In this document: positions 1 to 64,000 of the stretch, one piece after another
Layout of the letters: every line of letters starts with the position of its first letter
Numbering within the stretch: position 1 is the first letter of the stretch
NCBI GenBank assembly: GCA_900618425.1
Contig: UZAN01039570.1
Location: forward strand, 19,977 to 83,976
DNA from: Echinostoma caproni
Taxonomy: Eukaryota > Platyhelminthes > Trematoda > Plagiorchiida > Echinostomatidae
Length of the DNA stretch: 64,000 bases
Reading direction: 5' to 3'
The notes under the pieces: model-generated
The model's database searches: none
What the model was told of the DNA's origin: nothing
The model's input: only the letters and a program-made list of their open reading frames with translations
Made by a program: the position numbers and the translations under genes

Positions 1-1844
1 CTCCAAGATCCGACATGTTTAGTTTGCAAGGGTCGAAACGAGTAATACATTCAAATAAAAATCAACATCACTAGATCTGTGACCCAAATTTCGTCGGTTT
101 CACCGATCTCAGCAGTGAGTAAATTCGTAATTGAGAAAGAGGGAAATTACTCTCTAGCCGAAGTCACTATATAGAGGTACTCAGAATTTTTTTTATGAAG
201 GTAGGCACAAATCACCTCACAAAAAGGATAAAAAGTTCTCAAGCNTCTCAAGCTTTTCTGTGGCGTTAGATAGTTTGAGGAATAACTCAATGGGAAAATT
301 GAAAAATGGGGAAGTATTCAAAGAGTTGATAGTCAAACGTGTATTCAAAAGAAAATGGATGCATAAGCATTTGTCAGTCGATAATAAGGCATCCTATCCG
401 CTTCCCGGTGGAATCACCATTATGTAATGTTTCTTACGTGGATTTGAAATCGACAGAAAACACGAGGTTTGAGTAAAAGAAATGGATAAGTGGTGGTGGT
501 CCATAAGTAACGAGTTTTGTAACGCACTGCCGTCACCCAATTTTGGTGGTCGACAGCTTCCCTGTAGTTTGGGGTATTACCATATATAACTTAGTTACAT
601 CTATTTTGATTCGCATTTCCAAGTCCCGTGACTTTTATTGCCTGTTTCGAGGAGTAAGCGATAGGTCCTTGTGAATATGTGATTTGTTGCGCCTGCTGTA
701 CATCGTACAGAGGTGTGTAACAGAAAAAGTTGCAACTTCTTTTCTCTTATTAACGTCTGATTACTTTTCCATCTATTCTAGTTGGTGATTTGTTTCTCCT
801 GTAAACACCACGGAATTCGTCAAAGAACCAAAGATGAATACTGATGTTTCTCTTGCTGCCACCATCACTGATTATTTCATACCTTGAGTAATGACTAATT
901 TCCCCCGTTGCCTTAGTCATTTCGAAGAAAAATCATGAGAATGCCTCGAGGCATAACACCTGATTCGCTTTCAGTTGTTGCGAATGTTGTGGACACACAT
1001 GAAAGCAGTTGATCACGCACATAATTTATTTGATTTGTTGTTGTCTGTCATTCAGTACTCTGCTTGCATGTGCTGCGGTTAATGCGCTGCTTCTGCCCCT
1101 ATTCACATCTCTTTCTTACAGTTTCGTTCAACGTTTGAAGTGAGCTAAAAAACAACACTATTGCAGAGAACTGTATAAAATAGATAGCAAATCTCCCCCA
1201 AGATATGTCTGGCCACATCAGTCTTTGATTAACAGCGGGAAATTTGATCCCTCCTCAACTTAACTTCACGCCGCTCTTATTGTTCACATCATACTCACAT
1301 ATTCAATGTGTCTTATTTTTCGGTTCCATTGGACAAGCGTGAATAGCCTGAGACGTTTAAAAGAAAAAGAATATCCTGGTTTATTTGTACGGAGGGGTGG
1401 GGCTGAGCATAATAATAATAATAGAATTCCCAACTCGACCAATCAACATGTAATTTGAAGTTTAGAACAGACAAACAACTAGGGATCTGCAAGGAATCCT
1501 CAAGCGGTATGCTCTTTGTTACATTCATCGACAGTACTGTATGTGAGACTGATGATGTCTCGTAAGTATCCAATAGTACGTCGGTGAATTCAACCCGTAT
1601 TGGACACATATCGATAGACTAGTTCAGTGGTGGTAAGTTCGTGCACTATAAACGTCTTTTATAATGCTTTTTAGTTTGATCAACAGCAGATGGGGAAATC
1701 CCCATAATCGCGAAGTCCTGCTGTTCGGTGAGTAAAGCCGGCAACCTGAGCCATGGGACTTGAGGTGGCGGACCACATAAGGCCTTTCTAGGTTAGGCGT
1801 GATACGAAACCGGACGACTTTAATGGTACCTACCACCCACGTTG
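1..1844. other. Non-coding, AT-rich flank
   Basis: I see no supportable gene here. Open frames are short and lack splice context or recognisable domains. A short AAT trinucleotide run lies near 1410-1424. A single N at 245 sits between two copies of tctcaagc, which suggests an unmerged contig join. Confidence 0.5.
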
Positions 1845-1920
1845 GGAAGCAGCGGCGAGGCTCAAACCGCGGACCATATGGTTCAGATCACACCGGCGAC
1901 GGCGACCAAACCACTGTGCC
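1845..1920 (-). repeat. tRNA-derived SINE head
   Basis: Read on the minus strand, an A-box-like tggtttggtcg (about 1902-1912) is followed by a B-box-like ggtttgagcct (about 1859-1868) at tRNA-like spacing. The segment is locally GC-rich against an AT-rich background. It resembles the tRNA-like heads of the other SINE copies in this window, but I see no clear tail, so the element boundaries are uncertain. It could be a decayed tRNA pseudogene instead. Confidence 0.4.
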
Positions 1921-4900
1921 ATCATCTTTGGGGCAACACTCATTTAATGATCCGGTTTGGATACAACACCTGATGAACTCCAAACAGATCATACTAATTC
2001 TCCCGCAACCATCATTAGCAGAGAAGTTTTTCCTGAACAAAGAATAGGTGAACATCATACTTCCTCTTCTGTGTTTCGATGTTTTCTAAACATTCCATAG
2101 GTACCCTTGGAAATGGTGTTCTTTGTCTCAGAACGGTTGATAACATGCATTAGAAGCTTGTTAATTGCGTTTTGTCAACAATTTGTCAACACTGTGCACC
2201 TTAATGAACCTCAATGAAACGCCAACGAGTGGATAGATTAGTTAAACTCTGAGTGCCCGAGCTGAATGGTCAACTGCCAGCAGCCAGCTAGACAGCATGT
2301 AGAAATGTGTTCAGTAAACAAGCTGTTTATTTCTTGAATGCATCTATCTCACTACTCCAGACTTTGTCTATTTTTCACTAATAAACTGTCTTTGTGTTCG
2401 TAAGTGTAGTTGACATTTTATTAAATGTTCTTACACCCATGATACATGGATTCAATTATACACAGGCGACTGAGTACGAGAACTTTGAAATGATGACGAT
2501 GCTCTGTGTTTCAGTCTGTTGTCATTAGAGATACCCATCAAACGGAACGTTTTATTCCTATTCGTAAATTGTGATCTCTGGGTAAGAATGTGGTTAATAT
2601 CACTCAAATTAAAAGTAGTCTGTATAAGCTCATGGCCAAAAAGAGTTGAATGAAAAGTTTTTCTTTTTTAATGATCACGTAGCGAGTAGGGTTTATCGTA
2701 TTGGGCGGAAAACCGTCCGCCACTGTATGTTTTTTCTCTTCTTCAAATTCGGTAGCCGGAAAAGCGTATAATGTGATTTATTTATTTTTATGGCTCTATC
2801 CCTTAACATATCGGTCCCACATAATATTGACAACCAGGCGGCGTTTTGCGTGACTGATCAGCATTTACACGATTCACTCGCTCTTACTCACTCACTCCTT
2901 GCTTCCGCGCGTATACACTTTAAGGCGAAAAGTAGTGAGCATGGATCCGGTAAAACCACACAGTGATATACCTAAAAAGGAACGTAACTTTCTGATATTC
3001 AGAGAAAACCTAGGAAAAGCATGTCTCTGTTGGATAGCATCGTTGCAAATATAAACGGCTTGCAAAATGAAACTGTTTTCGTTTCAGCATAACCTTGCAA
3101 AAGATTTATTTGAATTTTATAAACATATTCTCAATTTTGAAACTATAGAACAACGACAAAGAACCTCAACTGATGGCATTCATGTTTATTTTTCTAGTTG
3201 AGCTCCATTAGCGTGGAAAGCGATGCTAAGACTGCTGTCCTTAAGTTGCTTATCAACCCACCCATCAAAGTAACGGTTTTCTTTTGATTTTAGATTTCTT
3301 TTGTCACTTATTGTTATAGAATCAAATCGATTGATGCTAACACCGTAAATTGTCATGGAAAAGCCCACAACGAAATCACTTGATGTGATCTTATCTAAAA
3401 TTGAATACAGGATTAATTTTTTCACACACAGAGCAAGGTGAATGAGAACTTAAAGCTAAGAAGCAGTATACAACTGCTTCTCTCTTGTTTCATCCCATCA
3501 CGAAACCGAATTATATCCTCTGCTAATCCCTTCTGCGTTTCGTATATTTGCCATTCCATAGGTTTGTCGGGCCATGAAAAATCAGATGCTTCCTCCCCAC
3601 TTCTCTCCTAAGTAAACCGAGGTAAAGTGAATGAGTGGAGAATAAGAACCACCGTAATTTGTTAAAGCTAAATAACAGTGTTTTCTTCATTTTGTGTTTC
3701 GTAAATCTACTCGTCTTGTTAAAATAAACATAAGTCTCCATAACAGGCTTTCACTCCGTATGCCGAAATGTGGTCGTTCCATTTTTGCTCGACAAGAAAC
3801 ACCTACACCAACTATTCCCTGTCCTTATTCACACCTTCGGTGATGATGATCAGTATTATTAATATGATGTCTTGTGATATCAATGAAAAGACATCGAGTA
3901 AAATACCCTAGCTGACTTTCCACATGAACAGGCCTGTTCGTACAGATTACCTCTCTATCCATTCAGCCCCTCCCCCCAATGCACGGCTCCCTACACAGGC
4001 AGTCGAGTCTAAGCCGAAATTCGGACGAACATCTTTTGATCGAATTAATCAACATACCCCGCTGCGAGTTTCTTTTCGAAAAGACTGAAACATGTGAAGT
4101 GATCGAGATTGTGTTTGTCTGCATGTTTCTGTGTGTGCATGCATGCCCGTGATGGACTGTGTGATGAACGCGAGGAAGACAAGGTTGGGTAGTCGGTAAA
4201 ATGAACTGAATCAGACGACGGAGAAGTTCTGGTTTGTTTTCATACCGTACCCCGGCGTTACCATAACGTAATATTTCGTAGCATGTTTTGACGATTGCAT
4301 ACCTCGATTGAAAAGACAACTTGCTCCATTCTATTCTGCGCTCCATCTCTCCCTCCCTCCGTCGCATCAACCACCCTCCGTTTTCACTCACTCATTTTGG
4401 TGTCTATTCGATCAGACCTGTGCGGTGTGAAAGAGCATGTCCCGTATGGCAGGCTTAATCAACCGCGACAGGAAAACAGACCGCAAGTAAATCGGTCAGG
4501 CATGGGGTGAATAAGAATGTTCACTGGTGTGTGTGCGCACGTGTGTGTGTATGGAAATTTGAACATAAATGTTGATGATGAGGATGTGGATTTTGAAGTG
4601 TAGAATTTACCCGTAAATCCGCGGCGCATCCGAATTTTCATGTGTGTGTATGTGCGAACTCTTTTTCGTTATAGGCTGTCAACGAACTAATTAGAACTGT
4701 GTCAAAACATTCGTTCAGGAACAACCATATTTTGTGCCATCTTCTTACACCCTCAAATGGAATTCTCAGTCTGATCATCTGACGTAGCCAAAATCAACAT
4801 CTATGGTAGATGAAGGGTAGAGGAGGATGGAAGATTGCTCTTACCTATAAACCTATATACAATGTTGTCAGGCTCTTTGATTCACGCTTTTTAGTAACGT

Positions 4901-5829
4901 GTCTCTATATTTATCTCGCTTGAAGAGGGTGTTGCATAAAAACAGTTCGGAAATTCTTTACAGCTTTGTCCAATGTACAATCAAAAGGGGTTACTGAGGG
5001 AAGATGCCTCAGCCAAAAGATCTAACTGAATATCTAAGTCATAATAAAATCTGCGACGAAGCGTATGAGAGGGTTCTGCACGGAAGCATGAAGCACGAGC
5101 AATGACCTGTTACGCAACGCTCGCAAATTTTGTGTCCACGATCCAGGCTTTGCTTGTAAGAATCGCATCGCTAATCACAGTCCACAAATGTAGAAGGCTT
5201 GGTTGGCGATTTTCACCTATTCATTTTGTACTAGCTTTGTTCTCTACATAACGAATTAAATCCAAGACTTCATCCAGTATGCAATTAACCAAACAATACA
5301 AACATCATTCACCTCTTACCGAGTTAGTTCGAGAAAAGCAAAGTTCTAAGAGTCATTACGATGAGTCTGAATTTTAGGATGGGTTTAAACTCACCATACT
5401 CGACACTAGGGCTGATTTTACGTGGCTGTGTAATAGTGTACGAATAATTGAATAAAATTTCCCAGAAGCACATACCGATTTCGCGGTCACTGCCACTCAT
5501 TAGGTGTTTGAATCTGAAACTAGTTGGTGAAAAAAATTATTACAATTCTACTCTTCATGTGAATGAAGTAAAACAAACTTTGACTGCATCTCGAGGAGTT
5601 GATTCGAGATAAAACACTCGTGTGTTTCCGGTAAATTTTGCTTAATCATTCACCTGCTACTTAGTTATAAGGGACAAATAGCCGTTCGAACGATATCACA
5701 CTGAAATGGGTTTTGTGTAAATCATCACCAAATCAAAACAAATTACATTATGTTTCTGATTAGTACCGGCTAACCATTTACACGTGGAATGAGAACCACT
5801 CACCATTTTCACTGCTTGTTGCATTCGTG
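1921..5829. other. Non-coding stretch, no gene seen
   Basis: There is nothing I can support as a gene in about 3.9 kb. The 4100-4640 part is richer in GT/CA dinucleotides (for example around 4530-4552) and carries short open frames on both strands without domain similarity or good splice sites. The rest is AT-rich, with poly-T and poly-A patches. Confidence 0.5.
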
Positions 5830-6008
5830 GTCCGTTGGGGAGGTTGAATCTAAGGCATGGATTGAAATGCTTGAAGGCTTGGTCCAGCTGTTTTTACCAA
5901 CACGGTGTTTCAAAAGCGGCCCGAACCCATCGACCCCAGGACCCTGGACCTCAAAAGTAGAACCTGAGCGTAATGCGAACCTGACCGCCGGACAGCATAT
6001 CGGACCGT

Positions 6009-6010
<2 letters not shown>
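5830..6010 (-). repeat. tRNA-derived SINE copy
   Basis: On the minus strand a tRNA-like head (about 5910-6005, with a B-box-like gggtcgatgggttcg at about 5922-5937) is followed by a tail ending in a stretch rich in caagcctt/atttcaat. Similar words occur in the tail of the SINE at 29590-29780. The copy abuts an AT microsatellite and an assembly gap, so its 5' end may be lost. The family assignment is by eye only. Confidence 0.4.

Positions 6011-6014
<4 letters not shown>

Positions 6015-6061
<47 letters not shown>
6015..6061. repeat. (AT)n microsatellite at gap edge
   Basis: A pure AT dinucleotide run of about 47 nt directly precedes the 539-nt run of Ns. The assembly very probably broke in this microsatellite. 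Any open frame crossing it and the Ns is meaningless. Confidence 0.95.
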
Positions 6062-6600
6062 NNNNNNNNNNNNNNNNNNNNNNNNNNNNNNNNNNNNNNN
6101 NNNNNNNNNNNNNNNNNNNNNNNNNNNNNNNNNNNNNNNNNNNNNNNNNNNNNNNNNNNNNNNNNNNNNNNNNNNNNNNNNNNNNNNNNNNNNNNNNNNN
6201 NNNNNNNNNNNNNNNNNNNNNNNNNNNNNNNNNNNNNNNNNNNNNNNNNNNNNNNNNNNNNNNNNNNNNNNNNNNNNNNNNNNNNNNNNNNNNNNNNNNN
6301 NNNNNNNNNNNNNNNNNNNNNNNNNNNNNNNNNNNNNNNNNNNNNNNNNNNNNNNNNNNNNNNNNNNNNNNNNNNNNNNNNNNNNNNNNNNNNNNNNNNN
6401 NNNNNNNNNNNNNNNNNNNNNNNNNNNNNNNNNNNNNNNNNNNNNNNNNNNNNNNNNNNNNNNNNNNNNNNNNNNNNNNNNNNNNNNNNNNNNNNNNNNN
6501 NNNNNNNNNNNNNNNNNNNNNNNNNNNNNNNNNNNNNNNNNNNNNNNNNNNNNNNNNNNNNNNNNNNNNNNNNNNNNNNNNNNNNNNNNNNNNNNNNNNN
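6062..6600. other. Assembly gap (539 N)
   Basis: Continuous Ns of unknown sequence. The gap starts within an AT microsatellite. Exons or repeats could be hidden here. Confidence 1.
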
Positions 6601-6664
6601 TTGAAAATAATTATTTTCTATAAATGTTGATGTTGCAAAGCTTAGTTAAGAAATAAAATGTAGA

Positions 6665-6832
6665 TGTTGCATGCTGCAACACAAGTTGATTGGAGGTGTA
6701 ACCGATGTGCCCGTATCATGAAATCATTTGACACATCTCGTACAACTTCAGTGTTTCTGAATAACGTACGATAATTCTAGGAGTGAAAATCTCAAGTGTG
6801 GCTCAAACGATCCATTGTTTTGCATTCACAGG
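6665..6832 (+). repeat. Left arm of 168-bp inverted repeat
   Basis: Inverted partner of 7270-7437. The outer end forms gttgca-tgc-tgcaac, a small hairpin. Confidence 0.65.
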
Positions 6833-6979
6833 TGAACTCTGCTCATGAGAATTGGATACAAAAACGTGCTGAGGATAACAAACTGCTTGGTGTGGGTTTC
6901 ATTCCGTGGGAGATCGTTAATTCCCCACGAGGTAAATGCATTCAGATGTGATGGAAATTTTTGTGATAAACAACAAAGA

Positions 6980-7130
6980 GCACTGGACAGGTGTTTCGTT
7001 CTGTTTGAGACTCGAACTTTTGTGTCTCTATCAAGTCTCGGACCGCGGACGTTCATGTCGGGACTTCAAACCCTTACCCTTGAGCTATACGGTCGACGGT
7101 TCTCACCTTGTGCGAATCAATTTAGAGTAT
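6980..7130 (-). repeat. SINE relic with decayed hammerhead motif
   Basis: On the minus strand a tRNA-like head has an A-box-like tagctcaagggtaag and a B-box-like gcggtccgagacttg. It is followed by the 3' half of a hammerhead ribozyme: GAAA, an ACA/TGT stem III, the cleavage C, and the stem I strand CAGTGC (6980-6985). The 5' core CTGATGA has been replaced by an unrelated sequence. The copy lies inside the 168-bp inverted repeat. Confidence 0.5.
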
Positions 7131-7269
7131 CAAGCTTGGATTGGCCCATTCGATTATTCAGCAGCACCAGGCACTCTTGATGGTCTGTAAATGTATCTAC
7201 ATCTCAAGAACAAAGTTCAATTTAAGTAGGTATACCAAACGGTAGGCATCTTTTGATTTATTTCAGCGC

Positions 7270-7437
7270 TTGTGAATGCAAAACAATATTTAGCTTGAGT
7301 TACACTTGAGATTTTTACTTCTAAGAGTATCGCACATTATACAGAAACACTGAAGCCGTACGAGATGTGTAAAACGGTTTGACGATACGGGCATATCAGT
7401 TAAACCTTCCCCGATCAATATATGTTGCAGTGTGCAA
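7270..7437 (-). repeat. Right arm of 168-bp inverted repeat
   Basis: Reverse-complement partner of 6665-6832 and the same length. Its outer end also forms a small gttgca-cac-tgcaac hairpin. Confidence 0.65.
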
Positions 7438-7540
7438 CCCCCACAATTTAGTCCTCAGGATTTGAATTAGGCCGAAAATATTTCGAACTTGGGTGCGCTG
7501 TAATGTATACACAAAGTGGAATACTCGGATTAGATTCCAA

Positions 7541-7610
7541 GGCCGTTGGGTGGACAGTAGGCTCACGTTCCACCTTTGAGGTCCCGGGTCAGCGATCCTC
7601 AGTTGGGCCA
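7541..7610 (+). repeat. tRNA-like SINE head or tRNA pseudogene
   Basis: About 70 nt begins ggcc and ends ggcc, so the ends could pair as an acceptor-like stem. It contains a degenerate A box (gttgggtggacagtagg) and a B-box-like gggtcagcgatcc at 7585-7597. The length and layout are tRNA-like, but the TΨC region carries an insertion relative to a functional B box. A retroposed tRNA-derived sequence is therefore likelier than a working tRNA. Confidence 0.4.
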
Positions 7611-10600
7611 ATGAATTTGCGGTGCAGACGAAAAAGCTACGAATATTTGTGCGGTGATTTCAGTTTCACGTTTTCTGTTCTTCTGCTGTGTTTACAGCTA
7701 TATATTCTTTAGAAAATAGTCTTACTTAAAAAGGGACTGATGTAAGACTAAATCGACCTTATACTGACTGCACATTTTTACTTTAAAACAAAATGAGCAT
7801 CTTTCAGGGCTCCTGAGTCAAAAGTATACATGTAATTCAATAAAATTGTTCCATTCTATTTGATAAATAGTCAAGAATAGTTCTAAAAGGCAAGCTCTAA
7901 ATACATTTTGTAGTCCATGTATGAACAACTGCAAGCTGAAGTGAGACTGAACCGAAAAATTTTCTATTTGTACAATATCTTCAAGACAGTTCCGCATGCA
8001 ATCCTGACGGGAAAGGGGTATTAATTATGATTTTAGCAGTTGACTGTTTTCCGTCGGACCCCTACGAAGGAGAAATGATTACCGAATGCTGGATACACTA
8101 CGTTACCTGATATAACCTGAAGAGCATTTCAGAGAAATGAATGCGACTGCTGTAGGAGACTGGAACAGATTCTGATTTTATGGAATTTAGAACAATGTTG
8201 TTTGTTCAAAACGTATGCATATTAAGTCAGACGCCGAGATTTTATGAATTAGGAAAAGTATGTGAATATTTTACGGTTTACGAACATGACTGCACTACAT
8301 GGAGCAACAGAGTACTATTTCTGAAACGGACATCTACATGATCCATGAAACTATCGAAAATCGACAAAAACAAGTGGACAGCTCTTGGTGGCTTTTTGTG
8401 GCTTATTAACGATGCGCGCTATTTTTGTGTCTGTCGCAGAACGCAGGTTGTGCATACTCTTTTTATAAGTCAAAACATCTAGCCCAAGGATGCACGATCG
8501 ATTGCCATCTCCCTTAGTGATCACACAAAATTTTGCAATCACGATGTTAAGGCAAGCCCATCCACTTGCACCGACACGGTGTTTTATCATACAGTTTCAT
8601 TTGCCTGTGGCGAATGAGCAAAATTTAAAGGAGTGAGCCCACACCGAGTCAACAAGAACCAGGAGCCAACAGCAGTGGTTAGTACCTGCAAAGTCTCCTT
8701 GTCTGATCTCAGAACAATAGTAAAGAGCTGTTAGTCACCACAGACTTGCCGTTGAACTGTTGTTATTTTTCCACATCTCATTGGTTTCCCCTTTTTACCA
8801 ATTCATTAGTAAAACGATATTTGCGATTGTGTTCTAATGCTGTTTGAGTAGGTCGGGGTCAGATTTTAGGTTGTCACCGAATTTCGACCGATAAAACAAA
8901 TATCAATCAGGGTATTGTTTGTGCTGACCTCGTTCAAATATTTTCGAGTGTTACATCTCACTGTTTGTGCAACTTTAAGTTACGACCAAATTAGCGGCAA
9001 ACACGAGTTCAAAATTATGCAGATATTACGTAGTTTCATGGATCAGGTAGTCCTTTAGTGTATTCTCTGAAGTGTGTGTATGCAAAAATTCATCCAGTTC
9101 AAAATAAAAAGCCCATATATCCAACTGCTAAGTTTACTGCACTTATTTTCATAGTAAGCTCATCAGTGACCATGAGCATTCGAATAGTGATAATTGGTTG
9201 TCTAGTAACGGAAAAACAGCGAATGAAACCACAAACAAAACCATTTCTGTCGAAGTTGCTTAGCGAAACTATAGATAATCTCATTGTTTTAGTTAGTTGC
9301 ACAAGGAATTTGAAACACCTGACTCCTTGAGATTATTTATGCTTAAACTGAAAGTTAAACTTCATTTAAATATCATTTGACTTTGTTTTTTGGCAAAGCG
9401 ATTTGTGGACGGTATATAAAGTACTTTTATTTTTTTCCGAATTCCTTCATACTAAATTAAATTAATTTATTGTTTTGGATACCTCTGAACAAAAATCGCG
9501 TGTGCAATCATAGGATAAGCAGTTGGCCGGAGGGCGTCGAGCAAATAGTTCGTTTTGTCACATTGGAGGTGCATCTAAGTGATTTCTGTTCATTTGGACT
9601 CTCTCAGTTGTGTTGTCTCCAAGTGAATCAATGCAAAATACACGTCACTGGACACTGTATGCTCACTCCCATTACCGCCCTACTCATCAAAAGCAATTTC
9701 TGTTACAGGTTAATCCGAACGAAGAGCAATAATTGGGAGAAGCGCACGACCTATCACAGAGCTTTTGATACCGTTACTCGAGTATGTACACCCAATACAT
9801 TACTCTCAACGCATATTTATTCTACAACTAGGACAACACATTAGAAACTAACTCCCGCAGTTGAAGTTGGGTCACTTTTGTGGAAAAGTACGTTTTCGAA
9901 GATAATTACAACCGTCATTCTTTAGTTTATGCAGATAATAAAAATAAAGGGGAAGACGTTGGAAACACTGAACAATCTGTACTAAAGATATAAGATTAGC
10001 ATAATTCTTGTTTTTTCATGATTTTGTTTCAACAACTAGTTTGTAATGCAAAAGTAATGTTTATATACAGGTATTGCATAAAATTTTATCTGTAGGAACT
10101 TGTGAATTAGCTCTTACGAGTTTCGAATGTGAGACAATAACAACAAAAGCACATGCCCATATCTGCTTGCAACGTGAACTTCACTGTTTTATAACTTCGA
10201 TTTGCAAATCGATAACATCAATCCACTAGCTAAAACGAGGCAGAACAATTATGTGAAAATAATTGAACTCATCTACCGGAAGTACAAATTAATCTCACTC
10301 AAAATTGGATATCTATACTTAGGTTACCTCCTTGACAATGCATGTTTCCGGTGTGACAGGTAGTCTGGAGGTGAACGTATCACATGATTTCCAATATTTT
10401 CTACTCTAGAATTCATAAATACCTGCAAACAAGCATTGAGGTTATTATCTAAAATATATTTATTTGTAATATAGTCAACCAAACCTAGGAACCCGCTAGA
10501 TTATGATTAAGGACGAAATATGAATGATCAGCCATAATCAGGGTGCGTTCGTATGTGGACGAATTTTATTAATCTCTCTCCTCTTAACTGTTACATTTTG

Positions 10601-10620
10601 AGCTTCAAAAGAAATATGTA
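7611..10620. other. Non-coding stretch, no gene seen
   Basis: About 3 kb of AT-rich sequence. Open frames up to 124 codons (for example 9470-9844) show no recognisable domain and no convincing paired splice sites. I see no repeat family here that I can name. Confidence 0.5.
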
Positions 10621-10750
10621 ATGCACCAAGACCGAAAGAAGACATGTCGCGTGATGTTAACATTTCGTTTAATCTTCTCAGTCGCTGACTTAAAACAAAC
10701 AAGCACATTTGTAGCACAGTAGATTTGTAAATCCTAGTGAACGGACATGT
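10621..10750 (-). repeat. Left inverted arm (pLTR) of Penelope-like element
   Basis: The reverse complement matches 12951-13074 over nearly its whole length, including ttcactaggatttacaaatc and gaaatgttaacatc. The first PLE open frame starts at its inner edge. Confidence 0.75.
10646..10689 (-). ncRNA. Hammerhead ribozyme relic in left PLE arm
   Basis: Read on the minus strand: a stem I strand gtcagcga, a core ctgagaa (intact hammerheads have CTGANGA), a very short stem II region, GAAA, a stem III palindrome atgttaacat, the cleavage triplet ATC, then cgcgac. In this copy the stem I 3' strand is acgcgac and the core lacks the CTGANGA form, so cleavage is doubtful. PLE terminal repeats are known to carry hammerhead motifs in other animals, and this fits that pattern. 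Confidence 0.45.
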
Positions 10751-12910
10751 ACAGTTAGTAATGAACAAGTTCATTGAAAAACAACAACGATGTGTTCCTC
10801 TTTTAAGCGATCTCAACTTGGTGTGCAGGGTAAAGTTCAAAAATCTTTCCAAATCAACTCTTCAAAAGACAAAAGAAAGAACAATCGAAAAATTGCTCCG
10901 TAAAACACCACGAAAGCCTTCATTTGTGTCTTCCATACAATCGTCTGAACATATATACAATTTCACATCCACCACTTTCACACAAACACAAATGGATGTT
11001 TTATCACTGGGGATGAAGTTTCAGATTCCACCAAGAATGGTTAACAGTCTCCAGAATCAAGTTCAATTCGAAAACTTCTACGATCAGCTGAAGGACCTTT
11101 CACCCACATCAACAGAAAATGGCGGGTGGTTCCGTGCGAAAACGGTGGATATTTCTCACTCGTACCTTGCGGCACCGATTCGGCAACAGAGCTGCCTCAC
11201 TTCCGAGCACTATAAGGCAATACAAGAACTAACTGAAACATATGTCAGATCTTAGATTCCTCAAGCCGGACAAAGGATCTAGTACCGTGATCATGACCAG
11301 GGACAGTTATACAAACAAAATGAAAGAAATACTAATGGACGAGGGCAAGTTCCAAATAGACAAGACACCGGATAACAACTTCACTGAAAACCTTATCGCA
11401 AGGAAATTACATATTCTGTTACTACATGACTACATATCCCAAACACAGTATAAACAACTGAAGCCAATGGGGACAGAAACACCACACATGAGAGCTTCAC
11501 CTAAGGTTCATAAACCCGGGACTCCTCTCAGACCAACTTTGTGTATGCAGAAATCGCCATATCACAAACTCGCTCGATGATTGGTGGAAATTCTAAATCC
11601 CGTTTGTAAGTCTTTAACACCCCATTGTTTAAAAGATTCTTTTGAACTTTCAAATTGCCTTGAAAATTTGACCATATCTTTACAGTGGATGTATTTGGTA
11701 GATGTGGATTCCCTTTTCACCAATTTTCCACTCCATGAAACAATTGTTTTTTACGTAATTATATTTCTTCAGGTAATTTTTCTCTTGCCATTCCTCATGA
11801 ATACTCAAGTGAACTAATATTTCTATGTACTGAAAACATTCGTTTTTAATTCGAAGGAGCCACATACAAACGGATTGATGGCGTGGCCATGGGCAGTCCA
11901 TTAGGCCCGATTCTAGCTGATATATTTTTAGGATTGATTGAACAAAATCTTGCCAATGATATCTCCCAGTCCAGTGTGTACAGACTTTATGTGGACGATA
12001 TTTTTATTCTTACGGAGCGTGAACATTTTAAATCCCTTTTGAGACAATTTAACTATTCATCCACATCTTTCCGTATCCCACTAAGAAGAAAGTAATGATT
12101 CTCTAGCATTTTTGGATATAAGAATTACGAGGCGCTTAGATGGTACATTACAGCGTTCTATCCAAAGAAAAGCAACACGGAGTGGTCAATATCTACAGTT
12201 TTCTAGCCTCTCACCCATGACTCATAAACGTGGACTCGTAAAAACTCCGTTCCATCGCTCCAGAAGAATTGGTTCCCCCAGACATACTACGAGAAGAATT
12301 TCTGAAGAAAAGGTTGCTACGAAACGGTTACCCCGAAAGATTCATTGATATTCACATCAAATAATCTCAAAAAGGTAACCCATCGCCAACTGTTCCCCAG
12401 AAAGCCGTTTACATCAAGCTATATTATAAGGGCGATCACCTGAAAGATGTGCGCCAAATTTGAAGTCAGCTCTCAACCGCACATTCACAGCTGCTTAACT
12501 CCGACTTATTGCCTCTGCTCGTGGAATCAATTTGGACGTGTACATGGTTGGCAATCCAGTTATGTCTCCCACACTGTATACCAGTTCACCTGTAGTTGCG
12601 GTGACGCATAGGCAGAACCAATCGTCAATCACAGCGGATGGCCGAACACATTCCAAAATGGTTGATGAAGTCGATGACGCAACCCACGCCCACCAATCAG
12701 GCGGTCACAGCTAACCCGGGGTCGTCAATCGCAAAACACCTCATGACAACCAAACACACAATTGATCCCGCTTCCTCCTTCAAATCGTTGTTACGTAACT
12801 GTAATGCAAAACTGTTGGCAATAAGGGAGGCGTTGCTAACCCGATTACATAATCCCGTTCTGTGCGCCCAAACGTTGTTGATTCAATCAGTTCACTTGCC
12901 GTGGAGTTGA
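10737..12910 (+). pseudogene. Penelope-like reverse transcriptase / GIY-YIG endonuclease, broken
   Basis: The protein is spread over at least five segments. 10737-11255 holds the PLE N-terminal region, including TQMDVLSLGMKF. 11242-11580 starts with RFLKPDKGSSTVIM, and an in-frame TGA at 11578-11580 separates it from 11581-11817, which carries RT motif A (VDVDSLFTN). 11883-12095 has the motif B-like MGSPLGPILADIF and the catalytic YVDD at 11988-11999. 12112-12348 is the thumb region (LDIRITRRLDG, then HKRGLV). From about 12578 a Cys-rich GIY-YIG region (FTCSCGDA) is followed by a frameshift into 12638-12910 (AEHIPKWL, SSIAKHLMTTKH). The catalytic Asp residues of motifs A and C survive, but the GIY-YIG core has lost a few bases. 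The gene is dead yet nearly complete, so its loss of function looks fairly recent. Confidence 0.85.
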
Positions 12911-12950
12911 CTTATTTTTCAATTCTAATAGCCCCTGCCTGACTGCACTT

Positions 12951-13074
12951 GTACGTTCACTAGGATTTACAAATCTAATGTGCTATAAATGTGCTTGTTT
13001 GTTTTATGCCAGCGATGGAGAAGATTAAACGAAATGTTAACATCTCGCGACATGTCTTCTTTCGGCTTTGATGC
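12951..13074 (+). repeat. Right inverted arm (pLTR) of Penelope-like element
   Basis: Inverted copy of 10621-10750. The 3' part (about 13008-13051) includes the word gaaatgttaacatctcgcg, which is shared exactly with the PLE fragment near 45591-45609. Confidence 0.75.
13008..13051 (+). ncRNA. Hammerhead ribozyme relic in right PLE arm
   Basis: Stem I strand gccagcga pairs with tcgcgac (GCGA/TCGC plus flanking pairs). GAAA, the palindromic stem III atgttaacat and the cleavage triplet ATC are intact. The 5' core reads tggagaa where CTGANGA is expected, so this copy is probably inactive. Confidence 0.45.
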
Positions 13075-14491
13075 GATGGTTAAAGTAGACCCAGTGTTTC
13101 AAATTTATAATGCTAAACATTTTGATCAATGGAAAGTTTTGGCTCCAAATTAAATCAATAACATTTTTGCAGCAATATTGCGGTGACCAGTATGTGAATT
13201 CTCTGAGGGTAAGAGCGTGTGTTTGGCGGGGGAGGGGAGAAACATGCGACAGTTTGATCACACGATCTTCTTCGAAGCGAAACTAACCGCTAAGAGGATA
13301 ATAGAGGAATAGATTTTAAACCAGATTTTTGTACTTTTAGTCAAGGATGCAAATTGTATTCCGTCTAGCATTACTCCATTCAGTTTATTAACCAACCCCA
13401 AATGGCAATAATGTGCGCAGTGCGCATAATTACCCCAGTGTTACTCACTCCATACCAAATCGATTCGTAAGATAGATAGAGTGACATTGCATGCTCTAGA
13501 GTTTGGTCATGAGGACCCAATTGTGCCCCATCGACCACAGGACAAAACAGAAACGGGTTTTATGCGTTATCCGATTTGTCATACTATGTAGGTCTTTTTA
13601 CAAAAGTCATCAAGAGGGAAACTATTTTGAAAGAGTGAATCTCCACTTTACAGAGAATGCATGTGTCTCGTGAGGTAAATAAACGGATCGTTTTAGATGT
13701 ATCACACATTACTGTTGTTTTCTATTTAACAGGCAATTAAACGTAACTTTATCAGGTAACACACCCGCGGTGTGATTCTCTAAAGTCTGTCATTCCGGTT
13801 AAAACGGCCTAAAAATAAAATACTGTTCTGCTTGATGATGGTCCATTCTCATTATGATATATCGTATGCCAAACACTTAAAAATGCCAAATTATCCCATT
13901 TAACAGATTTAAATAACTTCTTGTTTTACTTCATTTGGGAAAAGATTTGCTGCCTTAGTCGAATCCAAACCCCTAACATTATGGACGCCTCATTGTGTTT
14001 TACATATTTCAGTCTATGCTGGGGCCACAATAAAGGTACTATTGGAAAATATGTCTATTACAAAGAAAAATAACGTAATACACTATCACACTTCTTTTGT
14101 GGTTGTGAATGCTATCCGTCGCTTAGGATTGACTTCTACTCACAAGCCGGTGGTATATATCTCAACTTACCGTCATTTTCCTACCTATTATATCAGATAA
14201 GTGAAACTAAAAGTATTATCAGTGAGCACAAAGCTGAATGTCCTGAATGCATTGATTTTCCCAATGGCATTCTGTGAATACTATCTCCCCAAAGGAAACC
14301 CTACTGCAGTTTTCGTACTGAACCCTTTTTTCAATTCTTCTTCACAGGTCCACATTCAATTTATAGCTGCCTAAAAGATGCGCAGCTTTGTATAGCACAC
14401 AAGAATTCCCTACAGCAACCAATGTGTTTTCGCTAACCAAATTTGTGGCGATTATCAACCGAGAGTTAGTATAGATATTTAAAAAATTAAG
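13075..14491. other. Non-coding stretch, no gene seen
   Basis: AT-rich sequence between the PLE and the candidate exon at 14492. I see no domain, repeat or splice pair that I can support. Confidence 0.5.
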
Positions 14492-14835
14492 GACGTAAAT
14501 CATTGAATGACTTGTACGATTTAATCGGAACGCCTTACGTTGTCAAATATATGTGGAACGAAGTGACAAACACCTATCGTGCAAAATGCGGTGTTTTCGG
14601 TCGGTCATGTGACCAAATCCTATTCGAAATGTCAGAGTCATTGCTGGATTGCATCCCCTGTCAGTTAACTGGTCTCCGACTGATGGGGATCCGGTACCGT
14701 TATCTTCCGCATTCATCGGTTTGCACTGCAGTCGATTTGCGTAAACTGCTCGATTCGTGTTCTCCACTACGGCATAATATTTATCTGTTGCCTTCTAGAA
14801 TATATCAGGGAGGTGTCACCCACTTTGAACCATCG
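14492..14835 (+). CDS. Possible internal exon, function unrecognised
   Basis: One frame stays open for 128 codons through 14889. A good splice donor lies inside it (catcg|gtaagac, GT at 14836-14837), giving about 114 codons that end in phase 0. A possible but weak acceptor is the AG at 14490-14491, preceded by AT-rich rather than pyrimidine-rich sequence. The predicted peptide is well mixed, with several Cys, Trp and Tyr residues (for example IGTPYVVKYMWNE and YRAKCGVFGRSC), unlike translated junk. I do not recognise the family. It lies on the strand opposite the cadherin gene, inside that gene's presumed downstream intron, so it would be a nested gene or a decayed transposon fragment. Confidence 0.35.
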
Positions 14836-16511
14836 GTAAGACTTTTGAATGCTTTTAGTCACTTAATTTGCAAGTATTTATCTCAGTGAATTTCGCCTAA
14901 TCGTGCCTTTCACTGAACAGAGTTAATAAAAGATTTTGTATCGAACTTTTCCAAGAAACAAGGATTTCACGGATTCAGATCAACCGTATGTAATAGCTGC
15001 TGTGCTCGAATGTTCATTGCTTAAACTTAATGAGCACACCAAGAAGTAATTTCATTCAATGAATACCCAATTCGTTCAACGGCTACCATCGACTACGCCA
15101 TCCATGTTATGGGACAGATGCGTGTTCGTGATATGCATCTCCTGGATACGGATTGCATGTTAAACGTGAAAATTTGGTAAATAAAGACACCGACATGATT
15201 AGTGCCTTGTTTCTTGCCATCAGTAAATGGTGTTTTAGCTACCTCGCTGTTTCGCTTGGGTTGTCATCAACATGCACACATGTCCCAATTGCCTGGTACA
15301 AGCCCATCGTTGCCTGTTTCTAACTAACATGAATAAAATAGTGATGATTTAAATCTATTCCAGCGGTGTGTGATGCAGTCCTTTCATCATTCTAGACTAT
15401 CACCTGACTTAAACGTTACCAATGAGAAACGTCTCCGCGGTCCTGGTTTCGGGGGTTGTTTTTTAAATCAATCAATGCGCTTCACACCAATATCATTACG
15501 TTATTCACATTCCGTTTGTGAATTTGTTTGCTTTTCTGTCCTCCTTATTGAAAAAGAACAGCAACTAAATGGTGCCCAAAGTTTTAATAAACATCCGCTC
15601 ATTGACATATCTGTGTTATTTACAGTGTGAACTACATAAACTCAATTGAAGTAGAAGCCCCATTTATGGAGCTATACCCGGTTAAGTTCAATGAATCAAA
15701 GGCAGCCAGGTTTTGGACGCTTGTGATGAACAAAACAATTAGTATACGGTTTTAGAAGGCGGAACTCTATATATAGAGGAATCACACTTAGGCCTTGTCA
15801 CTTCTCTTGTGGAGGCGTCACAGTACAGGGGATCAATACACATGTAACACAAACCTGGGCACAACACACAAACAAGAAGACAACCACGCCATACTGCGGC
15901 AGTGTCCACCTAGACCCATTTTCTATCGATTTACAGGCTAACTGGGTGCCCAATCAAAAGACTGAGTTCCTTCCTTCAGTCGCCTAATTTTTTTTTCATG
16001 ACTTGAAAAGTGATTTACCGCGGATCGGTTCTGTTACGCACCACCATTGTTGCATTACATCCTAAACTACCGATATGCATATTTTGGAAACCATGAGCAA
16101 ACGTGTTTGATACAAAAAGTTTGGTCAAATGGTCGCGTGCTTTTTAATTGAGCTCACATAATGCGATAAAATCCCTAAATGGACTTCAAACCTAAACCAA
16201 CCAATCTGGAAATAATCTTCGTAGGTTCTATTGAGAGTAATAGGGGCGAACAGTTCGTGAACAGGAGAAAACGATGAGAACTTGCATAGGGATTTCGGAG
16301 GCAAAAGATTTGTCTACAGTCACTACGCAATTCCCCAATTTTCGCAGTAACAAACTATCAAAATCACTTTATAGTGTTTACGAAGAAAATCTGTTTTTCA
16401 TTTAGCATGGGTATCAAAACTGGCAAACTAGTGTTCTTACTCAAGGTTATATTAGATAGTTTAATAAAAAGTAGGTTACATTAAAATTGGCTTTGGAGCA
16501 GCTCAACTCAC
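14836..16511. other. Presumed intron or flank of the cadherin gene
   Basis: This sequence lies downstream, on the minus strand, of the cadherin exon donor at 16510-16511. No minus-strand frame continuing the sixth cadherin repeat is visible here. No other gene is supported. Confidence 0.5.
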
Positions 16512-18980
16512 TTGATTATTAGCTTCAGTAGCATCCGCATCAGAAGCATTGATTTGTCCAATGAGCAGATTAATCTTAGCATCTTCAGAGACCGAAAGTT
16601 GATACAAAGAATTGGGAAATATAGGTGGACAATCATTCACATCCTTTATATATACAATCACATAACCAGTGACTTTGTGTTCCGCGGTTTCCTTTGTTTC
16701 TGATTTGCCAGTTCGCCGCAGATTCGCAATGGACTCCAGACCGTCTGCACTGCTTGATCTGGACACCTGATCACGCACAATCACTGTAAGATTGAAGTAT
16801 TCTCGTTGTTCCCGATCGAACGAACGCAAGCTGGAAATGACCCCAGTACGGGAGTCTATGGTGAAATCGTTCGAGTTCAGATCGTCTAAAGCAAACCCGA
16901 GTTGCGCATTCTCACCCACATCTGGATCATGGGCTTCCACCGTGTACACCTTTGTCCCAATCGGTTCGTTCTCCTTCAGATGTGCAATCATGGGAGTGTG
17001 TTTGAATATGGGTCCGTGGTCGTTAATATCTTCAATAATCAAATGTATTCCAAGTTGAGTAGATAACGGGGGATGTCCACGATCGAAGCACGTGAGTGTT
17101 GCAAACTGTTCCGTTTGTTGTTCCCGGTCAAATGAAGTTTGAGTGACTAATTTAAACTGATTCGTAGATCCTTCAAACAGGGGTCGTAAAGCAAGTCCAG
17201 CGTGACTTAGTTTGCAATGGGCTCCGAGGTTCATGGTGTCCGATGTACCAGCTAACCCCGGCATAAGGTAGTCTAGGTTAGATCCACCTTCACCGGAGTA
17301 ACCTGGGCCTTCTTCGATTCCCGTTATATCATCCACATCTGTCACAGTAACCGTTGCAATAAATCGTCCAGGTGCGTCATGTTCTACTACATAAAGTGCT
17401 ACTGATTTCGCGTGAGGAAACAGTGAACTAGTCGGATGCGATGAACTGGTGCCTAATTTTGATCCATGTTCATCTTTTGGCTGACCAACCGGTCGGATGG
17501 TGATTACTGGGGGATGATCATTCTGATTGCGGATTCTTACAAATAAGTTCAAAGAGGTCACGTGTTTTCCGTCGGATACAGTTAAGGGAACATTGTATAT
17601 TCGTTGTCTTTCAAAATCTGGGGACTGTAGAAGTACAATTTCACCGGTTTTGGCATTTACTTCAAACATTTTTTTTATTGACAAACTTGCGGATGTATCT
17701 AGTTGGTAAAGCAAATGACCATTATCTATGTCGTCTACATCCGTTGCACGGGCCACATAAACCACTCTACCCACAGGGGTGTTTTCCTCTATCTCCATCT
17801 GTTCCTGCCTGGCTACATCCCCGATTCCCGTTGCACCTAATTCTTTTGGAGGTTGATTTGCACTGCCCAATTGAAAAATGGGTGGATGGTCATTTATGTC
17901 GGTCACGGTAATGTTTATCATAACATGTCCAGTCAACGGGGTCGGTTGACCACCGTCAGCGGCAACGAGTTGTAGTCGTGCATTTCTTAAATGCAACCGA
18001 TTCGTTCCAAATAAGCCGGATAGGGCTTGGTGCTGTTGTGTTTGCTGCTGCTGCTGTTGTTGTCCAACACTATTTACAGATTCCGGATTATCGTAATCCA
18101 GGTCGCGTACAACTCGAAGCCACAAACGAAACATACGTCTGCTGCAGCCACTGATGAGCCACAAGTTTGGCAAATTTCCAAGACCAACATCAACTTGATT
18201 GGGACTGGGCAAAAATTCGGTATCCAACTGAAACGCCTCATGATTAAACGGACCTAGTTGGCTGTGTTGAACTCGATCGTCTGAAGCCAGATCGCGTAGC
18301 ACATAGCTCATAGTCGTATTGATTGGTCCACAGTCTGGATCGAAAGCCGCTGGCAATGGCAGCCGGGTTCCGATCGGCGAATGTTCAGGTACCGATAGGT
18401 GAATGACGCTCTCTGGCCATCCAGGCGGATTATCATTCACATCCAGAATGATCACCTTGATCAAAATAACGCGATGTGTCATTGGCTCAGTATTCGATCC
18501 CGTTTTTTGTGTAAATTGTAAGGCTTGAAGTTGAACTTTGCACACATTATCGGTGCCAGTGTTAGTTAAATCTGGGTGTGTGGGGGAACCAAAATTCAGT
18601 TTTTCCAAGTCCATCCGAACTGTACTATCCAATGATGTGGATGTTTGCATTTGTCGAGGACAGAGCCGTTCCCGATCGATTCTGTTTCGAGTGAAAAGAT
18701 CACCTGAGGTTTCGTTTAGGATGAAGTGATTGGTTTGCGTGAGCAATTGGAATGTGCTCAAAGGATAAGAGGGGACATTGACTGTGGTCAATGGAGCACC
18801 GTTTAAATTTCCTATAAATGTGTGCAACGGACATTCCTCGGTTAATGTGAATTCCAGCGTGATCTGCGCAAATACCAAATTTTGTGTTCGGATGAGGATA
18901 ATGCAGGCGAGATGCAATAAATTCCAAACAACTCGCTGAAAAACGTATGAGGACCACATAGAGGTGGCTGAAACAAACAT
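16512..18980 (-). CDS. Protocadherin-like receptor, 5' coding exon
   Basis: A calcium-dependent adhesion receptor ectodomain, expected to be secreted to the cell surface and anchored by a membrane segment not present in this exon. The 823 codons encode a hydrophobic signal peptide (core about residues 18-30, likely cleavage after VFA at about 38) and cadherin repeats EC1 (about 40-186), EC2 (190-367), EC3 (393-491), EC4 (525-657), EC5 (661-786) and the start of EC6. The inter-repeat calcium motifs are clear: DVNDNPP at 180, DINDHPP at 361, NQNDHPP at 485, DINDHGP at 651 and DVNDCPP at 780. DxD-type motifs are seen at DPDCG (214), DVDDIDNG (414) and DPDVGENA (685). EC2 holds a seven-Gln run (307-313). 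The exon ends at a consensus donor CAA|GTGAGT (GT at 16511-16510), phase 0, so more EC repeats, a transmembrane segment and a cytoplasmic tail are missing. The ATG at 18980 is preceded by no other in-frame Met. However, tttgtttcag just after it (AG at 18969-18968) could be a cis- or trans-splice acceptor, which would make the Met at 18959 the start. That Met still gives a good signal peptide. Confidence 0.93.
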
Positions 18981-21189
18981 AGTTTTGGATGGACAAATTA
19001 CGCAATAGACGTGTCACACAATCATGTATGGTGACACCTGGGAAATGGTGCCGACGGTTAATGCAAATAGGTAAATACCATGGAAGAACATGTTTGTCTC
19101 GGGAACAATTTCCACTGTATTAATCCCTAATCGGCATATCACAGTAATATTCGCTCCGAAAAGGAGGCCTACAAATAATGACTGCGAATATCAAGGCACC
19201 GGGATATTGGTGTGTCTTTGTTCGTGTACTGTATACAATTCTTCTGGGGCGAGCGTCCCACACACCCATGACGTATTTTCCATGCATTTCTTCACTATGA
19301 CCATCTTCGGCACCACCACATTCAACAGCACTACCATCAGCACTAACCCAACCAGGTGCAAGCGTGAATCGTTTCAGAGAGGGGTGGGCTGGGAGGAGGG
19401 GAATACGCGGTTGACTGTGGTCGGTCAACAACCAATCACTGATTCAACACTCACACCATCGGTCAGTGTGTCTGTCTATCCGTCAGTCGATCTATAGTCG
19501 AATTCTGTATAAGGTCGTTGTTGTTTGTTGTCTGTGCATTCGTACGCATGTCAGTTCATTCATGCCTGTCCCTCCAACTATATCCCATGCCACGTGTTTA
19601 CCTTAGCTGTGAACCTATTAGTCTGTCTGGCTCATCAAAAGACCGTGTGTTGTGCTACGGCGAAAGAACTAAGCAATAAAGCACGAATACTGCATGTTCG
19701 TGGGTGCGAAACCCGCACTGTCGTCTGAGGATATCATTAAATTCTTCTGGGCACATTAAATGCTGCAATAGTTCAAAATGTTTGAAGCATGTCAAATTAA
19801 ATTTGTCTGTCCTTTGATCAGCTGATAAATTTGTCTATATTTGTTCACACAGTACAACGGTTGACTTAAATCAGGATGATGAATTGGTAGGACTATGATT
19901 CGACTTTGAATCAGCCATGCATCTGCCATAGACTCCTTCAGGGTTCCTTCAACAATGTGTTCACCACGGGCCTGCTCTATGTTCCGGAACTGTCTCATTC
20001 AAAACGAAGGCATTTACATGTGTTTCCCCTATCATCCTACACGTGTAACCCCATGTTTAGGTGGGTTTACTAGTTAACCACCTTTTTACCGATTAGTGTT
20101 ATTTTAATTTACTCACCTGTGTTTACTTATTTTACTTTTGTTCGCTGTCAGAACAACTTAACGTTCTTGTTTTGAAAAATGGACTGCACTTACAGATTCT
20201 TAAACACCAGAAATAAACACTGATGAACTGCTATTACTGCGACCACTACTACTCTGGTGCCAGTACAATGATTCCAGTTGGTTATTGTCCGACTATTTTA
20301 TTTTAGATACCTTTTCGCCAGTGTGATCTTGTTCATGTATTTCTGAGCTAAAACAAAACTTACATGCCACAAAATATGCGAGAAATCGGGTGCTGCATTA
20401 CTGCGAATCTTCCGGATCTATCTGATTGGATTCCTGAAGTAGGATTGATTTGGAAGGATTGAACTTTTCTCAATCAATGAACAAGAAAAAAATAAACCGC
20501 ATTTCGATAGTTTTGGGATAACTGACTATTCTAATGACGAGCACCGCATTATGGTGCCTCGCCTACTGATGAAGTGAGCTTTTTGATCGTATCAAGTCAA
20601 GTCACATATGACTAGTGTTCAGTCGAGAATTGGGGAATCGAATTTTCATATGGTCTTTCGAGACGTCACACACCACAGAAATCCCTAAACACGTTTCAAA
20701 CTTATCTTATCCTTGGTGTTAAAAATCGAAAATATACATCGTTTTATATGAATATAATGACACAGAGCTATGCTTTTCACAAGTTATTTAAGAACAGACA
20801 TCGAACTATTGTGTTTTCATGCATACCATTATAATGCTATTTATATTTTTACGACAGTTGAGCGGACAAATACAGCGTTTCGAAACCATTCGCATATAGT
20901 TGCTTCAACTTAGTTAGTTCACAGGATACTTCAATTAATTATTCAGAAGGTGGAGAGGTAATGTGAAATGATCTATGGTGTAGCGGCTTATTCGAAAGAT
21001 AATAAGTGTGAACGGTCTATAATGTAAAGCGTCACTGAAGATTTAGATATAATTTCAGCAAATCGTTTGAGTTCTAAAACCAAAAATTGGCGTCTAGGAA
21101 TCTAGATGTATTATGACTTGAGGGCTTGAACGCCTACGATAAAACAAATTAAGGTCTAATTTGTGACTAAAATTTATTTTATACGTGAG
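18981..21189. other. Upstream region of the cadherin exon
   Basis: The 19100-19500 part is GC-richer than its surroundings and has overlapping open frames on both strands (19090-19497 plus, 19120-19431 minus). It may be 5' UTR or promoter DNA of the cadherin gene, but no domain or definite splice site supports a coding call. The rest is AT-rich. A hairpin at 20538-20561 (cgag-cacc / ggtg-c-ctcg) is the only structure I noticed. Confidence 0.35.
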
Positions 21190-21310
21190 TGGTGGAGGAT
21201 GATTTCATTACGTGTGTTGAATTTCTCGTGTGCATGAGGCGTGACCTAGAAATCTGGGAAGCACTGGACAACTGTTTTGACCCGGTTGAATCTTATCAGT
21301 AGTGCTATTT
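21190..21310 (-). repeat. Ribozyme-SINE copy, degraded
   Basis: The reverse complement follows the SINE at 29655-29760 closely: a hammerhead-like block (21261-21305), then cttcccag, then a tail with cctcatgcacacgagaaattc. The tRNA-like head is not clear. Point changes in the ribozyme core make this copy inactive. Confidence 0.6.
21261..21305 (-). ncRNA. Hammerhead ribozyme, inactivated copy
   Basis: Exactly the same 45-nt length as the intact motif at 29655-29699. Stem III (acagttgt), the cleavage C and the 3' stem I strand CAGTGC are kept. The core reads ctgataa (G8 to A) and AAAA replaces GAAA (G12 to A). Both changed bases are needed for catalysis in known hammerheads. Confidence 0.6.
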
Positions 21311-21699
21311 CACCAGATAAGGTTTACATTTGATGATACTGATGATTTTTTTTTATCCCCCGAAGTGGATCGTTTTCGACGTTAACGATTGGCAAAATAA
21401 GGCAAATGTGAAATGAAACTCACTGTAATCGAATAATTGTTTAGGCTCAAAATTTAGTTGAAGGCTTTAATTTTTTCTCCTCCCAACAAAAAATGTGAAA
21501 TCATTTCAAACAAAACAACAGAATGGCGAACAAGCTTGCTTTCAGAGATTCATGCCACTACATGTCAAAACATACTTCTTGGGAATAAAATTGTTTTGGG
21601 AAAATCAAATGAAATCACAGATTACTGGAAACGATTTCATTATGAGCCCGAAAATTGGTTTCACTACGATCACACATTTCACGTAAGTAACGGAGGATT

Positions 21700-21795
21700 T
21701 CATTCCATTTCAAAGGTGAATTCGTCGCGTATATAGAAAATGAAGCCTGAACTGAAACTAGGAGGCGCTGGCTAGTACTGAGATCAGCAGTGTTT
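21700..21795 (-). repeat. Ribozyme-SINE copy with ribozyme mostly deleted
   Basis: On the minus strand cactgctgat is followed directly by ctcagtactagccagcgcc and then by a tail with caggcttcattttctatatacgcgacgaattc. This matches the SINE at 29655-29740 except for loss of the middle of the ribozyme core. Confidence 0.5.
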
Positions 21796-22549
21796 GTGGC
21801 CCAAAACAACATCACATATTTGTTTGTCCACTCATTCGTTCATCCAGATTACTCGTGATACGGGGTGTGGGGGCCATGGTAGCTTTAGCGCTTACACGGA
21901 GGGGGCTTGTGCAGACGGATGATCACCGCTTATGCTGTAACTGGCATCCGACAGTAAACCTGTCTCGATAATCGCCCACGAACTTCATACAGGGGGTAGA
22001 TACGTCCGCAGTGTGATTTGTTTCAGCTAGGTGTGAAATTACTGCACTGGAGAGTAGCTTAATCGTTCCGGTCAGTGTTCAGCCAAGCAGGGTGGTGTTC
22101 ACGAATGTGTTCGGACACTGTACGTTGTTCCACATTAATAAGTAAATGAGTATACACAAAATGAAACTGCAGAGTCTGGAACGTTGTCCTTCAGTCGCAA
22201 ACACAATCGGCTTGGATGCGAACAAATTTGAATTGACTACGTCGGATAATGTTCTTTATATGATCTCAACTTATGTGTTCCCTTTGAACGGTAAAGAAAT
22301 GTACACGGATTTTTTCCTAACCCCTGTATTTTTTAAAGAGTTTTATGCGCACTGATTCACTTTGTTTACTAAACGCTCCGGATGCCCGTTACGTGCAAAG
22401 ATGGATTTTATAGTACGGAGCTTGTTGACTTGACAGGCTACAACGATCCACGTAGAGTGACGCGCATAAAACCGGAAGACGGTGTCTTTCAACAAATGGG
22501 TTTCTATTACAAAAGCGGTACTGAAATACAGATTACAATAGTGTAAAAT
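21796..22549. other. Region upstream of candidate exon
   Basis: No gene is supported. A 69-codon open frame at 22146-22355 has no recognisable domain. The sequence could contain the 5' UTR or promoter of the candidate gene starting at 22550. Confidence 0.35.
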
Positions 22550-22799
22550 ATGCAAACCTCAAACTGTGGCACTAGACGGTTAACGAACACCGGAATCTGT
22601 GAAGCCAGCGATTCGACAAGCAAGAACTGCGAGCAAGCAGGCATGCAGTGCGATGACAATAGAACGAATACACCGAACGATGTCGAACAAGATCACATGA
22701 ATCTGTGGTGGTCAACAGTGAGAAGCGACCTAGAGGGAACGAATCACAACACAGTGGATGTGAATGTGTCACCAGGGCCCGTCGTGACAGGACAGTGCG
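22550..22799 (+). CDS. Candidate first coding exon, unknown protein
   Basis: An ATG at 22550 (context aaatATGc, with an in-frame TAA two codons upstream) opens 83 codons plus one base, ending at a consensus donor gtgcg|gtgagt (GT at 22800-22801). The segment is clearly GC-richer than the surrounding AT-rich DNA. It encodes a polar, hydrophilic peptide rich in Asn, Thr, Asp and Glu with seven Cys, for example DHMNLWWSTVRSDLEG. The one-base phase it leaves fits the candidate exon at 32263-32425. I recognise no domain. It could be the cytosolic N-terminus of a larger protein, or a chance open frame. Confidence 0.45.
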
Positions 22800-25402
22800 G
22801 TGAGTGGGTGTAGGTGTGTGCGTGCGTGTGTTTACACAAGCATCAGAGTCAGTCGATCATGGGGATGGGTCGATGGGATGGGTGAGACCGACAGAGGTCA
22901 ACGTAATGGGGCAAACATACGAATAGTGTCAGCGTATGTGTAAACGGTGTGGAGAACAGTCATAGGTACGGATCAATGAGGGGATGAAATCAACATCGCA
23001 CGGTCAAAGGGAAGACAATGGACAGTAGGATAGTGGTACTGGGTGTGTGCATGTAAAGAGTGTCAATATGGGGCGGAAGTTATTCTACAGAGCTCTTCTT
23101 TTAGCTTGAATCCGATTTCCGGTCTCATGATGAAATCGTTTGTAGTATTCTGTGATTTCATTTTATTTTCCCAAGACAATTTTATTCCCAAGTAGTGAAA
23201 TATATATTGACATGTATTGCCATAAATACGAATAGCTGAAAACGAGCTTCTTCTCCACTTGGTTGTTTTGTTTCGAATATGTAACCAAATGAACTTTAAC
23301 TCAATTTATTGGTGTTTACACGTGAATCAATAAATGAATATAGCTACAGGCCAAAAATCAATTTTACGATTTCTCTTTTACACCAATCCGTAAAACTTAA
23401 ACGCAGGAAAATAGAATAAGCTGCCTGAGGAAACACGGTTTGTATCGAATCGATCATTGTAAATAACACGTGTTGTTGGGAAAGGTTTACCGATTTGAGG
23501 GTGCTTTTTTATTTGCTAACGTGGCTTGTACAACTTCCAGGTGGTCACTGGCATATGTGGCCATCGTCATAAAAAGTTATTACATATCAATAACCCAGAT
23601 TTTGTCAAGTGAAAACATCGTCGAGTGTTTTTTTATAGTGATTACCGCTCTGCAGTGTCCGCATGTAATTCATCAATCGAAGACGTAAACACTCTCTGGG
23701 GTTTCTAAACTGACCCCATGTTTAGTCGTTGATACGTGATGGAAATCCCGAATAAGTTAACAAATCACACAGCTGTTCGAAATGATTTAGAAAACATCCA
23801 GATTTTGAAACCATGCAAACATTGAAAAAAGTGCACGAAACAACGGTTGCAGAATTGTTCCACGTGAGTGGAACAGTGAATTGATACCATGTTAGATTAG
23901 CGCTGCCTGTTATGTATAAACTGCTTTGTATTCTGCTATAAGCACCAACTGAGATGCAGTTAAATGATTTCGGAATTCAATCGTATTCGCTTACAATTTT
24001 GTGTGTTTTGTTCATTATAATTCCGGTGGAATTTATTGCGTCTAAAACAAATTGCATTCAAAAATTGACTGTCTGTACAATCTTTGCAATGAACTAAATG
24101 AATTCCCGGCACCCGTTTCAATTTTTCTTCACTTGATACGTTCTATGTTGTGGGTTGATGTATGCTTTTTGTCTCAGACAGGCACAAATGTAGCAGGTGA
24201 CATCAGGACACTGTGATAAATCATGCAGCTGATGTCACTTGCTGGAATCTAATGAGACGACCGGTGTACCTTGGCGCTCGATTATGCGCTGTTCTCTCAC
24301 GCATAACTTCATTATCCGGCACAATTCAATTAATAAAATTTACGTAGTAGTGTGTGCCGGGGGGGGGTGAAGGAGGAGGGATAAGTAGAAACCCCGTCAG
24401 CCAGTTTGGAAAGTGTTCAGTTTCAACTATTCTGATTAAGGACTTAGAAACCAAAAGTGAAATTTTGTGCTAAGCAGGTACACCTGGTACAATTCCCTTA
24501 GCCGTTAATGATGACTTTCGGGATTTGGGGAACTATCTGTTTTTGTTTCTCGTAAAACATAGTGAAGTATGCTAAACAAACAGTTTATTTTTCTAAACAT
24601 GGACTCGCGGAACATCAGCAACGTCGTGTTATACTTGAATTTAGGCAGTTCCTGTTCAGGATCAACCAGTTTACTGGTGTAATGTGTTGTCCGTGTTGAA
24701 GAGGCTAAATTAAGTGTGTTTTAACTGCTTACAAGAAGTCGAACGATAAGCATTGGTTGAAACTACACGTGTTATAATTTTAGAAGGCGGTGCCCGGTTG
24801 AAGAAAGTTATTTATTGCAGATTACAGTTAATATACCAATAATTTGGCGTAAGTGTAACATGTACCACATTTGAAACGTCATCACCATTACCGGCAGCAC
24901 ACAGGGTAATGAATAAAGCAGTCCGTAGTTATTATTCGAGACAACAATTTGCCCTCAGCGGTCTTGTTAACTTTTGATCGTCGAAGGAAAGAACCATTAT
25001 ATTGCATACTACTCGCAAATGTAAGTAGTATCTCACAATACATGAACACATGCGAGTTTTGAAGCCCAAGCTTTACCGACAAAGGGCGCCTGTTCACACC
25101 AAAGCCAAAGTAGGAGCTTCAATTCCATGCATATTTGTGTGATTCAGAGCAATTTAAATAAATGGAAATATCACTCACAAACTACAAATCTGTTTTGTTC
25201 GTGCAACAATGAACTGATCATTTATTAATGAACCAGTTTTATTTCGATTAATGAATTTGTATTGATTCGCTGTGATTATGTGGTTGTATCTGTTTTTTTC
25301 GAAAGATTACAAGGGTCAAATATCACCGAAAACATGCACAGTGGTGTATAACACTACTGCCAGTGGAAGATGGAATAATATCATTTACTAACTGCACATT
25401 GG
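22800..25402. other. Presumed intron or intergenic DNA, no gene seen
   Basis: It begins with GT-rich sequence (22800-22835) just after the candidate donor. The rest is AT-rich with short open frames only. A poly-G tract lies near 24359-24367. I can support no gene. Confidence 0.45.
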
Positions 25403-25440
25403 GGTGGAGAGAATCACCTCAAGCAGGGATTCTCTCCACC
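25403..25440. repeat. Perfect 13-bp hairpin at LINE 5' edge
   Basis: ggtggagagaatc (25403-25415) and its exact reverse complement (25428-25440) are separated by a 12-nt loop. The recognisable LINE coding sequence begins immediately downstream, so this may mark the truncation point. Confidence 0.7.
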
Positions 25441-25462
25441 CTACCGCCACCGAACACACGCT

Positions 25463-26991
25463 TTGGGCCCACCGTGGTTGTACCGGGAGTTGCTAAAGTG
25501 CCTCCGGCAGGGAAACGAAGCTTGGTCTAGATACCGCGGAACAGGCACGGGATATGAGGAGTATCAAACCATTCGGAACCAGTGTACTGCACTGAAGAAA
25601 TGCAGGAGGACCATATTTGAGGAGCGCATTGCAGCGGTTTCTGTACAGGTGCCGAAGCGGCTGTATACCCATCTCAGGCGAATAGTAGGAACTACTTCGA
25701 GCTTTCCGACTATCACAAAAGACGGGTTATTAGCTGAAAACGATGAGGGCAAAGCACCTATATTGGCATCACATTATGTTCCAGGATATTCCCAGATTTT
25801 AACACATCGCCACGTCTACCGGGCGCTGACACTGTACCAAACTGAGCTCCATTTACTATCGGAGAGATAGCCTTGAAGCCGCGTCGGCTGAAGGTTCACC
25901 AGTCACGTAGATCTGCTGGGGTGTATCCATTTACCGCAAGGGAGATGATAGACGAACTCGCAGTGCCGTTGTGCAACCTATGCAACCGCTGCAGTGGACG
26001 GATGTTGTCACTGTGCCAATACCTAAAAGCGGAGATAAGAGTGACTCTTGAAACAACCGACCAGACAGTCTTATTAGTATTGTGGGCAAAATAATGAAAC
26101 GAATGGTGGTTGCACGGCTTCGGCAGCATTTGGTGTGGCATGGTCATCTGTGCCACCAACAACGCGGTTTTAGTCCGGGTCTCTCATGCCGTTCGAACGT
26201 GCTCCTAGTCCGCGAATGCTGGACTGAGGACAAGGCCAAAGAAAACGAAATGAACATCATCTTTGTGCATTTCAAAAAAAGCCTTCGAGAAAGTGCTATA
26301 CAACCGCCTTCCGCGAAAGGTGTCCAACCTTGGCGTAGGTGTGACCATGCTGAATTGGCTGCAAGAGTTCCCTACCGACAGGAAATTCTACGTCCGTGTT
26401 GCCAGGTCGCTATCTACCTTCTAACCCACCTCTAGTGGGGTCCCCCAAGGCTCTGTCTTTGGTTTACTCTTCTCCGTGGTTTATGTCAATGACTTGCCCA
26501 GTCAGCTGCGTAGCCCATCACTTATGTATTTGAATGAAATCAAAATCTGGCTTACAATCGAGGGTACAGAGGATCAAAGTACTCTAAAAGATCTTAACAT
26601 CCTGGTTCAGTGGGCGGATACCTGGGTACTTCCAGTCAACACCTCAAGGTGTACTTACCTGCACCTGGGGTGTGCTGAGGTGGTCTACAGCCTTCAAGGA
26701 ACCAGAATACGCAGAACATCGTGCAAAAGAAGCCCCGGGAGTTATGATGACAAGATCAATGAAGACCCGAGAAAACACCGATTGGGTCTGTGCCAATGTT
26801 TGGAACATTCTGGGACCCATTTGAAGATCTTTCAGTCGGCTTACGATCAAAGCTTTTGGACTGATTTACGCTTCCCACGTTAGACCGAAATTGAGTAAGA
26901 TAGCGCCTCGACAAACTCCTGCACAAACGGTGAACTGGCTAAGTTGGAGCGTGTACAACGTGCCGCCAATAGACTCGTTGTTAGACTACAG
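25463..26991 (+). pseudogene. CR1-like reverse transcriptase, dead
   Basis: Segments in different frames preserve the usual order. 25463-25870 carries PPWLYRELLK and FEERIAAV, the pre-RT linker. Around 26000-26100 a shifted frame reads VVTVPIPKSGDKSD and then SIVGKIMKRMV. 26082-26435 holds GFSPGLSC and the motif A region (IFVHFKK, where FIDFRKAF is typical). About 26440-26883 carries SSGVPQGSV (motif B) and VYVNDLPSQL, and motif C appears as MYLNEIKIW where YADD is expected. Near 26944 LERVQRAANRL is the typical C-terminal landmark. Both catalytic Asp residues of motif C are lost and frames change several times, so this copy is inactive. Confidence 0.8.
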
Positions 26992-27412
26992 GTATTGACC
27001 AAACTCGTGCAACATCCTGATTTTTATTACATTTGTTCCTCTCAATCCTTTATTCTTCCAGCCTCATTCACGCGTTTGAATATGATATTGCCCCACATCA
27101 GATGCAACATAGCTGATATAATATCCACTTGTTTCACTACTTCTATTAGCCACATGCCATTAAATTGTACGATTTCGCGATTTCAACGATTTTTGCAAAT
27201 GCATCAGTTGTAAGATAACAAGGTCACAGTAGAAAACCTAACTGTAATTTATTCATTAAAATGACTCATAGACTTTATACAGGTATTGCACTTTCATCTC
27301 GTCCATGTTCCATTTTCTCCTCTTCAATTTTGAGCGCTGGAGGCAGTCTCCTTAGGATGGAATCCACCAAGTTAACTGCCAAACAGAATTTTTAAGTTTC
27401 ATCTAATACACC
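26988..27412 (+). repeat. 425-bp direct duplication, copy 1
   Basis: Matches 27424-27848 base for base in length with five mismatches by eye. It is followed by a single N and a short AT run. Confidence 0.95.
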
Positions 27413-28026
27413 NATATATATATACAGGTATTGACCAAACTCGTGCAACATCCTGATTTTTATTACATTTGTTCCTCTCAATGCTTTATTCTTCCAGTCT
27501 CATTCACGGGTTTGAATATGATATTGCCCCACATCAGATGCAACATATCTGATATAATATCCACTTGTTTCACTACTTCTATTAGCCACATGCCATTAAA
27601 TTGTACAATTTCGCGATTTCAACGATTTTTGCAAATGCATCAGTTGTAAGATAACAAGGTCACAGTAGAAAACCTAACTGTAATTTATTCATTAAAATGA
27701 CTCATAGACTTTATACAGGTATTGCACTTTCATCTCGTCCATGTTCCATTTTCTCCTCTTCAATTTTGAGCGCTGGAGGCAGTCTCCTTAGGATGGAATC
27801 CACCAAGTTAACTGCCAAACAGAATTTTTAAGTTTCATCTAATACACCGCACACTTTTACCACTGGCGACCAATGGCAAGGTAGCTGACTTATCCCTATT
27901 TCTGAAAGAGGGAAACGTTTCCGATTAAATTAAAATCCTAGCTGCTGCGCGTTAATAAAACGAATTTGACATTGAAATCAACCCCTCTAGAAACTGTATA
28001 AATGTGAAAAAATAATATTCATTCAG
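26992..28026 (+). mobile_element. 1,035-bp intron-like insert inside the LINE
   Basis: This sequence has no counterpart in the LINE reading frame and sits between two LINE parts that join cleanly across it. The left junction is ctacag|gtattg and the right junction is ttcag|gtctaa, so CAG is present at both edges and the insert itself begins GT and ends AG. It contains a 425-bp duplication (26988-27412 and 27424-27848). I find no coding sequence or known terminal motif. It may be a non-autonomous element with a 3-bp target duplication or an intron-like insertion. Its true length is nearer 600 bp if the duplication is an assembly error. Confidence 0.65.
27424..27848 (+). repeat. 425-bp direct duplication, copy 2
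   Basis: Second copy of 26988-27412. The spacer is only N plus ten AT bases (27413-27423). An unmerged allelic overlap is possible. Confidence 0.95.
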
Positions 28027-28433
28027 GTCTAACCGTGTGATCAGTTATGAAGGTCGTCCACAGGCTACTAATAAGTTTGCAGTTGCGTATTAGGAAGATC
28101 GTGAGAGGTGATATGGGCCCGGAGTTGCAGCAGCATTTTCCCTTACGTACAGAGGAACGCACTCGGGGGCAATCTCATATTGCGTTAACTTCAGTCACTT
28201 GGTCTTCCGTTAATCCGCCGACTCTCGCAGAGGCGAACAACGCTCTGAAATTCTCTTCCAGCAACTCTCTTTTAGATACCACTGATTTCTCTTTCAATCC
28301 TAAAACGATTTCGGAAGATACTGTAAGACAAAAAGTGCACGCCTTATTCTACTCGAGTGTCCACTGCCAGAAGTGTATCTCCAAAGTAGAGCCTACCGAT
28401 AAATCGTTTTCTTTAAAGCATTTCGTTTGGTAA

Positions 28434-29489
28434 ATCGAAATAACAAACAACATTACCATTGATACAGTGATGAACCTTGGTTTTCGTAGCCCGGGTCGGA
28501 GAGTTTCGGCAGTATCGTGAGATTGAAAACTGTTATTATTGGTTAATGGTATTCATCGGTCTGAGGTCAGCTTGACTGGATCATATGTTGACCGGCGTTC
28601 ACTTATCCTAAGTGAAGAGTTTTATTGCAGTTTATATGAAGATTTGTTTTCGGTGGTCATTTAAAATGTTTGATTGCACCCTTGGCAGCTTCCCTTTTGC
28701 CAATTCAATTCTTCTTTGGTTGTATTATGGGTTTCTGAAATTTCATTCTCCTTGAGGAAATTCGGGATTAGGAATAAAACCGCTGTAGATGAAGCTGAAT
28801 AAATCAATTGACAGAATCATGCATGAGAGCCCTTCATCACGGGCACTTCAATTAGTGATGAAACCTTTCAAATCAGATTATCCAGCCGAACGAACTAGAT
28901 AAAGGAAATTAATTTCAATAGTTATGATGCAACACAATATTTTGTTTGACAGTACTCATTCACTCCGGTTCAGCAGCAAGAAACACGTAAAAGCTTTGAC
29001 AACCTTGCACAAGTGTCTACCGCCACTATCGTTCCTTACATGGCGGGACAATTCGATCATGCGGTAAATTTTGCATCGAGGTTACATTAGTATTCAATTG
29101 ACGAAAAGGTTTTCTACCCAGATTCGACTCTCACCTATCATGAAATAAGTCATCTGTCCTAATGCTGAAATCACTTCACAAATATCTATACAATTCCTTT
29201 TGTATTCCTCAACTATCCAATCGCTTACCAAACTAACAAGCCCATCCATAACCACATGGCTTTACCCTACACAAAAATCTACCCCATTGGCTGATTTTAG
29301 ATAAGTTACTGATTGCGATTACCTAGAAGGAATAGCAGAAAAATGTCAAAACGGTTCCAAACAAAGTTGCATTCGTATTATCACAAAATTCGGTATTGAT
29401 TTCTCGGCATAAATATGTGCATTTGTTTTCGTCATTACCTTTCTCGAAAATTTATACATTTCTCGTATGAGAGTAATACAGAATTTGAT
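28434..29489. other. Non-coding stretch, no gene seen
   Basis: AT-rich sequence after the LINE. I see no gene or nameable repeat. Confidence 0.5.
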
Positions 29490-29527
29490 TTGCTTATATG
29501 TTGAATTCATCGTGTACATGAGGCAGT
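29490..29527 (-). repeat. SINE tail fragment
   Basis: The plus-strand word ttgaattcatcgtgtacatg (29501-29520) is the reverse complement of the tail word shared by the SINE copies at 21190-21310, 21700-21795 and 29590-29780. Only the tail is recognisable. Confidence 0.35.
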
Positions 29528-29589
29528 AAGCTGACATTGATGGGTTTTGCTATATCGTGTATATTCACAATGAGAAACGGTCTAATTAG

Positions 29590-29780
29590 CTACCCGGTGG
29601 CCGAGTGGGTAGTATTCTTGCGTTCTACCTGTGAGCTCTCGGGTCGATGGATTCGCACTGCTGATGAGACTCAATCCGGTCGAAACAGCTGTCCAGTGCT
29701 TCCCGGCTTTTCAGCTCAGGCCTCATTTACACGACGAATCCATCATGTTTATGCATTTCAAGCCTTGCACCATCCTTATT
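29590..29780 (+). mobile_element. tRNA-derived SINE carrying a hammerhead ribozyme
   Basis: A tRNA-like head (A-box-like tggccgagtgggtag at about 29598, degenerate B box ggtcgatggattcgc) is followed at once by a complete 45-nt hammerhead motif (29655-29699) and a tail with caggcctcatttacacgacg. Degraded copies of the same arrangement occur at 6980-7130, 21190-21310, 21700-21795 and 31600-31800. SINE-like repeats with hammerheads are known from schistosomes (the Sm-alpha family). This copy is a related design, but I cannot say whether it is the same family. Boundaries are approximate, with no clear target-site duplication. Confidence 0.7.
29655..29699 (+). ncRNA. Hammerhead ribozyme (type I), apparently intact
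   Basis: All conserved parts are present in order. Stem I 5' strand GCACTG (29655-29660) pairs perfectly with CAGTGC (29694-29699). The core CTGATGA spans 29661-29667. Stem II is GACT/GGTC (29668-29671 with 29678-29681; three Watson-Crick pairs and one T-G) with a 6-nt loop. GAAA follows at 29682-29685. Stem III is ACA/TGT (29685-29692) with a minimal GC loop, and the cleavage triplet GTC has C17 at 29693. The RNA is predicted to self-cleave after 29693. The very short stem III suggests that, as in other SINE and PLE hammerheads, it may work best as a dimer. Confidence 0.85.
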
Positions 29781-31599
29781 CTGCGGTTTTAGTAAGGATT
29801 AAGTCATCACGAAGAGTCATTTACAGTAATCGTTTTTAGACCAACTAATATGACGTAACTACTGAATGAAGCATACCATTTTCTGTAATAACAAGCAAAT
29901 CGTAAGTGTTCTATGAGGATTATTTATCACGCGCAGATGCTATGTGGATGTTGCCAGAAAGCCATTCATCATATACAACACAATGGGATCAAGTTTAATG
30001 GACAGAAACATCCGGTCACTAATGGATCTATTTGCTGGTCACCTCCCATCGATAGCCGAATGGGCGTTTCCTGGCCGTATCATATATCCATGTATTTATT
30101 TACTTTCATGTCAACCAGATGTTGGAAGGTTCACTAGTTTTATTTTTTTATCAAACTATAAAAATTGAACTCGTAAACGTTTGGTACCAGAGAGAGAGCC
30201 ACAGGGAAAACTTAAGTTTTAAGTTCCGGAGTGGCTTTTGCATAAAAATTATGTCATTTGTATTGCACAGTTTCCCAAATTGACCATTAATTGCAATACA
30301 ATTTCCTCTGGCAAACTTATGAGAAATCTAAAAATATAATAAAAATCAATATCAACCTTGGTGAGATTCACAAGCAATTCCAACTGTTTCTGCATCCTTC
30401 CTAACCTTCGTGTATGTAACTGATATCATTGCTACGAGCTATGCGGTCGATGAAGCGAACTGTTGCGCATGAACGCTTTTAAATATTTTACAATGACTAG
30501 AATATGAATGACTTGACAAATCTTTCCTGGAAGCCCAGAACCGGTTTTAGGGTTCTGGCTGCTCGTGAGGCTTGCCAAGTAATTAAAATACTAGTCATCG
30601 TAAAGTAATACATAAAGACGCCTAACTCACGGTTGTTGTGGTTCAAAGCACCTAAACCAGCTACAGAACACAGAATCATAGTATTGTTTCTGAAATAGAC
30701 TGCCAAAAGAAATATACCCGGTGTTGTGAATGAGATAGTTGTGTCAAAAATACACGTCCTGGTACAAGTATATGAACTGATGGACGGATATGTGTCTGGT
30801 AAGTATTAGGAACCGCGAAACCGATCGCGTGATTTCAGGGCAGTTTTTTCGAGTCATTTACGTATTTCTTATTATAAAACCTGTATAAACACAAACATTT
30901 CGAGATTTATAGAAAACCCATTGATCAACTGTTCCTCAGAATTACTTTAAGAACGAAATTCTGTTTTACTCTAATAGGGCATTCATTGTACATTATCCGC
31001 TGATGTACTCAGATAAAATATCCTGTTTCCACTTCAATAAAGGAACATAAGGCTTTTTAATTTTAAAAGCTGACTAGACAAAAGGCATTAATAATGGATG
31101 AATTTGAAAAGGGAATCAATAAATTGGAAGAATAAAAGACTTCAGGTAAACAAATGCGTAATAAGTAGTCCGAGCAAGACTTATTCGCAGAACTACCTAT
31201 TGCGAGTGACACTCGTTGGTAAGTTGTGATTCATCAAAACCATTGTTCTTGTCCCGCAGACCATAAAACGGAATGTCGTGGTGTGTTCATGAACTCTTTT
31301 GAAAACTATGAAGATTCCAAAGATAATTTGTACATCTAGGGAGGGATTTGTCGCAATACTACTTATTAGGTATTTCATTTCGAATGATTCTCAACGGCTT
31401 TGGGTCCTTTATCTTTGACTGCGGTTTTTGTGGTTATGATTATTGTTTTGATGGAAATGCTAGTAAAATTCCAACTAATATTTATGAGCATAATTTAATA
31501 CCCATACACTGCGAACGGTAAGATAGATGTAGTGAGCAATTCGTCCTGCTTATTGGTGAATTCAGTTGTGTTTGAACTAAAATAGATATAAACTTTAAG
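29781..31599. other. Non-coding stretch, no gene seen
   Basis: AT-rich DNA with open frames under 80 codons and no supported splice pairs. I see no named repeat. Confidence 0.5.
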
Positions 31600-31800
31600 G
31601 CTGTTTTGACCTTGTCGAGTCTCATCAGTAGTGCGCACCCGCTGACCCTAATAAGGATAGAACTAGGGAATTTCCAGTTTGTTTTGTGATAGCTAACAAA
31701 GAGCAGTGCATGAGTATTTCTCTCCCCTTGGAATTAGTCAGCTGGAAGCATTCTTTTTCTTCGTAGGATTTGGGCCGTGGATGTTCTGGCTGGAGACAAG
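31600..31800 (-). repeat. Ribozyme-SINE relics
   Basis: On the minus strand, 31635-31600 gives GCACTA, an intact CTGATGA, a stem II closed by GAC/GTC, then AAAA instead of GAAA, after which similarity fades. A second block at about 31690-31720 (minus) resembles the ribozyme 3' half at 6980-7005 (gaaatactcatgcactgctctttg). Two nested or adjacent degraded copies are likely. Confidence 0.45.
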
Positions 31801-32262
31801 ACTCTTATTACTCAATGGAAAATAATTTAGTGAGTTGCATGTAATCCCTAGGTTGTTCATTGAATTACGATGAAGTTCAATTGTTCGGCTTTAGATATTG
31901 GATCACCAAAGTTCGATGAAATAACGTATACAATCATCCTACCACCTTTTTCATAGTTATGTAGAGATAACGGATTTTGTAAAGTATAATAAAACGTTGA
32001 CTGTATTTTTATCAACAAAATTGTTTTGAAAACAGATGGTAGGTTGTCACATTAGGTCGTATATGCGTAGGATTTACCTGCTATTTAGAAATACACCTCT
32101 TTAACTGTCAGGCAGTGTCTACTATCTTTCTGAATCAGAGAATTACAATTGGGCCATTTGTTAACGAAGGGTATGCGGGTCTCACTGGTAGCCTTGCTTG
32201 GTGCTTTGCCTCAGAACTCTAACAACTTCATCTACCCTTTTATTCTTTTTGTTTTTTATTAG

Positions 32263-32425
32263 GCTTACAATTGATCAAACAATCAGCGCAACGCAACCAT
32301 TTGTTTAAAGGAAAATCGGAAAAGCTAGGCGGAAGTGAAGGGAGTTTAATATCCAACGTACGAAATGGTCAGTTAGTGACTATAGCCGCCCGACCACTGC
32401 CAGAATCCACTTACGTATGCGAAAG
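32263..32425 (+). CDS. Candidate internal exon, unknown protein
   Basis: A strong acceptor (long T-rich tract ending in tttttattag, AG at 32261-32262) opens a frame that reaches a good donor gaaag|gtatgag (GT at 32426-32427). The exon is 163 bp: two bases, 53 codons, two bases. The peptide includes QLIKQSAQRNHLFKGKSEKL and RNGQLVTIAARPLPESTYV. Its leading two bases complete the codon left by the candidate exon ending at 22799, and the frame stays open, so the two may belong to one gene with an intron of about 9.5 kb. No domain is recognised, and chance agreement of phase is one in three. Confidence 0.42.
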
Positions 32426-32427
32426 GT

Positions 32428-35400
32428 ATGAGACGATAAAAGGTGAATGGCCTAGGTTAGAACAATGGGGGGTATTGAAAAGATTCACATTATCAATGAA
32501 CACATACAAAATGCTGAGCAATCTGGCTATGTCAAGGTAGAGAGTACTGCATCCCAAACCTCACAATACGGGGAAAATAACAGCCAGGATAGTTTGATAG
32601 TAGACTAGTTACCAATAAACACGATAAGGCCCAGTGATCACACATTTTACACTGCAAAGGACTTGTCACTGTGAATAATATATCTCTGCACACAGGTTTC
32701 TGTCCGCTGATTGTAAATAGATTCCGCGAACTTGAGGAGCCACAATTGGTGTTAGCATATGTGAACCTAAATCAATCTGTCGGTTCAGGCCATGATTCGT
32801 CATCAACAAATGTTACTCGATGAATGAAGCATACTGTATGCACTGTGCCTTCTTGATTACGAATGGTGATTGATGATGGTGCAGTGTGACTGAGTTGGCT
32901 TTTGTTAGTGGCGTGTGATGCATGTGATTGGCGTTGAGCGTTCGAACTCGAGAATAACCTTTTATCATATGGCTTGAACATCTCCTATTTCACCCAAAAT
33001 GGAATGTTCGTTGTGTCGGAGATGCAAGCGCAAACCTTCTCTTGGAGTTTGACAGACTTTCTTAATGAAACTACCCTGGTAACCGTTCCCAACAATGATT
33101 GATTTGAGTTTGTCGCACTCAGTTTGTGAACTTTCTTTGTTGCAAATGGGAAGTGCGTGATGGAATGGCGTGTTTACTGTTGTGCTCGTAAGCAATCCTG
33201 GATGCATATGTGACGTGGAAACGGGCTTGGTTTTGCTCTCCTTTCAGGTTTGTCTGGAGAAAACATGCTCCGTCAGTGTGGTTATGTCATGACATAGAGT
33301 ATCGAAATTGAAAACATCTAACCATAGTTTTCAAATTGTTTATGAATAACTGTAAGCTTACTGTAACCATTGCCAGGTAGAATCTGGTCAGGGCAACACT
33401 TCAGTAAACGAAACCGCAAACCTTTAGACATTCGGATGCCTTCAGAAAGGAGAAACTGAAATCAGCGGGATTCTATCAACACATTTGAAGGGCCTTTTGA
33501 CATGCACAATTGATAACACTTGTTATATGTTTTGTAGGCAAGAGTATATATTTTTTATACATATTTACTTGTATTGATGCATTAAATATTTGTGAACCAG
33601 GGTTTTACAGCGTTTTACATACCATACCAACCTTTCTGGAGATTTGTTTATGCTGGTTCCTCTGATTGCTTTTCTTACCCCTATTTGTAAGACGCAGTAA
33701 GGAGCATTAGGCACACATGTGAATCGGGCTTGAATAATCCAATACCTACTTGCAAAAATGGAGAACTTTGCCCTACTTGATTTTTTACCATCTTGTGTAA
33801 GTAAACGGTATAATTGAGAGATCAACTTTACCTTGATCCGCTGGTCAGGACCAATCTGCAGGTAAACAGTCGATATAATTTTACCTGGACAGATTAATCG
33901 GAATAAAACAGTGCTCCGCAATTTATATAACCTATTCCACCCAGTAAAAATCGTTCAACACTCAGTTCAAAAGAAACGAAAAGCGGTCACAACACTGATT
34001 ATTTAGATATTTGCTTGAACAGTTTGTTACTGCACGGAGAGTTCCTTCTAGAATCATGCATATGAATAGCTTCTTGTTTCTGTGTCACGAAATCTTTCAC
34101 TTCAGAAAGAAACAAACGTCAATGATTTCGCAGGAGGTGAAGAATCTTTTTCAAATAACTCACACCTCGTTTGATACTCCCACGAATTTACGAATCATTT
34201 GGACCGAAAATCTTATGAGTTTCATTCAGCTCTATTCTATGCATACCTTTTGTCTTTTAGAATCGCAAGCTCAACGGCTATGCTAGAATTTCACATGCAA
34301 CACAGATTTACTGTGTATGGACAGAAGAACCAGTAACCGTTAGACAGTGTGTATGGTTAGACGGGTGCTGCACCCTTAATGTGCCAATACACAGCTAATG
34401 CACTAGCTCGAAGATTATTCTTGAAGCGATGCTTCATCGGATGAATTAAACGAACAAGAGCAAAAAGGAGCACATATGTGCGTCACATCTCTTCAGTTTG
34501 GTGTTGTAGACTGCAGCAAACGAGCCAACGCCGCAAATTAAAGTGTCGTTTTGTTGTTCCATGGACAGATAATCGTGAATAGTTTACATAAGTGCTGCAC
34601 GAAGAAGTGAGATTAAAGACCGACATGACTCACTGTTTGAAAAACTACACCAGCAGGTGACAATATTTATTAGCCACCAACGAGGCTCAGCTGTGGATTT
34701 AGGACCACGTATTTAGTTCGGGTGGCAACCAACAGCCTGTCGGGTGTTTGCCTTGATGAACTGTTGGTATTTGTGCGAGTGGATCGTTTTTACTTAGACA
34801 ATTAAAATATTAAAGCACTGTTCGTATTATTTATTTTCATTAAACATTTAATTGTGAATTCGGATTCGTGCACGGCGAAAGACGTTCATTTTAATGCGTC
34901 TCAGCTGAAATGGGAACGAGATTTCTAAATTGGATTTTTATTTGAATCGCTCAATTTTTACTGATTAATTTTGGTTACGCGTTTCCTCATTACACTCCAA
35001 TTTCCCCAAGTCTGGAATCCAGATGTCCCTTGTTCGTGCTAGAATCTCAGAGTATTTAACCTTCACAGGTGACATATGTTTTTCTATGGCATTTGCTTAT
35101 ATCACGCCTGACATCCTGTTATCTCCATTCAGTCATCTAGGAGAACTCTCGATGGAAAAATCATTTTCCTTCCGGTGGGCCAGCTATTCTGATAAAATTT
35201 GGAACTGGAAGCAAGTTATAGATTTGCTGCTTTCCTGCTTGCATACAGCAGCTAGTTTTAGAGTAACAACAATGATAATGAAAGTTTGTTCTACACTCGA
35301 AAGCGTGTCAGGCGAATCCCATATATGTTTACAGATGATCGTTTTGAGTTCACCTTGCGCCGAAATCATGGACCGATTTTGGTTTTCAGTCTTTTGCTAA

Positions 35401-35644
35401 CTGTAGACATGCGAAATTCTCCTCATGAGAAATAACCTGAAATGTATTGCCCGAGAACTCGGTTTCAGTAAATATTACTATCAATATTATGACTATTACT
35501 CTCAAACACCGAAACGTTTATCACGCAAAATATTCCGTTCTACGGATTCATCAGTCATTCCATTTCAAACAAAATAATCACACTGGTCCCAATAGGAAGT
35601 ATTGTTGATCTACCTAGACGTTTTCCCCTTCTGAGTCAACGAAT
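32428..35644. other. Non-coding stretch, no gene seen
   Basis: About 3.2 kb. Open frames up to 125 codons (35023-35400 plus) and 118 codons (33565-33921 minus) have no domain I recognise and no convincing splice sites. I see no repeat I can name. Confidence 0.45.
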
Positions 35645-35810
35645 GGGTGGTGGTGGCCAAGTGGTTAGGTTACCAACTTGTGACTTGGGAGTCCCGGGTT
35701 CGAACTGCTCCACCGCCACCCCTCTTCTCAGGCAGCCTTTGTGTGGCTGCGGCCCCCCTTTCCTGACTGTACATTTGTAAATTCAATAAGTAAAAGAGGA
35801 AGTAAAAAGA
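35645..35810 (+). mobile_element. tRNA-derived SINE, family 2, copy 1
   Basis: It starts gggtggtggtggccaagtgg (A box) and has the B box ggttcgaactg at 35697-35707. The head is closed by a complementary caccgccaccc, then comes a unique body (ctgcggccccc, ttcctga) and a tail attcaataag...gaagtaaaaa. It shares this layout with copies at 36751 and 47111. No ribozyme core is present. Confidence 0.8.
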
Positions 35811-36750
35811 CATTATTAGAATGTATCTGGTTGAGGATGTAGACTCACGCATCTGCCTTCGAAATTCATTTTCATTTTCTTCAATATATGTCGTATTCAA
35901 TTATTTCTGCATTAAGTTAAGATCACAGACAAAATTTATTCATCAAAAAATTGAATACACAGTTCGGTGTGCACTTCACATGCTTAAATGCAGTGCAAAA
36001 CTTTCAACGGGCAAGTAATGGCTCCTGTGCATAGACTACTCTGTGAGAGATCACTCACAACGGTTATTACGTTTTTTTTACGAAGTTTCATAACGAGAGA
36101 TTACTGATTTCATTTCTCTTGTTTATTGAACAAATGTCCCGGTCATACTAAAAACGATTTAGAAAGTGAGCTTCAATAACATTTTTACCTCTGTGATTGT
36201 AATTTCAAAATCTCATTCGATGGACACCAACTGCAACCACAAATTTCTGACTATTCATTCTGAAATCATTCGATCACTATTACGGACTTAACGAAGATTT
36301 GCCGTCTGCTGCCCTAAACTCAACGGAGAAGACTATTTTCAAACGCGTTCAGCTGATCTTGAACAGTCAACTTGGTCCGTTACAAGAGACCTACAACTCA
36401 GACAGTATTCGATTCCATTCTGCGGTCTATGCTGCCACAAACATTTTAGTGCGTTAAAACCTATTAATCGGCTTGGTTGTCCAATTCTAGCTTTGGTATT
36501 CAGAATCCACTACACTCGGAAACGTTCAATCCCAAAATCTATTTACCTACTTTTTATTTTCCATTTACAGCAGCAGCATCTCTCATACTTCTCAAGCGTG
36601 TGTTATTAAATGCCCTATTGGTTCTCTATTGTATTTATCTATTTGTTCACCTTTCAACATAACTTCTGCCGCGAAACACATTCAAACTCAGGTATTTTTC
36701 CTATAAATAAGTTCTCAGACAGTGTCATGTTATTTACTTGCGTATATGTC
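35811..36750. other. Non-coding spacer
   Basis: AT-rich DNA between two SINE copies, with no supported gene. Confidence 0.5.
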
Positions 36751-36920
36751 GGGCGGTGGTGCCCAATTGCTTAGGTCACCAACTTGTGACTTGAGAGTCC
36801 CGGGTTCGAACCACTCCACCATCACCCGTCTTCCCATGCAGACTTTGTATGGCCGTAGCTACCCTTCCTGAATTTTGACTAAACGTTTATGCATTCAATA
36901 AATAGAGGGCGAAGTAAAAA
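36751..36920 (+). mobile_element. tRNA-derived SINE, family 2, copy 2
   Basis: Same structure as 35645-35810: gggcggtggtgcccaattgc head, B box ggttcgaacca at 36803-36813, body with cccttcctga, and tail attcaataaat...gaagtaaaaa. It is only about 940 bp from copy 1 and in the same orientation. Confidence 0.8.
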
Positions 36921-38890
36921 CACATTTTATCATTATACATAATCATGTTTTATTTGCTTTTATTTATTTTGTTGTCATTACTTTGCAACACCCACTACTG
37001 TTATGAACACCACTTCTTCGTGTACAGGTAAAGCTGTAATTTATTGTAAAAAGCGGTCTGTTTTGGTCAGCTTGTGTGCACAAGTGCTTCAGCGGCATAG
37101 AGCGTCTATAGTTTTAATTCGAAATATCTGACAAGTTTCATTTTCATATTCATCTGCTTATACCTTCTTTCATCTCTAAACTCTCGTATACTAGTTGAAT
37201 TATCTCAGGTTATTTCCCCTGGATTATTCAAAGGTGGTTTCAGAGTTTTTTACACAGTTGAAAAGTTAATAATTGCGGTTCTATCACTTCTGTTAAAGGG
37301 ATTAATTGTGACGCTCTGATCAGCACAACGGCTCGTGTTAAGCTTGCGAATTACATTTTTGAAGACTTTGGTCTCCATCTATACAAAAAAAGGTAGACAA
37401 TGATTGTCTCTATTCCTGCAAGTGCATTCAACCAGATCTAAACACCGATACCTCTTATTGCCCTTCATCTAGTACGTATAGTTATTGCGATTTAACACAT
37501 GAGAAAACAACACCAGTTTTGTCATCCTTGTGAATCCAAATCGTCATTTTCCGTAAAATGTTTCAGTTGAGGGTTGGCTTTTGTGTGTTTATTTAGAGTA
37601 CAGTTACTTGAGCTTCCACACATTACACAATACAGTAAATACGATAAACTATAAGAACCAATAAATCATGTTTGTTATAACATTCTAAAGCATATCATCT
37701 CATCACACCAGTTTCAAGGATTCCAATTTTCACACGTTGGTTTCTATTACCTAGAGAAACAAATAATCTTGTTGAGCTTTTATCCCATAGTAACCACCGA
37801 ATGCTTACGATAGTCGGTTTTTCACTCAATTGTCCTTCACATACTTTACCCATCGTGGATTTCTGAACTAAATTAAAAACAAAGGTATGACAATTTTACA
37901 GACGCGCTTGATTAGAATATAACAATGATTTGAAAGGATATCGTACTAGTTCCCAGGCGCAGTTGGATACTTGCACTGCTGCATATAAACACTGGATAAA
38001 TCATAAATCATTCTTGCACTTAAGAGAAAAAGATTTTCTAGGAACCTCGATTAAAGCGCGACTGAATTAATCTAAAATCTAGTCGCATCGATCACATTGG
38101 AGAAGCAGAGTGCGGCCAGCATCGTAGAGTCTTTGCAGCGCAGTTTGACCCTGTGTGTGCTATCATTAGTCTCAGAGAGAATGTGCAATACTTTTCGCGC
38201 GTTTTAGGATCTCCCTGGCGATTTAATATAAAGTTGAAATCAGTGAGATTGCAATTGGGAAAATCCCTGATAAACCGGTGATTAGGAGACAGAAAATTGA
38301 ATCAATAGGATCATTCATTTAGTGCTACTTTCTCTTTTAAAGAAGGCATTTGAAATAGTTCCTATTTCATTATTTGCTTAAAAGATCAAATAAAAATAAA
38401 ATTTAAGATAAATTCGGAATACAGGTCGGACAGTAATTACTAATCTAACTATCACATTCATCACACTACTGAAACTTACCTAATGTGAACTCAGAGGTTA
38501 TCGTTAAACTATTAAGTAAATCACTTTAACTTTCAACACACTTGAGTATGGTGTGCTTTCAATCACTTATTCGCGTGTTGGATTCGCACGTGCTAATTGT
38601 TTATGGAATTATTCACAATGAAACCAGCCGGCCTAATTTTTTTCAGCGGTTTTCTACAAACCATGTGCGATTGGAATGACAAAAAGAACTTTATAACTGT
38701 TATTTACTTAAGGTGTTGAGGACAAGTCTGTTTGGTTACAATAACTGTGCAAAACAATGGGACTTCAATACTTATCACGCAACAAACGATTTATTTATTT
38801 TTCCACTGAACAGCTTCAACATTGTATTCTTTTACTGAAATGGATGAACATTTGGGACATAGGAAAACGCCCAGTTATTCACAACTGCCA
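36921..38890. other. Non-coding stretch, no gene seen
   Basis: AT-rich DNA. The last 31 bases before the gap (38860-38890) are repeated exactly after the gap. Confidence 0.5.
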
Positions 38891-39381
38891 NNNNNNNNNN
38901 NNNNNNNNNNNNNNNNNNNNNNNNNNNNNNNNNNNNNNNNNNNNNNNNNNNNNNNNNNNNNNNNNNNNNNNNNNNNNNNNNNNNNNNNNNNNNNNNNNNN
39001 NNNNNNNNNNNNNNNNNNNNNNNNNNNNNNNNNNNNNNNNNNNNNNNNNNNNNNNNNNNNNNNNNNNNNNNNNNNNNNNNNNNNNNNNNNNNNNNNNNNN
39101 NNNNNNNNNNNNNNNNNNNNNNNNNNNNNNNNNNNNNNNNNNNNNNNNNNNNNNNNNNNNNNNNNNNNNNNNNNNNNNNNNNNNNNNNNNNNNNNNNNNN
39201 NNNNNNNNNNNNNNNNNNNNNNNNNNNNNNNNNNNNNNNNNNNNNNNNNNNNNNNNNNNNNNNNNNNNNNNNNNNNNNNNNNNNNNNNNNNNNNNNNNNN
39301 NNNNNNNNNNNNNNNNNNNNNNNNNNNNNNNNNNNNNNNNNNNNNNNNNNNNNNNNNNNNNNNNNNNNNNNNNNNNNNNNN
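38891..39381. other. Assembly gap (491 N), flanks duplicated
   Basis: Ns are bracketed by identical 31-nt sequences at 38860-38890 and 39382-39412. This is the pattern expected when two overlapping contig ends were scaffolded instead of merged, so the gap may not exist. Confidence 1.
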
Positions 39382-39412
39382 TAGGAAAACGCCCAGTTAT
39401 TCACAACTGCCA

Positions 39413-42400
39413 ACAGCCTCAGCTTGGTTACTTTGAAACGGTATGCTTAAGATTGGCCTGACTGAGTGTGGTGGTTTTCCGGACGATAACCAAGCGTTTT
39501 ATTTATTCATGGTTTTGCTCTAAAAATTCCTTATTCGTTCGCTGCACAGTGCATCTGGGCCTATAAAAAGAACCATAACACTTGGGAGTGTTAGAAAATA
39601 ATGGCTTTTCGAGCTGAAATGATTCTTCTGTACTGTATAATCGTTTACCGTTTCTTATCAACAACTTCAAAGGATTGAGACAGTGGTTAACTGACGTAAA
39701 TTACAATGATATCCACTGATCGCTCTTCCTGATACCGCAAAATAAGTTACGGTCACTTGAATACAAGTATGTGTAAAATCACCTCAGTCCGGAAATAAAT
39801 AAGTATCGATTTTATGGTGTGTAGCACGTGATCTCGACCCGGGACAATGAAGTGCGACTAGGCGGATTCAGATCAAAAGAAATATTATCCAGTTCGATGG
39901 GGGATTTTTATTTCAACAGATCTAAAATTTCCTGATCAGTGATGCGTACAATCCAGTTCCGGTGACGCGAAAACCGCTCATTTTATTTAGATCATCCCGT
40001 AAACAGGTTTACCAATTTTATTTAAAGCAGATCGCTTCGAATAATGCTTTGCAATATCGGAAAATGAAAATAGACCTTGTTCATCGGGATGAGTATCACG
40101 AAATTTTCGAATTCAACAGACCAGCTTTTCGTCACAGGAACTCGGAACTTTAAACTTGGTAGGCCTTCAGTTTCGTAACCGTCTGCGATAACAATTGAAT
40201 GCACTTCGTAAGCTCTGTGCCGGTTTATTATTATCACTTTTAGACAAGGCTCAATTTGAGGATATCAAAATTAAAACAGACGCGGCCATCTGATAGACAG
40301 GCATATGTTTACTCAGCTCAATGAAATAAAAAATGCGTGCTTCTTAGTTGGACATCTATCATTTGCGATTTAATAAGTTGCTGCTCTGAGAATTGTTCGG
40401 ATCCCACATTGTCCTTTTGGATTTATGGGGTATTTTAACAAGTTCGACTGTCATAAATGTAGCCAAATAAGTGGAGAATTTTAGGCGAACAATTAAATAA
40501 ATTGTGGTGTATGATTCGCGTTTCACAAGAGACGATTCAAAAGCCAGCGAAGTAGTCGTAAGTTTCACCTGGCACTTATTTTCAAAGTGAAACTAATTTG
40601 CAGAATAATTTTTCGCTACTATATATGTGCTGAAGTCACTGTCTATCTGTTGGAAATCATCAGTACCGCATAGCCACTGAATCCATTGGAATTAAAAGCC
40701 GGATACGAAGTACCAACATTCGAATCCAGTAGTTTTTTGAACTGTGCAACGAATTGTTATTGAATCTCTGACTTCGAGGCTATCATAATACACTGAATGA
40801 TAGTAATTTCTTTGATTGTTGAATTAAAAGCAAGGGTAAAGTACAACCGAACAAACCTATGCTTCTGCCGAGCAGTATATATATAAAAAGAAGCGACCGA
40901 AGAGATTCGTTTTGTTAACCAACGTTGTACTGGATACACACAGTAAGTGGGTTTTCTCACCACTTAAATTTCTCGTGCCACCCTTGTTTCATTTTTGACC
41001 AGTCAGCTTCACTTCGCTTAAATGGAGTATATAAACGTATTCTTCTATGTGAACTGGAGTCTGAAAAACTAGCCGTCAATCAATTCTTATGCACCAACTT
41101 AGTGTAAAGAGGGCAAATCATCAATACAATTATGTGGCAACCCTAATCTTCTATAGAATACTAACCTCATCGTCAGAAAGATCTCTGAGCAAAAACGTAT
41201 TGATCACTCGACTAAATAACAAGCTTTTTACTCTAGGCTTGAGAATGATAAGTAAATAAGTAGCGAGAAAAACAGAACAGAGGAGTTCCCCGTAATTTAG
41301 TATTTCCTTAGATGCTGCACTTTCCGTTTGATTTGATTGTTGAAAGGAACTTCATTAGAGCAGCGAATTATAAGGGGTCGGCCGTTGAACATGCAAACAA
41401 TAATCTCGACAGTAGTTCTATTTAAAATATCGCTCACCAGGCTTTATTTACCTGGTTTTACATTTAGGTAAGTACAGATCTGAAACAGCTTCGTGTAACA
41501 GCTATGGCGGAAAATTAAGATTTTTGATTTTCCCCGTTGTTTTGCGATTGAAAATCCAGGGAAAGTAAAACTGAGAAAAGTGCAGTACAAATGAATATGG
41601 TTCTAAATTTACATATACAGGTGATCAGGGGTACGGGAAACGTTTTGATGGTATCACTCTCGTATAGAGTTAGCCAATTCGCCACAAAACACTTATTGAT
41701 CACTTATTTTCGGTAGTTTTTGTCCTCTAATGTCTTTCTAGACTCGTAAAGGAAGTTGAATCCGATGGAAGTAGTATACTTTTACGGTCTGCGAGAGCCA
41801 GTCTTGTTTCAAATTATTTTAACCATGCTGAGATCAATCAAACATATATTCGAATGCTTCTTCAGGACTGTTTTTGAGATATGGCGTCAAAGTGGGAAAA
41901 AACAATTTCGGCACCAAGAGATGAATTGTGGTTGAGCACAATGTAACGTGCATGTCAAGAATCGTTGGAAGCTGCCAGAATCTGGAAGTATCTCTGCACA
42001 TCTCCGAGAAATACGGTGGAATTTCGGTTAAATTTAAATATATATTTATCCGTGAAGTAAAGGGTAATCTCTGGTATAAATACCAGATAAATAATATCAA
42101 TAAATAAATACCAGATTGCTTTACTTTGTAGCGACTGAATAGCCTAAAAGAAGTTAATATTTCGCAGTATTTGTCTTCTCTCGGTTCTTATGAACCGGAT
42201 AAAGGGGCCCCAATGATTCAATTTTCTAAAAAGACGACTTCCTGAATCTGCTACGAGAAGAACGGATCGTTTGCTAACTGTGCGTTGCAAAACTGCAGTG
42301 GAACGGACAAAGATAGAATTCTACAGGGAATGTATTCATTTGTATGAATTTCCGATGCGGTTCTCAAAATTAATTCTGAAGGAGAAGTTAGAAGTGAACA

Positions 42401-42576
42401 CGATGAACTTAGAATAACCAATTTCTATCTCGAAGCCGTAAGTTCCCAACAGTAAAAGTTCATTCAGACGTAACAACGTTTTGCATTTCTTCCTAACGAA
42501 CGTTGGCTGATGTATTTCTGGAAATGGTTGAAAGACGACTGTGTGATAATATGTCAATAACTGTTTTGTAAAACGT
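39413..42576. other. Non-coding stretch with possible PLE trace at its end
   Basis: No gene is supported. Around 42206-42260 one frame reads YEPDKGAPMI, which faintly recalls the PLE motif LKPDKG seen at 11257. The PLE fragment downstream may once have extended to here, but the reading is too decayed to annotate. Confidence 0.4.
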
Positions 42577-43440
42577 TATGTTGATGATACTTTGTGTTTT
42601 ACCGACTCTGATCATTTTAACACCGTTTTAACACTATTTAATACCATTCATCCCAATCTCTTTGCTTCTCTTGAGGAGGAAAAGGATGATTGTTTGAGCT
42701 TTTTAGATATAAAAACTCAGGAAATGATCGGATGGAACCTGGCAAAAATCCGTCTAACGGAAAAGAGGTTTGATAAAACTCTGCTCCATCGTGCCAAGAA
42801 TATTTTCTCCCCCGACACTCTTGAAGAAGAAGAGGCCTTTCTGAAAAGAACGCTAATGGATAATGGTTATCCAGAGGAATTTATTAACGTGCATAGGAGG
42901 TGAAAGACACCGGTTGATAACATCTGCGAAGTACCGAAAAAGTGTCTTCCTCAGAATCGCCTTTAAAGGTGATCACTCATTGAACGATATGTGTCAAATG
43001 CTCAAAGCGGCATTGTGTCGAACGGTTTCTGCCGCACAGCTCGAATTGATACCGTAACCCCAAGGACGTCGTTCGGACAATGGAAAACAGAACCAGTCGT
43101 ACAGCTCTGCTTTACATGTTGTCTACCCATTCACCTGCAGTTGCGGTGACACTTACATCGACAGAACGAATCGGCCCCTGTCACAGTGGATGTCTAAACA
43201 CATTCCCAAGTGTTTGTTACAATCGATGACGCAACCCAGTTTTTGAGGTCAAACTGATAAGAGAAATAGAGGGTCATCAATCGAAAACATCTCATGACAA
43301 CTGAACATATTGTTGGCCCAAATTTGTCGTTCAAGCCATTACTACGTAACATGAACCCAGGGATCTTGGTGTTTAGCGAGCTAATGAAGTTACGTAACCC
43401 AATCTTGTGCGCACAAAAGTTTGTTACATAAACTTTGGTA
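42577..43440 (+). pseudogene. Penelope-like RT / GIY-YIG fragment 2
   Basis: It starts at the catalytic motif C (RYVDDTLCF, YVDD at 42577-42588) and runs in one frame to 42903 through LFASLEEEKDDCLSFLDIKT and LKRTLMDNGYPEEFI, the PLE thumb region. It continues in other frames with MCQMLKAALC (to 43057) and FTCSCGDTYIDRTNRPLSQ (about 43130-43190), a GIY-YIG core in which YIGRT has become YIDRT. The last recognisable part (about 43270-43430) matches the PLE C-terminus seen at 12730-12890. Motifs A and B upstream are missing or unrecognisable. The sequence differs enough from the 10.6-kb element to be another PLE lineage. Confidence 0.75.
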
Positions 43441-45229
43441 ATCGATTGACTCTTGTTTCATTTAAACTTATTTGAACTAGAAAATATGTATCATGTAACT
43501 CTGGACATCACAATACTTTGCAGTGCGATCTTTCCTTGTATGACACATTGCATTACAGTTTTATTGGAACATGATTTTTGGGGATATTTATTTCACCTAT
43601 GACCTCCCCAGTGCACAGAACGTTCACTCGTCCACCGTTCACATCGACTATGCTCATTCCAAAATTATCATTTCGATTTGCGTAATAAATGATGATATGA
43701 AAGGAAGACACTGCCCACTGTGTGCCAAAACAATCGAACTGACAGGTGATGAAACGTAAATGAACGTAAATTTGCTTATGATTAATTTTGTTGATGTTTA
43801 ATCTTAAAGGTCACCCCGTTCATAAATTTGTTTGTTGGTTTTAATGCATATTTGAATAGTTTCTATTATTCGTTTGCATAAAAACTGTCAATTATGGAGA
43901 AAATACTTCTTATTAGCAAGAAACAATTGCTACTGTCTGATTATGTACCAATAAAAAATAGCCAAATAATCGAGGGTAAAAACTGAATATTGCTTTTTAA
44001 AAGACGTATATCCATGCAAGAAAATTGGTCGTATCTTGCTCCGTTGATTGAATATATATTTTGCCCATATGTGACAGTCAACTAGTGATCTTACAGATTC
44101 ATACAGAAAAAGAGAGACGTTTGACTGACAAGCATATCGGTATTGTTAGCAAACTACCTGAAGAGTGATCCGACTCACGGGAGAAGGAACTGACGAATAG
44201 GCTAACAGACCGATAGGTAGATGGTTCAAAAATGGGGGATTGGGTCGTGTGAGCATCTCATAGTATTCTGACAGTCGGGAATGAATTATGTATTTTTATG
44301 AGGCAGATCAAGCGCACTACGCTTAGGTAAATGGTCCACTGAGAAGAATCGATGTAGCAGACTAAATGGTGTATCTCTTTCGTGTTGCATTCCGACCTTG
44401 CATAGTTAGTCTATGATATTTGAGAGAAGTTTGTCGATTACTACGTTTTATCCTCAAAATTCTTCGGTTTTGGGATAGTATTCGGAAACAAATAACGCAT
44501 TATTTCATATTGTTATACAGCCTGTGAGATGAATTTACCGTCTGTGAATAGCTAGTTGGAAATAAATATTGGTTCTTGTCAGACGGATTTAGAATAATAG
44601 TCCAGTAATTAGACCCGTATAATGCAGGATGGAATTGTTCTATTTGATAGGTGTCATAACTCGCTCAGTTTGATCTGTGATAAATGATATGGAAGGCAAT
44701 ATACGACTCATTAGAGGTTTTCCAACAATAAGCGGGTTTAATCGTGAATATAGTCCCAGAATGCACATTGACATACAAAACGTTCATTTGTTTGACATGT
44801 AATATTGAGGTAAAATCAACCGTTCAAGCCAGCCCGAATAACATGGAGGCAACATGTGGAATTAGGTACCACATGGCTTCATGTTCCGTCCCCTGCTCTA
44901 TGAGTACTGACGTTTCCTAACAGCAATGAAACAGGTGCTTGCTCATCATTTTGCAGTGATGAATCAATTTCTCATTTCAAATCAACCTGGGCATGCTATG
45001 TGTCCGTCATTTACATTTTCTCATTAAAGCATCAGCAGAAACCTGAGGTACTTGTTTAGCATCCGGATGCAGATTTGACAACATGTCTTGCTATTTCGTG
45101 CTATGGAAGCTTAATAAGTTTATTTTGCAATCTTTATTGTCAATAGTGAATACCTTTGCGATATTAAAAATAGTTAAGGCATTGTGTCCCTTTTTACCCA
45201 TATCCTCAATAAAGAAAAAGATAAATAAC
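43441..45229. other. Non-coding stretch, no gene seen
   Basis: AT-rich DNA between two PLE fragments. It contains no open frame I can interpret and no terminal arm of the kind seen near 45568. Confidence 0.5.
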
Positions 45230-45625
45230 GAGAGCAGTTTACATTTCGATGATGTTCAAGTGATGAAAAGAAATCCGAGATCATTTGTTGCCAAACATAT
45301 CATGACAACAAGACACCCAGTTGTCCTGAATTAATCTCCAAAATCATTAAAGCTTATTAGCAATGCTAAACGTTTGGCAACTAGTAAAGCTCTGCTTATA
45401 TGATCACATCACCGGACAATCCGTGCACAAAAGATTTTCATACAATTAATCCACTTACCATGAAGTTGACTTTCTGCCGCTATGTGGAGTAATATTTCTA
45501 TGCTTATACACGTTTATTCATCATAACTGAACAACCCCATGTTCTATATTTGTGATTTTTGTTTCAAGTCTGCGATAGAGATAATTAAACGAAATGTTAA
45601 CATCTCGCGATATTTTACTTCTCTT
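45230..45625 (+). mobile_element. Penelope-like element 3' fragment with terminal arm
   Basis: The end of the endonuclease domain (RSFVAKHIMTTRH near 45285-45320, then NAKRLATSKALLI and LIHLP to about 45465) matches the C-terminus of the element at 12720-12910. It is followed, as there, by a terminal arm. The arm (about 45561-45625) shares aattaaacgaaatgttaaca with 13023-13042. The rest of the element is absent. Confidence 0.7.
45568..45610 (+). ncRNA. Hammerhead ribozyme relic in PLE fragment 3 arm
   Basis: gtctgcga pairs with tcgcga as stem I. GAAA, the palindromic atgttaacat and ATC are intact. The 5' core reads tagagat instead of CTGANGA, so it is inactive. Confidence 0.4.
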
Positions 45626-47110
45626 ATATTGATAAACAAGAAAATCTATTTTGTGTACCATGCTTACCAGGTTTGATGGTAAACGTTAGCATGCAGCTTG
45701 GGAGATGATAACTGATTGGGAAACCTGAGTGTTCAGTTTTGAGCTAGGAACCAAGCAACAATAGGCGCAGTGAACTCTGGTTGGTAGAGAGCCACCTCGA
45801 GGATTCCGACGCGGGCGCCGTGTGGTAAAGCAGATGGTGACTGTGTTCATGACGAAAACCGGTCACGTGTTTGCTGTACCAGTCGTACAGCAAAGCTCAG
45901 TCACCATGGTCTAGTACGCCAACCACTGTCTGCCGAAAGTGCGGGGGGTTGTTGCTAGGCATTTCCCAAGGACTCGAGCTCTAGGGACATTTGTGCACCA
46001 CGCAACACACCTGCACACAAATCCCATGTCTTCGGCAATTTTATGGCTAGAGAACTCATCCAGGAGGTTGATCCCCACTCTACAGTTCAGACATTCTTCC
46101 GTAAGAATGTTCATGTTTTCAAATGTGATGCGTGGAATCCGATACGAGTCACTAACAACTGTAGTGGAGGCCTTCATTGAAATGGTCGAAGGGTTACTCC
46201 CTTCTGCATAATAGAGCTGCTTCACGAACTAGTTTGAGGGCATGGAGCTGTGCATGGATGCTGGCGGAGAATACTTCGGGAAAACGAAATGCATATTTTT
46301 GTGTAACAAGTGAAAATTCCTGGGCTTCCGGAAACGTTTTGCACAGCCCTCGCATCATTTTAAAATTTTGTCATTATTTCGCAATCGAGTTTGTTTTCAA
46401 AGGGTGATCGAATTGCTCCAGCATTATTTTTACTGATTACATTTTCACTTCGTCTTGATATTTAACTGGCTATTTTGAAGATCGTTTTATCGCCGCAATA
46501 CTGGGCAACCAACAATACATGCTCCCAAACTTGATATCATTTTATTGAAAAACAGCTTAATTTCTCTGGAATTAGCGCCCGGAGCGAGGATGAAGACGGA
46601 CACATTGCACTTGATAAAGACCTTACTTTGTGTTCAGTTAAAACCTGTGAGAAAACCCCATGCGACCTTACTGATATTTGTGGTTTGCAGACTATCGTTT
46701 TTCCGGGAGACCATCGATGAAACACAGCTCCCTTCCTGATGGTCTTGAGGGGAATAGTATGGACCATATATTTTATGGGGAGAGAAATCCTATTGCCCTG
46801 ATTAACGTAAAAAATTGCAGTCGTGAATATAATACAAAATACTAGTCACTTTATAAACTAGGTCAAAAGTATTATAAAATTTCGTGTGTAATCAACAATA
46901 GTGAGCAGTAAACAGCTTATCTGTTCTTGCTTGGACCAATCAGCTATGCAGTATATTTGTATTTACGCGGAGCCTCTGACCATGTACCTCCAAGTATGGA
47001 GCCGAAACCTGTATCTCTGGGCTACATTTCCAAAGGCCAGTGTTCTTGGTGAATGGAAGTCGATCTTGTTTTTTACAGGGATCATGGTTTATAGGTTTAT
47101 GATGATACTC
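45626..47110. other. GC-richer stretch, possible unidentified repeat
   Basis: 45780-46260 is GC-richer than its neighbours and has overlapping frames of about 90-104 codons on both strands (45911-46225 minus, 45939-46211 plus). I recognise neither. Nested inverted repeats occur at 45835-45906: tggtgactg...cagtcacca enclosing ttgctgtac-cagtc-gtacagcaa. It may be a fragment of an old mobile element. Confidence 0.35.
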
Positions 47111-47292
47111 GGGCGGTGGTGGCCCGGTGGTAACGTCACCAATTATCACCCGGAGGACCAGTGTTCGAATCCCACCACCACCGCCTGACTTTCCCCATTT
47201 GTGTGTTATATGGCAGCTCTTTGATTGGCCGCCTCGCCCTTCCTGAAAATTTTATCTTTGTATATTCAATAAAAGGAAGTAAAATAAAAAAA
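47111..47292 (+). mobile_element. tRNA-derived SINE, family 2, copy 3
   Basis: Head gggcggtggtggcccggtgg, B-box-like gttcgaatccc near 47163, complementary closing ccaccaccaccgcc, body with cgcccttcctga, and tail attcaataaaaggaagtaaaa. More diverged from copies 1 and 2 than these are from each other. Confidence 0.75.
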
Positions 47293-50200
47293 GAATGTTC
47301 TTCAATTTACATTACCCTGGCAATCAACGAGATTGCTTAAAACAGTTGGTGCGTATTGATATGCACGATCAGCATGTATTCTGATTCAACGTAAATCACA
47401 CTTTTTGAGTAAATTCATTCGGTTGGGACAACTAACAACTACAATAAAATAAACAATCGTTAAGCTAAAATTTCCCGGGTTAAGGATAAGTTTATTTTGA
47501 ATTTTTCCCCTCACTTCGATGTCTTTATTCTCCTGGGATTTGAACCAAGTCGATCTGATCTTGACTTGGCTGGGAAACAATAACTGCTTAATTTCCAAGA
47601 CATAAAATTCGTCTATTAGACCGTAGACGGTGGAACCTGAGATCATCGCATTTTCCCGGTCTCTGCAAAAGTAAATTCAATGGCACACCACGCTCATCAG
47701 GTCTGACTTATTCTAACTATGTCAATTGAACAGCAATAGCCCGAATAGTCGAGAACTGCTAAACAATCTGAAAGCATGATTTACAAACGTTGTTGGTCCC
47801 ACCTCACAAAAAATATACTTGAATTGCATGCTCAATATTAGATGGACACCAAAAAGCGTCCCGTTTGGATCTGACAAGTAGATTAATCAATCTCCCAAGT
47901 TAGGAGAACTTTCTTGTTTTCTGCCACGTGTTGGCAGCAAAACCCATAGGATTCACATTTGAAAACGTTTACCGCCTGATTTAAACAATGAATATCTCGA
48001 TGGATCCATTTAGTTTTTCACCGGCATCCTGGGTTTAGGTTTTACTTCTTAGGAGATTAATTATTTCTTAAATAGTTAAATATATTTTTGTGCACCAGTA
48101 ATCACTGTGATGTCCCGCAGAAGTATTGCACAGCTACTTTGTCCTGTTTGGGACTCACCAACAGTTGATCCACAAACTTTCAGCAAAATAGGTAGCCAGC
48201 ACTATCGTTTCACTGAGGAATAAATCTGTTGATGGATAGAGAATAACACATGAATGAGGAGTTGTGTTCATTAACTCAATCACTTAAAAGGAATTTGACA
48301 TTTTTCGAATTATTATCTTTATATCAGAAGACCATAGAGATACGTTTTTTACCAGTATCAATCCACCAACTTGTACAATAATAATCGTTTGGCAACAATC
48401 TAATGCCTTTCACATTCACTCCCTTTGATCTACTGTTGATATGTCTGGTACAGTAAGGTGATGCTTTCATTAGTATCATTAGGACTCAGCTAGACTCTTC
48501 AATACAGGCTGCTGGACTATCCGTACCATTACCAATATTTGTCAAAGACCGTGCGATTGGTAAATTAAAATTCAACTCTCACAATGCTTCACGATCTGAT
48601 CCGCTTCCGTTAATTCTGAAATGCTGCACAGCGTCCTCCTCTTTTATTTATGATTGGTTTATTTTGGATTCCATATCTTCCTCTTAGAAATTCAATAGTG
48701 ATCATAGGCGTAGTGACACCGTATTGCCATCTACTAACTGCAAACACCTCGCATGAATAGAACTCAAGTGCTCTGGAATGCACATTATCGATCCGTGCTT
48801 TCCCGCATTTAGCACTGGAATATAATTCAAGGTAACATTTTGCCCAGCTATTACGCGGTTTTCTCACCTAGAAACAAGTGAAAGGAATCTGCTTACACGT
48901 GTAAAAAATTTGGATTTCTGCCTATTAATCGATTCTGTATCTTCACATGCAGACATTCTACCACACTTGCTACATTGCTACGTTCTGCTTATTTCAGTTT
49001 GAGTTTTAAGGATTGACAAAACATTTGCAGAATCAGTATGACAATCAGATTCACCAATGATATCCACATTCCACATTGGCTACATGTATAGTGACAACAC
49101 TGCAATTTACGTAAAATTTTCTGTCACCGCATCTTGTCTGATTGCACTCAGTTATTTAGTCCCGTTTCACGTAAATTTCTTTCTCCTTCAGCTACACAGA
49201 AAAAAATAATGCTTCTACATGGCTACATATCCGCTTACCTTCAGTCTGTGGTTCCTTATTGGTGGAAATGTTCAAACCAAACCATCTCACCAAATGCCGA
49301 GGTTGTGAGAATACTCTGTTGACTGGAAATATTTCCTTTCCGACCTCGTGCTTTGATTACATTTTTCCTAGGGTGAAATTCTACTAATGGTGAATTATCC
49401 CACTGAGAACAGTGCTGAAAATTACCCCGAAGAATGTTTGGCGAATAAAGCAACTACTTGATTTTCAAAGCAAAAGTTTTATGCTTCATCACTGTTAATC
49501 GTTTCTCGGTGAAAAATGAGAAGTATCGTAGTGTTCCGGGTATAAGGACATCACATGGCATAGGCTTATGCCACTGTTTTGTGTTGTATCATTGCTGGAA
49601 TGTGAGGTATACCAAACTTTCATCAAGTTACTGGCTGAAACATTCAATCAATGACGCCCAAAGATGCGAGATGGGAGAGCGTTCAAAGCGGTTCATGCTC
49701 TGAGGGCCAAAGAATACCACTGGCTTCCCAGTCTATATTTTCGGAGCATTCACTTGAAATAATGACCGCTGAAGTGGATATTGGGCAAAAATGTGAGCAG
49801 CGGGTGTCATAGATGGTTTAGTTTCTGTAATATTTCATGCTCAAGAAAATATTCTCCATTTTAGCGGAACTGAGTGGATTATCATCCCGGGGATTTTTAT
49901 TTCTTCGCATAGGTGAAAGAATGCAATGCCTTGACCATAATAATGGCTTTCCTTCGTGGACATTCTATGATCCTATGCTCGTGTGGTAGCAATGGACTCC
50001 AGGCTGTTACACTCTGTGAACTATCCAATTTACGTTGACAGCAGACTTGGGAACAACGCCGATTCAAACCGACCGAAAAAATGCCTTAGCAAACCGATAT
50101 ACTTTACAGCTGTCTTGGAGCAATTTATCAACTACCTTAATTGTCCTTCGATAATGATGCCCAGGTCCTTCAGCTCTGTTAAATTTCTATTTACTCCGGT

Positions 50201-52336
50201 TCGTCATTCTTCAAGCACAGTTTGCTTTAGTGTTATACATACACACAAATAATCAAATAAATAATTGAAAGCTGTTAAATTTAATTGCCGTATTTACTCT
50301 CAAAGATTTAGAATTTTTCTCAAATATTTGCACCCTGGCTAATGGTCATTCTGTGCAAAATAGTAGAAGATCGATTCATTCAGCACCTGTCATCAAAAGT
50401 GATTTTGAATTTGAAATGTCCCTATCGTTGTGTTGTTATTCAAATTGAACAAGTTAAAGTTTCAAATCGCTTTCCACTTAAAATGATCCCTATTGGATGT
50501 TTCTAATATTATTGGTTCTCAACCTTTTACGAACGTATGTCTCTTTATCCTGTTACCAGTGATTTTTCTCAGTTGTTTACTTTGAGAATCTGCGACTTTT
50601 ATCAATTTTTTCCTAAGAGTTATTCACAGACCACGTTGGCAAGCAGTAAGCTCCTGTTGAGTTAACATAGCAGAGAAAAGGATCGCGTGTGACGCTCCAA
50701 AAGATAGCAGCTGCATAGTAAATCTGAACGCACTTTTCTTATGACTACTGGCAGCAGAAGATGTTTATTCATGAACGCTGAATAACTATTGAATCTTTTG
50801 ATTGAAAATAAGTAACATTTTACCTAGTAGTTTATGTATTTTTTAGAGAGGGAAGCTAGCATGTTGCATAGGTTCCGCACAGAAAAGCAATTAAGAACAA
50901 CCCCACCCCGATGCGAATTTCACCAAACCCCTGGAATTTCAAATACCTTTTGAAAATGTGATAACGTGTTACATTTAACTCATGAAAGTCACGTATATGC
51001 GTATATGTATATAGAATGCATATAAAAAGAAATTTCTGTATAACACGAAGGGATATTTGTCGTTCCAATTGTGCAAGCCGAGCAACGAATACGTTTTATG
51101 TATTCACTCAGAGAGAAGCAGAACTAGCCCGATGTATATCACCTACCATCTTCGGCATACCACAATCTTTCTTTGAAGTGAAGATTAACCGGGTGGTATA
51201 TAACCTATGCACATTAAACCACTGATTCATGTGTAACTAATTCATGGGCAACTGACTGATCGCTATCCACGCTACATGGTTACATTAATGACGACTCAAA
51301 TCAATCGCCATTTGCCTCCCATGTTCATGTTTGTCTTGAATCGGTGGCTCCATGACAATAATCAACATCTGATCTGAATCCCCAAATGAGCTTACAGGTT
51401 GACTTATATGTCCACTTTGGTAATCTGGAAAAAAGTGGTCCCGCCATCAACTGTTCGCCAAAATATATACAGTTACCATATCAACATGGAAATCCGCTTC
51501 TTTCCGCCTTGCATCAACAGCGCAGCCACTTGGACATTACGGTTTCCTTACTCTACCTTTCTGTTCCCAAAATTATGCACACAGTTTTTTGTGTCACGTT
51601 CATGAAAAGCGTAAGACAAGGATATTGCGCAAAAGAATTATGGAGAAACAACATGGGGATAGTTTCAGATCAATAGCAAAAAACAGATTAATAATCATTC
51701 CACAAATATCAATAATACAAAAATGGTATACAAGTGAACTTCGGCAATCCTGGATGAAACCCTTTATCTGGATCCCCTTAAACTGTTTTACTTTGCAAAA
51801 TCGTTGATAGGATTTCACAGATTTTGCAAGGCACTATACAAATTTAAGCCTCAACTACATGGATGTAACAACGAATAACAAATAGCACTACTGTCGAACG
51901 GGTTCGGGGTCAGTGATCAAAATGGGGCTGATGTGACCAGCTATTCATGGAGTGTTTACATACTTCGGGTATGTGAATGTGAGTGATTGGATTTACGGTA
52001 ATATCATAATAGAATAACTTCATGATTTGTGTTGTAAGTGACCTGAACTCAGCAGACCGATGAGACAACGTGCTTCTTTTCACACAGGCATTACACAAGC
52101 GAGGATCTAAGTCTTTGCTGCACAGTGTATACAGTAATGGTTTTACATTTGTCCATCGCTTTCTTAAGCCGCAAAAGGCTACGATTTGTCATTGCGTGAT
52201 TCAACCTCCGCATCTTTAGATGATTGAGCATTCGCGCCTAAATTAATGTATTCAGTTGGATTAGGCTTTTGAGACAACGGCTGTTTTACCGAAGGTGTTG
52301 GTATACGCATGGGAGTGGAGACAATAATTCAGTTGA
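47293..52336. other. Non-coding stretch, no gene seen
   Basis: About 5 kb of AT-rich DNA with many open frames under 100 codons, none with a domain or splice context I can support. I see no nameable repeat. Confidence 0.45.
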
Positions 52337-52702
52337 CTACGTCGTAGACAACGTTGGAGGTTTGCTAACTAGTTGACTAACTTTCATGTTTCTTATGCCA
52401 CTTTTGGAAAAAACACTTTTGGGAGAAGTTACAAACATGTTCTCCCTCGCTGTTGCCCGAGGAGGCCGGGCAATAAACACAACCAGATGTCGATTTAATT
52501 GTAGAATGTTTATCAATGGTCCGCTTTCATCCTTAAAATAATCCTCCTTGTAGATTTTACGTGAATCGTGAAATAATGTGTACATGTCGCCGGTTTTACA
52601 TGCCATTGGGTTGAAACTGGTGAAGTTTAAGTATAACCAAAACCAAGGTTCCATAAAAGTGTCACCTTGACTGCCGCGAACACATCCCCAGCAGAAATGC
52701 AA
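52337..52702 (-). pseudogene. Penelope-like RT thumb fragment (probable)
   Basis: A 121-codon minus-strand frame contains WLYLNFTSFNPMACKTGDMY, LFHDSRKIYKEDYFKDE and LINILQLNRHLVVFI. The order and spacing resemble the PLE region after motif C, where an xxYLNFxSFxP block is followed by an LFxRAxRI block and an LxxNGYPxxFI block. Neither the catalytic motifs nor the GIY-YIG domain is recognisable nearby. This is the only PLE fragment on the minus strand. The assignment rests on pattern memory and needs a profile search. Confidence 0.45.
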
Positions 52703-55700
52703 TGGGCAAACTCATGTTTTCTACTTGTTTCTTCAATTTTGTACCGGAAAAGCAGCATTATTTTTGCTGAAATCTACTTTCGTAACTTATGTCGCAAAGA
52801 CACTTATGTCCTGAGAATGTTTGAACTTACGCTCACGATCTGCGAATCCTGCTAATAGCGAAACGGAGACATATTGGAGCAACCTATTGGAAGTGCAGTA
52901 TGACGCAGATTCCACAAAGAATGCTGCGCGTGATTTTCACCACACATTATTGTATTGAGTAAATAGCTGACTTTTTGTAGAACCGAGATGTTGCAACTTG
53001 CTAATATTACGGAACTCTGTCCACACCAGATCCACACCTCTTGTTTGTCAACCCTTGACCATTTATCATAATTAAATGTGTAGGTTTAACGGATATACAT
53101 AATGATTCGGTCGGTGGAGTTGGCGGTATCGAAGTGTTGATCCGGAGGAACACAGATAATATCCCGACCAGGTGAGTGCCCGCCAGGTGTAATCACTTCA
53201 CGCACATCTACTTCTCCCGTGGCAAAACAGCAATGTCACTTGATCTTTCAAATCCTGAGATCTTGAATTGTTGAGAAAAAGAGATGACAGCCTCAGATTG
53301 CGTGTTGGTTGTATAATGCTAAATCAAACAACTATAAAGATTGCATTCTCATTTCCACAAATCAAAAATATCCATGATGTACTTCAGTATTTTAAAATAA
53401 AAAGCTGAATATTGGTAGGAAGATAGATGAAACGTCATTTTCCAAAGCACCTGAATTATAAGAATTTTAAACGATGTTGTTAAGACATTGAATGTTTATA
53501 CAGCATTTCAAAACCTGACGAAAACTTGCCACAAAGGGTTTGGTTCCAAAGAATTGTTACATACCCGGAAAAACCCCACGGTTCAAAGAATCACAGGAAG
53601 TGAACATGCAAAACCTGGGGACCGATCCAGAANACAGATGAAAGCAGAACTTCGGCTAGATTATTGAAACAACCATTTCATGCAAACTTCAGCTACATAC
53701 TTACGACACATAAATTGGGGCCTGGTATCTAAACCTACATGAATTAAATTTACAAAATGGAATCCTGACTCTGAACAATAATATGGAAAAGGTTTTGAAA
53801 TATTTTGGAGGAGAACTTCGATACAAGCCATTGATTTATCTCTTAGATTAAGTAGAATAGAACGGATTGTTCAAATGAAATTCTCAGAGTAAAGTATCAA
53901 TTCAGTAACGGCTTGATAGTTCATTCTGAGTACTGATCGTAGTAAAAATGCAATACTTTCTTTTCCCGGAATAGACATAAAAGAAGCCGAATTTTGGGCA
54001 AAATAGACCTAACTATTGCCCCACGAGGACGAAAAGGTTGCACATTTTGCTTTTTTTGAAGATTTCAGGGGCATCACCTAATCGTCTTTAAACTCATCTT
54101 GTCGAAAATCAGCCAATCCTTTCTTTATCCGTAAAACGACAAAGTTTCTGACGGTCAAGTTGCACGGTCATGGGATTGAGAAGAAAAGTGTGACATTTGT
54201 TAGCAACATCGCCCCGGAAAATGAAAACCAATATGGATATGCTGTCCCGCAGCTCTGCATGATGCCACGGAGATTGCCCATCAATCAAAATGTAGCGGAA
54301 ATGTTGCGGCAACAGGCAGAATTTGACAACATGCATAAACTTCAATGAAATGATCCGAAAACGGCATCTGCATATGACCGACTTCTTTTTGGAAATGATC
54401 GGTCGTCAAGCAGCTAGATAGACAGAGGAAGGTACGATTTCAAAGGGAGTTTTGGAATTAACTGTGTAGCGTGGAAGAAGTGACCTAAGTTCGCCGCTAA
54501 TCAGACTAAAATTCACGGACATTGGTACTTCCGAGGTAGAGTAAAAAGACTCTATGGGATAAACATGTACACGTAGTTCAAGCTGGTATCAAAATATCAA
54601 AATTTAACAGGAGAGTGCGCTTTCGGTGACGTACCTTCATAAAAGGGTAGCACAACTTATGAAGTGAAATGGAGTTTAATGGAAGGTTCCTTAGCCATTC
54701 TACGGTGATCGGGAAGCGTTATACGGAATAATAAAGGGATCGGCATTGACACACTGAAGTTTCAACTGTGCAATCTTGCGCACCAGAGCTATATCCTTCC
54801 TATAATGTATTATTTCACGAAGTGGTAAGAAGCTACTCCGATTACATTGGTGACACTCAGATCTTGACGGCTGCAATCTTGGGCCGATGGATCAACAAAT
54901 CAGGAGCACCAGGGTAACGGAATTTAAACCAGTATATATCACTTGTGGAGAACTTGTTGCTCCCCAGAGTTATACTGAAGTCCTAAGCGAACTTCAAACT
55001 TGACGAATGGAATCGCAAGCACTCACACAAACAAGAGAAGAAGCCAGAAATATGATAATGGAACGCTTCATGTTTTGTTTGACGGTTGAGGGCTTAGACC
55101 ACGGAGTGATAAACGTCTATCAAAGTTCGGTGGCCAAACACTGATGATAGACTCCCTCAGTGCAGCAAATCTGATTCCTCACAGACGAGTGGAAGGGCAA
55201 TACAACTGGTGAAACTTATTATGCCAAAAGTAAGGGTTGATCTTCCAGTTGACCGATAAATAGTTCCTTAGTGTTAGCGACTTGTGGTTTCACATTTCAA
55301 CTCCAAAACATCGATAGATCTTATACACATTTGTTGCTAGTTCCACTGTCATGAGCTTCTTTACGAGCTCTATGAACTACATAACCCTCAACGAAATCTG
55401 ATGTTGGCGAAATGAAAATGAAGATGTCAGTCATTTTCAGCGATACTCATAGATTTAAAGCGTAGAGCATCTAGGTATATATAAAAGAGCTTCCTAGTTT
55501 GGAAAACAGAAAATTCAGTTCGGAGTTCAAAACTGAGAACAGGGTGTTGACGTTTGTTGGTATTCTATAGCCAAGTGCGAATCGTATCCCGTGGGTATTT
55601 AGCTGATAAAATAATCGACCTCACTAGACCTAGTGTCAAAAGAATTAGGTTTTGATATTTATTGAACAGTATTTCCTTGCAGATGATAGATACTTACTTT

Positions 55701-58700
55701 ATCATTTAAAATATGGCAAAAATTGCGTACAGTCAGTATTCTAATCCCGATGACATCGCCTATCTTCTCCAATTTCCCAGTATCCTGTGCAACCGTTTTT
55801 GATTTCAAATCTACTTTTCTAACTATAAACATTAGAGATATTTTATATTTAACAGTTGAATTGCAGGCATATCGCTATTTTAAAAATCGAATGAGCAGTT
55901 ATCACTCACAAATAACTGATTGAGCACTAAGCGTCAAAATTATAATTTACCAGGCTAATTGGAGCCTGGGGAAACACACTACGTTTCGGACCTCCGTTTC
56001 GAATTTGTTTTGGACCATCATGCATGTTGAAAATAGTCATGCACGCAAAAGAACAGCTCTACTGGATCGCTTTTGTTTTCGTCGGCACGTCAGAAACACA
56101 CACGGGAACACCAACGCTTTTGTATGCAGAGACAAGGTTTATTCCAGCACTGTCATACTGTTACGAGCAATCACTCAGCATCCGAGCCGATTCCCTGCAT
56201 TCTCTTGTCGTTTGCTTTTCCGCGAGCGCATTGAAGATTTTTTCTTTCTCCAATGTCGATTCCGCACAAATGCGGACACAGGCTATCATCAGCTGATCCA
56301 GTTCCCAGTATGCTTCACTGCCTAAAACACTGCACCTGAACGGCGAGCTGTCAATCAGATGGAGGTAGAGAATAGCCCTAGGCGCAAGCTCGCGTAAGTA
56401 TGCACTATTTCAGTCGTGTATTGAGAACGTGCGGANTGCGGACTGCGAAGGCAAACAATAGCGGACCATGTAGTTAGCGAAGAGCACATATGAACTAGTT
56501 TGTTTGTACTAGTCACTCACCACGGTGAGCTGCTCAGCCTTATAGAATATATCGTTCATGAGGTATCAAAACATAAAACAGTTTGCATAATGAATCGTAC
56601 CTGTTCCATCCATCGCAGTTTCACTGACGCACAATTTAGGAACTAAGAGATCGAAAAATAAAATCAAAGTGACTTTCCTTCTTCAAATACTGGAATACAA
56701 ATATTTGAGTCTCCTGAATTTCGATTTATTTAATTACTCAAAACAGCACTCAGTCAAATATCACTGAGGCTTGTTCTGCAATTCCGGATATAACACGTTG
56801 AAAGCAAAATATGTTGGCAAAATGGAGAGCAATAGGAAAGAAATCACGGAAAATTGAAATTGAAAAATATCATAATTCAATGGTTCCGATAGCGGGTAGA
56901 AATAGTACCTGAATAGGTGGTAAGTCGTGAGAGTGAATAGACTGGCTATGAGTGAAGGAGATCACAACAAAGGACGTTTTAGATGACAAAGGCAGAAGCA
57001 CTGAAGAACGACTACCTTATTTACAAGACTACAGTGGAGGTACGCAAACTGTAAAGGTGAGTGTTGACCAAGTTCCGGTAAGCCCTGCAGGAACCAATAG
57101 AAATTGCTATCAAGCGGTTTACATGACTGATAGTACTCACTGGATTTCGTTTGATCTACAGTACGTGAAGTGGAGGGATGAGTTGAGTTTTAGGATAAAA
57201 AACATTCATTGTACAAATGTGGTTTAGTTTTATGATCGAATGGTTTGAGGTATTTAGTAAAGAGAGAAGTTTTAGCTTGTGCTGCTTGTCCAAACCGATT
57301 AGAAACAAGATTGGATTACTCACAAATTTAAGCAGGAGACTAACGTGTAATCCACTAATGCCAACTATAAAACATTTGTTTATTGCGATATCTCCGTGCA
57401 AAGTACCTATATTCTCGAGTGGCGCCGTTGAATTCTTATTTGGCTATTATTTCGTTGACCAGACTAGTTATTCGGTTATTAATTAAGAGTGGCAATCAAA
57501 CAGTGTCAGCTTGTTTTTTGGTAAAACGAAACATAGTGCAGATGCCAAAAAATAAAAGAAACATCCAGCAAAGCACCATGAAAACATTTGGCACTGTAAC
57601 TATGACAAAAGAAACGAACTGAGAGGGGTGTGCTACAAACTCCAGTCAAGTAGAGTGTTTGTTTCATGTTTCATGTTTCATTAAAAAGTCAAATATCACG
57701 TAAACATTCATACTGTTAAACCAGTTGCGCATATTTTACCTTTACAATTACCCCATTTTCGTACCAATCACGTGTGCATGTGAAGGTATGTAAAGGAATG
57801 TATCACAGTAAACACCTCAACAAAACTCACTGCGCAAGAGCACCATTCACATTGAGACTGTAAACCCTTGGTGAGACAGAATCTAGAGTCGGTTACTTCT
57901 GTAATAGCGAAAATCCTCTTGGTAAGGTTACTATAAAAGAAACCTATGTATTGGAATGATTTTTCTCTATTTTACAACCTACTAAGCCAACTGACCAATA
58001 CGATCCGGTAGAACCACCATCATTATTACACTGTTCTCTACTTCGCACTAATTTGTGTAAAGCCTGGAATTTTGCCCCCGAAGAAAGCTGCTTGATGCCC
58101 GAAACGTCTCTGGTACCCAACTCACATGAAGCTTTTTGATCCTCAAGACGCCTTATTTTCTTATTCAAGGTGCCAGTCAAGCTATATAAAGCATAAGCCT
58201 GTATGAGTTACCGATTCTTCTCGAACCGTAAACCAAAACTAAGCAATCTCATCATGACAGTTCCCATTTCATCATCCGTCGAAGGAGCACCGCATTCCAT
58301 CACATTTTGTGAGCAAACGATCGGATTTGCCTTCGGTTGACTATTTTTACGCATTTCGGCAGTCATTCAATGGAACGAGAAATATTCAGTCGACTACTCC
58401 TTTGATTGTCTACTGAATGATATTGATGGCTTTGTTTGAATGCAGATGAATAACCTAATAAAATATTTACATTTTCTACAGTTTCAGAAAAGTAACAGAG
58501 ATACCAGTAATTTACAGCATTAAGGTCTGAGCCATCTCAGCCTGAAAAGCCAAACTGTTAAATTACCGTGACTGTGTCTGGGTTTGAACTCAAACTGCCA
58601 GACTATCACCGGCTTTAACTGGCGCAACCAGAAAAGCAGGGGAATTATACATACTTCATTCGATCCAACAGACGAACTTAGCTGTTTTCAACTTTAGCTT

Positions 58701-59379
58701 CGATTGTATTTATGAAAAGTGCATTAGCTTTCATCCGGTTTAAATGTGACCATATAAGTTCCACCAATTCTAGACGTTACTGATGAGACGATGTGTAAAG
58801 CAGCAACCGAGGAGCGTTTGTCTCACTCTTGACGCATATGCAACTGCCTTGGCTTCACCAGGAAAATTTATTTAACTGTCGGTGACCAGGAATAACAGCA
58901 GCCGATAAATCCGGACCCTAATCCCCCTCATAGGTGGTTCAATGAAGCGAATTCACTATCTGGATTTGCAATTTAAAAAAAGATCAAAACAAAAACCGAC
59001 TATCCGCATCACTCGAACAGCTGACGGGTTGTGCTGTTCAATCTCTGATTGGATTGCCATTCCGTGATGAATATTGGCCAGAAAAACAAACGCACGGTTC
59101 TGTCAATTATTCGGGAGTATGCACCGGGCTGGAACTGTTCGTGCACCTATAAGTTTGCATCATTATGCATAACCGAGCACACATATATGCACTGTTAGAT
59201 TAGAAGAAATGATAAATAACGACGTGCAACAGAAATTGTCTTATACGCCTTCATATAATCCACAACGGGTGCCCAGAGAAACTCTATTTTTTGATTGTAA
59301 TTAATAAAGATATTCACCTCCGGGTTTTTATTTCAATCAGGTTACTATAGTTCAACTATATTACTCAAATGAGCGTTCA
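52703..59379. other. Non-coding stretch, no gene supported
   Basis: About 6.7 kb. A GC-richer patch at 56005-56400 has overlapping open frames and ends in a consensus donor (ctcgc|gtaagt, GT at 56394-56395) preceded by an ATG at 56359, but only 12 codons precede the donor. 54109-54348 has frames of about 60-80 codons on both strands that I do not recognise. Single Ns lie at 53633 and 56436; the second is flanked by tgcgga on both sides. A tttcatg triplication lies near 57662-57682. Confidence 0.4.
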
Positions 59380-59740
59380 CATCCAAATTCAAATTTCAAA
59401 TGCAAATTTCAAATTTTTATTATGGGATATAACTTACAAAGACTTCGCTTTTTCAAATCCCATAGGGTGTTTACACTTTGGTTCGGAACACGAATCACAA
59501 TGTCACACACAGTACATTCATGAAATTACAGTAGTAAGGTAATGTTTTTGACGTGCACAGGAGAATATATTATGTAGCTGGGTGTTGAAAAGCAATGATT
59601 GCCAGTGCATCATCAAGCTGACGCTTGAAAGATACTAATGTCGGGGCACAGACCACGTGAGGGGGTAGAGAGTTCCATGTGCTGCACACTCTGACTGCAA
59701 ACGAGTGACGTCCGTAGGTTTATTTGACGCAGTTCATAGA
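59380..59740 (-). mobile_element. CR1-like LINE 3' end
   Basis: The C-terminal coding end (59570-59719) is followed on the minus strand by about 140 nt of 3' UTR that ends in a short tandem repeat of the type caaatttcaaatg (59380-59420). A 3' microsatellite-like tail is typical of CR1-type LINEs. An 8-bp inverted repeat (tatgggat/atcccata) lies in the UTR at about 59423-59463. The element is heavily 5'-truncated. Confidence 0.7.
59570..59719 (-). pseudogene. CR1-like reverse transcriptase C-terminus
   Basis: About 47 uninterrupted codons read YGRHSFAVRVCSTWNSLPP, then HVVCAPTLVSFKRQLDDAL, ending at a TAA (59570-59572). The HSFxxRxxxxWNxLPxxVVxAxSxxxFKxxLD pattern is the classic C-terminal block of CR1/jockey-type LINE proteins. 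A stop just upstream (about 59720) and loss of frame beyond it show the copy is dead or truncated. Confidence 0.75.
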
Positions 59741-61787
59741 AAACCTTGAATTACTTAATACGGTTTGTCCAAAGTGCTTCTAATTAGCATTTCAGTCGAA
59801 AATTCACATTCCTTAAGTGATTATCGACAATTATGGTGGGATCAGTGTTCGATCACCCACCTCCAAACCCATCAAATCCGATTTGAAACGCACTGAAAAC
59901 CTAATTTGGCTATCATCCAGTGTTGTTTCCCTGAGGTACATAATTTGCCATAATCGATCAGTTTGTAAAGCTTGTTCACCACATGTTTGTTTTTCCAGTG
60001 CACCTATCCGAACTAATTACTCATTGTTATAAGATTTATGTGGCTTGCGAGGTCCAATGAAATGGATATCTGATGTTAATTCTTATTTTAAAATTCATTT
60101 GTATTTAATTTCAACAAAGCTGAGGATACATTTGTAGAACGTATGTTTTGAATACTCTCACTTCAACATTCTTATCAACAAAAAATACCACAAGCATAGT
60201 ACACAATTATATGACAACGAAATAGGATTCCATCAAAAACGGCGTTGTAAGCGATTTCATAAGCCAGTATACATCGAATAGAAATCAGCATTTGATCATA
60301 TAGCTGGTTGACAAAAATAAACGTACGAAGGCAAAACATACTGATCTTTCTAGCTCCAGTTCTACAGTAGATAACAAGCACAATGTAAAAACAGAATAGT
60401 GGTGAGTCGAACCCTGCTGATCAATCGCCGGAAACATAAGAAAATAATTTCGAGATTTGCACAGGCGAACAACCTTGGTTCAGTCGGCCTCGCCCAGTGC
60501 AGACTAGCACTATCATTTACGCGAAATATATGCTTGTTTTTACGGAATAACATAATATATAAATTCTTCCCCTATTGTAGATAAGAGCCATGGCAGGGTT
60601 ATTTTAACTAACAAAACTTTGACCACGTGTAGAACGACTAACAACGGAAATGCGGCATCTACATTTTATTTACTGGGAAACATTACCAGCACTGATTTCT
60701 TTCCAACACATTTTTGAACTGTATTTGTCTTTTCTGAATGTGTACCAAAGTATATTCGTCATATTGTTCACTGGCCTTCTCACTCCTCAGTAAGCTTTTA
60801 GGTGCTTGCATGCTTTCACTCTAAATCCAATGAACAATATCAAACTAAGAAATATCAAAGAACTTATTAAGATTCATACAAGGACAGTCATTCAAAAATA
60901 ATCTCAATTGAGTTGCTATGAGAACGTACATAAGCAAATTAACTCGTCTATTAATTTGTGTGCTCAGAATCATTTGGAATCGATTTCAGTTCAGTAGTTT
61001 TACTGAAAAGATGATTGTTTATTTGAACGAGAAAATGAAAAAGTAAATTTAGTTCTATGACGAATGATCTACATTCAGTAGAACAGGCTAACTAAAAATT
61101 TGTGAATTCAATATTTTTCTATCTCCTAGATACTTGAGGCACTGTGTAATAAGTGTCATCGTGACAATTTGCAACTTTACCAAAATTGATTTTCAGTGGT
61201 ATGTTTGAAGTAACATTTGTTTTTCACTTCCTACCTGATCGATAAATTTTAGTTTAATATAACCTTTTACATTGAAATACCATTCCCAAAAGGTATTATC
61301 TTCCCGCTGAACAGCAAAATGACATTTGCACCCAACTCGAAAGCAGTACATGAAAACATGAGTTTTACATCCTAGAATTTGGTCATTTCACAATATTCAT
61401 GCATGCGGTCAAATCCATGAATCAAATGATACATTCGTAGGAACTTCCGAAATACTTTGTGGTATTTAACACAGAAGTACACGTTCTAGCACTAGAAGTG
61501 TACTACAAACAGCCACATTCGAGATTATATACGTACAAAACTGGTTAAAACGTGAAAAGCGATGCGTTTAAATGATATATATTTTACATATGTTTTACAC
61601 CGGCTTGCGGGCAAGCAAGGTGCCAATGCCACAAGAATGTTAAAAATGACAATAACTTGAGGGGGTTGGGATACAGGACCTAAGAAAAAAGATGGAACTT
61701 TTGAAATGGAAAATTACGAATAAACAGGATAATTGTTTTGTGTTTCACCGTACACGTTTTGAAATCTTTTTGTCAGTTTATCGTTTT
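59741..61787. other. Non-coding stretch, no gene seen
   Basis: AT-rich DNA. The last few hundred bases may include the 3' UTR of the minus-strand LINE that ends at 61788. I support no other feature. Confidence 0.45.
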
Positions 61788-64000
61788 TTAGGGGGCGCGA
61801 GACTTCGACAAGTAGACCGTACAGCATTTGCGCCACTGACTTCTATTCTGGGCCATACCTCTTAGCGTCTCTTACCAACAACAATCCTCATCCCTTAGGC
61901 CCAAAAGTGGAAGGCTGGGTGCATCAAGCGAAGCCAAAGCTGATGCCAGCTTCTTCATAACTCTATTCCATGTCATGGTCTGACCGCCGAGGTGCCTCTC
62001 CCATCCTTTTCCGGCACGTGCAAAGAGAGCAGTGAAAGGTAGTCGATGGGGCGACATACGCGATACGTGACCAGGCCTTCGGAGGCGGTATAGAGCGATT
62101 ACCTCTGCTAGAGAACGACAATCCACATCCAACACACGTCACTACTAACACAGTGTTCGCACCAGACACGAGCAATGCTTCGGAGACATCGGTGGTCGAA
62201 TGCAGAAAGTCGATTAGCATCATCAACGCGGAGAGGCCAGGTCTCGCAATCGTGAAGCAAAACGCGGTGATGCACACCCTTCCCTTAAGGGACAATCGGA
62301 TGTCATGGCGGCACCACAAGTGTCGCAGCTTGGTGCAAGCTGCTGTTGCTTCCGCTATTCCTGACGTGATCTCCTCCCCAACACCAACACCAACTGAGAT
62401 CAAGATCCCGAAGTACATAAGCTCTCAACACCTTCCAGATGATCACCACAGAAGGTGAGTGCAGGCACAGGCTCCTGCCAGTCTTGAACAAGCACTTTGA
62501 ATTTGGAATGTGCAAAGCAGATACCATTCTTGGATACCTCGATCGCCAAGCGGTTCAAAGCTTCTTGGACTACCTGTGTGTTTTCACCCAGCAAAGCGAT
62601 GTTATCGGCACATTCTAAGTCAAGAACTCTGTTCCCTGGGAGTTTGACTCAACCGTTTATCAGACCAGTCAAAGCATTCCGTAGAACACCTTCCATGACA
62701 AAGTTGAAAAGATTGGGGATATACGGCAGACTAGCGGAACTCCACTTGAAATGGCGAAGGATGACGAAAGCTGGTCATAGGCCCTAATCCGGCCTGAGGT
62801 ATGACGATACAACTCTTTGAGGATCGACACATTCTTCTCAGGTACTCTATTCCTCAACCAACAGTTCCATAGTGCGGCCCTGTTGACAGATTCGAAGGCC
62901 TATGTCTAAGCACACAATGATCATTGGTCTTTGATAATCATGACAGTGCTTTAGCAGCTGTCGGAGGGTGAAGATTTGATCGATGCGTCCACGACAGGCG
63001 CAAAACCCAGCCTGCTCCTCGCGGGTCCGCTACTCACGCATAGTGTACAATCGGTGGAGAATGACAGACGCCAACAGCTTTAACGCTATGAAGATTAGAC
63101 TTATACCCGTATGATTGACGCAGTCATTGCGCGGGCCCTTTTTGAAGATGGGGATGACAGTCGATTCACCCCACGAGGAGGGAACCTGTTCAGTGTTCCA
63201 CACTTTAGAAAACAGAATTTGTAGTTCTCTAACAAGCTTTATTCCGCCATCTTTAAATAGAGCAGGAGGAAGGCCATCGGAGCCCGGCGCTTTGTGACAT
63301 CTCAAGGCTTGGATTTCCCGACGGATTTCCGCCTCAGAAGGTGGGTCTGTTGTGACGGACCATGGGATGTGTTCCGGAATAGCTGTGTGAGGAGCTGACA
63401 CTGGTGGCCAGCTAAACAATGCTTTGGAGTGCTCCTCCTAGCCTGTAAGACGTCGCTGTTGATTGTGAATGGACGAACCATCTACTTCGAAGATAATTTC
63501 GCTCACATCCAAGGCTTTCCTACTAGTGACCCGGATGAGATGGAACAGATAACGGGAATTGCCCATGGCGGCAGCAAATTCAATCTCTGATGCAATTTGA
63601 GTCCACTGGATCTCACGGTCTCTGTGTAGGCTTGCGTTGATGTTACGATTCATTGCTTGTCGTATTTCATTATGCTCGCTGCCTGTCGGGATTGATCGGC
63701 GTGCGTCGAGAAGGCGCAGAGATTCCCCAGAAACCCAGGGTGTCGCAGCACGACGTGTCAGACCGTAATTAACTAAACCAGCAGAATACAGAGCATTCTT
63801 GATAAGTGATCAGTGCTGGTTAACGTCATCAGATGGGGTTGGTTCTAGCTTTTTAGCCAGCGCGTTCCACAAGACAGGGGTGCTGGTTCAGACAACCTAT
63901 CACAGTCTAACCGTCTTTGTGTCGTGCGTTTGAAACGCCCGTCGAAGCACATGGACAGCTCGGCTCAAACTAACGCGTGGTCGGATTCAAGGGGAGTTCT
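61788..64000 (-). pseudogene. Non-LTR retrotransposon (endonuclease/reverse transcriptase), broken
   Basis: A large minus-strand LINE open at the window edge, which cuts the endonuclease domain (SDHALV near 63980). Downstream follow the linker (63653-63438) and, after a single in-frame TAG, the RT start 63419-63030 with CHKAPGSDGLPPALFKDGG and VIPIFKKGPRN. Then come EEQAGF and VCLDI (motif A), where a frameshift follows, and AFESVNRAALW. 62857-62669 holds ILKELYRHTSGRIRAYDQL and SSGV. Motif C appears as LECADNIALL (62601-62612, CADN for YADD). 62418-61963 begins with YFGILISVGVGVGEEI and LRHLWCRHDIRLSLKGRV. 62135-61872 has GHVSRMSPHRLP, GGQTMTW and the C-terminus, ending at a TAA near 61788. 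Frameshifts and the lost catalytic Asp make it inactive. The family is very common in fluke genomes; I do not assign a clade. Confidence 0.9.

Follow-up and report, generated by a model that had tools for sequence, protein, structure and literature searches.

A non-coding hammerhead repeat of the fluke Echinostoma caproni with insertion features suggestive of a Penelope-type helper enzyme

Introduction

The window analysed here, a stretch of 64,000 nucleotides from the genome of the trematode Echinostoma caproni, contains a predicted type I hammerhead ribozyme that lies within a repeat. What kind of element carries this ribozyme, and which enzyme inserts its copies into the genome? Two groups of elements frame the question (here and below, citations refer to excerpts of the sources). 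The Sm-alpha and Sj-alpha families of Schistosoma combine, like the fluke repeat, a type I hammerhead and a tRNA-like head in a repeat family, a likeness of plan. Metazoan non-LTR retrozymes share with it a non-coding unit of ~170–400 nt, a type I hammerhead, the capacity to form tandems and a GC content below 50% (PMC7229834).

Either LINEs or Penelope elements are candidate helpers (PMC11722881). Penelope elements in particular have been named likely retrozyme helpers from co-occurrence, and retrozymes are described in the same excerpts as showing no motif that gives away their autonomous partner (PMC7761336). In the titles and opening lines of abstracts listed from the open-licence literature, we found no hammerhead SINEs from flukes outside the schistosomes and no account in retrozymes of the insertion signature described below. 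In the excerpted text of an article on transposons of Fasciola hepatica, SINEs are mentioned and the word ribozyme occurs 0 times (PMC11270206).

Results

The predicted hammerhead

A first-pass annotation had described an apparently intact hammerhead with every conserved element, and the covariance-model search upholds this. RF00163 (Hammerhead_1) matches positions 29655–29699 of the forward strand over the whole model with 38.5 bits, above the cut-off of 34 (E 3.5e-6 in a search with all 4227 Rfam families). By sequence reading, stem I is GCACTG/CAGTGC (29655–29660/29694–29699; 6/6 paired), the core CTGATGA occupies 29661–29667, and stem II is GACT/GGTC (29668–29671/29678–29681; 4/4 paired, including one U-G). 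A GAA at 29682–29684, with the GAAA element present, leads into a minimal stem III (29685–29692), whose octamer ACAGCUGU is a palindrome, and into a GTC site with a predicted cut after 29693. A motif scan that required a fully paired stem II, at least 5/6 pairs in stem I and at most one core mismatch returned this site, with zero core mismatches, as the only one in the window, and none in 20 dinucleotide-shuffled windows. At the same place the RAGATH-1 hammerhead model (RF03152) gives a weak overlapping match of 16.1 bits against its cut-off of 56.3. Matches to P10 and to group I introns in the window fell under their cut-offs and were rejected.

In its minimum-energy fold the 45-mer fails to adopt the hammerhead core, because GCUG of the core pairs with CAGC of stem III, and we count this result against the model proposed below. 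Nor is the 206-nt stretch around the ribozyme more stable than shuffled versions of it (z −0.09). Folding by itself is no demonstration of ribozyme activity, which is predicted here. Because stem III is palindromic, a dimeric ribozyme is possible; such dimers have been reported for newt and viroid hammerheads with a weak helix III (PMC6155905).

A promoter-like head

Upstream of the hammerhead, the A box TGGCCGAGTGGG (29598–29609, forward strand) has zero mismatches to TRGYNNARNNGG, which we take to be the A-box consensus, and a degenerate B box, GGGTCGATGGA, can be read at 29641–29651 on the same strand. Scored against these consensus sequences, both of which we assumed, the A box is perfect in 19/50 family copies and the B box keeps 8 or 9 of its 9 fixed positions in 16/50; neither occurs in any of 50 shuffled heads. 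The placement of the ribozyme directly downstream of promoter boxes, in a repeat dispersed through a fluke genome, thus stands as first annotated, and a putative Pol III-type promoter in the family heads is supported by the sequence comparisons.

Its further description as a tRNA-derived SINE is only partly sustained. The Pol III boxes agree with it. A tRNA origin of the head is only an inference from those boxes, because tRNA models recognize none of the heads: the tRNA covariance model (RF00005) has no match on any head in the window or the family loci, and ARAGORN finds zero tRNAs in the window and none on the family heads. A simple order of head, ribozyme and tail does not hold either, as the window copy represents only part of a 336-nt unit and forms half of a head-to-head insertion. 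One RF00005 match, in L058, was set aside as support for a tRNA-like head. It marks a separate tRNA-Cys-like gene at 832–916 of that locus (ARAGORN, anticodon aca; RF00005 29.0 bits, equal to the cut-off), 47 nt from the family copy and without similarity to the heads.

A dispersed family with a 336-nt unit

A profile built from 29585–29790 matches 7 other stretches of the window, among them the left arm of the insertion described below and one member of a second family, and nothing in 20 shuffles. The family is dispersed, with at least 47 matches in the 426.5-Mb assembly (12,689 contigs) among the 40 of 2543 first-look candidates that were scored; no copies occur in 22,253 bases of sampled contig stretches. 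We examined 38 of the 39 matched stretches as loci, all selected for their similarity to a single query. RF00163 reaches its cut-off in 23/38 loci (13/20 and 10/18 in two sets), the match in L077 being to a second-family copy, and in the first 20 loci 14 such matches are spread over 13 loci. In a profile alignment blind to structure, 38 of 51 family-1 ribozymes are 45 nt long and 14 of the 51, the window ribozyme among them, are strictly intact. Identity to the majority sequence is 91.6% in the ribozyme and 84.1–88.2% in the rest of the unit; we set the ribozyme's top conservation aside as evidence because a query centred on the ribozyme picked the loci. A recurrent insertion, in which GCACTGCACTGA or a similar sequence replaces GCACTGCTGA in the ribozyme, is present in five family-1 copies (L052 678–724, L054 752–798, L077 766–812, L055 1064–1110 and L067 969–1010), perhaps members of a subfamily with a bulged core.

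The unit is best seen in the direct dimer of L057, where ribozymes at 1076–1032 and 740–696 (minus strand) lie 336 nt apart; a tail, a linker and Pol III-type boxes separate them, in this order from the first ribozyme to the second, and the interval contains no ORF. Direct pairs occur in 3/38 loci (L047, L057 and L065). No autonomous Penelope-like ORF, with reverse transcriptase and GIY-YIG domains, was found in the unit, which at the 336 nt measured in the L057 dimer is too short for one.

Several degraded family-1 copies were found in the window by profile search: 21213–21314 (minus strand) with a core reading CTGATAA; 5851–6026 (minus) with linker, head, broken hammerhead and tail; 7484–7631 (plus), mainly linker and head; and 31534–31673 (minus), which adjoins a second-family copy in the same orientation. 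A degraded head-to-head pair spans 21704–21825, with a tail at 21771–21704 (minus; 29.4 bits) and a linker at 21766–21825 (plus; 11.6 bits).

A second hammerhead family and covariation

The second hammerhead repeat family in the window differs from family 1 in head and tail. Its copies, all on the minus strand and with approximate limits, lie at 6880–7110 (hammerhead 6980–7024), 48020–48270 (hammerhead 48123–48167, stem II GTCC/GGAC) and, in degraded form, 31661–31820 and 46854–47047. A better copy occupies 1490–1280 of L077 (minus strand), with a hammerhead match of 55.7 bits and the B box GGTTCGAGTCC. The stretch 31820–31534 of the window (minus strand) reads as a second-family repeat followed directly by a family-1 copy, either a dimer of mixed composition or neighbours by chance.

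The two refuting conditions of the first-pass annotation give a mixed picture: the covariance model is matched above its cut-off, and compensatory stem changes are seen between the two families and not within family 1. Within family 1 (38 copies) covariation comes to one cell and is no better than in shuffles, a result that neutral decay of inserted copies would predict. The five window copies by themselves do not exceed shuffles either; taken together with the Rfam consensus, they give 7 two-sided pairs, a count equalled in 1/500 shuffles. Between families, stem II pair 15–26 occurs in both orientations: of 13 sequences, 7 have A-U and 4 have U-A. The outer pair of stem I changes from G-C to A-U in one sequence, from L077. 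For these 13 sequences the covariation score is matched by 3/500 shuffles and the count of two-sided pairs by 280/500, so that between-family covariation, as judged from the alignment, appears modest.

Insertion architecture

Arms separated by a gap of at most 60 nt are arranged head to head in 23 of the 38 loci and tail to tail in 0; 14 loci have a single arm and 1 (L047) has direct copies only. L057 and L065 combine head-to-head arms with a direct pair. Where arms reach the tail, their ends fall into two clusters: 25 of 61 such ends lie 47–63 nt past the cleavage site and 21 lie 83–99 nt past it, with 5 between these ranges and 10 beyond 100 nt. In the family profile, each cluster coincides with a copy of a shared motif: TCATATAAACAAAT, starting 50 nt past the cut, and TCATATAACAAATA, starting 81 nt past it.

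The two ends of an insertion are usually unequal. Among 19 two-arm insertions, 17 have an end at ≤66 nt and the other at >66 nt, none is short at both ends and 2 are long at both (binomial p 3e-4, with the 66-nt threshold chosen after the clusters were seen). Four of the 23 head-to-head loci were left out of this set: L051, at a contig end; L064 and L066, in which an arm falls short of the tail end; and L065, with three overlapping arms. The long arm is the left one in 7 and the right one in 10 of the 17 unequal pairs. Only in 10 of these pairs are both clusters represented, by one end each; the long end lies beyond 100 nt in 5 (L049, L055, L063, L076 and L078), partly through chance extension or a longer reading, and between the clusters in 2 (L071 and L077). 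Matches to microRNA precursors on L066 were rejected, being far below their cut-offs and of a kind that would fit any long foldback.

Target duplications were sought as direct repeats within 8 nt of the outer ends in 18 of the 19 pairs (L057, with three arms, was left out). A score of at least 7 was obtained in 8/18 same-locus comparisons, compared with 14/306 mismatched ones, and a score of at least 9 in 3/18 compared with 0/306; the observed mean was reached in 0/20,000 permutations. The other 10/18 pairs have no clear duplication. The eight best duplications are 77% A+T (72/93 bases), compared with 59% in the loci. Because duplications flank the paired arms, such a pair represents one insertion event.

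The ribozyme of the window belongs to such an insertion, at 29463–29747. Its left arm (29463–29534, minus strand) is an inverted tail copy with a long end ~93 nt past the cleavage site and a profile match at 29534–29493 of 17.7 bits (E 2e-5). Its right arm (29523–29747, plus strand; profile match 29523–29750, 257 bits) consists of linker, Pol III-box head, hammerhead and a short tail that ends 53 nt past the cleavage site. The two arms overlap at their junction. The tail proper, which starts at the cleavage site and stops at the proximal (short) end defined by the arm-end clusters, is 29694–29747 on the plus strand. A 12-nt target duplication adjoins the outer arm ends, TTTATACATTTC at 29451–29462 on the left matching TTTATGCATTTC at 29748–29759 on the right in 11/12 positions. 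The ends first presumed for a SINE at this place gave no target duplication; the corrected ends did.

A Penelope-like element in the window

A decayed element at 10623–13074 (plus strand), with inverted arms at 10623–10758 and 12939–13074 and remains of a reverse transcriptase between them, is presumably Penelope-like, the Penelope and GIY-YIG assignment being our assumption from motifs. The 136-nt arms are 90% complementary, and RVT_1 matches 11850–12092 with E 2.5e-6 and 27.8 bits, just under the Pfam cut-off of 29.6. This reverse transcriptase fragment has at least 150 matches in the assembly, with 150 of 1655 candidates scored. No family-1 copy was found upstream of such matches in eight 1.2-kb stretches, some from elements perhaps truncated at the 5' end, and the only response of the family profile there is a weak match (12.9 bits) to a hammerhead in L091. 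This hammerhead was considered as the ribozyme of a Penelope terminal repeat (pLTR) and rejected, as it belongs to a second-family insertion. The eight stretches thus gave no sequence link to a particular Penelope family, which counts against the model proposed below. A minimal hammerhead-like string, CTGAGAAGATTAAACGAAATGTT, in an arm of the window element is too weak for use.

The window holds further features. Remains of retrotransposon ORFs lie at 25379–26883 (plus strand; RVT_1 matches under the Pfam cut-off) and, judged by eye, at 63030–63809 (minus). A 436-bp unit is present in two tandem copies with 98% matches at 26987–27848. An open frame of 836 aa at 16503–19013 (minus) is protocadherin-like, its best named relative being from Fasciolopsis buskii (67%).

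Discussion

We propose, with a probability of about two in three, that the ribozyme belongs to a non-autonomous retroelement of 336 nt, similar to retrozymes and Sm-alpha, that is inserted in trans by a Penelope-like reverse transcriptase and endonuclease. In a first step, Pol III or read-through transcription would yield RNA with one or more units; the boxes are observed, and transcription is what they suggest. Next, the hammerhead is predicted to cut this RNA, and the pieces may circularize. A Penelope-type enzyme could then prime cDNA synthesis at either of two sites in the tail ~31 nt apart, each near a TCATATAA(A)CAAAT repeat, with both strands of an AT-rich break being used; end positions, asymmetry and target duplications are observed, and the enzyme is what we deduce from them. 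Finally, two cDNAs, usually one from each start site, would be fused in head-to-head orientation, with the junction at variable 5' points, giving the structure found at the loci.

The insertion structure agrees with Penelope-like elements on each of the points compared. PAc of Anolis and Pen2a_Av of Adineta vaga share with the fluke repeat a hammerhead, head-to-head arms and an extension of ~30 nt on one arm, and further resemblances are target duplications near 10 bp, AT-rich targets and two adjacent cDNA start sites (PMC11167929, PMC3846280). With AT-rich DNA as target, the purified Penelope protein of PAc cleaves and extends the two strands, starting cDNA at two adjacent internal sites, and the stretch between these sites is the 30–40-bp tail of genomic copies, a signature called unique to Penelope-like elements (PMC11167929). 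In the same excerpts the PAc hammerhead cut is placed at +26 and the commonest start 111–118 nt into the ORF, without a statement as to which of the two sites this is (PMC11167929); by subtraction, that start lies 85–92 nt past the cut, compared with 83–99 nt for the fluke long ends. Rotifer Penelope elements have head-to-head inverted pLTRs with an optional 31-bp tail on one of them, and target duplications of 8–10 bp in several inserts that are missing in some (PMC3846280). Unlike Penelope-like elements, the fluke repeat is a non-coding 336-nt unit without an ORF and with Pol III-type boxes. We lean, by a small measure, towards taking the combination of two cDNAs from duplicated sites 31 nt apart, an intact ribozyme joint and use of opposite sides of an AT-rich break as a fingerprint of the helper enzyme in genomic copies.

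Four other origins deserve consideration. The copies could be those of an ordinary tRNA-derived SINE inserted by a LINE through target-primed reverse transcription, with the inverted arms arising by twin priming. Pol III boxes, dispersed copies and variable 5' truncation would all fit, and the window contains non-LTR reverse transcriptase remains at 26052–26880, with RVT_1 under the Pfam cut-off. Twin priming by a LINE would be expected to invert a segment copied from elsewhere on the template, farther upstream. Here, by contrast, the same tail recurs in the two arms, whose ends lie near one or other of two sites and are unequal in 17/19 insertions, and the direct tandem unit of L057 is atypical for a SINE. 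We regard this origin as unlikely.

Another reading makes the copies solo or partial pLTRs of an autonomous fluke Penelope element. That Penelope pLTRs bear hammerheads (PMC6155905, PMC7761336) and are inserted in head-to-head order with a tail (PMC3846280) speaks for it, but the L057 dimer, with its 336-nt spacing, has no ORF between its ribozymes, and none of the eight upstream stretches, a small share of the 150 scored reverse transcriptase matches, holds a family-1 copy. It strikes us as quite unlikely. Terminal inverted repeats and target duplications might also be expected of a foldback or MITE-type DNA transposon that holds a hammerhead by chance, an origin we judge highly improbable given single arms in 14/38 loci, variable arm lengths, differing internal junctions, unequal ends and the existence of direct tandem units. 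That head-to-head pairs are two independent neighbouring insertions, as a common family and the clustering of degraded copies in the window might suggest, is scarcely credible in view of 23 head-to-head and 0 tail-to-tail loci, duplications that flank the pair as one unit, and unequal ends.

Among known systems, Sm-alpha is nearest by host and plan, and animal retrozymes are nearest by unit and ribozyme. The comparison with Sm-alpha made in the first-pass annotation is borne out by the shared fluke host, type I hammerhead, tRNA-like head and unit plan, and W36.2_W001, which represents Sm-alpha, has 335 bp compared with the 336-nt unit here (PMC8490949). The Sm-alpha head is reported as derived from tRNA-Gln-TTG (PMC2770079), whereas the fluke heads are unrecognized by the tRNA model and ARAGORN, and the paired inverted arms present here are unmentioned in the excerpted Sm-alpha accounts. 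Retrozymes seemingly lack promoters (PMC7761336), in contrast to the Pol III-type boxes of the fluke repeat, which further differs in forming mostly single units or inverted pairs, and not long arrays, in the loci examined and in its insertion signature. The plan of the ribozyme unit was already known from Sm-alpha and animal retrozymes; what is new here is the insertion mode of the copies.

There are several implications. Animal retrozymes and Sm-alpha-like elements are widespread, and the published case for their helper consists, in the excerpts cited, of co-occurrence and shared features (PMC7761336, PMC11722881). The fluke copies record the insertion reaction itself, which suggests Penelope-like enzymes. 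First, arms that continue through the cleavage site bear on the role of the hammerhead, as the RNA template there must have been uncut or re-ligated. Second, the proposal can be checked from genome sequence alone in any animal that bears retrozymes. Finally, if it is true, Penelope-type enzymes would be helpers of animal retrozymes and Sm-alpha-like elements, and Pol III-promoted RNA could serve such enzymes as a substrate.
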